Positions 1-64,000 of a stretch of 64,000 nucleotides of DNA are shown in pieces. The stretch comes from Lyophyllum atratum (taxonomy: Eukaryota; Basidiomycota; Agaricomycetes; Agaricales; Lyophyllaceae). The position numbers and the translations under genes are program-made. Under the pieces are notes generated by a model. The model was not told the origin of the DNA. It did not search any database and saw only the letters and a program-made list of their open reading frames with translations. Each line of letters begins with the position of its first letter. Positions within the stretch are counted from its first letter, which is position 1. The stretch is from assembly GCA_014905825.1 (NCBI GenBank), contig JACGCN010000047.1:186001-250000 (forward strand), read 5' to 3'.

Positions 1-640
1 AGCGATTTTGGAAGTCAGACGTCGATTTTGGAATACAATGCTCGACGTAGATCACTCACATTTCCTGCGCAGTGTCCACCGTCTCGAAGGCCGACGACGG
101 GTCAAGCATCGCTGCCTGTGGCAGGAACAGAAAGATGAGGCTCACGAAGGGGCTTGCTGGCCGGGGGGTCTACACTCCAAGCAAGGGGTCACGGTTTTCA
201 TTTCTGATGGTGAGAACTCCCAAACCTTGCTCCCGTTGGATCATTGCAATGACAGAGAAGTGTCTAGGTCGACTTGAAGCGCCGATTGAGACCGAAGTTG
301 GCATAATCCTTGCCTAGGCCCTAAGAAAAGGTCACATGGCCATACCAGTGTCGCGGGGTGGACAAAGTATGCCCCATCAAGCAGATTGACGTTGTTCTCT
401 AACAGGCACGGGCGAATGCCGATCGAAAGACCACCATATTTCCACTGCTCTGATAAGTTGCCAAAGATGATCGGCGCCCGTGTCGCCGAGGACGCGGCAT
501 TGCAGTTGCAGAGGATCTGAAGGAAGAGGTACCATTCCATTGGAAATATTAATAAGTATACAGGCAGCGGCAAAGCATGAAAGCATTTAGTAATTAAGCA
601 CGGTGCAGGAGAGATAAAATACCAAGTCTCCACAGACCAC

Positions 641-2163
641 TCAACCACTTTCATTTGGCCGATACCGCTTCCGAGGTCCATCGATGCCTTGACCACCGCT
701 TTGCGGCATGAACGCAGGATTGACATGGCCTTGTGCGCCGAGCCCAGCGCCCATGTTTCCCATACCTGAGCGCGCCATCGAACGAGACACAAAAGCGTGA
801 TAGTAAGCAAAACATGCGAGTCGTAGACTAAGGAAGCTAGAAATTCGTACCCATACCGCCCATCATCCCCCCGCGTCCGCCACCCATCATCCCACCTCGT
901 GGGCCCTGGGGGATCATGCCCCCACGACCACCCCCGAAGTTGCCCCCGCCGCCGAAGCCGGCATTGCCGCCCATGAACCCGCCGCCCATACCCATGCCCA
1001 TGCCCATGCCCCCGCCCATCATACCGCCCCGCATCATCCCCGCGCCGCCCATCATCCCCCCACGTCCACCACCCATCATGTTCATATTGTTCATCTGGTT
1101 CCCTCGGAAGTTGCCCCCACCACCGCGACCCATACCTGCACCTGCGGTTGGTATGGGTGCGGGTGCCACCTGCTGCTGGCCACCGACGCCCCGTGGCGGA
1201 GGTTCTGCGAGAATTGGGCATTAGCATGGCGAAGGTGGACGTTAAGTGGAGGTACCGTACCTTTGGGGAGTGTTCGGAAGGGATTGCCTTGTGCCGAATT
1301 AGTCAGTGTTGCTGTTGCTCGCCGGTTCTGGAAGTCGCTGGAAGAGGAAGCGATTGCTGATTAGGTGGTTGTGTGGAGTCGGATCCGGACAGTATGTGCT
1401 CACTTCGTGTCAAACCATTGCTTGAGGACCTGGGCGCCTTCGGCGTCGTGGACCTCGATGTAAGCGATACTGGCAAGCGAGATTGGAACGTTAATGTAAA
1501 GCCAGGTGCGGTCTATGCCTTTACTTACCCTTTACTCTTGCCGTTGACCTTGTGCTCAGAAAAAGTGATATCTTTGTGGTCGATTTGGACTCTGAGTGTG
1601 CTTGCAACTTGGCGGAGGTCTTCATCAGTCGTCCACTGTACAAAACAAAGGAGAAGGGGCAAACAGAACACATTGTGAGATAAAGCCTCAAAACCATATG
1701 CACACGAGACTAAACGACAAGACAAACGGACCCATTGCAAATCGCCGATATACAACGCGTCGTACCCGGTGTCCATGCCACCGCCGTTCATCATCTGGCC
1801 ACCCATCGCTTGCTGGTTCAAGGCTATGTAGTTAGCCGCCGGGTTCGGCCCTGACATGGTGGAGTCTTGTTGCTGCCCGTGTGCGCTGGACGCACTCTGT
1901 CGCGACGCAGGCGGAGGATTCCCGTCGTGGTCATCGTCTCGAGACCGCTTGTCGCCCGCGTTAGGCTCGACGGCGGATATCACGGTATCCACCGCCTCCT
2001 GCTTCCGCTGTGCTGGGCGCTCATCCTTACGCAACGAAGAAAGCGCGTCAGTTCCAGGCACAAACGCGTAGTACTACGGCATGGCGCGTACCTCCTCCCG
2101 CTGGTGTTGCTGCCTCCTGTGTCCTTCCTCTTCTCCGTATAAGTCATAATCTTCTTCAGGCAT
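641..2163 (-). CDS. RRM RNA-binding protein with Gly/Met-rich tail (CPSF6/CFIm68-like)
   Basis: Probable nuclear mRNA 3'-end processing or splicing factor. I read it as about seven exons. The start at 2163 gives an acidic N-terminus ([14 protein letters not shown]), then a charged linker with KRSRDDD. A single RRM follows: RNP2-like ALYIGDLQW, an intron of about 90 nt, WTTDEDLRQ, then KSKGVAYIEV (RNP1-like) and KQWFDTK. After the RRM come NPFRTLPK, a long low-complexity stretch of [11 protein letters not shown] repeats, and a C-terminus [11 protein letters not shown] that looks like a nuclear localisation signal. One RRM followed by a Pro/Gly-rich region and a basic end resembles CFIm68/CPSF6, but the family is an inference; a generic RRM/RGG protein is possible. 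The last intron (near 790-848) is supported because splicing continues the Gly/Met frame into the basic C-terminus. Otherwise translation would stop at MGTNF. Confidence 0.8.
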
Positions 2164-2623
2164 GTTGTCGCGTCGATGGACTCAATAGGTTTAAGATGTG
2201 CCAAGGTCGATGAAATTTCCAAAACTCTTTTTTTGCTCTGTAGGTTAAGAATCACAGGACGCACTTGAGTAACGACGACAAATATGACAGATGGAGAGAA
2301 GCGACAAAAGACACAGGTTGGGAATGGGCATATACAGGGATTGTGGCGCTCTATACAAAGTCAGCCAAGAACAGGAAAGGATTCTTACATGCGGTATTGA
2401 TACAGAGTAGGGAGCTTGTACAATCTTTAAGTGATGCTCACTCAAGTAACAGATACAGAGGAGGAAGACACAATAGGAGAAGAAAACGGGAACAGCGGAG
2501 ACGGTGATGGAAGTTGTGGAACAAGAATTCGACTATGTCCCTTCTGGGCAACCGATTTTTACATGATGTTTACGGCTATTTACCTCGGGTCCGTGCGTCC
2601 AATTCTGATTCAGTTTGACTCCA
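2164..2623. other. Intergenic region upstream of the RRM gene
   Basis: Lies between the 3' end of the DENN gene and the start of the RRM gene, both on the minus strand. It must hold the RRM gene promoter. Short open frames here have no coding features I can support. Confidence 0.5.
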
Positions 2624-4829
2624 CTACCCTGTCTGTTTCTCCTTCAGGACACCTTGCACTATGTGCTCCTGATGTGCAAGCCACAATCCAAACCCTGGCG
2701 TTTTGAGCAGCCGCTCATAAAATTCTGTCCGTTTACTCTTCGACCGGAACGGTAGCGTGCTCCCATGAGCCATGAGTGACGCGAAAAAATTAGCAGAGTT
2801 GAATGGTTTGAGACGAAGGGTATTTGTCGAGGATCGGGCGACCTCGGTAGGGGTGGGTATCAGAGTATTAAGGTATCGTGCAAGAGGAGTTATAAGCTCG
2901 GTCGTCCGCGAGTGGAAGTGCCGTCGGAGCGCGAGAGAAGCGTTGAGCTCTGAACAGACTTCAATCACGAGCGATATTCAGAAACAGACTGGACATACTT
3001 GCTCTTTCGTCTCCACACAAGGCGGTTTCTAGTTGCTTGAGAAGCATGCGGTCTTTAGAAATATAACGTTTGTGTGTCTTCGACTTCCACCCCGGCGCTG
3101 GGCCAGCGGGCGTAGCAGATGTTGATTTCTGAAGCGTAGCCGTGTTGCCTCTATAAACGATTTCAGTACCACGCGCCGCTGTCAGATCTCATCTCTTACG
3201 ATCTTCTCCGCCCAAGGCTGAGAATATGTGGCCAATGATTGCATGACTTCTCGAAGAATGGATTCGTTACACCCAGGAGAATTCCAGGTTTGGGCGGCAG
3301 TCGATTAACCAAAAGTGAAAGGTCTCCGTCTTGCATCGTGAAATAGGGCCGGCAATCCCCTGCCAGAGGTATCTACAAAGCTTATTGTTTGAGACTTGAG
3401 GATGATGTAGTGGTCAAGCTAACTCACTGGTCGCAAGAGGTCACGAAGCCACCATATCGCTTGACTCGTCTGTGCTGGGGACGTGCCAAACACCAGTAAA
3501 GGCTCGCACAAGACAAGACACTCCCATATGGACCAGAGTTGTGACAAAGCCGCTTCAAACAGCAGTATCGGCGATGGTATTAGAGGGGACGAAGACGCAG
3601 CAATCTGTTTGACACCGTAAGCCAACATCCTGAGGCGAGATACCTGGTTACACACGTAGTTTCTGGGATCATACTTGCTGACGGCAGATGGGTTCGGCGT
3701 AAATTGCTGTTCATCGGCGGTAAGAGGTAGTACAAGTCGAAGCACAGATCCTAGAAAGCCAAGCTCGAGCGTTTCTCCGGGGGTGGGGTCTCGCCTTTAC
3801 TTCGCAGCGAGTCAGCATCATGGCCCACCAAGGGAGATGCACTCATACCAAGTCGAAATGTTTTGGCAAGCGGCCTCTAGCATCGGGATCCCATGTTCTC
3901 GAAATAGAGGTCCAAATATCGATATCAGCAACGAGAAGAAGGCCGGGAACTGATGCTGTGTAAGTATCACTACAGAACGCTGGATGAGAATGAGTATGCC
4001 AGTTGAGGAGACGCATGCGAAAATAGGACCTGTTCATAACCTCGCTTCGAAGTCGAGTCCCTCTTCTGCGTGAAGTGCGAGTAGCCATAAATAAACCCGT
4101 CCGTAGTCGGTGGCCTCTTCTCGATGTGTATAGAATTTCGCTGTTCACGAACACGGAACGAATGGCACTGCGACCCCTGATCGAATTGCAATGAATCCGG
4201 GAACGAAGAGAATGCTCTGTATGAACACCGTTTGGAACCAAGCGAGACGCCATGAAGTATAAAGGGCCGCTCACAGATTCTCCGCCTCCGCAGGCAGCAA
4301 TATCGACTGCGGATATATCCCATCAATGACCGGTCCATCGTCCACGTCAAAGTCGACTGAAAGGGAACCTCAGACACGACGGCACAGCAGCCTCGGGCGT
4401 ACGAGCAGCGTACGCACCGATTGCTATCCCAATGATCCACCGGCGGATTCTCTCTATGGCGTCCTGGCTGAGCTCGAGCTGGTCGAGCTCCACTTGCCGT
4501 CGCCGTGGCTTGCTCTCCAGCTGGAACACCCTAGGGAGGGTCTGCGACCGTGAGAGCTGGGCTGGTCTCGTAGGCTGTGAGAGCGAAGGTGAGGAAGGGG
4601 AGGTCAGCTGTCCGAGGCTCTTCCGGGAGATACTAGGCGGGATTTCTGGGACGTTGAAGCCTTGGGGGAAGGCTGCCCGTGCAGGCGTTGGTGTCGTGAT
4701 GCTTCCCTCAGTCGAGGATACGGTCGTTGAGCTCGCTGGGGTACGAACCATGCCCAGATATGGGCTCGCCTCTCCTATGTCTTCCTCTTCTTGAAAAGGT
4801 TCATCGAGCTTGAGGTCAGCTCTGCGCAT
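2624..4829 (-). CDS. DENND6/Afi1-type DENN-domain protein (SPA family)
   Basis: Likely Rab guanine-nucleotide exchange factor for membrane traffic or polarity. The start at 4829 opens a Ser/Pro-rich N-terminus of about 130 residues (EEEDIGEASPYLGMV). Across the first intron the DENN core begins: VDFDVDDGPVIDGIYPQS, then FSSFPDSLQFDQGSQCHSF and GFIYGYSHFTQKRDSTSKRG. Next come HQFPAFFSLLISIFGPLFRE, FTPNPSAVSKYDP, ALSQLWSIWECLVLCEPLLV, GDCRPYFTMQDGD and GILLGVTNPFFEK. The C-terminal module holds KSKTHKRYISKDRMLLKQL, FNSANFFASLMAHGSTLPFR and FYERLLKTPGFGLWLAHQE. This order (uDENN, cDENN, dDENN and the C-terminal element) matches DENND6/'stabilization of polarity axis' proteins. About eight exons with short GT-AG introns. 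The gene looks complete and intact. Family confidence is high; the target GTPase is unknown. Confidence 0.85.
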
Positions 4830-5185
4830 TGGGTAGAGAAAGAGTCCCAGAGGAAGTGGTTGAGTGTGAAGCGTGGTTTGGGTCTGAGGCGATCATCCCT
4901 TGGTTATGAATTTCAGTTACAGATTCTACCATTTCCTCCACATGTTCACGGTCACTTTCATCTCTCTTACGTATCATCATACAGTACTGTAACAGGCTAT
5001 AGATAATCGTTCTTCTGGAGAAATTTTGCGGAAACTAAACTCTTACACATGTTACGCTGCAGGCCACTAGACCAAATTTATCCTCAAGTTATCCTCAGCA
5101 TTACATGGAACTTGCGATGACACAAAGACGTAAGAGTTCCAGGTATATTGACAACACATGTCAGAAGCGAAGAGAACTGCCTCGT

Positions 5186-6165
5186 TCAGCATATTTTCCA
5201 GGGTTTGACATGAAAAAGGATCCTGGTACGTAGGCGGAGAAGACCACGCGTGGCCCAAACACTCCCCGAAGCAGTAGTCTGACGCCATGAGTCAGGGCAA
5301 GAGGCAGCTCTGCAGGCACTGCGGATGAAGGGGCTATGGTGAAGTGAGTTCAATAAACTAGTGCTTGCATGCCTTGTTAGGACTCGTCCATGAGTGGGAC
5401 TAGCGAGGTCCAGAGAAAACGGCTGCTCCAGGGAGTGAAGATAAGTCGCCGTTGTTTGTAGTTTTTTCGCAGATGTACGCTCCTGGATAACTCGCATGAG
5501 GTTTGGATCAAAGAGTTCGTCCTTGAGGAGTTGTATCTTCGAGGGCTCGAGGTAGGCCTTCGTCATCGCCAATTCATTGATCGCTTAAGGACCCCCGTGG
5601 ACCCCCCTGAGGTTTTCTCCGTTCTGGAGCTGGGCCGGGTCGTTGTGTGGGGTGAGATGGAATCAGGCGATACGGGAAGCGGTCCTGTATCGGATGCAGA
5701 CGTAGTTGTCTCCAACCTTGAGATGGGGCGCTTTGTAGTTTGAGACGTCGATGAAATCCTGTGGTTGTATCCTTGTGGGTCCAGAGTTTTGAGTGTTCGA
5801 TTGTTGGGCGCCTCGGGGCCCAATTGTACTGCGACTTGACTCAGTGACGCGTCGACGCAGCGCTCAAGCTTGTCTCCGTATGACGGACAAGGTCTTTCGT
5901 CGTATTTCCACTCGGACGTCTCCCAACGTGTGGAATGAGGATTTGAAACACAACCCAGGGCCAACTCAAATTCCAGCGGCTGTGCAGCTGCCAGTGCTAG
6001 TCCCGTGCTCTCCATGTCAATCCACGTGATCGCGACGCGCTGCCACCAGACGCGAACATGTCCATTGTTCTGCACAAAATGTGGCCTCGATTCAACCTCC
6101 GCCGGTCGGTAGAAAAGCAAACAAGCTTCTCCAATCGTTAAGGCCTCTTTCCGCTCATAGGTCAC
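5186..6165 (-). CDS. Possible hypothetical protein, exon structure uncertain
   Basis: Two overlapping minus-strand frames suggest a spliced gene with no recognised domain. The first part has a plausible globular stretch (WWQRVAITWIDMESTG). A second frame gives DFIDVSNYKAPHLKVGDNYV, and a possible intron near 5585-5685 joins it to INELAMTKAYLEPSKIQLL and DPNLMRVIQERTSAKKLQ. These stretches look protein-like but match no family I know. The true start, stop and frame joins are not settled, and a plus-strand gene here cannot be excluded. Confidence 0.3.
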
Positions 6166-6245
6166 CAGCTATCTGCCATAGTCGCGACCTAGGTTCCATT
6201 CTCCTCGATACTACAACGCCACTGAGAGTTTCAGAATTCGGGAAG

Positions 6246-7128
6246 ATGCCGCCAGAATATGCGCAACTCATACGAGCCAATAACCCTGTCAAGACACCAT
6301 TTTTGGAGAACCAAGTGCGGATGACGCCAGAGAGGTTGGACCTGGTATGGGATAATTGGCGAACCCAAGGGGCTGAGGTAGGCCATGCCACAGTCCACGA
6401 CGATATACTAGCTAACTAGAACATGCTCTCAAGCTCGCTTCCCCTTCACCGTATATGGTCGCTTCATCAAGCGACTGCTCCCTCTCACCTTCGTTTTACG
6501 ATAATTCAGCACGCCAACCACCATCCAAGTCAGCGACTAAATTAGAGTGTGGTAATGGAAAACGATGGGGTCTGTTCTCTCCCAAGTAAGACGAGTACTT
6601 TGTTGGAACATCCAAGAGATCTAACGCGCTGCGAGTCACAGGAAACCATCCGAAGGTTTTGCTACTACACCCGGGCCTGCGGTAAATGAAGACTCGTCCC
6701 TAACCGCGACTCATAAGAAGTCCAAGCTGTTGAAAAAGAAAGTGAAGGAGACTGCCTCGACCCCCAATTTGACCAAGGTTAACTTCGCGTACCACGCGCC
6801 TGTGCCGCATCTACAGCCGTCGCATGTCCCAACACTCCCCCGTACACCGCGAACGCCACATACGCCTGCACTTGGATTTCCGGTCCCCGAGCGGCCAGTC
6901 GATGACTCGGCAGTCTACTTCACTGTAGATCCAGCCTGGGACGAGTCCAAAGGGAATACAGCAGACGTTTACCTACTCCCCGGTTTTCCAGATGCTGCTA
7001 TTGGATCCATTTCGGGCCCGACCGTGGAACTTGGAATGGAACCGTTGCGCAAAATAGCCATGACCTCGAGTGCGCGAGGCGCAGTCAAGGCCACGGACAA
7101 CGAGACTTCATTTTTGTGTTTGGAATGA
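6246..7128 (+). CDS. Hypothetical Ser/Pro/Lys-rich basidiomycete protein
   Basis: Not recognised. The start at 6246 (MPPEYAQLIRANNPVKTPFL) leads a short helical region, TPERLDLVWDNWRTQGAE. An intron (GTAGGC to CTCAAG) then joins LASPSPYMVASSSDC in frame. A second intron (GTAAGA to TCACAG, near 6580-6641) joins GKRWGLFSPK to KPSEGFATTPGP without breaking the frame. The rest is a basic stretch (KKSKLLKKKVKE), a Pro/Thr linker (TLPRTPRTPHTPALGFPVPE) and a moderately ordered C-terminus ending in ETSFLCLE. It is likely an intrinsically disordered regulatory protein. Consistent splice phases make a real gene likely; no function can be assigned. Confidence 0.55.
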
Positions 7129-8028
7129 TGTGCGTGGGCATTTTCTCGCGCGCTTGCTGTTGTACTTTCAATTTGTATTATTATGCACGTCTATGAATCA
7201 TGTTGACACACGTCCAAAATGTGTATGGGAGAAGCATCCCTGTAAGGCAATTATGTCGCGCTGCGCAGTAATTATCTGCCACCGTCAGGGTCAGGGCGCG
7301 CCCACGCTCGTGACACGCGACGCATGGCCTTGTGATCACTGAGCCGGAGTTCTGAATCTGGTGATGACAATCTCACAGCCTCTACCATTGGTAACGATAC
7401 GACAGCAATGCAGCACAAAGGCGACTTTGCAAACCTCCAGAGGGTTGGCGCGGTGTCTCTTTCTTGTAATCGGGCAGTCCCATTGTCTGGACGGCCCACC
7501 TCATCTATGTCGCGGCCCTGTTCGGATAATTTCCAGGCGATCGAATCTGCCTCATGTTGACTCAGAACCGAGTGCAAAAGTGCTGCCGGCACCAGGCGTC
7601 CAACCAACTACAAAGGCGACGCGTTGGGCATTCCTTCTATAACCGTCTTTTTGTCATACAGTGCTGTGGCATTCCGTACCCTCATGTTGTACAAGAACAG
7701 CCTACCACTCGAGATAGATGATCAACACCACCTCACATCGATTGGTATGCCAACCTTCTCGAGGTTGTAAGAAATGCTGATCCGACGACTGTAGGCTGTC
7801 CAGTGTTCAACGCGAAGATAAGCATGTCCAAACGGAATTCATGGCCCCCCCAGATCACCGATACTCTGAATCTCACTTGCGAACAACCCGCCTCACACAT
7901 GCACGTAGCAGATCTGGATTCTTGTGACATGGAGAACGTTGTAAGTCCTGGTAACAACATACGGTCCCGGACAGGATACGACCTTTATACAATAGCATGT
8001 CTTTCTATATTCAAGCTCCCTCGATGCT
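7129..8028. other. Intergenic region without a supported gene
   Basis: Short open frames occur (for example 7803-8028 on the plus strand), but none shows a domain, signal peptide or convincing splice context. Part of it could be an upstream exon of the next gene. Confidence 0.4.
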
Positions 8029-9055
8029 ATGGCCAAGACTTCCACCTCCCCAAGGAGCCTGGGTCTCAAGAACGGGCGCCAAATTTCCAATCGGTCTTCG
8101 CGCTCTCGATTACCCAGCATTCGAATGCCTCCATCCGACCTCTGGAGTATTACACCCTCGAAGACCTCTCAAGGGCTAAGCACATCCACCTCCCCGCCCG
8201 AGATCCTCCCTCCAAACTGGGCGAAGCTGTCCCACTTACTCCCTCGACCCACATCCGAGCGTGAACCTCTTCGCACCATGTCCCAAGCTCCCATCGGCTC
8301 CGAGCGGCACAGGTGGACATCTACCCCAGGGGCGGGGTCAAGTTCAACCCCAGTCTCCGCAATAATCCCGCGTCCCCCAGGGCCCTGCGCCACCCCTGTC
8401 AACAAGTCATCAGAGCCCGCTCCAACAGCATTTGTCGACGTCTTGTCCGAAAACAGACGGAGGAACCCCCATGCACCCTCGATGGTCTCCTTGTTTAATC
8501 CACTCCGGGAAAAGGTCCCGTTCCGTGCTTGGGCTTGTATGCCTTCCTCCTCCCGGCAGGCCCGGGGGGCACACGGTACGCTTACCCTTCCGAGTGCTCG
8601 GTATAGGACATCGCTGTATACAATACCGCCTCGCGCCAGGAAGTAAGTCCTCACGCGCTTCTATGACTCTGTTAATCATCAAAGTGTCCACGAATAGAGA
8701 CTGCGAATGGGCATCGAACGGTCTCTCCAAGGGCAAGGAGTATTGGCTTAACAAGAGCAGGGGTCACTGCCGCGACTGTAGACAGGAGACGCTTCGCGTC
8801 AAGTTGTTGGCATTCTCCTACCTGCATCGCCAGTCTGTATTCCTCTACGGTCCACCGATACTCATGGTCCCAAGTAACGACGACGAAATGGAGGTTGATG
8901 ACCCGAAGGCAGAGCCGTACGACGAGGATCTCCTCGACAGCCCCACCCTCCGCGATTTCGATGATTTCGACGACTTCGACGACGAGAGCTCCGACGACGA
9001 TGCAATTCTCAGCGACCACCGCGATATCGATATGTGGAATCGATCTCTTTTCTAG
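8029..9055 (+). CDS. Hypothetical Ser/Pro-rich protein with acidic Asp/Phe repeat tail
   Basis: Not recognised. The first exon from 8029 (MAKTSTSPRSLGLKNGRQIS) encodes about 205 residues of Ser/Pro/Arg-rich sequence, including PSMVSLFNPLREKVPFRAWA. It reaches a clean donor (GTAAGT) at about 8643. An acceptor near 8872 restores an open frame into an acidic tail: DDEMEVDDPK, then the repeat DFDDFDDFDDESSDDD, ending WNRSLF at 9055. The phases match (AA|T gives Asn). The intron would be long for this genome, about 230 nt, so a small exon may be hidden inside it. A basic, Ser-rich body with an acidic tail suggests a nuclear or chromatin protein, but that is inference. Confidence 0.45.
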
Positions 9056-9176
9056 TCCCGACCCTCCTACTGTATTTCATAGATTGATGCCTGCTGTACA
9101 ATGCCCCGCTTCCTTGGATATCCCGGTTTGTAAATAATACCTAGCTAAATGTGCGAAAAAATCCCCCATTACTTGA

Positions 9177-12100
9177 TCAAAAAAGATTGTACGTCCTCGC
9201 GAGAGGAAGCTTTTCAGCTGCTTCGATGTCTTGCAACACACCATCCGCGCGAACTTCGTAGCTTTCGGGGTCGACGGTCATTTTCGGGGTCACATTGTTC
9301 CATTTCATGTCTTTTTTCGTGACTGAACGACAGTTGCGCACCGCCTCGAACCGTTTCGAAAGATTATACGACGCGACTACGCCGGAGGTGATAGAGGCCT
9401 GTGAGACGAATGACACTGAATTGAGTGCCGCGGAACCAGCCTTCGAACCCCACATGGGCCGCATGATGATAGGCTGCACCGTTGGAATGGAGGCGTTCGG
9501 ATCTCCCATCTGAGAGTGGGTCAATTCAATTTTTTCAAAGGGGAGACAAAAAGTGGTACCGGAGCTAAAGCTATAACGCCAGATTTGATAACCATTTCAG
9601 GCTTGGCACCGAAATTTTCAGGTTTCCACAATACTAGATCTGCGAGTGTCCCGACTGCGACATGGCCAACGATATGGCTGATTCCGTGAGTAATTGCACT
9701 AAAACAGGTGAATCCGTAAGTCAGTTCAATGTCCACGAATAAGTGGATACGTACGGGTTGATAGTGTATTTCGCAATATATCGCTTCACACGTCCGTTGT
9801 CCCTGCCATCTTCGTCACCGAGCGAGGTCAAGGGACCACGGAATTCCCTCATCTTGCTAGCAGTCCTCCAAGTACGACTTACGACCTCAGCGACGCGTCC
9901 CATAGCTTGTGCATCAGAGCTGATCATCGAAATGGCTCCACTGTCGTGCAGCACATCCTCTGCCGCCACAGTTTCGGCTCGGATGCGCGACTCTGCAAAC
10001 GCTAGGTCTTCTGAGATATTGCGGTCCAGATGGTGACAAACCATCAACATCTAGGGGAACATATGTGTCAGTTGTGCCACATGATATCTATTATCAACTC
10101 AAGACGCACGTCGAGATGCTCGTCCAGAGTATTCCGTGTAAATGGACGCGTTGGGTTTGTGGAAGAGGGTAAAACGTTATCGAGACCGCAGACAACGATG
10201 ATATCAGGTGCATGGCCACCACCTATCGTACGATTTAAAGGAGATTCGAGGATGACTATATTGATTTGACTCACCAGCTCCCTCGGTGTGATATGTATGG
10301 ATGGTGCGACCTCCAAAGGCTTCGATGGTTGCTAGAGTGTTTCTTATCAGTATAAAACGCACTGCAACCATCTAAGACACCTCACTTTCAACGAAACCAC
10401 TCTCATTCAATGTGTCCGTATGGATGTTAACCTCAAGAACGGCGTCAACGACATCATTCAAACGCAGGAAAGCAATACTCACCTGGACGTCATACTTATC
10501 ACCTACGTCCAAGCAATTACTGATCGCCGCAGGAGTAGAGCCCCAGTCTTCGTGAAGTTTCAGGCCCATTGCACCAGCTTCAACAATTTCGGAAAGCGCG
10601 GTCGGACCCGCGTCGTTGCCTTTCCCAGTAAACCCGAAATTCATCGGTAGCCCGTCAGTCGCTGCGAGCATATGTCGCATGTAGAATGGGCTTGATGTGC
10701 AGGTGGTTGCATTCGTCCCCGCACTTGGACCTGTGCCACCGCCGATCATAGTCGTAGTTCCTGAGGCAAGAGCCTCTTCAACTTGCTGAGGACAAATGTA
10801 ATGAACGTGTACGTCGACTGCTCCAGCTGTGACAATAAGCTTCTCTCCGGCGATGACCTCAGTCGAAGAGCCGATGATGAGCGAGGGATGGACATTAGCC
10901 ATGATATCTGGATTTCCGGCTTTTCCTATTCCTGCAATCAGTCCATTCTTGACACCAATGTCGGCCTTGAGAGTGATTGTTGAGGAATAATTGTATCGAG
11001 TTCGGAAAGGAGTACCTTGTATATCCCAGACCAGTCGACAATCAAGGCGTTTGTGATAACAAGATCCAACGTCTCTTTCGATGATCGATTGGTCGCTTGT
11101 CCCATCCCTTCGCGGATGGTCTTGCCTAGCATAGAATCAGTACACTACGACATCAGTAAGATGGCAGAACCATACCACCACCGAATTTGACCTCGTCACC
11201 ATAGGCGGTCTGGAAAATGTCAGCAGTTGTAAATGATTCGATGTCAGGCTACGCACCTCATCATGCTCGACCTCAATCCACAGCGACGTATCACCAAGGC
11301 GTACACGATCGCCCACCGTAGGTCCAAACATAGAGATATACGCATCCCGACTCATGTCAGTGTCTATGGATATCTCAAGCGCACCCGGTTCGGGAATATG
11401 ACCGAAACCTTTCTGAAGAATCGTGTTCACAACCTCATCCGTCCGGCGCACGTCCACGACTCCACTCGCCAAGAGATTACCACCAGTTATGATTTTCGCG
11501 CCAGCTATAGCACATAAGGTTACGGTCTTCACATCTCCCGGTTCGAATCGGACTGCGGTGCCAGCAGGTATATCGAGTCGTTTCCCATAAGCCTGGCCTC
11601 GATCGAAGGAAAGCAACGCGTTCGTTTCTACGAAGTGGTAATGTGATCCCACCTGGGAATTCGCGGTCGAAACGCGTCAGTAGGTCTTGACGTAGAAGCA
11701 AGTCGAGCCTTACTTGGATTGGACGATCACCGTTGTTTGTAACCCTAAGTTTGATCCGCTCTCTGCCTTTGTTGATCACCACCCGCCCCTCTCCGGCGAT
11801 TATTGCACCAGGAGCCTTCTCTTCCGCATACTCTGAAGGGTCCGTTGACGGGAACAAGTCATCAGAGGGGAGAGGGAGAAAGGAGCCGTAGAGCGCAGCT
11901 TCGAGATTGCCATCCTCGGTGCAAATAGGGTCATGAACAGTGACGAGAAACACACTGGGCCAAGGCGAGTCAGGGGATCGAACGAAGGAAGTTTTAGTAT
12001 TGTGATAGCTCACCCGTCATGGAAGCTACCCTCCACCTGGATCGCATGCAGCAGAGTAGGAACGCCGGGCAGCACATGCCGCCGCCCAAGCATCGTCTTC

Positions 12101-12339
12101 CCATGCTGCATCAACTCAGCGACCGAGTGCTCGCCATCGCGTATACGCTCTTGTAGCTGAGACGAAATCAACGCAATCGTCTCTGTCTGATTGAGACGTA
12201 GTCCACGCGCGAGGCGCTTTTGGGCAAGGAAGCCGACCTATTTCGAGCAGCGGCGTTAACCCTAATCCAGCGATGTTAGAAATCGCATGCGTACTTGGTG
12301 GAGAAGGAGTTTATCTTGTTCTCGAGGGAGAAGGTGCAT
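9177..12339 (-). CDS. URE1: Urease (fused gamma-beta-alpha eukaryotic type)
   Basis: Cytosolic nickel enzyme that hydrolyses urea to ammonia and carbamate. The start at 12339 gives [15 protein letters not shown], which splices to [19 protein letters not shown] (gamma part). Beta-part signatures follow ([17 protein letters not shown], then [20 protein letters not shown]). The alpha part starts with [15 protein letters not shown]. Active-site features are visible: [11 protein letters not shown] (HxH nickel ligands), GLKLHEDWG with the lysine that is carbamylated in this family, [12 protein letters not shown], and [20 protein letters not shown] with the catalytic His of the mobile flap. The C-terminus is [20 protein letters not shown]. 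It is full length for a fungal urease (about 830 residues) and intact, with many short introns. It ends 120 bp from the convergent gene at 8029-9055. No urease accessory genes (UreD/F/G) are in the window. Confidence 0.95.
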
Positions 12340-14163
12340 ATCGAGGAGGACTTATAATAGTCCTAGGAGGTCCTGGGACTGGCTGGTTGACAAGAAACTC
12401 CGTGAATATCAACCACGAGAAATCATGGAGGATACTCATGTCGAGATAAGATAAGAAAGATAGTAGATAGGGTACCCGACCGGCGACGACAATCGCAAGA
12501 TATAGTAGGCTTTTCATTACCATTGGACAACGTAACGTAGCTTGTATCTTATCTGAAATGGTGGATAACCATTCAATTATGAAATTGAAATTGACTACTG
12601 GTACACAGTACGCTCCCGCAACATACAGCAATATTACTTAGTCTTGCATCATCGGGGGCAAAAACTGCGGGTCGTATCATCCAGCTTTCGAACATGGAAA
12701 ACGTCGCCGAAGAGCGATATCAAAGACATAGAAGGCCGTAGTATTGGCGCTGATAAAAAAAAAGAAAATAGTCTTTGCTTATCGAAGTCCGGATCCCAAC
12801 GGTAGGCTTTGAAATCTTCTAGAAGATATGGCAAGAAGTAAGATGGATAAGGTAGAACAAGGTGCGATGCAGCAAGCTCAGGTTTCAAAGGCGTTGAATG
12901 GACCCTGATAGGTGCATTCGCCGTTTCGCTAACCGTTGGCGCGCGTCCTCCAGTACAAGTTTTTTAACCTTCAACTCATGCGAGTGGATCATTAACGGTC
13001 CATAGCACCGTCAATGTTCGCGCAGCACATGTTGGTTAGGTGTGGTGCTAGATTAATGCAATGTATCCAATACTTGAGACAAATCAGGCGAGGGGCGGGA
13101 TGAAACTCGGGGTACTAGCCGGCGTGGACATCGCCATGTCGGAGGAAGCGTGAATGACCCCACTATAGCGACGTACGGCGGCAGCCCGTGAGCCCTCGTG
13201 AAGTAAGTTCCGTTTTTGGGGGATCCTAGGCCTTAAGCGCTGAGTTATTTTCCGCCTAGGAGTATATTTCGCAGCGCGAGTCCAGGTTTGCATCGACCCC
13301 GAGCTCGAGGGCCGAGACTCACAGGGACAGAATTTAGAAATGCCGCGGAAGCAAATTGGTAGGCGGTGGCTGTGTTTACAGATCATCCTTTCTTCCACAA
13401 CGCTGACCTCTCTCTATAAGTCCTGTCCGATGATTTTAAGTATTCACCTCCACTGGGTGACATAACTTGCCTTGGGCGCTGACGCCCAGCTACATAGAAC
13501 AAGGGATGACGAGCCTTGACGAGCTCGTTCGAATCTTTAGCATGGTGGGAGCCCTTGCTGATGGGTGTTGCGGGCAAGGTAGGAGTTTCCCCCATCAGAT
13601 CCAGATCCACAGGCGCTCAACTTCGTGTTTGACAATTTGATGAGTCGTAGCAGATTGTCTCATCAAGGCCGCGGCCCTTTCATATCCTTGTCCCCGAATT
13701 TCGCAATGAAGTGGCCCTGAGCGCTGAGCATATCTGGACAACCAAAAAATAGCTCCCTCTAGCTGAAGTCATTGCGCTGCCTTTCCGAGGTTGAGAACTA
13801 TTCGCTGATTCCTTCTATGGGATGGTCGTGATTAGGACGGTGTATGGTGGGCATGCCCATAGCCATGCTGCGCTTGCATCAGTACGTTACCCATGGGATC
13901 ATTATCATGATGCGACGGCTGGAGCAGCCCGATCGATGTTGTGTTTCCATGCCATTTCAAGAGGCGATGTTCCCCGGCATATAAATACTAGGATGCCTCC
14001 ACCAAATTTCCCTCAGCAGCTGGTCTCTCACTCGCTCGACAACTCAAATCGGTGCTGGTCGCCACATCCTCTCAACTCTACTACTCATCTACCCACTTGA
14101 CTCGTTCATCTTTGAACTTTACGACTTCTTCACCCCTTCAAACACTTAATCCACTCAATCATC
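12340..14163. other. Long intergenic region (1.8 kb)
   Basis: No supported gene. Short minus-strand frames at 12649-12888 and 13084-13610 show no domain or splice support. A TATA-like element (ATATAAAT, about 13979) lies near 180 nt upstream of the secreted-protein gene and is its probable promoter. Confidence 0.4.
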
Positions 14164-15714
14164 ATGCACGCTACCTCCGCTGTCGCTCTCGCCGTCGTTG
14201 CTCTCAATGCCGCTTCTACCCTGGCCATTCCTATGGGGTACGTTCTCATGCCTCGAAGTATTCGTTCAATCTAATCCCATGATTTCTAGACCCATCGGTG
14301 AAGGCATGGAAGCCCGCTCTATCTTCGGGCGTGCACCCACCAAGCCGGCTGCCGCTGACCCCAAGGCTGTCGCGGATCCCAAAGCCAGCCCCGCCGCGCA
14401 TGCTGGCTCACATGAGAAGGCTGCCGCCAACGGTTCTGCCACAACGATCACAGTGACTCTTCACCCCCGCCCAACCGCTTGCAAAGCCGGCGAGACCCCC
14501 TCCGTCAAGCACAAGTCTAAGCATAGCAAGCAGGGAACGCACGAGAAGGCCGGCGCAGAGGGATCCGAGCACACTGGCAGCAAGAAGGCCGCTCCCGCTC
14601 AGGCTGTCGCTGCCCGTTCCGCCGGCGCTTCACCCACGCCCAGCGGCAGCAAGGACGCCGCCGCCGCCGGTGCCGCCCACACCCCTACTCCCCACCATGG
14701 TAACCACAAGGATACTTCCCACAAGGCCGGCGCCGTGTTCTCCACCAACACCCATGTTGGTAAGGACCACAAGACGACTGTCCGCGAGTTCGTCAAGGCT
14801 ACCTCGACACACTGTTTCGCCCCGACTGGGAGCCCTAACGCCAAGGGCGGTGCACACAAGAGTGAGAAGGTCACCGACGCTGCGCACAAGAGCGAGAAGG
14901 TCACCGACGCTGCACACAAGAGCGAGAAGGCTACCGAAAAGACCCCCGCCAAGGTCGTTCGTCGTTCCGCAGGTGCTACTACGTGCGTACCGATTTTCCT
15001 TTCACACTTTGACCTGTGTACTAATTGATGCTTTATCAGCCCAACCCCTACGGATAAGACACACCCAGGCAAAGCACACGAGAAGGCTGCCGCCAACGGT
15101 TCTGCAACCACCGTAACCGTAACCGTGACACCCCGCCCCACCGCCTGCAAGGCCGGCGAGACCCCCTCCGTCAAGCACAAATCCAAGGGTCACAAGCATG
15201 GAACGCATGAGAAGACCGGCGCAGAGGGATCCGAGCACACTGGCAGCAAGAAGGCCGCTCCCGCTCAGGCCGTCGTTGCCCGTTCCGCCGGCGCTTCTCC
15301 CACTCACAGCAGCAAAGACGCCGCTTCCAATGCTGCCCCCACACCCGCTGCTCACCATGGCAACCACAAGGATGGTTCTCACAAGGCCGGCGCCGTGTTC
15401 TCCACCAACACCCATGTTGGCAAGGACTCGAAGACGACTGTTCGTGAGTTCGTCAAGGCTACCTCGACCCACTGCTTCGCCCCTACCGCCAGTCCCAACG
15501 CCAAGGGCGGGGCACACAAGAGCGAGAAGACTACCGATTCCACCACTCACAAGAACGGTAGCCCGGCTCCTGTTAAGGGCAAGACTGACACCAAGCTCGT
15601 GGCTCGTGCTGTCGATCTCCTTGAGTGAGTCCTACTTGCTTGACCTTGGACAGCATCGATACTGATACATTCCGTCTCAGGCGCTACTTCAGCGAGCTCG
15701 ATGAGCTTGATTAA
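14164..15714 (+). CDS. Secreted Lys/His/Ala-rich protein made of a large internal duplication
   Basis: Probable cell-wall or secreted protein of unknown function. The start at 14164 gives a signal peptide (MHATSAVALAVVALNAAS, cleavage likely after STLA). Four exons: 14164-14237, 14290-14982, 15040-15624 and 15681-15714, all with consistent GT-AG phases. Residues 60-220 and 260-420 (approximate) are two copies of the same module. Each carries ITVT/VTVTVTPRPTACKAGETP, SVKHKSK, HEK[AT]GAEGSEHTGSKKAAPA, AGAVFSTNTHVGKD and TTVREFVKATSTHCFAP. The first module also has three tandem 10-residue units (HKSEKVTDAA). Possible Kex2-like sites (VVRRSAG, repeated AR-SAGASP) precede the modules. Each module carries two cysteines (TACKAG, THCFAP). 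The C-terminus is acidic (RYFSELDELD). No enzyme domain is seen. The protein is very basic and His-rich, so metal or polyanion binding is conceivable but untested. Confidence 0.8.
14862..14931 (+). repeat. 30-bp coding minisatellite (three units)
   Basis: Three near-identical 30-nt units encode HKSEKVTDAA-type decapeptides in the secreted protein. The units remain in frame, so copy-number changes would not break the gene. Confidence 0.7.
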
Positions 15715-16362
15715 ATGTTGAAGCATCGTAATGTTCATATAATGTCTAGTAGCTTTTTAATGAGTTGTAAAACCTGTAGTTATAGTTTGGATGTGGCAAT
15801 TTGAAACTGGTTTTTCGAATTCATTTTCGCGTGATTGAGTGCTATGTGGGACGCAGATCTTCCTTCGACGAACTGACATCGAAACTCCAGTATTAACTAT
15901 TCCATATTCAACCATGCATGCGATTAAAGAGGCTATAATTACTTCCATACAGAGGCTTTCTCGAGTCCGAGGAAGGCAGATGCAAACATGTACGTATCAG
16001 TACTTACAGGCCCCCAGGGCACACATATACCACAGCAGCACCGAATCATAAAACGACATACAAAGACAGGGTACAGCCTGAATCTATACTCAAGGGGGGA
16101 GTGGGGAGAATCAGGATAACGACGGGGACTAGTATGATAGGTGAGAGACACAGAGGGGGGAAAGCAGGTAGAGAGGACCGTTCAGCAGAGGAAGGGAGGA
16201 AAAATAAATCAAGAAAGGTACAGAGGGACAAACACGACTGACACACAACATAGCTCCACCCCACCCAACCCAACCATCCACAGCGAAAGGAAAGAAAACA
16301 AGGCAAAGAACCCGCGTGCTTTTTAGGTTGCTGCCACGCCCACACACACCCGAACCCACCCA

Positions 16363-18347
16363 TCATTTCCCGTTCTCCTTCCCCAACCTCGATGAGCCCG
16401 CGCTCCCGTTCGGCTGATACATATACGGGTGCGTCGTCGTCGACGGCGGCTTCAACGAGGCCGACGCATCCTGATTCGGGCGTGCCCGGTAGTAGCTCGT
16501 CCTCTGCGGCTCCTGGCCGCCCGCGCTCGTCGCCGCAAGCACCGGCGACGTCGTGTTCACCGCCATAGTGGGCATCGGCCAGGGCAGACCCGAGCCGGTG
16601 GCTTTCGGTGCGGGGCGTTGCTGGTTTTGGAGGGCGGGGGAGGCGGCGGGTGTGGATGCAGTTTGGCTGTGGGCGGGGGAGGCGGAGGGGGCGTGGGATG
16701 CGGCGGCGGTGGTGGGAGGAGGGTTTGTCGTGCTTGCGTGTGCGTGTGCGTTGGTGGGGGTGGGTGGGACGGAGGGGCTTGCGGCGTCGCTGGTGTTGGG
16801 TTCGTTCTCGCGCCGTCGTTTTACGCCCCGTGAGGAACTCTCTTTTAGACCGAGCGAGGTCGCTTTGATGAGGATCTGGTGTCTGTGGGATGTATCGAAT
16901 AGTCAGTTGGTGTATTTACTACGCGTCACGCAGTAAAGGCAGCATTGACCTTGTCCGGCCGTTACCCCACTGGTGCACGACCCAGTCCCACTCCATCTCG
17001 CCCCCGGTGCCAACAGCCCGGCTGTCCTCCGCCAGTTTCTTCAACCGCTCAGTCTCTTCATCCGACCACGCGCCCTGGTTTCCCCCCGCGCCTGTAGATG
17101 CTGTGATAACAGTTGCTGTCGCCACTGAATTCGCGGCCCCCGAGCTCGACGATGCCTCCGGCTGAGCAGGTTGCGTCGGTGCTGGCTGCGATTGCGCAGG
17201 TGGCTGCGCCTGACCCGACTGCTGCGGTTGCGTATAGTAGGATCCCGGGGTGGCGACATACGAGTACTGGTAGTATGATGTCGTTGGGTACTGGCCTGGA
17301 GGGGCGTACATAGAGTATTGCGTATGGGGGTAGCCCCCCGTCTGGGAAGGCTGCAGGGGCATGACAAATGTCCCGGGGTTGGAGATGACGGTGCTGGGGG
17401 TGCTTGATTTGCTTGCGGAGATTGATGGGGGGACGGGGGCGGAGGCTGAGGCGACGGGCTGGGTTTGCACGGGCTGGTATAGCGTGGGTGTGACAGAGTA
17501 GATCGGTGGTGGGGGTGTTGAGATCAGCTGAGAAGGATTGGCAAGCTTGGGCGCGTTAAGCTAGTGCTGATTGTGAGAGGACGAGAAGCTCACCAGCGTG
17601 TCGCAAATGCGTTTTGCTTCACCGAGCATGATCAAAGGGTCAACTTTGTTTGCTGGCCCCATCTGATAACATTGTGCTATGACGAGTGGCCGGGTTCCTT
17701 TCTGGATTATCAGATTGTCAAAAATAAGGTTGCGGGGGCCAGGTATCGAATGACATACAACGAGTTCTTCGGCAGCACCGTAGAATTCCGCACACAGGTT
17801 CAGCACTCGCCATTGGAACTCATAGTACTGTTGGTTATGAGCGTTGACATCGGGGTGCTGTGGTGGCGTAACCCCAGCATAGAAATTGGCTTCCTGCTTG
17901 GAAGCTGCTTGGCCGACGCGAGGTTTCCTATTTTTGGATCCGCGCGGTCGACCAGGCCGGCGCTTCCGCTCTTGCGAGTCGTCCTGCTGGTGTTGCATCG
18001 GTGCCGTTCGTGCATCCGTACTTAATAGCACCCAACCATACACATTAGTCCACAGTGATTGAATCGGACGTCTCGTTCCGAATTGCAGGATGTACACACC
18101 CAGTTGGCTTTGTTCGAGGCGAGGAGGGATTGCTCCCTTGGCCCTCGGGTTCCTGTCGACTTAATTGCTCTTCTACAAGGCCCTCATCGTCGCCGTCTTC
18201 CTCTTCCTCCTCCTCCTCTTCGCGATGTGTGCTTTGCATAGGCACTACTTTCGAGTTAAACATACCGGTCGAGGTGTAGGGCTGAGCTTGGGCCTGCGGT
18301 GGATGCAGGGCATGCGAGAGTGGCTGGTAATGTTGGGGATTGTCCAT
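16363..18347 (-). CDS. AT-hook and Myb/SANT-like nuclear protein
   Basis: Probable chromatin or transcription regulator. The start at 18347 gives MDNPQHYQPLSHALHPPQ and a run of acidic residues (EEEEEEEEDGDDEG). An intron then joins an AT-hook (KRRPGRPRGSKNRKPR), which should bind the minor groove of AT-rich DNA. A region of about 80 residues (YYEFQWRVLNLCAEFYGAA, then LIMLGEAKRICDTL) may be a helical domain. A Gln/Pro/Tyr-rich linker (YSMYAPPGQYPTTSYYQYSY) precedes a Myb/SANT-like segment: GAWSDEETERLKKLAED, WDWVVHQWGNGRTRHQIL. The tail is Pro/Ala/Ser-rich, with VKRRREN as a possible nuclear localisation signal, and ends SSRLGKENGK. About five exons; splice phases agree across each join I checked. 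AT-hook plus Myb-like order is clear; the target genes are unknown. Confidence 0.75.
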
Positions 18348-19161
18348 GAAGTGTGGGCAGGACTTAGGAAACGCTGTTTAGCCTCGGGCCTGGTAACCGT
18401 GGACGGGCGCGGGCAGGAATCGACAGTGAAATTTGGCTGATATGTCGCTGGTCACGATGGGCGACTACCTAGATGGCAGCCTGTTAGCTCTGCATTGATA
18501 GCAGGACTGCATGCTATGTTTCCGAACCCTTTCAAGCGTAAATTGTATATCGTACCCCTGATAAAGCTTTATTGGTCTGTGACGGAATAAAATAAGACGT
18601 TTCGCTTGAGAACACGAACCTGTTTCCACCGAAATTCTAACAAGGTAGTCTGGACTGCTTTTGCTGATTTTGGGCCCCGATATATGTCTATGATTTTTTA
18701 CCGGTATGAATGATAGGCGTATAACAGGATATCGGCCACAAGAAACGATGGAGCCTGCTTGCTGGAGAATCCAGTGTCAGGTGTGTGGGAATCTTTGAGA
18801 ATCAACGCAACATCATGGATGTCACAAATCGAAATCACATCGTGACACCCCGATGATGGACCGTCCAGCTGATCGCAAATTCCTTGTGCTATCACTCATG
18901 GCAGAGACGACTTGAATTTACTGTATTCCTTCTGCCTCCCTGGCATTCATTCCACGAAAGAAATGCTCGCGGCAGCAGAATATTTGTTCTTGCTTATTTT
19001 CGAGGTCTCGGGGAACTCCGCAGTCCCAAAGAGTCTATTACGATCGAGCGACACCGATCGACCGCCGCGGCCTCAGAGTCAATGACCTCAACACCTAGTA
19101 GTATCAGTTTGTCTCGGTACCATTTCCTGCTTTCTTTCCTTCCACCACGACCGTGAACACC
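18348..19161. other. Intergenic region between divergent genes
   Basis: Lies between the minus-strand AT-hook gene and the plus-strand DUF1295 gene, and should contain both promoters. No gene or repeat seen. Confidence 0.5.
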
Positions 19162-20356
19162 ATGACCGTCTTCTCCCGCCTCATCCCTACTCTCGCTAGC
19201 GCGTACGGACTGCAAACTGGTATGTTTCGATGTGAACGCGCATACATGCTCATTGAATTGGCTTCAGTTCTCGCCGCCATCTTCGTACCACAGCAGAATG
19301 AAAAGTACTACGACCTAGGAGGAGCTCTCGGCTTCCTTTCAACTACATTCTTCTCCCTGTACTACCCAGCGCTCAAAGCCAAGTTCTATGACGGCGTTCC
19401 CGGCGCGCTTCCGCGTCTTACCTCTTTCGCACCTCGGCAGCTGTTATTGAGCGCTGCTCTGGGTATCTGGAGCGTACGACTCGGCTCTTTTTTGGCTCAC
19501 GTGAATATTCCAGAGATTTACTGCCCGTCAAACGGTTATTTACGCCCTTTCTGATTTAGAGAGCCATCAGAGCTGGAGGCGATTCGCGTTTCGACGAAAT
19601 CAAGACGCAACCCGGCAAGTTCGCCTGTTTTTGGATTGCTCAAGGTATGTCTTCTACTTAGACGCATCGGAAACGCTTTTACAGTGATCCATAAAAGCTA
19701 CATGGATCAGCCTCGTGGGTCTCCCCGTCTACCTCTGCAACACGCTGCCTCCTAGTCTCCACCCCGCGCTCACTATACGTGACTACGCTGCCGTTGGTCT
19801 CTTCGCCGCATCATTCCTCTTCGAGGTCATCGCGGACCGTCAGAAATCCGCCTGGAGACAAGCGCAGAATAAGAAGCATCATGACGATAAATTTATCACC
19901 AGCGGGCTTTGGAGCATTAGTAGGCACCCTAAGTACGCATACATCTGCTCTTATCTTGGTTCTCACATACTAATATCGGCCCAGCTATGTGGGCGAGGTC
20001 GGCATCTGGACTGCAATCTGGGCACTGTCAACCCCGTCGCTGCAAACGGCTCACTTCCCGCGGGGCACCGTGGCCCTTGCCGCGTTGAGCCCACTATTCA
20101 CATGGTTTCTCGTGCGCAATGTATGTCATCTTTTCGAGATCTCGTTATGGACATTGTCATCGACCTCACAACGCGGCAGCTCTCGGGCGTACCACCTCTC
20201 GAGAAATCTGGGGACAAGAAGTTCGGCGACGATCCCAAGTGGCAACACTATAAGAGGTTTGTTTTACTTTTTTTCAGACTTTACAATGTTCCCGTGGGTG
20301 ACATTGTTTCCTATAGGACTGTCCCGATTTTCTGGCCTTGGGGATCGTACAACTAA
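19162..20356 (+). CDS. DUF1295 (steroid 5-alpha-reductase-like) membrane protein
   Basis: Integral membrane protein of the DUF1295/steroid 5-alpha-reductase superfamily, probably in the ER. The true start is the ATG at 19162 (MTVFSRLIPTLASAYG). About six exons; joins checked by phase include LQT|VLAAIFVP, WIAQ|ATWISLVGLP, SRHP|NYVGEVGIWT and QHYKR|TVPIFWPWG. Several hydrophobic segments are visible (GALGFLSTTFFSLYYP, LLLSAALGIWSVRLGSF, DYAAVGLFAASFLFEV). The family core is FITSGLWSISRHPNYVGE followed by a hydrophobic helix and a C-terminal W-x-H-Y-K-R. SRHPNY-x-GE is the conserved motif of this fold, linked in relatives to NADPH-dependent reduction or methyl transfer. Length (about 320 residues) is normal. 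The substrate is unknown. Confidence 0.85.
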
Positions 20357-21138
20357 GCTCTCCCGAGAAGCAAATATCAGCCCCGCCTTCTTGTAACATC
20401 CAGGCTCTGTAATCCCTTTCTTCCGCAACCGCGCATGTAAAAACTAGACATCCGATGCTCATTCGCCTTGTACTCTACGCCGTGATGCTAGACTCCTGGC
20501 AATCCACGAACTCCAATACCAATGAACCGATGTAAGGGAAGTGTTTTTCGAGTGGCGTACTTTGAATGACCTCCTGCGTTCTCGGAAGGAAGACACGTAA
20601 CGGGACCATGCACTGCGGAATCCGGGCCTGAACTGAGTATTTGCAATACATGGTCGTTCTCACCTCGCCGAGCGCAAACTTAGACCGTCACGCAATTGCA
20701 CACGCCACGCGACTCTAGCAATGATTGGCGTCATATGGAAATTGTCCGGTCATCGAAAAGTCAGCTCAAGGCAGGGTTCTGTCTGGTTTCACGCATTTAA
20801 CGCAGAAGTTCAGCATGAATCTGGTGCTCCTACTGGTATTCGATACGTGGGTTATCGCGCAATTGCTCTACCCAGGATGAAATGAGGAAATGCACAAGTC
20901 AGACGCGAAGAGGGATATCGATAAATTAAAACAGAGACTAGATCATCACGGTGCCTCTCGCTAGATGTCGTAGTTCCTTCTATTTGACGCGTCAGACCGT
21001 AAACCCTAGTTGGCAAGGTTGATCGACAAGCAGAAAGCGTTTACATTTGCTGGAAAAGTCTATGTAGCTCGATAGGCTCGGATGCTATAGCTTCGTGTAC
21101 TAAGTTGCTCCTCCGATACGCCCGCGGTCTTGATTGGA
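20357..21138. other. Intergenic region, nothing recognised
   Basis: Lies between two convergent genes. No supported open frame, RNA or repeat. Confidence 0.5.
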
Positions 21139-22253
21139 CTATACATTCGTCAAGAAATCACCAACTACCTTCATGTACCTCTCCCTCTCCTCGAAGAACG
21201 GAACGTGCGAGCTGTTCGCGAACTGCACCCATCTCACTCTGGGCACGCTTTTGAAGAACGGAAGCATGCAAACGTCCTGGGCTTCGTCGAAGACCGAGTT
21301 CATCATCAAAGTGGGTACTTTGATGTTAGGAAGTATGTCGACGATGGTCCAATTCTTCAAAGTGCCAGTGATAGTGAATTCCGAAGGACCTTGCCTACCA
21401 AAGAAAGGAGATGGTACGTTAGTTAGATGGGAGGTAAACGTTCTGCTGAGGATACAACTAACATGGTTTGATAAACGGTCGGATCCTCTCCCATCGCCGC
21501 AAATGACGCGGTGAGATCTGCGGGCCACGGGTCCAGCCTGCACACATGCTGCTTATAAAAGACGTCCATCGCCTCCTGATACTCAGGCGCATCCGTGGTG
21601 CCGTCCGCCTCGTGCTCTTTAATGACGTCCTGCAAATTCTGTGGAAGCTGCTTCACCAACCCCGCCGTGCTCTCCTCCCACAGCGCCATAGACGCAGGTG
21701 TGTCGGTGACGATGAGGTGCTTCAGGCCGGGGGGTTGCCTCGCCGCAGCGAAGTTTCCACCGAGCATGCCGCCCCACGAGTGGCCGACGAGGTCGTAATT
21801 CCCGCTGATGCCGAAGTGTTTGAGGAGGTTCTCGAGCTCGTCCATGAAGAGTTCGACGGTCCAGAACTCCTTGGGCGCATCTTTGCGATGTGTGGATTGG
21901 CCGCCGCCGATCTGGTCGTAGAGGATGACGGGGATGCCATGGGATGCGAAGAGGTCGGTGTGGGGAGTCATGTAGTCATGGGAGACGCCGGGGCCACCGT
22001 GGAGGGCGATGAGCGGACGCACGCCGGGGGCGACCTTATTGAGGTTGCCAACGACTTTGTACCATGTCTGATATGTAGCTCCCTGATAGTGGAAATCGAT
22101 CTTGCCTGTGGATGTAGATGAAGCCATGGCGTACGTCCAGAGCTTGATGAATGGGCTAAATAGCAGGCTGGGCATCAGCACGATGCGCGTTAGAGAGGGC
22201 ATAAAGAGCGATTTCTGATGTGGTATTTGTTCCGCTTTCCCTTCTTCGAACAC
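21139..22253 (-). CDS. Proline iminopeptidase-like alpha/beta hydrolase (copy 1)
   Basis: Serine hydrolase of the prolyl aminopeptidase/L-amino-acid amidase type, which in this family removes N-terminal residues or acts on small amides. The longest frame starts at 22253; the Met at about 22202 (MPSLTRIVLMPSLLFSPF) is an alternative and would begin a membrane anchor or signal. Visible signatures are the oxyanion region LIALHGGPGVSHDYM, nucleophile elbow GHSWGGMLGG (Ser), acid region NSVFDEAQD and catalytic His in ANSSHVPFFEERERYMKVV. One intron after DPTVYQTM (GTTAGT to TTGGTAG). Length is normal, about 330 residues. The paralog at 27008-28037 shares the intron position. Nearby UstYa and precursor-peptide genes make a peptide-trimming role attractive, but that is inference. 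Confidence 0.85.
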
Positions 22254-22993
22254 TCGTATGCTTTCATATGTACGCGATGCACATGGCTACTGCTGTCTAT
22301 CTAGGTTCGATCAACACTAGGAGTTTCTGGCATTGGAACTTCGAAGGCAGTACCATGACAAATCCGAGTGTCAAATGATTAGACATCTTGCCATTTGTAG
22401 GGAGGGTCCCTCCAGATGTGGGATACGAAGCGTTTCTTTGATGAACCAACTGCAAGAAGTGAAAGCGACTTCGGCCATGCGCGCGAGTGGCCGCGGCGAG
22501 GGTGCACGTTGGGCCCTGTCCGAAGAACGGTTCTTGATCCCCGTGTAGAGCCAGTGTGAATATGAGCACAATATGAGCAGCATCCTCAGCAGATGCCGGA
22601 GTTTACTAGCAATCGTATGACATGATGGTAGAACTCGAAGTATACGATGCTTCGCCGGGCATCTCCGGGAGGTTGTCGCTATCTTCTTCCTGCCTTCGCA
22701 CATTTTGTCAGATTCCAGTTCGAACCCCATTTCATCAGGCATTCGGGTGAGACTAGATCTCTTTGGCGGCATCTGTAGTAACCGCCCAGTTTTTCGTAGA
22801 AAGTGGCGATCATCGATGCCCATGTCGAGTTGGAGAATGATACGTCAACTTCTCCAGATAACCCCGGCCGCATCTTGGGCTTATCTTTCTTGCTTCTTGC
22901 TGTACTTTGATCATGAGATGATAACACTTCAAACTCGGGCACACAAGTGAAAGACTACTGCATCAGCACAGCTGAGTCTCGCGCTGCAACGGG

Positions 22994-23617
22994 ATGTCTA
23001 CGACTCGAAATGTCTTCGCGTTTGTGCTCATACTAGCGAGCACGTTGAATCTCCTGCTCGTCATCTTGCGGGTGGCGCGCCCCTCCGGGACTTCGGACAT
23101 TCACAGTAAGATCCAAGTGTATAGTCTCTACGGATCGATGTTGATATCTGCCCCAGCTTGGCGGGGTCACGACTACCCCGAGTTCCTCCCCCTCCATACT
23201 ACCGAACCCGAGCTCGTGCACCTCAGGGTAGAGGAAAGCAATGCCTATCCTCTGCTCGGAAACGATTCTGACACCAATTGGTTCTCGCTCACGTCGGCAG
23301 GGTGGGGCTACACGCACCTTGGGCCTGAGGACCGCACCTTCATGGTCACGATCTTCCATGAAATGCATTGCATGAGAATGCTGAACTTCGCACTGGGGGA
23401 TTCAGCGAGCACCGAGCATGTCCATCATTGCTTGAACTACCTCCGCCAAGCAACGCTCTGCTCATTGGATTTGACGCTCGAGCCAGGTGACTTCGCTACT
23501 CGCAACTTCGAGACAGACAGGGTCGGGGCTTTGCATACATGCCGAGATTGGAGTGCAGCGTATGATATTATGGAAGAGCGGTGGGATGACTGGCTCAGGC
23601 GTAAAGGTCTTGCTTGA
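22994..23617 (+). CDS. UstYa-family (DUF3328) oxidative cyclase-like protein 1
   Basis: Type II membrane protein of the UstYa family; ascomycete members carry out oxidative cyclisation or modification of RiPP and other peptides. The N-terminal anchor is VFAFVLILASTLNLLLVILR. Both copper-motif regions are intact: HEMHC (FHEMHCMRMLNF) and HVHHC (HVHHCLNYLRQ), followed by HTCRDWSAAYDIMEERW. A canonical intron (GTAAGA at 23106 to CCCCAG at 23156, 51 nt) can be removed, giving SDIHTWRGHDYPEFLP. It has no stop and is a multiple of three, so an unspliced mRNA also codes for protein (207 aa unspliced, 190 spliced). The spliced form fits better, because family members have a Trp/Tyr-rich segment right after the anchor. 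Confidence 0.85.
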   Translation: MSTTRNVFAFVLILASTLNLLLVILRVARPSGTSDIHSKIQVYSLYGSMLISAPAWRGHDYPEFLPLHTTEPELVHLRVEESNAYPLLGNDSDTNWFSLTSAGWGYTHLGPEDRTFMVTIFHEMHCMRMLNFALGDSASTEHVHHCLNYLRQATLCSLDLTLEPGDFATRNFETDRVGALHTCRDWSAAYDIMEERWDDWLRRKGLA

Positions 23618-24021
23618 CTTTCTTAGTTACTGACATTTCGGAGCGTGTTATACTTCTGACACCCGAAATGATTTTGAGCTTTGCGACTCTGACCTAGTAA
23701 TGCAAAGACATTGAGAACAGCACGCTGTTCGTTTCTCTCGGACGTGTGTCTTGAGATTCAGCAATATTTACACTGCGGCTGGAGGTCTTCTCCGGTCCAG
23801 TGTCCCTATCGCGATGATTTAACGTCGATCGTTTCATAAATATCCTCCTGGTAATATATAAATGGAATGAGATGATGATCGAGGACCAGATAAAATGTTC
23901 CCTATGAGTCCCACAGAATGATCTACCCAAAAAAAATGAAGCTACCAGAGAAACCGAGGGCCGACATATCATGATATAAACGAACCAATCCGAGCCCGCG
24001 CAATTTAGTAATAAATAACAA

Positions 24022-25268
24022 CTACATGCTACCTGTCGACTTCATCTCGCGAACAACATGTCCATCCTCCAGATAGACATCGTGGCTGATCGTAACACCT
24101 CCGCCAGCTGATCCTTTCAAAGTACCACTGATGTTTGAATTAGAAGCCGCATTGAAAGTACCAAGCTTCCCCATGCGAATAGTCGATGGGCCGGTTGATA
24201 TGATAGCGGTTCCCGTGTTGCTGGACCAGGCCCTGCCTTGTGCAACGCGGAGTATAATGAGTAGTGGTGCGATAACCTAACACAGCCGAGAAGTGGCTCA
24301 GATTTCATTCGAAGTTGGAAAAAAACAAGGCAGGTACCTGAGCCGGGCTTAGCAGTCCTAGAAATACGTTTTGAATCGGGTGGTTGACAATGAATGGAAC
24401 AAGGAAGCAGAGGGAAGAAACAGAGTAGACTGCAGCGGACTCAACGACCATGGCCGCGATAGACGTGTACTGAGTGCCATGTGCCTTTCCGAGCATGTTG
24501 GATGTGCGGCGGCGGAACCATAGAAGGCGAGTAACGATGACAATGGTGGAGACAATGTTCAAAGCCAGGGACGTGCAGAAATAGGGAAGGACAAAGTTAA
24601 TAGAGCTTGAAGCCCACAGGTTTCCGGCTGGAGCCGAAACTTGGACAAGGAAAAGGACACCCAAGACTAAAATGGAGAAGGTGTATCAGAGACTGCAGCA
24701 GAGTATGTTCTGGAATAATGCGTACTGAACGAGGTTAGCAGGGCAGAGCAGGGTACGAACATCACTAGCCACATGGGGACACCACAACTTCGGTAGATGA
24801 CGAGCCAACGCCAAACCTGAGGTGATAACCGTTAGCGGTCGACCCAGAGCGCAGGAATTGCCTCACCATCAAGCCATCCGCGAGCCAATTTGCCACCACA
24901 AATGCGACATTACCCATGTTGTCGATTGGAATCGAGAACATGATCGTCTCAAACATAGCCGGGCCTCCAGGAAAGTTACGATTGTCGACAAATGACAGAC
25001 GCGCCATGTTAGCGGCGGCTGCCATGAAGATAGTGCCACAGATGAAAAGCGAACAGATGTACCCAATCAATGGGATATTCAGGATGTAATTGGAGCGTTT
25101 CGTTTGTCGGATGAGGAGGTTGAGGCACATGGCGAAGAGGGTGAGCTCTACACCGTACGCAACACCAAGGAGAATGGCGCCTTCAAGCCAAGTCCGCTCC
25201 GTGAAAAGTTGGCCAGGGAACTCTTCGACGGGTCTCCAAGAGGCGGGGTCTCCAAGGTCGTCAGCCAT
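24022..25268 (-). CDS. Agaricomycete 7-TM membrane protein
   Basis: Multi-pass membrane protein of a type common in Agaricomycetes, without a known function. The start at 25268 gives a short outside tail (MADDLGDPASWRPVEEFP). Hydrophobic helices follow: GAILLGVAYGVELTLFAMCL, NIPLIGYICSLFICGTIFM, ETIMFSIPIDNMGNVAFVV and SSINFVLPYFCTSLALNIVS. Later come SIAAMVVESAAVYSVSSLCF and APLLIILRVAQGRAW. The C-terminal tail ends VYLEDGHVVREMKSTGSM. Several short introns separate the helices; internal exon joins at 24660-24860 are less certain. The topology resembles a receptor-like protein, but no family signature proves signalling. It sits inside the UstYa region and could be unrelated to it. Confidence 0.65.
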
Positions 25269-27007
25269 AGATGAAAATTGGATGAGGCGTATGTGTGATG
25301 CTAAGTCCTGACGGAGCGTTCTTCTCGTACTATCTATAACCTAGTCACATATTTCTCTTTATGGTGTACCACGCACCCGTCATGGCCTTCGATACCAATA
25401 ATTATAGAATCAAGATGGCAGATGGCTCGTCCTTGGCGATTCGCCCCCATCATGTCGATTTCAACATGCAATTGAAACTTTGCGGGCTTCACGCAGATGA
25501 TCCCCGAACTCCAGACTCGTGGTAGAGTACGTCACTCCCACACCGTCTCGTATCAATGCAGAACCCATCATGTGTTGATACAAGTAGATATAGCAGAATG
25601 TTGTTGAGCTATGGATCCAGGTACCAGTTCCGATAGCCCCGACTAAAGCTGATCATGACCAAGCTACGACTATTTGGCGTTGGACCGTGACATCGGTGAT
25701 CTTATCATGTTTCCTGTCTGAGGAGTATCCTGTCTGCGGCCATGCGGAGTCGCAACGTTCACCGTTCTTAGTACAGTACGCCCATCGCCAGGATGCTGCT
25801 TCAATCATCACTTGAACTACCTCAGGCCTGGTGCTGTTATTTTTTGTCCGACTTTTCACTACTGGATTTCAATAAGAATACCCGTTAGTGCGTCCTCTCT
25901 CGATTTTACAGGCCAAGCCTTTTCATTCAATGGGTCGGATTGACGACGACGACGCTCATCGCCTTTGATATATCAGTCTGTCATCTATGCATGTTCCCTG
26001 GGGAAAACAGCCTCCCGATTGGCAGCCTGATTACAATGGGTTTGAGCGTACTTCAAGTTCGATCTTGATGTGTCTGGCTAGGTGCTTGCTTCTGAATTAA
26101 GCCCTGGAGTCTCTGTGACCCCGAACCTGAGGCTCTCCCCACATCGATCATCAACTCTCAACAAGGAAGGTAGCGTCTCCTATACCCATCAACAATCGAT
26201 TCTGGGGTCTCGATCACCTGCTAAAATCATCGTTGCTTCATACTTCTCCATATGTCCCACTAAATACTGCCGCGGAACCTTTGATTTTGACTCTCCATGA
26301 TCCTCCGATATGATTGTCTGGCTTTGCATCTTTCCACGAGGCTTGCAGGAGCTTCTATGCCTGCAGATAACCGTCTTGGCTGTCATCAAGAGCTCACCCA
26401 TTCAAAGCTATGACTTGATGGCCAAGTCGCTCAACCCCCGCCTCTCAAGAACTCTATCCGTCTGGGAGACAAGACGCCTGTATTACATCGCACGCGTGTC
26501 CAAGAAGCTGCCTCTCATCAGATTTCAGACACCTAACCGCCGCCACCCTAAACTAGTTTTCCTTCGTAGCCTCTTGGCGCTACTGTTCTGCGATCGTGGA
26601 TATCACGTCCCATGGCCGTTCACAGAGACACTTTGATCGTGGATATCACGTCCCATGGCCGTTCACAGAGACACTTTGACTGCTCTCTCTTGTTCTATAT
26701 TGAACAGTCTACGCTCTGTGTGAGGCCGATCTGTTTATCAGTTTACTACACGCTGATATTGGTTGAGTGCTCGATGAATCTCGAGCTTTTTCTGGATCCA
26801 TATGTACACTCTCTAACAGTTGTTGAGGCATTCAGTACTTTGAAAATTTCAGTTCAATCAATACCAAGTTTAAACGAAAGTACAAGTTCTCATGCAACCC
26901 AGTTGGTGGTGATCTTGGTTCAATTCAAGGAATACAAGAGCTCAAGATCACTTAGAGAGGGATACACCACATCTCGTACACAGAGGGTTAAATATTCGCT
27001 TCAAGAA
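25269..27007. other. Long gene-free stretch with a 43-bp tandem duplication
   Basis: About 1.7 kb between the 7-TM gene and hydrolase copy 2. Open frames present (for example 26310-26636 and 26612-27124) have no domain. It may be decayed coding sequence. Confidence 0.4.
26592..26677 (+). repeat. Tandem duplication of a 43-nt unit
   Basis: Two adjacent identical copies of about 43 nt, each starting GATCGTGGATATCACGTCCC. Perfect identity indicates a recent slippage or repair duplication. Confidence 0.85.
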
Positions 27008-28037
27008 CTAATGGCTCAAAAATTCCGTAACCACCTGCATGTACTTCTCGCGCTCCTCCCACATAGGTGTATGACTGGACTTCTCGAATGTCACCCACTT
27101 CGCGTCTTTGATTCCTGTGACTAAGGGTTCGACGACGAAGTCCATGGAGATGTCAGCGCGCCCATTAATCACGAGGATTGGGACGTGAACACTGCCCAAG
27201 CGATCGATGATGCTCCATTCTTTGAGCTCGCCGCTAAACCTGCCGACATGTATTGGTTAATAGACACCACGAAATGTATCTAGAATTGACTTACATCGCA
27301 ACGGGAACCGTTGGGTCCCCATCCGCTCCGAACACCTGATCTAGAGAATGACCGAACTCCTTCGGAGTCGGTTTCACTACACACCCATGGACGTCATAAA
27401 ATGCAGACAACGCCGCACGGTATGCAATCCTGTCGGCAAATCCCTTCTGAAGGGCTTCCTGAGTGTCTTTCGGGAATGCGGCCATGAGCTTTGCATTCGC
27501 TTCATTCCACAATGCCATGCTGGCGAGCGAATTCGTTACGATCAGGTGCTGCAAACCGGTGTGGCGCCGGACCTCGTACTCCAGGCCAAGTATGCCTCCC
27601 CAAGAGTGACCAAGAAGGTCGAATTTGTTGTGGATATCAAAGTGATGGAGAAGGTTATCAAGCTCGTCGAGGAAGAGGTCGATTGTCCAGAAGGATTGAG
27701 GCTTATCCTTCAGGTGGGTGGAACGGGAGCTGCCAAGCTGGTCGTACAGGATGACAGCTCTGTCCACGGCGAGATCACTCAAGGGTAGGAGATAGTCGTG
27801 CGAAAGGCCCGGACCACCATGAGCGACGATTAGTGGTGGGTTCCTGCCGTCGCCAATTCGACCAGACAGACGATACCAGGTCTGGTATGTCTCGCCGTTC
27901 ACGGTGAACGCTATGAAACCGTCTGTGCTAGAGACTCCGGCCCCTGATGCGGAAATAGGGAAGGAAGTCATGGCAGTGATAATGACGGTCAACAGATAGC
28001 TGAAGACACCCATGCCGGTGGTTGCCAGTGGGCGCAT
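27008..28037 (-). CDS. Proline iminopeptidase-like alpha/beta hydrolase (copy 2)
   Basis: Paralog of the 21.1 kb hydrolase. The start at 28037 gives a hydrophobic N-terminus (GVFSYLLTVIITAMTSFPIS) that looks like a signal peptide, so this copy may be secretory. Signatures are PPLIVAHGGPGLSHDYLLPL (oxyanion region), LLGHSWGGILGLEYE (nucleophile Ser), LVINGRADISMDF (acid) and FEKSSHTPMWEEREKYM (catalytic His). One intron after DPTVPVAM (GTAAGT to CGGCAG) matches the intron position of copy 1. The catalytic machinery is complete. Two copies bracket a UstYa gene and the 7-TM gene. A role in trimming secreted peptides would suit the secretory N-terminus, but the substrate is unknown. Confidence 0.85.
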
Positions 28038-28872
28038 GATCTCGGTTGGACTGGTATCATAACTTGGGGTGAAGATGTTATATCAGTCACAAAACCTGCC
28101 GACTCAATGCCATGGCGTGTTGTGTTGCTTTGATCAAGTGTTTAGTACTAATCGGTCAGTATAATACGTATCTCGGGCGTATTCTTGGAATTGTGGGTTT
28201 GATGTTGGTGGTCTGATAATGGAGAAGAAGAAGAATCCATACGCTGACTGCCGAACTCTTCGTATCTTGGCATGAAGATCTAGAGAAGTTCGGCGCTTAG
28301 CGCGTTGGCCTTGATATGTGTGTTCATGATGGAGTGCTAAGGTGCTGTCAGACAGGATCAGGGGATCTTAAATTGCTATGTCTCGTGGTCAGAACATGGA
28401 CACACTCCAAGAATTGATGCTGTTCTGGGACCCAGACTGGCAAATAGAGAATTGAATGGAAGTTCGTGATCGGGCGCGCCTGCTCATCTGTTCAGGCGTT
28501 TTTCCAGGAGTGACGTAGAAGTTATAGGATTTCGGCAAGATCAATCAGTCAACATTACCTATAGCTATCGTACTCATCGTTATCATAGACACACCCTCGA
28601 TTAAGCTGTAAAGCGACGGAAATCATTTCCGATTAGACTCGTGACCAGCCGCTATAATGAAGACAAGTCTGCGATACAAGGGCTTGTCTCATAGAGGGAA
28701 CGGTCACCGGTCTAATTTCCGATTAGCATATCCGATCTCCTTCGGGCACGGATGTTTGGTGTTTCCCGATCCAAGGCGCAGAGTCGAGTAACGCGAGGCA
28801 CGATGTTTAGACGTTCATTCGAAGGGCGGAATCGCAGCCAAAAATAGACTATTGCATTCGGCAAGTCGAAGA

Positions 28873-29908
28873 TCACAACAAAGGCGCCACTCCCATGCTT
28901 GCTACATTTCCAGCCAACGAATCTTGCTGAACTACGTGAATACCTGTTTTACAAGGTTTTTTTACCCGTCAGCAAAGCGCAGGGCACATGGCTATCGGCC
29001 AACTTACCTCCGTGCGGTTTTTCCTTGTTCTGCCAGAAGTCGACGTGGCATGGTTTACCAGTGTCTGAGCAGACGAATTCGAACGTCGAAAATAAGCCTG
29101 AGGGGCACCGATATTCTGGAGAAGACGCTTCTCCTCTCTCCGAAATAGTTAATGTCGTGAAATGGGCCTTTCTTGCAGGAGCGTGTTCCCATATCGTGTA
29201 CGGCGTTAGCTCATCGGGCGAATCCAAGGTCCAGACATCAATCATGCTTCTGTCTGTGATCTGAATAGCGGTATCGAGAATATCGCTGGGCATGGGGACC
29301 TTTACCAGAAGCCTGCAGCGTTCCATTCCATAGTCGAGATGCCGAAATTGAGCGACAGTTGACATCTTATGGGTTAGAGTTAGCTTGCAACTTGCAAGCC
29401 TGTAGTCCTTCTACAGAGCATACTTACCTCAGTGGATACGACAAAATGACGGTCATCCGGATAGATGGTCCCTACAGGAGACGGGTGACCACGTTCATCT
29501 TCATGCATAGTACGTTTGGGATCTGAGCGCTGAATTTGCAATACAACAGGCGGAAAGCCCACAATCGGAGGAAAAGGCTCTGTGTGATTCAAAAGGACTT
29601 TATCGATATTCATGTATTGGTTGGGACGGCGAAGGGGTTGGACTGATGGAGCATGACGAAGAGTGGAGCCAGTACTTGATACAGTAGCCAAGATAAACAG
29701 AGATATTAGAGACGAGACGATGGAGATGATGCAAGCCCAGAAGAAGAGTCGTTTGTGAGGTTGTGCTAGGAGGGGTCAGCAAAGTCTATCAGCTTATAAG
29801 GAAAGACAAACCTGAGGAATATACTGAACGCTCTTGCTTGTCGTCATCACCGTCGATGAGTTCCTCTGCAGAAGAGGGGAGCGTCGTATAATGGCTAAAC
29901 AAAGGCAT
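28873..29908 (-). CDS. Type II membrane protein, possibly But2 C-terminal-domain-like
   Basis: Start at 29908. An acidic cytosolic tail (SAEELIDGDDDKQERSVYS) is followed by one anchor (FFWACIISIVSSLISLFILA) and a long extracytoplasmic domain. Exons join as FVVSTE|MSTVAQFRHLDYGMERC and KEKPHG|GIHVVQQDS, ending VASMGVAPLL. The extracytoplasmic part has PNQYMNIDKVLLNHTEPFPP, then DTAIQITDRSMIDVWTLDSP and CSDTGKPCHVDFWQN. It resembles secreted beta-sandwich proteins annotated in Agaricomycetes with a But2-like C-terminal domain, though I am not certain of that assignment. It is divergent to the UstYa gene at 30246, leaving a shared region of 337 bp. Sharing a promoter with a UstYa gene suggests co-expression. 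Confidence 0.65.
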
Positions 29909-30245
29909 CCTGTCGGCGAAGGGGGAGGAATGTGGGAGGGAAAGCCACTCTCGTCGGTTTTCCCTAAGCGCCCCTGAGGCAAAGATTTGTTGACATCAGA
30001 TGACGATGGGTGGCTGCTGTAGACGTATTGTTTGACATAGAACCAAGGCGACTTGTGTAATGATATGATCAATCAATACGGCGGTACAATGCGAAAATCG
30101 GAGCCTTAGGCGATACTGGAGCCCAATACGGATGGAAATCCGTCGATGCTTTCAGTCCAGCTTCGCATTCAACTCACCACGCATAAACATATTTCTTTGC
30201 GACAACGTGTATCAGCCAACTCCAACTCTCGAGATACCAGGAGTT
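29909..30245. promoter_or_regulatory. Putative bidirectional promoter
   Basis: A 337-bp gap between the divergent membrane-protein gene (minus) and the second UstYa gene (plus). It must hold both promoters. Confidence 0.45.
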
Positions 30246-30880
30246 ATGGGGAATTGCCACTACAGATTGCCCGCCAAGACCGTCCTGTGCGCGACTTTGA
30301 CGATTATCATATCTCTTATCGTGCATGTTACAACAGCCATATTGCTGAGAGCATATATCTTTGGTCAGTACATATTCTCATTAGAAGAGGAGATGGATAG
30401 CTGACTGATATTCCAGAGAACGATAACACAAATCAATTCCCGATCGTGCCACGCCCAGCTGCCATGGTCATCGTCAATTCAACCCGATACGGTTTATACG
30501 ACGACGACGATTGGGCATCGCTTACTCCGCCTGGCCATGGATTTGTGCGCCATCCAGGTCGAGAGGAGTTTTACAGTGTGTCCTTGTATCATCAGATGCA
30601 CTGCTTGAACGCACTGCGAGGCCTCATCGCGGACCGCTCAGATCTCACGTTTCTCAGAGTCGGCCACGCCAATCACTGCCTCAACTTCTTACGCCAGATT
30701 ATTCTGTGTGACGCTGACACAACCCTCGAGCCGACAACGCCGACGATAGTGGCCGGCAAAAACATCAATGTGGTGACAGGAATTGGGGTGACCCACCAGT
30801 GTCGTGATTGGGCGCAGGTGTGGAAGTTCGCAGAGGATAACTATTGGGAACACCAGAAGAGCGGAAAGGGCGGAAAGTAA
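30246..30880 (+). CDS. UstYa-family (DUF3328) protein 2
   Basis: Type II membrane protein of the UstYa family. The start at 30246 gives MGNCHYRLPAKTVLC and an anchor (TLTIIISLIVHVTTAILLRA). One intron (GTCAGT to TTCCAG, about 30366-30417) joins AYIFE to NDNTNQFPIVPRP. Both catalytic motifs are intact: HQMHC (SLYHQMHCLNALRGLI) and HANHC (GHANHCLNFLRQIILC). They are followed by TTLEPTTP and the conserved THQCRDWAQVWKFAEDNYW. Predicted length is about 195 residues, normal for the family. The spacing between motifs (about 30 residues) fits enzymatically competent members. It is probably an ER/Golgi oxidase acting on peptides of this locus; that substrate is inference. Confidence 0.9.
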
Positions 30881-31023
30881 TTCGAAGAATCAGATAGTCC
30901 GTAGATCGCATGTTACATTGTATAGTGCCTGGACCCCCCTGGAATTCCTTCTATCTGTCAGGACCTATAGAACAAGAAAGTTCGTTAATAAAATGTATCA
31001 CAGAGTACTTCATTCATCAAACC

Positions 31024-31320
31024 TCAAAACGATCGGGCGCGTGGGAGCCCCAAGAACGCGTCTGGGTAGGCAACATCCGACTTTCCGTCACGCCGTTGAT
31101 AGAGAGTTATTCCGTGGATGATGAACGCGAGGGTAAGCAGAGAGAAGCAGATCGTAAGAGTGCAGATCATGTAGACCAAGCACGAGACGGTGGAGGAGGA
31201 TGCGTTCCTGTCTGAGCCAGCTGTGAAGGTCGCCGATTCCACCAGAGGTTTGGCTTCATTCTCCTCATCCTCATCTGAGGATCGAGGGAGGAAGGCGTAG
31301 TCGCGTGATATTTCCTGCAT
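31024..31320 (-). pseudogene. Truncated membrane protein related to the 28.9-29.9 kb gene
   Basis: A single frame encodes an acidic cytosolic tail (DYAFLPRSSDEDEENEAKPL), an anchor (TLTICFSLLTLAFIIHGITL) and a short outside segment DVAYPDAFLGLPRARSF, then stops. This order (acidic tail, anchor, then P-[DN]-x-[FY]-x-x-[IL]) matches the N-terminal third of the neighbouring type II membrane protein. No downstream exon with the extracytoplasmic domain is visible, since the next sequence is UTR of the UstYa gene. It could be a pseudogene, or a short anchor protein that is really expressed. Confidence 0.5.
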
Positions 31321-31995
31321 GATTCAGGCCTAAGGGAATAAATTAAGTGAGTGTGAAGACAAAGTAGACGCGACATATTTGGATAAAACCTTGTAAGGGG
31401 TGTGAGAGTGTCTGGGGAGGAGATTGATGCAAGACATGCTTTACTCCTTATCAGAAGGAAACCGTGCTTCAGTAATTTGTAATGTTCCGCTTGAATCTCT
31501 TGGAAGTCATTTGATACTGTGGTTGCGAGCGTCTGGCAAGTTGTGGAACCACCTCACGTCGGATGTGTGTGTAATAGAAGCGTCCCGAACAAATACCGCA
31601 CAACGCAAAACAACAAGACGCAACCCCATTCATCTTTCCTCGAGCGGCGCAACATCATCTTACCGAAGCTCAACCGATACATAAATCAAGGTGCAAGTTG
31701 GAATACAATTGAATCCGAAATTGAAGCTTCGATGCTCAAGCTCCCGGGCAGCAGAGCCCTTGGCAGATCTCATCGCAATGCATGACTGATCGAGCTCTTG
31801 TTTTTTGGCACTCTCGTGACGGTGCTGACCACGTATGTTTGACTTGCTGTCCTGTTCACGCCCTCCATTGGTGGAAGGTAATAGACATCGTGAGTCTTAC
31901 TCCCACACTTGCGCCGCTCAAGATATTCAATACTTAAAAAATTGTTTATAGATCTATTTCTAACAAAGCAAATAAACATGCTACGAGAGGATAAG

Positions 31996-32001
31996 TATAA
32001 A
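31996..32001 (+). promoter_or_regulatory. TATA box of precursor peptide 1
   Basis: TATAAA lies 88-93 nt upstream of the ATG of peptide 1, a plausible distance with a short 5' UTR. Confidence 0.5.
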
Positions 32002-32088
32002 GGGAACATCTGGAAATCCTAGAAATCAGCAAGCTTCACTGAGCGACGCGAAATACTTCTCTACACTCTAACAACCTCTTAAACCATC

Positions 32089-32287
32089 ATGTTCAACTAC
32101 AAGACTTTGTTTGTCTGCCTTGTGGCTGCCCTCGCGGTCCAGGCTCTTCCTACTACTCGTACGCCTCAATAACTCTCGGTCTAGCAAGCATACTGACGGT
32201 TATCTTTTACTTTCAGTCGAGGGAGAAGTTCCTTGCCGTAGGGCTGAATCTACTACTGACAGCATTGACCTCGCCCTCTGCGTCTGA
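32089..32287 (+). CDS. Putative secreted precursor peptide 1 (46 aa)
   Basis: Tiny gene of two exons (32089-32158 and 32217-32287). It encodes a signal peptide (MFNYKTLFVCLVAALAVQA), a short pro-region (LPTTLEGEVPC), a dibasic site (RR) and a C-terminal segment AESTTDSIDLALCV followed by stop. The intron (GTACGC to TTTCAG, phase 1) separates leader from core exactly as in the three other peptides at 33.8-36.0 kb. The two cysteines outside the signal are 14 residues apart. It lies 345 bp upstream of the third UstYa gene on the same strand. RR just before the core could be a Kex2-type cut. I infer a RiPP-like precursor; a small secreted effector-like protein is the alternative. Confidence 0.7.
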
Positions 32288-32373
32288 AGGTAGATAGGTC
32301 CATGCGTAGTGCAAATTCTCTTCTAACCGCCGTTCGTTAGACTTTCCTTGCCGACCAGTCGCCTTATTCAGTT

Positions 32374-32613
32374 ATGTACTACCAGTGTCGGGACTTTGAG
32401 AGCTACCCTGCGGCTCGCGTTTACCTTGGAAATATATATGATGTTCTACATGCTTTGACTGCCTTCCTCGAATCTAGACAAAGCGACATCTATGACGTAA
32501 AGTTTGATTCGCGCATAAAGGGGATATCAACTGCTCAGCTTTCGTATATAAGACGTCGCTTGTATGCGGCGAACACGACACCTCTTTCCTCGATGAGCTC
32601 AAAGCGTGCGTAA
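32374..32613 (+). other. Open frame between peptide 1 and UstYa 3, status unknown
   Basis: A 79-residue frame (CRDFESYPAARVYLGNIYDV) sits between peptide 1 and the third UstYa gene. No signal, domain or partner exon is evident. It may be leftover sequence from a rearranged gene. Confidence 0.25.
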
Positions 32614-32632
32614 TAAGCTACTGATACTCAGC

Positions 32633-33325
32633 ATGCCAAAACATTGCAACACAGATCAGCTAGGTCCGCTGCAGGCTTTTATTGGGATACTCGTCGCGGT
32701 ACTCGTTGTAACGGGTACGGTGATAAACTGGCGGTATGACCACACCGAGGTTCAGAAGACATCCCGAAGATATAGTAAGTTTCCCTGAGCCGCACTCGTA
32801 AATACTCTAGAATTTGACCATACGGCGCCCCTAGCGTATCATGGCTTGGACCACCCGCAGACATGGGATATACCCAAGCTCAACAAAGTGAAGATGGCTA
32901 TGGAGAACAGCGTCCACTATGACATCGACACCGAGCTTGGCATCGCCGAATGGAACGCCACCATGCCCTCTGGCGGAGGCATGCTCTACCTTGGAGACGA
33001 CTTACGCCCATTCAGCATTTCTATGTTCCACCAATTGCGATGCCTCAATATTCTACGCGAAGAGATCGTCACACAGTCTCACCGTAAACAGAAGAATCCC
33101 AGTGCGCTCGCTCACCACTGCATGAATTACGTCCGGCAGATGATCCTGTGCCGTGCCAATTTCCGACTGGAGTCAGTCAGGCGACCCGGCGGGATGCAAG
33201 TCACGGATCCATACGTCACTCACACATGCAACGACTGGACGGCTGTCTACGATGCGGCGGAGCAGAACTACGAGGAATTTTTGCGAAGGTTTTCTAAAGA
33301 CCCATTGGTGAGGCGATCCTGTTAA
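32633..33325 (+). CDS. UstYa-family (DUF3328) protein 3 with altered HxxHC motifs
   Basis: The start at 32633 gives MPKHCNTDQLGPLQAFIGIL with an anchor (AFIGILVAVLVVTGTVINW). One intron (GTAAGT at 32775 to CCCTAG at 32834) joins SRRY|TYHGLDHPQTWDIPKL. The family fold continues: EWNATMPSGGGMLYLGDDLR, SISMFHQLRCLNILREEIV, AHHCMNYVRQMILC and YVTHTCNDWTAVYDAAEQNY. In place of HxxHC the first motif reads HQLRC (second His to Arg) and the second reads LAHHC (first His missing). Ascomycete members need these residues for activity, so this copy may be a scaffold, a partner of an active copy, or have different chemistry. It lies directly downstream of precursor peptide 1. Confidence 0.85.
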
Positions 33326-33755
33326 ACAATGTGGCGCTTAGTCTCATCCTAATTCCTAGAGAGCAAAGTAAGGGTCGCGGAGTTTCTCGATGCCCCGGAG
33401 TCTAAGATAATTCAACCAAGATATCTATTTGTTTAGGTGTGCATTAGCTCGAAACCAAGGTGCCTTAACTTCGAATGCACGGGTCATGTCTGGACAAGAA
33501 ACCGTCAGATATTGTCTGAAGGAGAGATCAGTCATTAGTTCGTCGATTCGCATAGCGACAATTCCACACGAAGTCATTCGGGGAAATATTCCCCAACCTC
33601 TTGAAGTAAGAATTTCGAAAGCACATTTGTAGACGATGGCTCCTTCACCCAACAGGTATCCACCCTTGTTAATTCAGCCAGCCCTCCTAAAATCGAAGCT
33701 TGGATATGACCTACAATAGTGACCTCGCAATGAAGATCACTTACCCTATCTTATC

Positions 33756-33970
33756 CTAAACGCAAGGAGCGAGACCAGCGACCGCTTCGACGCCGTTTGA
33801 GGTTTCGTTGTTCTTGATCGGACAACTGTCTAAATACGATGATAATCAATAACGTAGAACTGATAGCGAGTAAGACGGGGCGTACTCTGAGGACCTGGGG
33901 CTGGGGCTGCGTTTACAAGCAAAACTGCCGCAAGACAGGCGATGAGCTTCATGACAATGGAGTAGTTCAT
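33756..33970 (-). CDS. Putative secreted precursor peptide 2 (52 aa)
   Basis: Two exons (33970-33886 and 33829-33756). The signal peptide is MNYSIVMKLIACLAAVLLVN, cut probably after AA. A short Pro-rich pro-region (APAPGPQNSCP) is followed by KNNETSNGVEAVAGLAPCV and stop. The phase-1 intron (GTACGC to TTTAG) is in the same place as in peptides 1, 3 and 4. The two cysteines outside the signal are 20 residues apart. A TATAAA lies about 60 nt upstream. Only the leader and the last eight or so residues are well conserved between copies, while the middle varies. That is the pattern expected of a conserved leader and recognition end around a variable core. Function is inferred. Confidence 0.72.
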
Positions 33971-34025
33971 GACGTTTTTGCAGTTGGGAGATCTTGGGGA
34001 TGGAGTGGTTATACCATACCTGGCC

Positions 34026-34031
34026 TTTATA
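34026..34031 (-). promoter_or_regulatory. TATA box of precursor peptide 2
   Basis: TATAAA on the minus strand, about 60 nt upstream of the peptide 2 ATG. Confidence 0.55.
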
Positions 34032-34282
34032 CTAGTGGCCCTCGAGTTATCATGTTAGCGAATTGATAGAATCTGTAGATGCTTCCGACGACTACGCATA
34101 ATTTCAACGCACCATTACGATCACCGCACAAGACGCACTGCGTCACTTTTGGTCGCCATTGGTCGCATGCAAGCGAGGACTCTACATTTCCAGGCAAAGC
34201 GAGTGTAGCGCGCCTTCTAAACCCATCACCACGGTAAATTCTCTTGGACACCGGACACCATTGACAGCTCCGTGATCAGGGG

Positions 34283-34316
34283 TTGGCACGTACTTACGCC
34301 TTCGTGAATGAATCAG
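34283..34316 (-). promoter_or_regulatory. Upstream element shared by peptides 2 and 4
   Basis: On the plus strand this block reads TTGGCACGT, a short spacer, CCTTCGTGAATGA and ATCAG. It lies about 320 bp upstream of the peptide 2 ATG. A matching block sits about 320 bp upstream of peptide 4 (36279-36313). It could be a regulator site or simply a remnant of segmental duplication. Confidence 0.4.
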
Positions 34317-35014
34317 AAAGGTCTTGTAGAGGATGTACTGGTTGGGATCCGTATAATTGCATCTGCCAATGCCATATCGGGTGGCCTCATACAAGACAAG
34401 GTTATCCGGGGTATAGTGCGTGATAGCGGTACAAGCCGTCACTGTTCGTCACGCGAGAGCAACGCATGGAGTAAAACGCATCGCACAAAGCAAAGCGAAG
34501 CCCTCTTCCATCGCAAGTTCGGGTAAGGCCGCAGGCGGCGGTTGTAAATCTGGATCCTCAGATCCTACCTGAGGACGCAGAATAATCCTGCCAGAAATAC
34601 TAGGGAAGTACGGAAGTGTTTGCGGACGGTTCAAGGAAGATCGCATCGAGGATACCCAGCGCTGAGGACATGTTCAGCTCATTCTCGTCAAAGTACGTTC
34701 CAGAACAGGTGTGTCAAGATCTTTTTGAGGTTGTTCGAGTTGCGGTTGAGCTTTGGGTGTCGCGGTCATGATGCATGATGCATGATGAGCGGAAGATGTG
34801 ATCGCTCAAAGTGGTCATGGCTTTTATTGTTGTTCTGGCATATTTATCCGCCTCCCCCCTTCCGACTCGCAAATAACTACCAGAGTCGAATTGGAAGCTG
34901 GACTTGAACTGCTCCCCACAAAACACCCAGCGGCGCCAGCGCTCATTGATATCCTCAAGTAAGAATTTCCGATGAATTTCAAGAGACATCGCGACATTAC
35001 AGAGCTACTTCATC

Positions 35015-35236
35015 CTAGATATAGTCAGCGATACCGGCAACCGCGTCGATGTCCTTCGAGCCAGTATTGGGTTTGACTGGAAGTGTAGGGTGGTGCGAGG
35101 ATTGTTATGAGTACAGGAATTTTTGGTGATCATAGTAGGCGCGAAACTCACCACCAAAAGCTGGGGCTGGGGTTGCATTTGCGAGCATGACTGCCGTAAG
35201 GCAGACAATGAGCTTCGTGACAGTCGAGTATTTCAT
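35015..35236 (-). CDS. Putative secreted precursor peptide 3 (48 aa, Cys-free core with Tyr)
   Basis: Two exons (35236-35152 and 35076-35015). The signal is MKYSTVTKLIVCLTAVMLAN, followed by ATPAPAFG. The core reads VKPNTGSKDIDAVAGIADYI and then stop. The phase-1 intron (GTGAGT to TTCCAG) is in the shared position. Compared with peptides 2 and 4 the C-terminal frame VAG-[IL]-A is conserved. However, the penultimate residue is Tyr where the others have Cys, and the internal Cys is also gone. The paired change suggests the two cysteines work together in the other peptides. A Tyr at that position is notable because UstYa enzymes are known to act on Tyr side chains. A TATAAA is about 60 nt upstream. 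Confidence 0.72.
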
Positions 35237-35296
35237 CGTGGACTTGCGGTTAGGAACTTTTGGTCGGAATGTCATGGGGAATCATGTCCGCCTCAC

Positions 35297-35302
35297 TTTA
35301 TA
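35297..35302 (-). promoter_or_regulatory. TATA box of precursor peptide 3
   Basis: TATAAA on the minus strand, about 61-66 nt upstream of the peptide 3 ATG. Confidence 0.55.
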
Positions 35303-35724
35303 CCAGTGTCCCACTGGACGGCATGCCAATGTCATGGCATAACTATAACTTGGATTGATTTGATTGAAGACATGTCATAGGCCCTGCCATGATCATCTGC
35401 CTTGAACGCCAAAATGGGCAGCCGTCAAGTCGGATCGGACGTTCTGAAGAGCTGTTTTTGACGACACAGCGCACTTCAGTCACGTTTGACGGAGAGCCAC
35501 GTAGTAGATGCTTGACGGCCGGAAAGCACTACACCGAGCTTGATCGAAAATTCATGGAATTCAAGTATAATCGCAAAGCAAGTCCAGCTATAAGCGCTTC
35601 TAGCGCGCAGAATAACTTCCCCTCGTTATTTTATTCAGACTGCTAGGTAAGGCTAGCACTTACTAAACACGACAGAAATATAGAACTATTGGGCGAGGGT
35701 GGCTCACAATGGTAATTCCGAGTC

Positions 35725-35963
35725 CTAGATGCATCCAGCGAGGTTGGCAACCCGTTCAGCACCATCCGCAGCCTCTTTGGGCTTCGTACATGAACAAGTA
35801 TCTACAAGGTGTGACTCGGTGGGTATAGGACGTGCAGTTGTAATTGCGACCAATGAAACTCACCGTTACATCTGGCGACGAACTCGGACGGAGACGGGGT
35901 CGCACCGACGAGGAGGACTGCAGTAAAACAGACCAGGAGTTTCGTGATAGTGGAGTAGTTCAT
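35725..35963 (-). CDS. Putative secreted precursor peptide 4 (58 aa)
   Basis: Two exons (35963-35864 and 35801-35725). The signal is MNYSTITKLLVCFTAVLLVG, then ATPSPSEFVARCND. The C-terminal part reads TCSCTKPKEAADGAER followed by VANLAGCI and stop. The phase-1 intron (GTGAGT to TTGTAG) lies where it does in the other three. This is the longest and most Cys-rich copy: four cysteines outside the signal (RCND, TCSC, GCI). The first exon is 15 nt longer than in peptides 2 and 3, so the pro-region has grown by five residues. It is the outermost of the minus-strand trio, and its upstream block resembles that of peptide 2. Confidence 0.72.
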
Positions 35964-36278
35964 TGCGATTGGGAAGCGTAGGCACTGGGAAGATAGGGAA
36001 AGGGGTTCTGGGTTACATTTAGCTTTTGTACCGCACCAGCTCGATATTCAATATTTATGCCACTTCGTGCATATAAAGACAGGGCAGAGAGTTCCGACAA
36101 CCGCGCAAGACTTTGCGTGTGTCCGAGGATTAAGTTGTAAATTGTCGTCTTCTTTCGTACGTCCGATATTAGCCCAACATCGACGAAGAAAGGTTGCAGA
36201 GGAGCCAACCTTATTCCTCGGTCACGATGGTCGAGTCGTTGCATTACAATCCCCTTCTGGGACTAGACCGACTAGGAC

Positions 36279-36313
36279 TTGGCACGTCAATATACCTTCG
36301 TAAATGAGAATCA
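36279..36313 (-). promoter_or_regulatory. Upstream element of peptide 4 matching that of peptide 2
   Basis: On the plus strand this reads TTGGCACGT, a short spacer, CCTTCGTAAATGA and ATCAG, about 320 bp upstream of the peptide 4 ATG, as at 34283-34316. Confidence 0.4.
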
Positions 36314-36999
36314 GCCAGGATTCATACGATGAGCAAAGCAAAGGCAAGACAAACCACGTATTACTTGTTAACCCCAGACGGTCTACGGCCGTCTAGTTGA
36401 ATCAGACGTTCCAAACTTGAAGGAACCCATGCACGGAAACAATGTAGAGTATCCCCGGGTGCGGCAGAAGTGGGATGTGTGCGACCTAGTGGTGACAGCT
36501 ACCTGTCGTGCAGCAAGAAGAATCTGGAAGACGTCACGCGATTTTTTCTTGATTTTGCGGCGTCTCGTCCTCGAAGACGAAGTAACACATACGGCCGTGG
36601 TCTGAGGTGCACTGCAGACAAATCGGAGAGGTAGTCTGACTCTTGAAAGACGGCGACAAACCGCTGGCCCGCCATTCAGAAGACGATCTGTAGTACGTCA
36701 GGTCAGTACCGATCAGCGGAGAGCCATGTATGCCAGGTTGTGGACGAACATACTATTCTGTGTGCTCTCAGTATGACTTCAAGGAGATGACGATAATTTG
36801 AGTTACGCCTTGTTTCCCGGTTCACGCGATATAGAAAGTTCGTGTCATTTCGCTTGTTGCGGTTTTAATTATAAGATATGGATACGGCGTAGTTGTAATT
36901 GTCTCGTGCTACTGATACAGTGGTCCTCGCGGAGGTTGATATGGGTATGCGTTGAGTCGTTAGGGCATGGGATGCCAAAAATAGAGTAAGTTCCGGTGA
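36314..36999. other. Intergenic region, nothing recognised
   Basis: Short open frames only. It separates the peptide array from the left copy of the PPxY membrane protein duplication. Confidence 0.4.
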
Positions 37000-37950
37000 A
37001 TCGTCGAAAATGAATGTGGGCATGCGTGTGAAGGTCGAAGCAGATAGGCATGCGATGGTGAGGACGAGGTTGGGTGTAGGGTGTTTTGAGTTTGAAGGTG
37101 AAGGGTAGGGATATGTTCATGCGAGTCTTGCGTTTATGACCGCATGACAGCCCAGGCAGCGATTCCACCTATCACAGCGAGGAGGACGAGCATAAGCAGC
37201 GCCCAAAGGCATCGCATCGCCCAGCGGACCTCCACCCTCCTCATCTCTGCAATGACGCGCTTGCGTTCCGCGTCAGTCTTGTCTGCCATCCATCCACCCT
37301 CCACATCAGTCTCATCGCTAGGTGCGCGCAGCGGCGACCAGAGGATCCAAGCACCCATGATCCAAAAAGGTGGGAACACTATAAGACGAAGGATGTTGTC
37401 AGTACGAGATCGTTGAGAAGGAGAAAGAGAACAACTCACGGAATCCAAATTTAAAGAGGTAGCGCGCGAGCGTGAGGGGCTCGGGAGCTTTGATTGCGTA
37501 TGTCGGAGGAAGGTCCTCGACGTAAGGTGGGAGTGCCTCGGCAGCGCTAAGGTCGTGCCGGCTCTCGTGCGTACGAGAGGCAGAGAGTGTGTATCCGAAA
37601 TAGTCATCGAGCGGGCTGCGCTCGGGCACCACAGTGGGCGGGGTACGCGATGTGTATGTGAGCACCGGGATAGGGGCGGGCAGGGAAGTCTGAGCTTCGA
37701 TGTCGACGGTGACAGTGGAGGTGGAGGCTACGGGGGCAGACATTGTTCAAGTCGGTTGTAGGCGGTGGTGTAGGCTTGAAGTTGCAGGCGATGCGGGGCA
37801 GGGGCTGATGAGGATGACATCTTGGTGCCGCCGCTTATATAGAATCGGTCAATATGCAGGATTGGTCGGGGAAAGCGAAGCCAATCCAGGGGTCGTCAGG
37901 GAACGTGGAAACCGATTGGATTGGTGCCTACAACTGCAAATATACTAACA
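37000..37950 (-). repeat. Left arm of an inverted segmental duplication
   Basis: Sequence from the promoter through the 3' UTR of the PPxY membrane protein gene matches 51660-52620 in opposite orientation. The upstream match includes a TATATAAGC-type TATA region and the GTTTCCACGTTCC block. Similarity fades in the 3' UTR. Confidence 0.8.
37134..37743 (-). CDS. Small PPxY-motif membrane protein (left copy)
   Basis: Unrecognised family of about 185 residues. The N-terminal half is soluble and Pro-rich (TYTSRTPPTVVPERSPLDDY) with two PPxY-type motifs (ALPPYVEDLPPTYA). These could recruit WW-domain proteins such as Rsp5 ubiquitin ligase. One intron after YLFKFGF (GTGAGT to TTATAG) joins LFPPFWIMGAWILWSPLR, the first hydrophobic segment. 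A charged loop (DKTDAERKRVIAEMRRVEVR) follows, and a second anchor, LLMLVLLAVIGGIAAWAV, ends the protein. It is nearly identical to the right copy (51874-52483) and has a diverged relative at 50619-51231. Possibly an adaptor for ubiquitin-dependent membrane protein sorting, but this rests on the motifs alone. Confidence 0.8.
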
Positions 37951-39109
37951 TAGACGTCAACATTATGTATGGAAAATCCTCGAGGTTGCCTCGAGGTTTG
38001 AACGCGTCCTAGGGAAGGGGCCTTGAAGGAAGGGAGGTTAAGCTCGTAGTCCTGATTTTCGCGTCATTTTGAGGAGCGAGGAAGGTTTTGTGCCCTGATG
38101 TTATTGTATTTTGACTCCGGATGAAATTGCTTGAAAAGGAAATTCTTGAATGCTTGCCCAAAAGTGGAAACATGCGCATTTGACTAATGGATTAAAATTG
38201 GAGAGATCCGGACGCTTGCTTTGTCGATACTTCCTTTGTCAAGTCGGTTAAGTTTACAGGGACTACGGCTCTCTCCTGAGAACCAGGAATGATAGACTAC
38301 ATTACAGAGATTTTGAATAACCTGGATCACATCCGTTAGACTTCAGTGGACATCGATATGGTCGTTTCTCCTAACGCGATGATTGTCCTCGCTACCGCGA
38401 CAAACAAATCAGAGACAGTCAATAGCTGTACTCAACTTGCAGCTTTTTTCGCCAGCTTTTTCTCTCAGCGTCAGACTCAGGCACACCCATTGAGGAAGCA
38501 CATGGGACCTCTGGCGAGGACTTCTCAATTGCAAAACGGCAGACAGTACCGCCGATTGCAGCTACCATGAATTTCTTCAATCCAACTAATCTAAGAAGGA
38601 TCGCGAGGAGTTCAAGTTCGCCAGCGGCTTGCGTACACTTTGACAGCACCACGTCGTCGATTTTGAGTCCGTACCATTTACGTGAGATGGCTAGCACACA
38701 GTTCAGTTATCTCATCAGTGATCACACGTCTCCACGGGCGAGGATGATCGAAGTCCGTGCATAGGCGGGTACCACATGGCAAAATCCTGCCGAGAAAAAA
38801 GCTGGCAGAGGAGCTGTAAATTGAGTATGGGTAATAGTAATATCTCACCTTCCAGAAGAGACATGGCCTCGAAAGGACGCCGACCACGATAATCCCGGCG
38901 TCGAGCTCTGAACAACAAATCACATTGACGCACAACTTCTGGGAAGCACTAGAGAACTTTGCTACTCCCTTAAATACATATTGCTGACGAAGACTTTGTT
39001 CTGGCAGCGACTGAAACAACGCTTTACTAACACTTCAGAAGCCAAGAGCAGCAAGGGTCTGCGGCCACGTTCCCTCCTTGACGAGGAATTGTTGCGCGTC
39101 CAGCATCCT
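37951..39109. other. Intergenic region, nothing recognised
   Basis: A minus-strand frame at 38419-38697 is the longest but has no domain or splice support. Confidence 0.4.
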
Positions 39110-39778
39110 TTACCAGACGAACGATCGTTTAGGATCATACTGCAAATCAGATAGAACGCGTGGAACGCACATGGTGTGTACAAGCTTGACGGATCCGGGG
39201 AGGGTCGTGTTGAGCTGCGTGACCGTCGCGGAGACCGTGGGGTCAAGGCGTGAAACGATGGTCGAGAAGGACGGGACGACAGCGGGAGTCAGACCCGAGA
39301 GACCGGTGGCAACGAGTCTGCAGCAGAGCGAGATCAGCTGGTGCTTTCTATAGTTTACATGGGACACGAGGGGATACTGACTGCATGACATCGGAGAAGA
39401 TGATGCTGATGGCATCGTTGGTGGGAGAGACGGTAGTAGAGCCGCTGCTGACAGGAGTACTCGCAAGAGCATCATGGGCCGTGGTGAACGCTGTGATCAT
39501 CTGGTTGACCTGGGTGCCGATGGTGCCATCCGTGGCCGTGTGGTTGGCTTGCATCGTCACTTTATCAGGGAGAGCCTTCAGAACGAGATGCTGTGCGGAT
39601 TGAAGCTATAAGAAATAAACATACAGATGTTTGGGATGTTGAAATGCATCCGTATGTCAAGCGCGCTGACGATGTCGTGGATGGCTGGGTTGGTGTTGGT
39701 CGCCTGCCGCGCCTCGAGAGGGTTGGCGAGGGCGCCTGCAATAGCAGCGAAGGCGAAGAGTGCACGGAAGGCAAACAT
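39110..39778 (-). CDS. Small secreted protein of unknown function
   Basis: The start at 39778 gives a signal peptide (MFAFRALFAFAAIAGALA) and then NPLEARQATNTNP, where EAR may be a Kex2-like pro-peptide end. Three exons: the first ends in MHFNIPNI; the second holds MQANHTATDGTIGTQVNQMI and ends DAISIIFSDVMQ; the third starts LVATGLSGLTPAVVPSF. The body is rich in Ala/Ser/Thr/Val with amphipathic helical periodicity (TAHDALASTPVSSGSTTVSP, VSATVTQLNTTLPGSVKL). It resembles fungal hydrophobic surface-binding or cell-wall proteins in style, but I cannot assign a family. The first acceptor (GATAAAG) was chosen because it is the only one that keeps the frame. Confidence 0.6.
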
Positions 39779-39999
39779 TCTGAATAGGGAGGCTCTCTGG
39801 AGTCTGGACGACACTAGACAAGGCAAGGGGAGTTGCACAGAGTCGAAGCTTTAGAAGAGCAGCAAAACAGCGTCCTAAAAGACGTCCTGGGAGGCTTGAG
39901 AGAATTTTGCGGCGGTTTTCACGGCAGCGTGGATCGTTCGCTGTGGTAGTTACGTTCACAAAGACCAAGGTAAGATGATTTTGGGAGGTCCAATCACGC

Positions 40000-42207
40000 C
40001 ACATGCGATTGAAGCGCGGGGTGGAGGATGTCAATGGATCGTGGCACTTTAGGGTCCGGATACTTGTTAAAAAAAGCTCGTCGCAGCGAGAAAGACAGCG
40101 TCAGCGCTTCCATACCCATGCCTTGTGTCCGTGGGCGCGATGAAACTAGATAGCAGAGATACATGAGAGTCGACGCAAAGAGATGGACGATCAGAGGTTT
40201 GCATGATTTCAACCTCCGCTAAATCGGTCTTTCCTTCCCACCACCACCATCCACACTTCTCATCGCTGAGAGCGGCATCCTCGATTGGAGATAACTTTGA
40301 ATCTCGCTACTCTCACGACTCGTGCGAGGCTCAGACACGGCAAATCGGCGTCACATCGTGCGTTCTATGCGCCTCCGGTCGGTTAACGGCTCTCGGGATC
40401 ACTTGCTGCCCGCCTATGCGCGAATGCTACTATAGGCGCACTTCTCATCTCCACGCGGTTCGCATACATCTCCCTTGTGAGCGCCTCGATGCTATCGGGA
40501 TGCCAAGTGCCATAAATGGAGCTCGGGTCCCCACTGTCACCCCGATGGAGTGGACTCCATGCTTGTTATCCTGCTCATTCTCATGCATTTCCACAGTCTC
40601 CTGTCATCCAACGCTCTGGTTTTTGTAAACATCGCCTCGTATATGGTTTGTCTCGCGATTTATCTCGAGATTGGTACTCGCCGCGCTCTGTCGCCTCGCC
40701 ATGCGCGACATCGCTCGCCGTTCCATCTCATCCAACGTTGAATGGAGGAATGTCGTTATATCGACGCGGGCGCCTGCACTGTTCTTGTGCAATCCTCTAC
40801 GCGATCACATCCGCACGTCGTGATCATTTCTTTCAGGCCAAATTCCATTGGAAGATCGAAATAGACTATGTCCTCGGGGCCGCAGGGCCCCACTCTACAC
40901 TTCTCAGCATGTCTATTTTCCCCTGGCCCAATATGGGTGGAAGGCGAGTTGTTTTAACTTCAATCCTTCCCCTTTTATGGGTCGCGCTCTCAGGAAGCCT
41001 GTGTGTTTTGACCAAGCTTGGCGGTACATGGTGGGAATGCATACAACGCAAGTCTCACGCTTGGATTCTACTGTCCTCTGTGTTGGGCCATTCGATTCAT
41101 GCAATCTCGGATTTCAATGTTCAAGAAACCTTAAGTCTATGGACTAGGGGATCCGCAGGCATCCGAGCTTTGCGAGTCCCGGGGTCTACCACACGTGCAG
41201 AGTGCAACAATACTACAGGACTCCCTTAGAGACCTTGTCAGCCATCATCTCGCCACGAAATGCTGCATTTCGCCCTGGGTACATCGCTATCCGCTTCATG
41301 GAAGGAAATGTATAAGAAAGGAGCTTATTCCCATGTGAAGTGCACCCAAAATAATACGTGGAATTGGAGAGCGCAACCTGAAGAGATGTGTTATAATTAT
41401 CCCGTTTATTTATATGACTTTTGCGTACACCCAACTAATTGTTCACTCGCCAACTAGTGCTGTCGTTTGAACTTCCATCGGTTGACGAGGCCAGGAATCG
41501 AAGTTTACGACATGGATGCCAAATGCAAATTAACGTATGAATCGTCAACCAGGCCAACGTCGAGATTGGTATCGACACACTTGTCATACGGTCCCCCTGG
41601 TATGTACAGTGGTAGCAATCTTCCTAGGAATCGACATATGTATACTTTTTGCTGCAAACTCAGGATATGAAGAGTCGACAAGCCGGCCAACGTCATGGTT
41701 CGTATCCCAATATTTTTTCGTCCCCTACTGTAATGGCTTTTGGGGATTTGGATTAGCATCCGCAGGGTCAAACCTAACCTGGCAAGGCCCTGAGGCATGC
41801 AGGGTATTGCGGCAAGGTACATCAATCGGCGGATTTCTCTTACTTAATTTCGGAGAACTCGCATACCTCGTTCGAATTTCGCTCCAGGCAACGATATACA
41901 CAACTTGCAGGAACAGGCGGGAGCCTTTGCCTACATAGTCTGGAAGGAACGAGACCGACATGGCGCATATCGCCTGGATCGTGAACGATGCCGCCGGCTC
42001 TACGCACGTCCGGGCCGCGCCCCAATTGGGACCCCGGCCACGTGATGCATGTAAAAAAGTTGAAGTGGCCTGATATTCGCAAACATATAAGCTTGTGATG
42101 CCAAAAGTAATAGGTCGTTGTCCTCTCTACGGCCACCATCCCTCGCGGTCAGAAAGCGCCAGTCCCAGCGCCGTCCTCCACCCTACCCCAGGAACCTCAC
42201 TACAACT
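40000..42207. other. Gene-poor stretch upstream of ERG3
   Basis: Several open frames exist (such as 40516-41229 on the plus strand), but composition and lack of domains argue against real genes. Two imperfect direct repeats of about 40 nt, near 41540 and 41672, share the block GGCCAACGTC. Confidence 0.4.
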
Positions 42208-43455
42208 ATGGATCTCGTCCTCAACATCTGTGATGACCTTTTCCTCGACAAGGTCTGGGCAAACCTTGTCCCGCTTTCTGCCTTCATAAACACCCAGACG
42301 TCGCTCAATAGCACCATCGTAATTCCCCTCGTCGAATCCGCATCGAAATGGTCGCAGATGGTCGCGCGCCTACCACACCCAGCCATCGCCGTGGACGACC
42401 TCGCCTCGCTCTACACTTCCACTTCTGCTTCCGCACTACCAATAGCGCAGCTTTCTGCATGGCCTAGGGATTACATCCCCCGGCAGATGGTCTCGCTATG
42501 TGCCCTCACGCTTATTGGCATCCACGTCATGTACTTCCTGTTTGCGTGGCTATCGTACACGTTCTTATTCAACAAGGATATGATGCGCCATCCGCGTTTT
42601 CTAAAAAACCAGATCAAGTTGGAGATCCAGTGCAGCTTGCGTGCTTTCCCCGGCATGATGCTCCTCACGCTGCCGTGGTTCCAGGCGGAGGTCATGGGGT
42701 ATTCGAGATTATACGAAGGGCTGGACACGTATGGTTATTTATACCTTGTCGTATCAGCACCACTGTCAGTTTCATCGTCTCTAGTCCTGGTTATTGTAGT
42801 TGACCTGTTATCACAGATTCTTGCTTTTCACCGACTATTGCATATACTGGATCCACCGCGGCCTGCATATACCGTTCTTCTATAAGACCCTGCACAAGTC
42901 GCACCACAAATGGATCAGTACGTCCCTCTTCTGACCAATTTCCGCGAAACCCTGGACTGACGTCGACGCCTATTTTAGTCCCTTCACCCTTTGCATCCCA
43001 TGCTTTCCATGCTGTCGACGGATATCTGCAATCCGTGCCATATCATCTCTTCGTTTTCATTTTCCCGCTTCATCGAGTGCTATACCTTGTACTCTTCGTT
43101 CTTGTTAACTTCTGGACCATTTTTGTGCGTTTTTTTCACCGTGTTCGGTTTAATGTGCCTTTCTGATCTTCTCTCGTGTGCCTTTAGATTCACGATTCTG
43201 ACATGATCACGGGACATGCGCTCGAGAAAGTAATCAATGGCCCCGCTCACCACACACTGCATCACATCTACTTCACTGTGAACTATGGGCAGGTATGCTA
43301 CGATCTCTCTGTTGTCCACCCCGTCCCGGTGATCTGATCTTTATTTCCAGTATTTCACTTGGGCAGACCGTGCCGGCAAATCCTACCGCCAGCCAGAATC
43401 GTCGCTGGACCCATTGCTAGAGGTCCAGGCGCTAGACGAATCGAAAAAGCAATAG
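42208..43455 (+). CDS. ERG3: Sterol C-5 desaturase (ERG3)
   Basis: ER membrane di-iron enzyme that introduces the C-5 double bond in ergosterol synthesis. The start at 42208 gives [20 protein letters not shown]. Exons join as [66 protein letters not shown] and [18 protein letters not shown]. The three His boxes of the fatty-acid hydroxylase superfamily are present: HRGLH, HKSHH and HTLHH. Hydrophobic spans include [20 protein letters not shown]. The C-terminus is [13 protein letters not shown]. All residues expected for activity are visible and no frame break is seen. Length, about 330 residues, is normal. An azole- or sterol-responsive promoter is likely by family but no element was identified. 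Confidence 0.92.
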
Positions 43456-43491
43456 AGGTCCATTAGGATTGACTCAACATGATCTAAGCAT

Positions 43492-44302
43492 CTAACTTAA
43501 TTTAGCATGCCAATCTTTGGGATGGCTTGTACGCATTATATACCACAAACAACGCATTGACCATCGTTCGAATCTAACCTCCAAACCGATGAGGAGACTG
43601 GAATACTCATATGTCAGTAGGTCGAATGGCTCAGGGAGTCCATCGATCGCCGCCCTCCAAGCTTCAAGAGCACAGTTGATATGGAGTTGACGCGTTGACG
43701 TCGAGATATAAAAAACGTCCATCAGTATCACGGCCTCAAACGACCCCCCTCCACCCCCGGGTATAATTACGCGGGGTCGACTGGCAAGTTCTGCATCCTG
43801 TTGAGCGTGTTCGATGGTCAAATTCCTCAAGAATTCCGGCTGGACTTGCCCCGCCCTCAAGTCGCAACGATGCGTAGCGGGTTTGTGTATGTGCTATGTA
43901 CGTCATATGCATGGCGAGGATGTTGGGACGAGATGCGGCCGCGTAGTCGACCGTTGGTCGACCGCAACGTTGCTTGAACTTGGTTGAACTTGAACTTGAA
44001 GCCTGATGGAATGATCTGCCTCACGTGCGTCAACGCGTCACGCGTCAGGCCCAGGCCCAGGGGTCACTGACATTCATTGGTCCAGCATGTATCAACTCTA
44101 ACTTGGGTCCTCCACAGCAAGTAAGTACTTCGGTATAGGTGTACTTCGACCCAGACCTTTCAATTTCCCACTGTGTCTCATCGAAGATTCTAAATATCAC
44201 ATTCGTGTCGAGGAGCGGGGAACAATATTCATGATGGGGACCTATCACAGCCTTACAGGCTTTGCTGGGGAAGAAGACTGTCAACACTCGGTATTGCTCC
44301 AT
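43492..44302 (-). CDS. Possible hypothetical gene, two separated frames
   Basis: Two minus-strand frames may be exons of one gene: 44302-44045 (MEQYRVLTVFFPSKACKAVI, then DTNVIFRIFDETQWEIE) and 43860-43492 (FLRNLTIEHAQQDAELA, then GSFEAVILMDVFYISTST). The first ends next to a donor-like GTCAGT after GPMN. No family recognised. The intron between them would be long, so joining them is uncertain; both could be independent fragments. Confidence 0.3.
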
Positions 44303-44366
44303 CTGGACAGCCTCTGGTCATATATACTATAAGGTCTCTGGTTTACTCTGTGTCGATCTCCATCTC

Positions 44367-46612
44367 ATGGATTTCTTTACCCGTCTCGCGTCTTTGTCTT
44401 ACAGAGACGCTCTCCTCTCTGTCGTTGGAGCGGGCCTGGTGAGTCTCAAATACGTCCGTCTGTTGCTCAAGTAATTGGATTAACGCTATTTGGACTCCTT
44501 TTAGCTCACCCACCTCATCTTCAAGCGCACCGAAACGCACGAACCTTCACATCTCGTCGTGCTGCTTTTCGTTTTCCCCGCATCACTCACCTTCTTGCTC
44601 CTGCAGCACTTTCCTTCTTATCTCGAGGCCGCAGCTGCCTCCTTCCTTACCTTCTGGGTGACTCTTGGAACATCGATACTCACATATCGCTTGTCTCCTT
44701 GGCATCCCCTTGCAAAATACCCTGGTCCGCTCGTATGCAAAGTCTCGAAGCTGTGGATGGCCTTCCTCTCCCTTCGTGGAAAGCAGCATACCTACTACGC
44801 TAAGCTCCACGAAACGTACGGAGACGTCGTCCGAGTCGCTGAGTGCTGTCCGATCCTATTGACTCCGGTTGCGTTACTAAGCCGTATCATGCAGGACCCA
44901 ATGAACTGTCATTCCGTGACGTCGATGCAATCGCGCCCATGATGGGACCGCAAGGGTTACAGAAAGGCCCGTGTACGTCTCAGCTCTCGATGATATCACT
45001 CCCCAGAATATCCCGCTGATATCGAACCTTAGTCTGGGATGGGCGCATCCCCGAGGCCGATGCGATCAGGCCTATGATCTCTCTCAGGGACAAAGCAGAG
45101 CACACGCGCAGGAGGCGCCCGTGGACTCGAGCATTCAACACTGCAGCGCTCAAAGGTTATGAGGACATGATCACAAGCCGGTGTGTGCAGCTTGTGGAGA
45201 CACTCGGAAACCAGGTTGGTGCAGTGGATATGTCGCAATGGGTTTCATACTTCACGTACGTTCTCGGTACTATCGATTCCCCCTTATGTGGTATAAATAT
45301 CTGAGGGAGCAACAGCTACGATTTCATGAATGACCTGGCGTGAGTGCTGCACGCTGTGACTTCCGATTTTATACCCTTTCTAACGTGACTGCGCAGTTTC
45401 GGCGGAGGCACAGAGATGATGCGCGATGGCGATGTAGATGGTTTATGGCACCTTCTCGAGGCTGGTCAGAAGTAAATCCTCCAGCCGCTCAAATGACCTT
45501 CTCTCATACTTGTCTGATAGGAATGCCATCTTCATGAGTCACGTCCCCTGGCTCGGCGCACTCTTTTTGCGCTTCCCCAATTTCGCAACAGACCTCAAAG
45601 CGTTCCGGGAGCATGCAAAAAAGTGTGCAATGGCACGTAAAAAGCGCGGCTCGCCGCACAAGGACTTGTTCCATCACCTTGTGCGTCCCCTGACTCTGCA
45701 TCCCTGGATCCTAACTGAGAAACTCATCTACGCAAATTAATCAGATTGACGAAGACGGCATCTCTGCAACTCCGCCGACCGTATTCGAAGTCGTGAGTGA
45801 TGGTAGGTTCCTCGTCTTCCACATTCTCCAATGCTTCTAACACAACGATGTTCTGGTAGGCGGCTTAGCTATTATCGCGGGCTCCGACACAACTTCCAGT
45901 GCTATCACCAATCTCATCTACTATCTTTTATGCAACCCTAGCGCGTATAAGCGGCTGCAGGACGAGATCGACGAGCTCGGCGAAGATGTCATGGACTATG
46001 CCAAGCAGGCACATTTGCCATATCTGAATGCCTCAATGTATGCCTGCCATGTTGGTGTTGCCTCAGTAACACGTACTCATATCTATTAACACAGAAACGA
46101 GAGTCTGCGTCTCTTCCCACCCGTCCTGAGCGGCAGTCAGCGCTACGTCGACGAAGGAAAAGCCATAGGGTCCCAGTAGGTCACCCCTTCCAGTGCCATA
46201 GACCACTTGCTCACCCGCTTCCAGTTACGTGCCCGAGGGAACCAGCACATTTATCCCCTCCTACAGCCTTCATCGCGACCCGCGCTACTTCACGCCACTC
46301 CCCGACGCGTTCCTTCCCGAGCGGTGGCTCCCAGCCGATATGCAAACGACCCTCGAGCCTGGCCACTTCAAAGATCAAGCCAACGTTGTCCTCAACCAAA
46401 ACGCGTTTATTCCCTTCTCGTTCGGGCCGTCGAACTGTGTGGGTAAGAACCTGGCGTGGATGGAGATGAGGATGCTCGTATGCTTGATGATACAGAAGTA
46501 TGATATGCGCTTCGAGAAGGGATATCAGCCCGGGCGATGGCAGGACGATATGTTGGATTACTTCGTGATGATGAAGGGGAAGCTCCCGGTTGCGTTGACG
46601 CCGAGGAAGTGA
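44367..46612 (+). CDS. Cytochrome P450 monooxygenase
   Basis: Heme-thiolate monooxygenase anchored in the ER. The start at 44367 gives MDFFTRLASLSYRDALL and hydrophobic N-terminal segments (LLFVFPASLTFLLLQHFP). A Pro-rich hinge (SPWHPLAKYPGPLVCK) follows. Family signatures in order: helix C region RRRRPWTRAFN, I-helix IIAGSDTTSSAI, ExxR motif NESLRLFP, PERW region DAFLPERWLP and heme loop FSFGPSNCVGKNLA with the Cys ligand. About nine exons, some very small (around 45305-45420), so internal joins are approximate. No frame break was evident. The specific CYP family cannot be set by eye; the SGSQRYVDEGKAIG region between ExxR and PERW is typical of basidiomycete P450s. It is adjacent to ERG3 and AIM9-like genes without sign of a shared pathway. 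Confidence 0.9.
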
Positions 46613-46900
46613 ACATTTGTAGCGATGGTTTGCGTCGATGTAATTCGTATGTATGGGCCTGTCCGAATCGATGCCCTTGGACTAAGATAAAATAGAGTGA
46701 CTAGAAGTGTCGATCTTTGTCCAGGGAACCCTTGCTTACACCATGATCCATAATAGACATCAGGTCTTCGGATGGCTCAAAAAACGGAGGAACAACTGAT
46801 CGTGTCTTTCTAGGAGAGACCAGCTCGCTGGGCTTCAAGTTGCTCCGCGAACCTTGAACCTATAGCCCCGGAGAAATACACGGCCAAAGAAACGACTCGG

Positions 46901-48810
46901 ATGATCCGTCGTGTACTTCGACTGACGGCGTCCCCCAGATATCCCCTCGCCTCATCGACCCTATCAGCAACGAGTAGGCGGATCTCCTCTCGAATCAATA
47001 CCCTGAAGTTTTCTGAGGCGGAGAAGCGTAGCTTCTACGAGTATACGTCAGGACGCTGGCTGTGGAACGAGTCTCAACGTGAGTGTTGAACGTTGACGTG
47101 TTATCATTGCCCTTGGTGAATCTATTTCTCCATCCAAGAGCTCAGCGCTCGCCGTGTGGAGTTCAATGTGGATGCCATACAGCGAGTAGCATGTCAAGCG
47201 TTCGGCGCTGCGTCATGTGCCAGTTTCAGCAAATTAGATGAAGGTGCGTGTTACTGGCGTTTCTGAACTGGGCCATTCACCATGTTCTGCGTTAGGCTCT
47301 TACAACAAAGTCTTCCTCCTTCGATTTGATGACGATAGAGAGGCAATCGTTCGGATACCATGTCCCCTTGCAGGGCCTGCGTTTCTAGCCACGGCCAGTG
47401 AAGTGGCCTCTATGCAATTTGCACGCGACGTCCTCAAAATTCCTAGTCCTCGGGTCCTCGCTTGGTCTGGCACGGCGAACGCGAGCGTCAATCCCGTCGG
47501 CGCCGAATACATCATCATGGAAAAGGCTCCTGGAATCGATTTGCGGACGCGTTGGCCGCTCATAACTGCCGGCTCTGACGCATTGGCCTTTGTCAATGAT
47601 TTCGTCGACATGGAGCGGAAGTTTGAGCGTGTGTCCTTCAGTCAGATAGGCAGTCTGTATTTCAAGGAAGACGTTTCTTCCGGACTTCGCGATCGACCGC
47701 TTTTCTCACCCGACGTTGATCTGGACGGAGACGAGACCATCAAGGCGGCAGCGGAGAAGTACCGTATCGGTCCTATGAGTGATCGCCAATGGTGGCGTGG
47801 GGGGCGTGCAGAATTAGACATTGATCGTGGCCCTTGTAAGCCTTCCGTTCAAAGTTTGGAAAACCGTCGCACCACCACACTGATGAACCCACTTAGGGTC
47901 TGAACCTCTCTCGTATTTTATTGCAGCCGTGCGCTGCGAACTGACTTACATCGAGAGTCCAGACGCATCCGCGTTACAGTTCCGGCAGAATCCATTCGTA
48001 CCACTGTCTCTATACAAGCGGATCCTCCACATGTGCATGAAGGTGTTCCCGCTCATTCTACCTCCAGCGGAGCTCTGTGCTCCGACCTTATGGCACCCTG
48101 ACTTGAGCGAAGCCAATATCAGAGTCGCCGCTGAATCCGGAGCCAGCATCACGTCTGTCATTGACTGGCAGTATGCCAAGGTCGCACCATACTTCACTCA
48201 AGCCCTGTTCCCGTCTATGCTCCTCTATGACGGAGACGTTCTCCCAGTTCCTTCTGGCCTTCGGTTACCCAAACTCCCCGCTGACCTCGACACTTACCCT
48301 CCTGACAAACAGGTCTCTATTCGCAGCCATCATCGCCTCATCATGCGTCAGAAGGCCTATGAGATCTTTCACGCGGAGCGGGGGACCGATCGACGTAAGG
48401 CAGCCAACAAGCTGTTGCACGCTGCGGCGGTGACGATGCTACCCTGGTATATCCTCAGGTCCTGGAGTCATGGCCCTCATCTCATCATGAACGCCCTCGG
48501 CGACATCGCTGACTTGTGGGACACTGTCGTACATGATGTGGGGATGGTGTGTCCTCTGGACGATCTTAGCCCCGACTTCCACGCAGAGCTGGAGAAGAAT
48601 GAACCGTTGCTGGACGACCTCGCGTATTATGATGAGGCTGTTACAACGATGACGAAAGCTATTGGATGTGCTGGTGACGGCTGGGTCGCTCATGAGGAAT
48701 ACCAGGATGCAGTGGAGGAATGTCGGCGTTTACGGATACTTTGGGATAAACAGGCACCGGGGAAGCCATTCCCGCTTGAAGACGGGATGTTCTCTTTCTT
48801 TCTGTCCTAG
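46901..48810 (+). CDS. AIM9/APH-fold mitochondrial phosphotransferase-like protein
   Basis: Aminoglycoside-phosphotransferase-fold protein of the 'altered inheritance of mitochondria 9' type. The start at 46901 gives a mitochondrial presequence rich in Arg/Ser (MIRRVLRLTASPRYPLASST). Then come FYEYTSGRWLWNESQQLSAR, LDEGSYNKVFLLRFDD (P-loop-like region) and EAIVRIPCPLAGPAFLATAS. Next are NPVGAEYIIMEKAPGIDL, TLWHPDLSEANIRV (Brenner motif HxDxxxxN) and SVIDWQYAKVAPYF (metal-binding Asp). The C-terminal helical region ends LEDGMFSFFLS. Introns at about 47081-47140, 47252-47295 and 47838-47925 all keep the frame. Length, about 550 residues, is normal. The substrate is unknown. Catalytic residues are present, so an active kinase-like enzyme is plausible. 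Confidence 0.85.
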
Positions 48811-50618
48811 CAGTTCTCTCTCTTTCCGTCCTAGCAGTCCTAATCTGTCTCGGACGTGACATTGTCATAACTAGAAAAAAGCATGTTCAATTTCACAGTG
48901 ATGATCTTGATACGTGAACACCCAGGGCGCCGTTCAGGCTTCAAGGAGGTCGGGGTTGTCCCCCTGGTCAATACACTCTGTTTCCCAACTGGCAGCACTG
49001 CAACACAGTTGAAAGTCGCCAAGGAGGTCCCTTCAAGTTTTCCACAGTATCCGAGAACTCGACCTCGAGAGTGATGGTCTTTCCGGTGCGAGTCCTGTCG
49101 AAGATCTCCCTCCCTAGCGTGTTGTGAGTATGGAAAGCGAGACCGGCCGCTGTCTCGCCCGCTTCAGTTTTGGCACATCACTCGGCATCTTAGGAACCAC
49201 CTAGACTTGGTAACCCGACCGTCCGCTGACCATTAGCGCGCCTGAGCGTTGAGGACTGTGACCGAGTACTGAGGACTAAACTATGTCTACCTAGAACAGG
49301 TTCCCTGGACCCGCAGAGGAAATACCCCTTCCAAGTTCAACCTGGCGGCGGTTGCTGGCACAGCCGTTGGAGGCTATAAATTATGAATCGCCCTGATCAC
49401 TCAAGGTACATCACTTCAAGCCTCAGGTTGAAAGAATTATCGCAGCCGGTCCCGGCAGTGGCAGCAAAGCTCGGCTTGAGCCGCTGAGAGGTTATGTGGC
49501 TCGCGTCAACGTCAAGTGAGGACGGAAAAACTTTAGCGCCTTGTGTGCTGTGGCCCTCCCTATGCGTAACAGACAGCAGGAATCCTGTCGATCAGCGTCG
49601 GCGTGCTGCTCCTGTCGTAGATTCTGAGTCCCTCGCCCTCGACCTCGCTCTCGCCTCTCCCCTCTCAACACAGTTCCGTCGCAGCGGAAACCCAAGGCCC
49701 AACGCTTGGCTAGGTATGGCACTGTCGGTCGATAGGATGATGACCGCCGATGTTATGGACCGTGTCTTGTGCGATGGATCCTGCTGAACCCACTAGTCCA
49801 TTGGTTGCCTAGTTTTTGTGAGAATGGAGCCATACGATATGGAAGGAACATCGCAGAAACGGACGCGCGTTACCAGAGTGGTCGATGGGAGAAGAGGAAG
49901 GGAACCGGTGACTGCCTAGAAGACCTGCTCGTTCGGGGGAATGGACACCGAGCTAGAACACCTGTTGAACCACGTCTCATCTCTTACTAAATGGCTATCG
50001 CTCGTTCGGATTACCTAGCTACGATCTGCTACGATGCGTAGTGCTAGCTCGATATGCAGAGTCCGTACGATTAGGGGTCACGGGCACGCTGCACCTGATC
50101 CAGGCATGACCCTACCAGGGTTTCTTTAAAGTTTATATAGCCACCCACAGATGTCCACAGGCACAATGTGGCCTGTGCTATCCGCGTTCAGGCCCACGCG
50201 GCAACCTGAAAACTACTGCATCTGCATCGCAGAAGCAGCAGACACAGCACTGCAGGCCGCACCGACAAGTCCGGCTAATCGCTCAGCGATGATGATATGA
50301 TGAACGAACGAGAACCTCTAGGAACCTCCCCTTCACTTCTCCATTCGCTCATACGGTCACCCAGCAAGGCTCCCGTGAATTGCGATGCTTCGGCTTGAAC
50401 TGTCTATAAAGGCATCAGGACGGACAGGGACATGATAGCTCTCCGGCCTATGAATATCGGCGAGTCCTTATATGCTGTACAATTTGACGTTCCCCCCGCG
50501 TACGCCCCAGACCATCACAGCTGTGACGATGGCGATGACACACGACCTGAGATTGCCCTTCCTGCTCACCGCGTATAAATCCCCGTCCCGGACCCCCTAT
50601 GCGTCTTCTGTACCCGCT
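48811..50618. other. Long stretch without an intact gene; contains a ubiquitin relic
   Basis: No supported complete gene. A minus-strand ubiquitin-like fragment lies at 49031-49092. TATAAA-like sequence at about 50573 probably belongs to the next gene. Confidence 0.4.
49031..49092 (-). pseudogene. Ubiquitin pseudogene fragment
   Basis: Read on the minus strand this short segment gives TGKTITLEVEFSDTVENLK, closely matching residues of the first third of ubiquitin (TGKTITLEVESSDTIDNVK). The frame then leaves the ubiquitin sequence. It is a decayed or transposed fragment of a ubiquitin gene. Confidence 0.7.
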
Positions 50619-51231
50619 ATGCGCCCCAGTTCCGCTGCCTCGGGATCGGGACATACACCGACCACGAACTCCTCTAGGATACATATTAGTAAACCAGCGC
50701 CGTCGATAGCGATGTCGCTCTCGAAACACAGCGCGGAGTCGCAGCGCACTGCGGATCCGAGGCATAGTTGTTCTGATAGCCATAGGGAGCGGGTGCCGCC
50801 GCCTTATACGCGTAGTGTAGAGCCGCCGTCCTATACACGCGATGGTCCCCCGACGGAACAGCCGCGCGCTATACCGATGTACATGTTCATCCTGGGGTTC
50901 GGTATGTTCTTCCATTTCGCGTCATGGTCCGTATCCGCTAACAAAAACCGCACTCGAAGTGTGCCCAATCTTTTGGCTGGTAGGCGCGTTCATGATGCGT
51001 GGGCCGCATTCACATCGTAGAGGAGCGTTCGACCCTTATCCATCATTGTCCGGGGCGGAGAAGGCCGCTGCGGAAGTGGAGGCGGAGAGGAGGAAGAGGC
51101 GGTGGGAGGTCGAGTTTAAGTGGGCGAAGCGGTGCATGTGGGCGACGGTGCTGTTTGTGGGCGTGGGTTTGACGGTGGGGATGTCGGTGTGGGGTGCGTT
51201 GATGTCAGCGAAGGGGGGGAAGGATGGATAG
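50619..51231 (+). CDS. PPxY membrane protein, diverged third paralog
   Basis: The start is uncertain. The Met at 50619 (MRPSSAASGSGHTPTT) follows a TATAAA at about 50573; longer frames begin at 50472. The N-terminal half is Ser/Pro-rich and carries PPxY-type motifs (VPPPYTRSVEPPSYTRDGPP). One intron (GTATGT to CTCGAAG, about 50904-50959) joins ILGF to VCPIFWLVGAFMMRG, equivalent to FPPFWIMGAWIL of the other two copies. A charged loop follows (KAAAEVEAERRKRRWEVEFK). The second anchor is MWATVLFVGVGLTVGMSVWG, ending SAKGGKDG. Order, intron place and topology match the family; sequence is otherwise diverged. It sits about 640 bp upstream of the right copy in tandem. Confidence 0.7.
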
Positions 51232-51659
51232 GGCGCGTTGGCGTCATAGGCTGTCAGTGTCACTTGGGCAGTGTTGTATCTAGCTGTACAATGTATTGGT
51301 TCTTTTCAGGGACCTGTACATGAAACCGATGTCAGATCTTGACGCGTGCGTCAATGCTGTGATCGCTCAATTGGCAGAGGAAGAAGAGGGAAAACCGCAT
51401 CATGGAAATTCTTAATCGATTGCTTCAAGATTGCTTCAAAGTTCCATTCATGGCAATTACTCGATATTTGCCTTTTCTGGTAATTTTGCCTCAAATTGCA
51501 ATACAACATCTCGGGTACACAACCTTTGTCCTTCCCTCATTGCAAGTGACGTGGTATGGACTTGAAGGTCACTGTATTTTCATTCCCTTTTTTCTTTGTA
51601 AGAGCTCCCTTGAATTTGAAAGGTGGCTAAGCCTCGAGGATTTTCAGACGTGTAAATTA

Positions 51660-52620
51660 TTGCCTGTTCTAGTATATTTGCAGTTGTAGACACCAATCCA
51701 ATCGGTTTCCACGTTCCTTAACGACCCCTGGATTGGCATCGTTCTCCCCGACCAATCCTGCATATTGACTGACTCTATATAAGCGGCGATACCAGGATGT
51801 CATCCTCATCAGCCCCTGCCCCGCATCGACTGCAACTTCAAGCCTACACCACCGCCTGCAACCAACTTGAACAATGTCTGCCCCCGTAGCCTCCACATCC
51901 ACTGTCACCGTCGACATCGAAGCACTGACTGCCCTTCCCGCCCCTACCCCGGTGTTCACATATACATCACGCACCCCACCCACCTTGGTGCCCGAGCGCA
52001 GCCCGCTCGATGACTATTTCGGATACACACTCTCTGCTTCTCGTACACACGAGAGCCGGCACGATCTCAGCGCTGCCGAGGTACTCCCACCCTACGTCGA
52101 AGACCTTCCTCCGACATACGCACTCAAAGCCCCCGAGCCCCTGACGCTCGCGCGGTACCTCTTTAAATTTGGATTCCGTGAGTATTCTCTTTCACCTTCC
52201 CAACGATCTCATCATTGACCACATCCTTCGCCTTATAGTGTTCCCACCGTTCTGGATTATGGGTGCTTGGATCCTCTTGTCGCCCTTGCGCGCACCTAGC
52301 GATGAGGTTGATGTGGAGGGTGGATGGATGGCGGACAAGACGGATGCAGAGCGCAAGCGCGTTCTCGAAGAGATGAGGAAAACGGAGGTCCGCTGGGCGA
52401 AGCGATGCCTTTGGGCGCTGATAGTGCTCGTCCTCCTTGCTGCCGTGGGCGGAATCGCTGCCTGGGCCGTCATGCGGTCATAAACGAACGACCATGACTC
52501 TACTACCACCCCCCTTTTCGCCTCTAAAACTCGACATCTCGCCAACTCCAATTCTTCGCATCCACTTTGCGCACACCGCGCATCTCATTCGCTTCGACTT
52601 CACACCCACACATTGACCTG
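51660..52620 (+). repeat. Right arm of an inverted segmental duplication
   Basis: Matches 37000-37950 in opposite orientation, from the upstream block (TATATTTGCAGTTGTAG, then CCAATCCAATCGGTTTCCAC) through the gene into its 3' UTR. Non-coding parts are also well conserved, which implies a recent origin. Confidence 0.8.
51874..52483 (+). CDS. Small PPxY-motif membrane protein (right copy)
   Basis: Near-identical to the left copy at 37134-37743. The start at 51874 gives MSAPVASTSTVTVDIEALTA, then the conserved segment ERSPLDDYFGYTLSASRTHE and the PPxY-type motifs LPPYVEDLPPTYA. One intron (GTGAGT to TTATAG) after YLFKFGF joins LFPPFWIMGAWILLSPLR. A charged loop (DKTDAERKRVLEEMRKTEVR) and the last anchor (LLAAVGGIAAWAVMRS) follow. 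Differences from the left copy are mostly conservative (A/V, I/L, K/R), so both copies appear to remain under selection. Its diverged relative lies just upstream, so this is probably the ancestral locus. Confidence 0.82.
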
Positions 52621-53598
52621 TCTTTTACCACTGGTGTTTCTCGCCCACGGACTTCACCCATACCCAATACCCTCTGAGAGGGCCAACTGTATCAATAGCA
52701 CCTCATGACCACGACTACGATTATTCACTATCTATTAGAAACGAAATTTACGAAATTTGCAATGACTCTTACCATTATTTGTGCGACAAATCTTCAGTTG
52801 GATCAGATAAATCTTAAGTTGAATCGATAGACCTTGAGAGACAGTTGGGCTTGACGAATTATGAGAGGGTACGAGTACGTGCCTCAGTCTCTTTCCGTGA
52901 TGTGACGCGCTTATGAACAAGTGCGGGATCTCGTCTGTGCAGATCTCCCTCCAACCCAGGTCCCAGGGATTGGTCGATCCACGTACGACAACCGCTCTGT
53001 TGAAAGTCTTTTTGCCATGTGCGCTCCACCACTCTGCACAAGTGGCATGCTATAGGGTCGTCTCAGTCGTGGCCTTGTTGAATCTGCGACCGTTATAAAC
53101 ATGTATAGCAGCGAAGCATTCAACCTCCACTAGCGAAAGCATCGGTCATGGATGCCGAATGAAACTCTAGCTCGCTCCCGGTGCTAGGATTGTAATAGAG
53201 CGTCACCTGGACAGTCCCTACTTTCATTACATTTACCGAGGCGAAGTTCCAATCATTATCTTTCAGCTTCCTGAATGTACAAATAGTATGGGGGCAGATT
53301 CGTTACCTTGCTGTTCGGACCTCGTCAGCAAAATAGCTATGTAGATGTCAATCCTCTAGTGGAGGCATCAACGGAGAAAGATAGTCCGGTGGTCAGCAGG
53401 ACGTTCTATGAGGTCTAGAACGCAGGTCATGACGTTCCCGCCGATCCGCTTCATGTCGACTGGCGAAATCAGGCAAGGCCCAGGAGGAATATGCAGAGCA
53501 CCAGCCTCGCATGTTACAAATACAATTGACCTCGGTGATCAGTCCTAGAATACAAGTTATTTTCAGTATGAGGGCCAATTTTCTCGATCGCGACTGAT
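52621..53598. other. Intergenic region, nothing recognised
   Basis: Short open frames with no support, between the PPxY gene and the 3' end of the deacetylase gene. Confidence 0.45.
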
Positions 53599-55540
53599 TC
53601 ATACGTCTATCTCCACATCCATAGGCGCACCGTTACCGTTGCTTGACTCGGCCGCAGGATTACTGTTTTCTTTGTCTTTATCCTTATCAGCAGCCTTGCC
53701 CCTTCCACGTCCCCTTCCCCTTCCCCTCCCCCTGCCCCTCCGCGTGGGCGGAGCAACCGCCCCCTCCGATTCCTCGTCTCCTTCCTCACGTGCTGGAGCG
53801 GCCGGCGCAGTACCTCGCCCCCTACCCCGTCCCCGGCCACGACCGCGCCGCCCTCCCCGCACGCCGCGACGAGGAGTCCCTCGTGCAGGTGTAGAGGGCG
53901 TCTCATCCTCGTCATGATCAACATCATTATCTCCGTCGAAAAATTCGTTCCGCGCGTTGGACGGATCCACTCTCGTCTCCCCCGCTCTACCCGTCCCCCT
54001 CTCCTCATCCTTCTCCTCTGCGTTGCGCTCCTCGTCGCCCATCAAGCCTTGCAGGTCGGGAGGGATTTCCTGCATCGCGACGCTCGGTGCGCCTTGGAGA
54101 TAGCGCAGTTTGTTTCGAATGCTGATTGTGATGCGTTGTAGTGAAGCGGGGGAGTTCTGGTTATCGACTTTGCCTGTGAGCGGCGGATGGAGCTTCCAGT
54201 GCGAATCCTCGAAGAAGGAATCGTACACCGTCGCGGGAAGTTCGTCTGGGATGGTCGCGCCTACTAGAACGGCGGTCTCGTACGTCCAGCACCGGCTGAC
54301 GTTTTTGATGGTATATCCACCGCCACCAACGACTAAGAGAGGCACGTTATACTTCCGCACGAAGTTGACGCATTCACCATGGGCAGCGATGGATAGATTG
54401 AAAGCACCGAGACGATCGCACCCTAGCGAGTCAGCGCCGCATTGAAGGACGATTGCGGAAGGGCGGAAAGCAGTGACAGTGTCGTCGATGACGGTCTTGA
54501 ATATCGTCAAGTACATGTCGTCGTTGATTCCGTCCTGCAGAGGGACATTTAGACAGAAGTGCTTTCCGGGCCCGCTGCCGTTGTCGTCGAGTTTACCAGT
54601 GCCTGGGAAGAAGTCACCAGTGTATTTGTGGAAGGAGACAGTCATTACGCGGTTGCTCTGATAGAACGCCAGTTCGACGCCGTCGCCGTGGTGGATGTCG
54701 ATGTCGATATACAGTACACGTGGATGATACCTGATTCAACCGTGTTAAATACCGCTGAAATAATTGATCAGCAAATAATTATTTCGAACCTGAGGAGCTC
54801 AAGGATCGCGAGAACGATGTCGTTGACGTAGCAAAAGCCGCTCGCCTCCCCACGTTTCGCGTGGTGCAAGCCGCCCGACCAATTGATCGCAATGTCAGTG
54901 GTACCTGCACATAACTTTCGCGCGCCTGCAAGGGACCCGCCAGCATACATACGGCAGAAGTCAAACATGTCAGCAAAGATAGGGCAATCTTCAACGCAGT
55001 TGAAGACGTCAATCATCTGCCTCATTTGAGTCTGATTCCCCGGTGTAACTCTAGAAGGGTAAGCGTCTATGTGCGTTGCAAGATGTAGGATGGGTTGTAT
55101 GCTTACCTGGAGAGGAAATCAATGTAGTCATGATCATGGTATTGTTCGAGCTCGGCTTGGGTTGCTGGCCGTGGATCATAGATTTGATGAATCTGTTTGT
55201 CGAGCCCGTATCCCATCACAAGCGCGTTCGTCAAAGTTAAACGGTGAGGTTTCATGGGATGTCGCTCCTAGAAACGGACGCTGATTTAGCTACATAGTGC
55301 ATCCAGAAGTAAGAGTTATTTATACTCCATAGTGATGTCCTCCGACGCCTTTGGGTGAGTAGTATGATACGATAGGTCGAGAATGCGCCTTGGAAATGTT
55401 CATTCAACTACAGTTAAACGTCGCAGCGTATGCTGGCTTACGTTTATATGCTCGGTAATCGGTTGAGCGGTACCATTCGCCCCTCGGTCGAAGAAATATG
55501 GTGACGAAGAGAACGTAGTGGCCTGCGAGGTCCGAACCAT
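53599..55540 (-). CDS. RPD3: Class I histone deacetylase (RPD3/HDAC1 type) with RG-rich tail
   Basis: Zinc-dependent deacetylase of nuclear co-repressor complexes. The start at 55540 gives [20 protein letters not shown]. Exons join to [40 protein letters not shown] and [14 protein letters not shown]. Catalytic features: [20 protein letters not shown] (tandem His), [19 protein letters not shown] (zinc Asp and His), [35 protein letters not shown] (zinc Asp) and [16 protein letters not shown] (with the active-site Tyr). After the domain a disordered tail has an acidic part ([18 protein letters not shown]) and two long Arg-Gly runs (GRGRGRGRG), ending [14 protein letters not shown]-rich tails are unusual for yeast Rpd3 but occur in basidiomycete copies. 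It is divergent to the PER1 gene, 336 bp away. Confidence 0.93.
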
Positions 55541-55876
55541 TTCAAAGGGCTGCGACGTGCTATACTATGTTCACGAAGATGCCACACAATGTGGACGCTA
55601 ACCGACGCTAACTCGGGCCGTTAACTATTTGTGCTTATCATGAAAATCCGGTTGATAGGACGCACCAAAGAGATATCAGAAGATTGTTGGCGCGTTGTAG
55701 TAAAGCGACAAGTAATTCGTTACCAGCAGCTTTTGGAATTCGAATTTGCGACCGGTATGAAGGTGGAACGAGACTTAGCGAGATTTTCGAAATCTTGAAT
55801 GTTCATTGTCAGCGGAGATTTCTTCCCACGCACTTCCGTCTCCACCAACAATTCCACATCGCCCATTCCGCGTCCG
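55541..55876. promoter_or_regulatory. Shared promoter region of RPD3 and PER1
   Basis: A 336-bp gap between divergent starts at 55540 (minus) and 55877 (plus). No clear TATA box was found. Confidence 0.45.
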
Positions 55877-56947
55877 ATGTACACAAATGGGCACTCCCTG
55901 CTCTTAGCCACGTTGATTGGGACCGCACTTGCGTCGTCTGGAGATAGATCCCACCAATTCGCGAACTGCGTCGACCAGTGTACCACAAACCGCTGCCGGC
56001 CGGGAGCACAATCTTCAGTCTTGCCTCTGGCTCTGCAGCTCACGCGCTGGACATGTAGCGACGACTGCAAGTACTCCTGCATGCACGATATAACGGACCG
56101 CGATGTCGACAAGGATGAGCCCATCCAGCAATACTACGGGAAATGGCCTTTCTGGCGCCTCGCTGGCATGCAAGAACCCGCATCTGTGGCATTTTCGCTG
56201 CTCAACCTTTGGTGTCATGCTCAAGGGGCGCTGAAGATACGAAAACACGTCCCGAAAACACACCCTATGAGGTCATTTTATTTCGCTTGGTCGTTGACCA
56301 GCATCAATGCATGGATTTGGTCGTCTGTATTCCACACACGAGGCGAGTTCAATTCAAGCACTCATGTGAGGCCCGCCTAATGTCTATGCCCTATAGACCT
56401 GCCCGTGACGGAAAAGCTGGACTACTTCTCTGCTGCATTGTCGATCTTATATGCCCTTTACTACACAGTTGTCAGGCTCTTCCACCTCTATCCCCGTTAT
56501 TCTCGCCTCACGCTTTCAGATGCTTCACGAACCACGAACCTGGCGTACAAATCCTGGTCTTTGCTTTGTATCACTACATATCTGGCTCACGTCTCGTATT
56601 TGTCTCTCCTTCCGCGGTTCGACTATACGTACAACATGGCATTCAATCTCGTAATCGGCCTCACGCACAACGCCCTGTGGCTGCTGTATTCTCTTCCCAT
56701 CTCCCTCATCCGGAGGTTCCCTTCCAGGCCAAAAGCGTATCGACCGGATTATGTTGGCAAAGCGGCGATTTTCGTGGCCCTGACGACTGCTGCTACGGCT
56801 TTAGAGCTGTTTGACTTTCCACCATGGGGACGAATTATCGACGCTCATGCCCTTTGGCACCTCTCGACGGCCCCTATCGCACTATTTTGGTATGACTTTC
56901 TAGTGGACGATGCCCTAGATGGCAGTTGGAGAGAGCAAAGGACGTGA
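55877..56947 (+). CDS. PER1: PER1/PGAP3 GPI-anchor phospholipase, ER membrane
   Basis: Removes a fatty acid in GPI-anchor lipid remodelling. The start at 55877 gives a signal peptide (MYTNGHSLLLATLIGTALAS) and a Cys-rich lumenal head (FANCVDQCTTNRC, then WTCSDDCKYSCMHDITDRD) typical of the family. KWPFWRLAGMQEPASVAFSL leads into multiple membrane segments with the conserved INAWIWSSVFHTRDLPVTEK, LDYFSAALSILYALYYTVVR, LAHVSYLSLLPRFDYTYNM and FDFPPWGRIIDAHALWHLST. The His, Asp and Trp residues of this superfamily (SVFHTRD, DAHALWH) are present. The single intron, 56343-56396, has a GC donor (GCGAGT) and a normal TATAG acceptor. No GT donor gives the conserved HTRD join. Length, about 330 residues, is normal. 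Confidence 0.9.
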
Positions 56948-57347
56948 CCCTGTAGTTCCTTGTTTGGTATGTTCAGATGCCCAAGCTGTGAAATTAGTAT
57001 CTGAAATGGTAGTTAGCTGTAGTCATTGCCGGAAGTCTCCCCGTCGAGGACGAGTGATGAATGTGTACATGTATCGTGAACTTGTGATATTAGGGTTCTG
57101 TCAAGCGGTTCCAGTCGTGTACGAGTTGTTTCACGCATTGGGGGCTTGCCGTTTTACATTGTGAGTTTATCCATGTCAATCTGAACTTTACTTAGTGACG
57201 CCGTCGCGTTTGCACAGTATACCAAACGTGGCCTATTCCATAATATTTGCCAACGTTCAAGATACACGAATAATGATATGCATATAATAGATTGGTCTGG
57301 GGGGGGGCAGCAATAGGTGAACGAGGATATTCGCATCTCAGATTAGA

Positions 57348-58593
57348 TCAGTGCATCGCGTCACTTGTCTTAATCTCCCATACCCCATGCTTCGTCTTCG
57401 CCAGGCCCAAGAACGTCACATTGGACCCTAGGAAATCCATCCGCAGCATGCCTCTACCTGTATCCTCGCCGCGCCGATGATAGAACGCTGTGGACATCTC
57501 CTCACGGTCCGAGGCGGTCATATCTACATTATAGAAATCCCGCTGGTTGATGGGCTTCGAGAGGCTTTCATGAATCTGCGTCAAGACGTCGCCAATAGTG
57601 ATGCCGTTCGGCTGCGACGCGCACACATGAATGTACCATGGCAGTCGAGGGTGAGATAAACATAGCTCGTTGACGGCGGGGGATGTCGCCAACTGGTAGA
57701 AGTCGATGTCATTCGACGGTCGCAGGAGATTGAGGAATTGAATGTCGGTCTCCGACGGATTGTCGCGGATGTCGTATCTCAAAGGATATGTGGACGGAGA
57801 AGTGTATTGGATGAGCGGACTAAGGGCATAAGGAACCTCCGCGGGGAATTTCGCTGCAGACGTGGATCAGCCTCACAGTTCCTCGAAGCAGTGCGGACTG
57901 TGCTCACCTGGCATTTGCATTCCACGGGAGAGACACCAAGATATATTGCGCGGAACATGGGGTGGCGTGTAGTCAGCTCGCCAATCATTTGGACGAGGAG
58001 CGAGGTTGAGCGAATCCAAGGATGCAGCCTCATCTGCGAACCAGCGACCAGGGCTGTATGACGGTGCTTGGAGGCGTGCTCGCAGCGGATTGCGAAGTCT
58101 CCTGAACTTCGCCCTAAGCGGACAGTGACAGGTGGAAGGTTTCCTCCTTAAGAGCCTCGTCGTTCTACGTCGGGGAGACCTTGGCCAGGTGCCGCCACAG
58201 TTTGGGTCCCAACCGAAGTCGGCCTGCGCGTCGTCTCCGGAGTGTCCCCAGTCAGGAACAACCGGTGTTGACGGTCCGTAGTCACACGGTGGAACCATGT
58301 ATGGCTCTGGTGAAGGGGGCACCGGCTCCAGATGCGGGTGTTTCAAGTCGTAGGGCGTTGTCGGCATAGCTCCGTAGTGTGGCCACTGATACTCGTAGGG
58401 GGGTAGTGGAACGGGGGGTGCATTGGCGGTGGTTGGAAGCGGCCAGTATCCAGTCGCATAAGAATATGGAGGTGGCGCTCTGGTCAATGATATGAATGGT
58501 GATTAAGACCGAAGTATGTGATACATACGACATGCCACTCCAATATCCTAAATGTGTCGGGTAGAAGTAGGTACTATACGGCTGCTGGTTCAT
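57348..58593 (-). CDS. DUF6699-domain protein, Agaricomycete type
   Basis: Common Agaricomycete protein of unknown function. The start at 58593 gives MNQQPYSTYFYPTHLGYWSG. The N-terminal two-thirds is Pro/Tyr-rich (PPPYSYATGYWPLP, PLPPYEYQWPHYG) and includes a basic patch (RRRTTRLLRRKP). The C-terminal domain begins about VPYALSPLIQYTSPSTYPL. It continues RYDIRDNPSETDIQFLNLLR, ATSPAVNELCLSHPRLPWYI and GITIGDVLTQIHESLSKPIN, ending KTKHGVWEIKTSDAMH. This arrangement, a disordered Pro-rich head and a compact C-terminal domain with LPW-x-I and [IV]TVGDVL-like signatures, fits DUF6699. Two introns were read: after GYWSGMS and before AKFPAEVPYA. Function is unknown. Confidence 0.75.
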
Positions 58594-58805
58594 CGTGCAA
58601 GGATGTGGAAGGTGCAGAAGCGTCGAGGGCACGGAGGGAGATATTGAAATTCCGGCCGGTTCTGCATCTTCACTTTATACTAGGATTCAAGCCTTTGTTA
58701 TAACAAGGGACGTGATGGAAGGAGACAAAAGTAGTTGTCTTGGCATTTTCAACCGCCGCCACACTACCCGAAAAGGACAAAACACACGTACTTCGTCACT
58801 CCATT

Positions 58806-58868
58806 GGGCCTTGCTGGGAATCGAACTCAGCCAAAGCAAGCATGGTACCTCTGCCCTACAAGACATAA
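58806..58868 (-). pseudogene. tRNA-like relic
   Basis: On the minus strand a T-arm-like block (CTGAGTTCGATTCCCAG, one mismatch) and an acceptor-like pair (GTCTTG with CAAGGC) are seen. The sequence between them is too short to hold a normal anticodon arm. Likely a decayed tRNA. Confidence 0.35.
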
Positions 58869-59546
58869 AATCGTGTCCTCCTCCGCTCGGAAATTGATGA
58901 AGGTCCAATATAGCTTGAAAGAAATAAGATCTACTATCGACAGGACTAATTCCAAAGCTTTCCTCGACATGTTTGTTTGGTCTAAGTATCTATGGGGAAG
59001 TCTACTCGACCCTAGACTGCCAGTAATCTTTACCATGTGCGGCGTCAGTTCGATGATGCAATCGGTGGATCACCTTCGGAAGGTAAGCAAACCAGTTACC
59101 ATCCTTCCTCACGCGGGCCGGCTGACGCACTCTGACGCACTGTTACACATTTTCGGGACCGCCCGTGGGGTAATATCACTATCACTAGAAGCTGGCGAGG
59201 TCTACGGTGAGAAAGGACATGCAAGTGACAACGGCTGACCGGAACAAAATTGCTGCCTCTGGAAATAATATCTCAATGAGGCTCAGAGTATCAGGCCAGA
59301 TCAGGCCAGTATAGCCTTTAGGAAGGGGGTACTCGATATATATGCAGATCTTATCTGCAGCGGCATCATGGAATAAAAACATGTTAGAAACGTAGGGACC
59401 TCGACTTGATGTTGGGGTGTGAGATTAAGGTTATCGGTACCGACTCCCAAGCCAGGGCCATTGCCAATACTTAGCAAACGCTGAGACTAGTACCGTCTTG
59501 CATCAATTTTGTATACACCCTTAGTTGCTATCTGAAAGTTCCAAAA

Positions 59547-59628
59547 CGACAGGCCCGAGACTCGAACTCGGAATCTCCAGCTGGCGACGCACCGGAAACT
59601 GGCGCGTTAACCATTACGCTAACCCGCC
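59547..59628 (-). tRNA. tRNA-Arg (CCG) with 9-nt intron
   Basis: Cloverleaf found by eye. Acceptor GGCGGGT pairs with GCCTGTC using wobbles. D stem GCGT/ACGC; anticodon stem CCAGT/GCTGG with loop TTCCGG...A. Anticodon CCG reads CGG. A 9-nt intron (TGCGTCGCC) follows position 37. T arm CCGAG-TTCGAGT-CTCGG. Discriminator G, then a short T run for Pol III termination. Length 82 nt (73 plus intron). Confidence 0.88.
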
Positions 59629-59733
59629 GGTGTGTCTCTTCGGTTCGCGTCGCAACCGATATCCTGAGGTCATCGATCCAATGTCCATCGATAAGAAACA
59701 AGGCAAAAAATCATCTACAAGGAGGCGACAAAA

Positions 59734-59814
59734 CGACAGGCCCGAGACTCGAACTCGGAATCTCCAGCTAACCTGGACCGGAAACTGGCGCGTTAACCAT
59801 TACGCTAACCCGCC
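59734..59814 (-). tRNA. tRNA-Arg (CCG) with 8-nt intron, second copy
   Basis: Same mature tRNA as the copy at 59547-59628, with anticodon CCG and identical stems. The intron differs completely (TCCAGGTT, 8 nt). Total length 81 nt. The pair is in tandem, with about 105 nt between the copies. Confidence 0.88.
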
Positions 59815-60153
59815 ACTGAAAACCGTTCTTCACGTACCATCACGAGGGATCTACTTAGGAAGGGAAGCTGAGGCTTTCTCCCAAGCATAGATAGTGGACT
59901 TCCTGCATCCGGGCCTGTCGTTTTGTCGCATCCTTGTAATAATAAACATCCCGCTACTTCGGCGAAGCTCAACGCCACTAATACCCTTGTCCCAGTCAAA
60001 CTGCATGAAAGCCGGCTTGTCAAGTCTGCGTATCTCCGTCGATCACAAATTTGCCTTTGTTTCGAATGAATCGACATCCGGTCGTTTGGGTCATAGATTC
60101 AGTCGATAGATAGCGAAGAGCTGCGGGATGGGCAAGAAGAAAGAAAAGTCGCC

Positions 60154-61096
60154 CTAGTTGTCCTTCCTCCACGCCCGTAAAGCTCTTGAGGATACAAGAA
60201 TCCATCTTCGAACCGTATGGACACAGAAGGAATTGCAGATAGTAGACAATCGAGACAATTTCATTCGAAGTAACGTAATGCTGTAAGCCTTGCAATATCT
60301 GCGCGTAGTCCCACACAGGGCGCGGCCATGTGGTCGTCGTTGTTGTTGACCGTTGCTTATTCGACGGTTTATCGTAAGACCGAGCAGGTCCAGAAAAGAA
60401 TCGAGCGATAACGTCAAGCAGACGAGTTCTACGTGCAATAATCCATCAAGTACCAAGACCTGCAGGGGTGCTGTCTTCAAAGCGTCAAGAATTAATATTA
60501 CAGTCACGTCCGTGAGGTTAAGACGAGTCTGTGACTTGAAGTGCGTGAACTTGGACTGGGAAGTCGCTGATACGAGCTAGTTAACGAGGTTTAAGCTAGT
60601 GGCGATAAAGCCAGTGGCCCAGACAGGACAGGACGCTCGAGTGTTGACCACAAGTATATCTGTGCCATATGTCGGGGTGGGGGACTCGGAGGGGTAAAAT
60701 GCGTGAGGCAGGAGGGCCTTATTGAAAGAGTACGCAAATGAGCAGAAAGCCCACCGTACATCGGAGCCTGTCCATTGAGACATCACGACGAGAAGCTGTA
60801 GAACTGTGGTCGATGGTGAGAGGCAATAATCGAAGAGTAGTGTGTCGCCGAGAGTTACGCTTTTACTGCTGCTGATCAGACTCCTGACTCCGGTAAAGCT
60901 GCATAGAAGGAGCACTCAAAGGCCCCGATCGAGATGAAAGTTCTGTAAAGACGACTTGTATTGGGCCATAGTTGTCACGGTCCGCGGATAGGATGGACAT
61001 GAGCACGATCAATCGGTGCCGAACGTGAACAGATATTTCAAACTTTAGACTCAGCCACTCCCACCTTTTGTTCGTCTCACGTCGCAATTCGTGCAT
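60154..61096 (-). CDS. Possible leucine-rich (F-box/LRR-like) protein, uncertain
   Basis: Several minus-strand frames could be exons of one gene. They include HELRRETNKRWEWLSLKFEI, SLISSSKSVTLGDTLLFDYC and WTGSDVRWAFCSFAYSFNKA. A leucine-rich segment (APLQVLVLDGLLHVELVCL, LDSFLDLLGLTINR) recalls the LRR part of Agaricomycete F-box proteins. No F-box itself is visible, and splice joins could not be fixed. It may be a partial or decayed gene. Confidence 0.3.
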
Positions 61097-61167
61097 TGCC
61101 TTACGACCTCATTTAATACCAGCTATCATATCTTCTCGAAGACGCTGGTAAACGCTCTACTGCCAAC

Positions 61168-62695
61168 ATGTCGTTTTTCGGGGCACAAACCACGACCCCA
61201 GCGGCCACAAGCACGACCGCAACCGCAGACAAGGATGTCGAGATGGCGGATCCCCCTACCGATTCTATCTCCTCAATATCATTTTCTCCTCAGGCGGACT
61301 ACTTGGCTGTAGGAAGTTGGGATAATAGTGTACGTCCCTGACCCATCCCTTTGCTCGTCGCGGCTCACCAAACCCTTCTCTACAGGTCCGAATTTACGAA
61401 GTCATGGCAGGCGGACAGTCTCAGGGGAAGGCGATGTATCAGCATCAGGGACCCGTGCTAGATGTGTGTTGGAACAAGGTGCGTCGTTACTACTCTTTGG
61501 CGCGTCTGCGTGTTGAAAACGTGCCCTTGCAGGAGGGGAACAAAATCTTCTCTGGAGGCGCCGACAACGCTGGGCGCATGTTCGACGTTGCCACTGGCCA
61601 GTCGTCGCAAGTCGCGCAGCACGACGCGCCAGTTAAAGTTGTAAGGTGGATCGACGCGCCAGGGGCTGGGATTTTGGCAACGGGTAGCTGGGACAAGACG
61701 ATCAAAGTGCGCGCTTCCTTCGAATCTCACTAAAGTCAACCTACTTCACACTCTGACATTTCTTGCCTAGTATTGGGACTTGCGTGCTCCTCAACCACTC
61801 GCGACGGTGACACTTCCAGAGCGGTGCTACACCTTCGACGTGCAGTACCCCTTGATGGTCGTGGGGACGGCCGAGCGCCATATTCAGATATTCAACCTGA
61901 CAAACCCCAACACCGCATACAAAGTTCGGCCTTCGTTTCTAGCTCCTATGGATTCGCCCTTACATTATAGTGTTAGACCATCGTCTCCCCATTGAAATGG
62001 CAGACACGTGTCGTGTCGTGTTTCACCGCATCTACCAGTAGTGGCTTCGCGGTCGGAAGCGTAGAGGGCAGAGTAGCTATTCAGTGAGTGGAATTTCGCT
62101 TAGTCGCGTAATTCTTTGACTAACGGGTTTCTAGATACGTCGAAGATAAAGACTCTGGGTCAGTCACACCATCTCCCTAGTCTCCACCCTACTCAACCGC
62201 ACTCGCAATCACAGGAACAATTTCTCATTCAAGTGCCACCGCCGCGACAACGTGCCGAACTCTAAAGACCAAGCTTTGGTGTACGCCGTCAACGACATCT
62301 CCTTCCACCCCGTGCATGGAACATTCTCCACTTGCGGTACGTCTCCTCACCCTCGTCTCCCCTAACGGCCAACTCGTTTCGTAGGCTGAGACATACTCCA
62401 CAGGCTCTGACGGCACCATCCACTTCTGGGACAAGGATGCCCGTACGCGTCTAAAGAGTACGTGACCCCATACTCCCCAGTAACCCTTAGGCACACTGAC
62501 GTGATCCTACTAGCCTTCGACCCCGCCCCCGGCCCCATCACTAGCACGGCCTTCAACCGCAACGGCAACATCTTCGCCTACGCCGTCTCCTACGACTGGT
62601 CCAAGGGCCACTCCGGCATGACCCCGGGCCACCCGAACAAGCTTATGCTGCATGCGTGCAAGGAGGATGAGGTCAGGAAGCGACCGAGGAAGTAG
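61168..62695 (+). CDS. RAE1: RAE1/Gle2 mRNA export WD40 protein
   Basis: Nuclear pore-associated seven-blade WD40 protein for mRNA export and spindle checkpoint functions. The start at 61168 gives [20 protein letters not shown]. Blades are recognisable: [92 protein letters not shown] and [18 protein letters not shown]. Further ones are [38 protein letters not shown] and [20 protein letters not shown]. The C-terminus has [13 protein letters not shown], characteristic of RAE1, and ends DEVRKRPRK. About eight exons with short introns. Length, about 350 residues, is normal. Intact. Confidence 0.93.
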
Positions 62696-63155
62696 ACATT
62701 GTGAATTTTCTTTCGGGCGCCGGCTTATTTGGCTGTTGTACCTCGTTTCATTTGATTTTACTTCGTTGTTCTTGCGAACGTGTAATGCTATCCATTGGCG
62801 GCTATTTTTGTTGTCTGTGTGTTATCGCAAAAGATAGGGTTATCTTGTAATGAACCAGACTGACTAAAGAACATATACCATCAGATAGATAGAGGTAAGC
62901 ATGTTTGGTCGGTAAATCATACTCGAAAAACCTATGTCATAAGAAAGATGGAGGAACTCATTGGGTAAGGGAGGAAGAATCCAGCCAGTCCAGATATATA
63001 TATACGTACAGCAATCAAAATTCAAAGATCATCAGGGGATCAGCAAGCACAGTACAGCATGGTGCTGTACTACTGCCCCGAAAGGTTGCCAAATGCAAGC
63101 AAGCAAGCATAGCAGATCTCGCCCATCAAAACTTCTTTGGGCCTGTTTGCCACTC

Positions 63156-64000
63156 TCAGTTCCTCTTCATCTTCTTGAACCCCAGCTTTGTAGGTAGCTT
63201 CTCTTTCCCCTTCACTGTGCTCCATGGTCTGTCGGGGTTTTCATCATCAGATGCTGGCCAATGTTCCAAAATATCCACACTCTCTTCACGAGGCCGCTTG
63301 GCACGACTAGACTCAGCTGCCATGCTGTATACAGTCTCAGATGTCCCACTCCTGGGCTTTAAACTCTCCATGTACCATGCTGGTGGTCGGTATGGTGGAA
63401 GAGGTGTACGTGCTTCCCTTCTGGATGGGTGTGCTGTGGATCTTGTGGAAGTCACATTTGAGGAGTGAGTAGTCCTGCCAGTTTGTCTGCTCCCAGTTGT
63501 GGGAGATTGTTCCTGAATCCGAATTGCAGGAAGCTGATGTGATGAACTCTGTAACTAGATCATCAGGATTTCAATGAGAAAGAGAAATATCACTACTTGC
63601 CTTAGGAGAGAGCCTTGATGAAGAAGCAAAGGATGAGCTATAGCTATTTTCCACTGCTCCTGGAAGGGGCAACTGATTTGGTAACCTCTACAAAGACCTC
63701 GAATTAGTGTCTATCATCAAATACGAAAGAAAACCCACATGAAATTCAAATCTACAAGTCATGTAGCCCATTTTCCCCATCTTTCTTGAAACCTGATGAA
63801 GGGGTTGAAATTGATCAAGATCATGTGTATATGCAGTATTCTAACCTTCATCACTTGGTAAAGGCCATCATATCGATACCTAAATCAGGAAACAGTCTAT
63901 TGAATGCCTAACCAATGACCATTGGTTGAGTAATCACATACCCTTCAGCTGGTGAATATTTGGAACCCATTTTGCCCTTTTGAGGAGCCCCTCGGACAAC
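63156..64000 (-). CDS. SRA-YDG domain protein, 3' part (runs off the window)
   Basis: C-terminal part of a protein with an SRA-YDG domain, the fold that in UHRF1 and plant SUVH proteins binds modified cytosines. Exons in order: VVRGAPQKGKMGSKYSPAEG; YRYDGLYQVMK, the YDG signature; KMGKMGYMTCRFEFH; then RLPNQLPLPGAVENSYSSSF. A final exon is Ser/Thr/Pro-rich, with AKRPREESVDILEHWPA, ending KLPTKLGFKKMKRN. The intron after SSRLSPK has a GC donor (GCAAGT, 63600 down to 63549). Upstream exons lie beyond the window, so partner domains are not visible. Base composition looks AT-richer than in neighbouring genes. In mushrooms this family may mark methylated repeats; that role is inferred. Confidence 0.8.

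Follow-up and report, generated by a model that had tools for sequence, protein, structure and literature searches.

Single-core secreted peptide genes beside UstYa genes in Lyophyllum atratum: a candidate peptide-modification system

The closest described systems are the dikaritins (ustiloxin, phomopsin and asperipin-2a), whose precursors, like the peptides described here, carry signal peptides, are encoded beside UstYa (DUF3328) genes and are expected to be processed in the secretory pathway. To our knowledge, no substrate has been established for any mushroom UstYa. In a 2020 survey, 6.1% of basidiomycete Kex2 repeat proteins had a DUF3328 neighbour; the authors supposed either a different motif or next to no cyclisation in basidiomycetes (PMC7329392). 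Pleurotus ostreatus is reported to have 16 UstYa-like genes, six of them developmentally expressed and allele-specific, and dikaritin production is supposed; this case differs from ours in that the available text describes no precursor peptides (PMC8893723). In the UstY clusters of lichens (clans R1 and R2), UstY likewise accompanies secreted candidate precursors without repeats, for which the authors consider a single core peptide possible; these clusters differ in being from ascomycetes, in having no identified precursor and, in the available text, in the lack of any mention of a But2-like partner (PMC12048977). DUF3328 proteins are reported to be lumenal copper enzymes whose HxxHC..HxxHC site lies at the interface of a dimer, so the topology of UstYa fits secreted precursors (PMC12435403).

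The window, the whole 64-kb stretch of DNA analysed here, holds four tiny peptide genes (p1–p4), all within 4 kb around a UstYa gene (Table 1). In agreement with the original prediction, each encodes one core, here of about 14–33 residues, and the sole dibasic pair is the CRRA of p1, in contrast to the repeated Kex2-flanked cores of dikaritins. Because such repeats are absent, p1–p4 are neither dikaritins nor Kex2-processed repeat proteins (KEPs); the nearby UstYa with two HxxHC motifs that belongs to the dikaritin definition is present in U1 and U2. Tandem Repeats Finder gave nothing between 26680 and 48788 at a score limit of 50. A further difference from dikaritins is the occurrence of a But2-like protein and a histidine-deficient UstYa at each of three loci. 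Mating pheromone precursors of basidiomycetes end in CaaX and have no signal peptide, and this identity was rejected: the starts are signal-peptide-like and the C-termini are Cys-V or Cys-I in p1, p2 and p4 and Tyr-I in p3. Cycloamanides have a cytosolic MSDIN-type leader and borosins a fused N-methyltransferase, neither of which is found in these secreted precursors of 46–58 aa. Agaricomycete KEPs share with p1–p4 a small secreted precursor and XP/XA dipeptides of the kind that STE13 removes (PMC9769878), but p1–p4 have no repeats or dibasic spacers and lie beside UstYa, unlike most basidiomycete KEPs (PMC7329392). Among the open-licence PMC papers listed, most of them covered by title and abstract opening, none describes this layout, which has the look of a new, putative route to small modified peptides.

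Table 1. Features of the peptide locus, in window coordinates.
Feature	Position	Strand	Description	Model, C-terminus or score
p1	exons 32089-32158 / 32217-32287	+	46 aa, 58-nt intron; signal peptide, then LPTTLEGEVPCRRAESTTDSIDLALCV	splice model
p2	exons 33970-33886 / 33829-33756	-	52 aa, 56-nt intron	end VEAVAGLAPCV
p3	exons 35236-35152 / 35076-35015	-	48 aa, 75-nt intron	end IDAVAGIADYI
p4	exons 35963-35864 / 35801-35725	-	58 aa, 62-nt intron	end AERVANLAGCI
U1	22994..23617	+	canonical UstYa, FHEMHC .. HVHHC, single exon	PF11807 8.3e-14, 52.4 bits
U2	30246..30880	+	canonical UstYa, YHQMHC .. HANHC, intron 30364-30416	PF11807 4.2e-21, 76.3 bits
U3	32633..33325	+	histidine-deficient UstYa, FHQLRC .. 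LAHHC, intron 32775-32834	PF11807 6e-16, 59.4 bits
But2-like	28949..29908	-	But2-like single-TM protein, three exons by eye	PF09792 18.3 and 21.1 bits
PIP2	27008..28037	-	proline-iminopeptidase-family hydrolase, two exons	TIGR01250 9.3e-38, 130.4 bits (first exon)
PIP1	21139..22286	-	proline-iminopeptidase-family hydrolase, start at most 22286	TIGR01250 1.4e-46, 159.3 bits (first exon)
Membrane protein	24305..25340	-	multi-TM membrane protein, inside haplotype-specific block	by eye
Haplotype-specific block	20514..36797	.	contig C97 has 154 bp instead	flanks collinear, about 90-96%

The four two-exon genes originally proposed are confirmed by the splice models, the annotation of p3 and the scan for chance occurrence described below, and the single phase-1 intron, with GT..AG ends, holds for each of these predicted genes. 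Signal peptides were called by hydropathy and by eye. p3 corresponds to the annotated L. atratum protein FPV67DRAFT_1680561, which has an identical splice and 13 extra N-terminal residues; p1, p2 and p4 were not returned by the protein search, and a p1–p4 profile found only p3 (1 match among 69 candidates). Neither the p2–p4 leader consensus nor p1, used as queries against the genome, picked up a relative elsewhere, and no homologue apart from a UstYa neighbour was found in this genome. The mature parts contain 2, 2, 0 and 4 Cys, respectively. Two points speak against oxidation by UstYa: a Tyr is found in the mature part of p3 but not of p1, p2 or p4, and the Cys counts, being even, suggest disulfides.

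Sequence relationships within the set are uneven. The VAG[LI]A end thought to be shared by p2–p4 is exact in p2 and p3, whereas p4 has VANLAGCI and p1 has IDLALCV. The kinship claimed for all four stands for p2/p3 and p2/p4, whose mature parts score above 2000 of 2000 shuffles; the p3/p4 score is reached by 72 of 2000. The gapped score of p1 is reached by 191, 889 and 704 of 2000 shuffles against p2, p3 and p4, respectively. By alignment, p1 is a weaker relative of p2–p4 in which only the last 13 residues stand out (reached by 23 of 5000 shuffles against p2, 30 against p4 and 966 against p3). That the C-terminal motif marks a family across the genome was rejected, as the pattern gave 8 matches against 6 in a reversed control; three of the 8 are p2–p4, and no signal-peptide model was found at the other five.

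A mechanical scan for a hydrophobic start, a phase-1 intron and a length of 35–80 aa was passed by 10 ATGs in the window, 5 of which, all from p1–p4, end in [CYFW][VIL]-stop; this is not independent evidence, since the scan was written after p1–p4 were seen. In 20 Markov-resampled windows, 0–6 ATGs passed, and one ATG in total ended in [CY][VI]. TATAAA occurs at −93 in p1, −61 in p2 and −66 in p3, while p4 lacks it and has CATAAA at −96; as background, 64 of 2554 sampled positions carry TATAWA in the interval from −110 to −40. The four-gene peptide set around a UstYa is not expected by chance.

The three UstYa proteins all exceed the PF11807 cut-off of 25 bits. The HxxHC..HxxHC site is complete in U1 and U2, as it is in the CctR-type DUF3328 copper enzyme (PMC12435403). 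In U3, which starts about 345 bp downstream of p1 and is annotated as FPV67DRAFT_854450 with a differing N-terminus, two of the four His that define a canonical binuclear-copper DUF3328 site are replaced (R, L), as they are in most of 89 homologues. An alignment count places the Arg in U3 and in 81 of the 89, and decay of a pseudogene was rejected on this ground; canonical UstYa are under-represented among the 89, because the search that gave them used U3 as query. U3, the UstYa next to p1, may not be a canonical enzyme, a further point against modification of these peptides by UstYa.

At least 13 UstYa matches occur in the genome, all in three loci, two of which are apparent allelic pairs. 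Each locus has at least one canonical gene (A-type) and at least one with one His fewer per HxxHC motif (B-type), whereas CctR is a homodimer acting on a non-ribosomal peptide (PMC12435403). In the UstYa tree, genes of the three loci lie far apart and the canonical ones form no clade, so A-type and B-type are motif classes, not proven lineages. A protein query also found at least five But2-like matches genome-wide, all within the same three loci, a co-occurrence that applies to one genome. The PF09792 profile gave nothing across the genome, which is uninformative because 14 controls also gave nothing. The But2-like proteins score 18.3–22 bits with PF09792 and are named only But2-like because this lies under the curated cut-off of 24.2.

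The claimed linkage of tiny secreted peptides to UstYa recurs at a second locus, with a weaker candidate at a third. At the second (contigs C1/C65), both haplotypes have a two-exon gene for a secreted peptide of 42 aa without Cys; its intron is phase 1, and its ATG lies 1.9 kb away from a UstYa ORF. The alleles differ by four synonymous codon changes and one amino acid change (M22A, in the XP stretch). This C1 peptide, still unknown when the mechanical scan was made, is unrelated in sequence to p1–p4. Its search returned no annotated L. atratum protein and a single database relative, P0091 (1 of 1), which appears to read through the C1 intron. P0091 keeps 16 of 16 residues of exon 2 and has 4 of 26 leader residues changed, a difference (0/16 against 4/26) that, from one relative, is not significant alone. 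The candidate at the third locus (C68/C130), which has several possible acceptors, came from reading the sequence once the scan had given longer models at the same ATG. Its homology to p1–p4, suggested by a penultimate Cys, was rejected as not significant, and three models at this locus with aromatic or Cys ends (two in L010, one in L012) were by eye not signal-peptide genes. Peptides of the three loci show no significant likeness to each other. A strict scan for a signal peptide, a phase-1 intron and TATA[AT][AG], written after the C1 peptide was known, found five genes in the UstYa zones (40.7 kb) and none in 95.3 kb of flanking sequence, the tiny-peptide controls covering 95 kb beside the loci. 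Its TATA motif is laxer than TATAWA and takes TATATG (p4) and TATAAG (C1); the C68 candidate fails this filter, so the scan is empty at that locus.

We put at roughly 55% the probability that these peptides, secreted and with a single core each, mature in the secretory pathway through a machinery of UstYa and But2-like proteins. Each locus would encode at least one tiny precursor consisting of a signal peptide, a few X-Pro/X-Ala dipeptides and one short C-terminal core. The precursor would enter the ER, where signal peptidase would cut before the XP stretch (APAPGP, TPAP, TPSP, LP, APMP), and a Ste13-like dipeptidyl peptidase, aided at the window locus by a secreted iminopeptidase-like enzyme, would trim the N-terminus. 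Membrane-anchored UstYa with lumenal copper sites would then oxidise the core, the canonical A-type working with, and perhaps dimerised with, the histidine-deficient B-type. The But2-like membrane protein could be an accessory, for example in substrate binding or in copper or electron supply, and the finished peptide would be secreted. We infer the action of UstYa on p1–p4, and equally the enzymatic steps, the cleavage sites, the A/B pairing and the But2-like role; the original interpretation, a peptide system modified by UstYa, is partly supported. Two published observations count against the proposal: UstYa proteins act on non-ribosomal peptides too (PMC12435403), and a DUF3328 neighbour accompanies only 103 of the 1680 Kex2 repeat proteins of Basidiomycota (PMC7329392). 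A bolder version, which we hold only tentatively, is that each locus has its own sequence family of single-core precursors, modified with a But2-like partner by a heteromer of canonical and histidine-deficient UstYa having half the copper-site His, one locus being present or absent between haplotypes. Mates could then differ in the peptides they make, since the window locus varies in this way.

Small secreted peptides in tandem families are common in agarics, and p1–p4 might be ordinary ones (antimicrobial, effector-like or signalling), linear or disulfide-bonded, while UstYa serves another substrate. The even Cys numbers suit such peptides, as do the joint absence from p3 of the penultimate and the upstream Cys, expected of a pair, and the divergence of peptide sequences between loci. 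This explanation, a serious rival though in our view the less likely one, leaves unexplained both the tiny two-exon secreted peptides at a second, perhaps a third, UstYa locus and the absence of relatives found elsewhere in the genome.

A reading of the block as a cluster for secondary metabolism or signalling (UstYa, iminopeptidases and membrane protein) with a non-ribosomal product, the peptides being bystanders, is less probable still. A UstYa-family enzyme does hydroxylate the non-ribosomal cyclochlorotine (PMC12435403), two of the five TIGR01250 genes of the genome (one of the five matched weakly) lie in the block, and a P450 fragment is present at 46202-46612, though outside it. However, no NRPS or PKS domain was found in a partial Pfam scan of 20 window ORFs, and iminopeptidases are unmatched in the stretches compared at the other loci, whereas a tiny peptide occurs at two loci, perhaps three. 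It is very improbable that wrong splice sites or chance ORFs make the family smaller than described. The models are predictions, p1 aligns weakly with the others, p1, p2 and p4 have alternative splice choices and the C68 candidate several acceptors; but the annotated p3 is spliced identically, resampled windows give almost no such set, TATAAA precedes three of the four genes, and between the C1 peptide and P0091 exon sequence is kept while intron sequence has changed.

If the maturation by UstYa and But2-like proteins is real and its precursors come from tiny single-core genes that are easily overlooked in annotation, the gap in the 2020 survey would be explained, and each UstYa locus would yield a short list of testable precursors. 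Such a tendency is visible here, as only p3 of the four genes was returned and the C1 peptide has no annotated protein. The But2-like linkage offers a candidate for the accessory factor supposed by the CctR authors (PMC12435403). With the UstYa of histidine-deficient type, one-site and two-site copper chemistry could be put to a concrete test.

The approximately 16-kb block, comprising p1–p4, three UstYa, two iminopeptidase-like genes and the But2-like gene, is present or absent as one unit and is missing from the other haplotype. Of the 154 bp in C97, 95 bp resemble window 21006-21094 at 79%. A transposon origin was rejected, as the edges showed neither a target-site duplication nor a terminal inverted repeat. 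The first exons of PIP1 and PIP2 fall below the TIGR01250 cut-off of 167.65 bits; a C-terminal exon was also identified for both, and the N-terminus of PIP2 is signal-peptide-like by eye. The iminopeptidase is not part of the shared gene set, because the stretches compared at the C1/C65 and C68/C130 loci contain no match. Neither ORF of the multi-TM membrane protein matches Pfam, and an ORF 28% similar to it is found at the C1/C65 locus.

The original prediction had placed four tiny two-exon secreted peptide genes in the window, each with one phase-1 intron, and genes of this form (p1–p4) were found at that place, with introns running GT..AG over 56–75 nt. Exon 1 is short and signal-peptide-like, while exon 2 encodes a short C-terminus. 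The proposal that the peptides form one family held in part: p2 is clearly akin to p3 and p4, the tie between p3 and p4 is weaker, and p1, whose likeness to the others lies in its last 13 residues, is at most distantly related. Scanned mechanically, the 64-kb window yields suitable models at ten start codons; five of these models end in an aromatic residue or Cys plus a final V, I or L, and every one of the five belongs to p1–p4. In 20 resampled windows taken together, a single such start appeared, counted with the narrower ending [CY][VI]. TATAAA precedes p1, p2 and p3 by 61–93 nt; the background frequency is 64/2554 positions. A p1–p4 profile search of 5.77 billion sequences (69 candidates) found one protein, the annotated Lyophyllum atratum FPV67DRAFT_1680561, which matches p3 exactly, splice included, apart from 13 additional residues at its N-terminus; p1, p2 and p4 were not returned by this search. 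The annotated start sits 27 nt past the beginning of p3's TATAAA, about where transcription would be expected to begin, and the shorter start is therefore preferred.

Features of the block and of the other UstYa loci (C1, C65, C68 and C130 are other contigs of the assembly)
Feature	Location (strand)	Description
Block	window 20514-36797	
PIP1	window 21139-22286 (-)	proline-iminopeptidase family; TIGR01250, first exon 159.3 bits (cut-off 167.65)
PIP2	window 27008-28037 (-)	proline-iminopeptidase family; TIGR01250, first exon 130.4 bits (cut-off 167.65)
Short dispersed repeats	window 28632-28715, 28982-29071	
But2-like single-pass protein	window 28949-29908 (-)	18.3 and 21.1 bits (cut-off 24.2)
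98-aa single-TM ORF	window 31027-31320 (-)	
p1-p4	window 32089-35963	46, 52, 48 and 58 aa
U1	window	canonical UstYa; PF11807, 52.4 bits
U2	window	canonical UstYa; PF11807, 76.3 bits
U3	window 32633-33325 (+)	histidine-deficient UstYa, FHQLRC..LAHHC; PF11807, 59.4 bits
Multi-membrane-pass protein	window	no Pfam match
Two-exon membrane protein gene, inverted duplicate	window 37128-37946, 51670-52485	
Second UstYa locus	C1:4530000-4556000; apparent allele C65:106000-131000	two canonical and one histidine-deficient UstYa (IHQLQC..MAQHC), But2-like, 42-aa peptide
C1 peptide	C1/C65 locus	42 aa, MRFFVSLIVLASFVAFTVAAPMPDDG|EFVDPDSTQQDAPHWF, phase-1 intron, TATA-like box
Third UstYa locus	C68; allele C130	histidine-deficient motifs FHQLRC..LAHHC
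C68 candidate peptide	C68:713706 (-); allele C130:1068217 (+)	50 aa, secreted, ends RPGCS, TATAAA upstream

The genome holds five proline-iminopeptidase-family matches, two in the block and the others on contigs C76, C46 and, weakly, C64; one of the two in the block has a signal-peptide-like start. U3 matches the public model FPV67DRAFT_854450 at 100% identity over 94% of the query; on this and the p3 match, the window is taken to come from Lyophyllum atratum (Agaricales, Lyophyllaceae). The public U3 model has an upstream extension at window 32372-32606, probably a misannotation because it is absent from the other U3 homologues read and contains TATATAAG. The 98-aa ORF ends in YPDAFLGL, which by eye resembles the start of the lumenal part of the But2-like protein, and is perhaps a truncated copy; tblastn of this ORF against the other UstYa loci gave no match. 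The short dispersed repeats have matches on many other contigs at ~76-100%.

The 64.8-Mb assembly has 13 UstYa matches, all of which fall into three loci. With the But2-like domain of C1 as query, five places were found at E <=0.1 (C1, C65, the window, C68 and C130), and these coincide with the same three UstYa loci, which were also compared with one another by tblastn. For three independent But2-like genes all to lie in UstYa neighbourhoods by chance has a rough probability of order 1e-8, taking ~60 kb of such neighbourhood in a 32-Mb haploid genome and search counts that are lower bounds. The UstYa/But2-like system recurs at three loci in this genome. Each has one UstYa that keeps a single His in each HxxHC motif, beside one or two canonical UstYa proteins. 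These are motif classes, since in a quick tree the canonical proteins of the three loci form no clade and the histidine-deficient protein of C1 lies far from the others.

The histidine-deficient (B-type) pattern extends to the homologues of U3, of which 89 were found at E <=1e-5 among 186 candidates (P0002-P0090; those named are Agaricomycetes). Close relatives of U3 among them occur in Tricholoma furcatifolium (P0003) and Collybia nuda (P0004). Arg stands in place of the second His of motif 1 in 81/89 aligned homologues, and L, I or M in place of motif 2's first His in 80/89; each motif retains its other His in 88/89, and both Cys occur in all 89. Judged from these sequences, a UstYa subfamily with one His replaced per HxxHC is widespread in mushrooms. 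The excerpted account of CctR describes four His in one plane holding two copper ions in the dimer, and loss of activity in His and Cys mutants (PMC12435403). In an inferred geometry, the two His missing from the B-type would face each other in an antiparallel helix pair, and for this reason the B-type may keep one of the two copper sites or act as the partner of a canonical UstYa.

Both alleles carry the C1 peptide, which has His-Trp-Phe and is without Cys; between them, four codons differ synonymously and one amino acid is replaced (M22A). The peptide's sole database relative, P0091 from the source 'lgn', appears to read through the intron; 4/26 leader residues and the intron are changed while exon 2 is unchanged (16/16). 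This supports the intron as real, and constraint on the core is suggested from this one relative. The C68 candidate, identical between the C68 and C130 alleles and ambiguous in its splice, faces the apparent first exon of a canonical UstYa head to head at a distance of 1.2 kb. A strict filter combining signal peptide, phase-1 intron and TATA box returned five genes in the 40.7 kb of UstYa zones, namely p1–p4 and the C1 peptide; it returned none in the C68 zone, where the candidate fails it, and none in 95.3 kb of flanking sequence. Phase-1 models devoid of a TATA box numbered three in these flanks and one in the C1 zone.

The precursors would probably enter the secretory pathway and lose their signal peptides, exposing the predicted N-termini APAPGP, TPAP, TPSP, LP, APMP and VAAP (cleavage sites by eye). 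Such X-Pro/X-Ala ends are frequent among fungal secreted proteins. Dipeptides of this type are described as those that STE13 takes off ascomycete pheromones (PMC9769878, in part). The UstYa proteins, membrane-anchored with a lumenal active domain, would next oxidise the core. Given the cysteine pattern, some products may be plain disulfide peptides: p1 has two Cys, p2 two and p4 four. p3 is without Cys and ends in Tyr-Ile.

Membership of p1–p4 in the dikaritins was rejected. Both systems combine UstYa proteins with secreted precursors, but p1–p4 lack the repeated, Kex2-flanked cores that define dikaritins, and for this reason the peptides are not filed there. The sections available of a lichen study raise the possibility that UstY clusters have single-core precursors and report none found (PMC12048977), and those of a study of Pleurotus UstYa-like genes suppose dikaritin production and give no precursors (PMC8893723). 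Among the literature matches listed, none describes a single-core peptide together with both UstYa types, canonical and histidine-deficient, and a But2-like protein, and it is this combination that appears new here. Oxidation of single-core peptides by UstYa is putative chemistry.

Outside the block, the window and contig C97 of this assembly are collinear at about 90-96%; the block itself has a counterpart of 154 bp there (C97:694246-694399), and the other haplotype lacks the entire cluster. The block contains both iminopeptidase-like genes, U1-U3, the But2-like gene and all of p1–p4, and searches with the UstYa proteins, the peptides, the 3.9-kb region and the iminopeptidases found no second copy of the set in the assembly. 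Neither a target-site duplication nor a terminal inverted repeat was seen at the block edges. Within the C97 counterpart, 95 of the 154 bp resemble window 21006-21094 at 79% identity, and this relic suggests that the block may have been lost from C97 by deletion rather than inserted in the window haplotype. Beyond the block, the two copies of the inverted membrane protein gene are 90% identical within the window and 88-90% across haplotype comparisons, and one of them begins 330 bp from the block edge.
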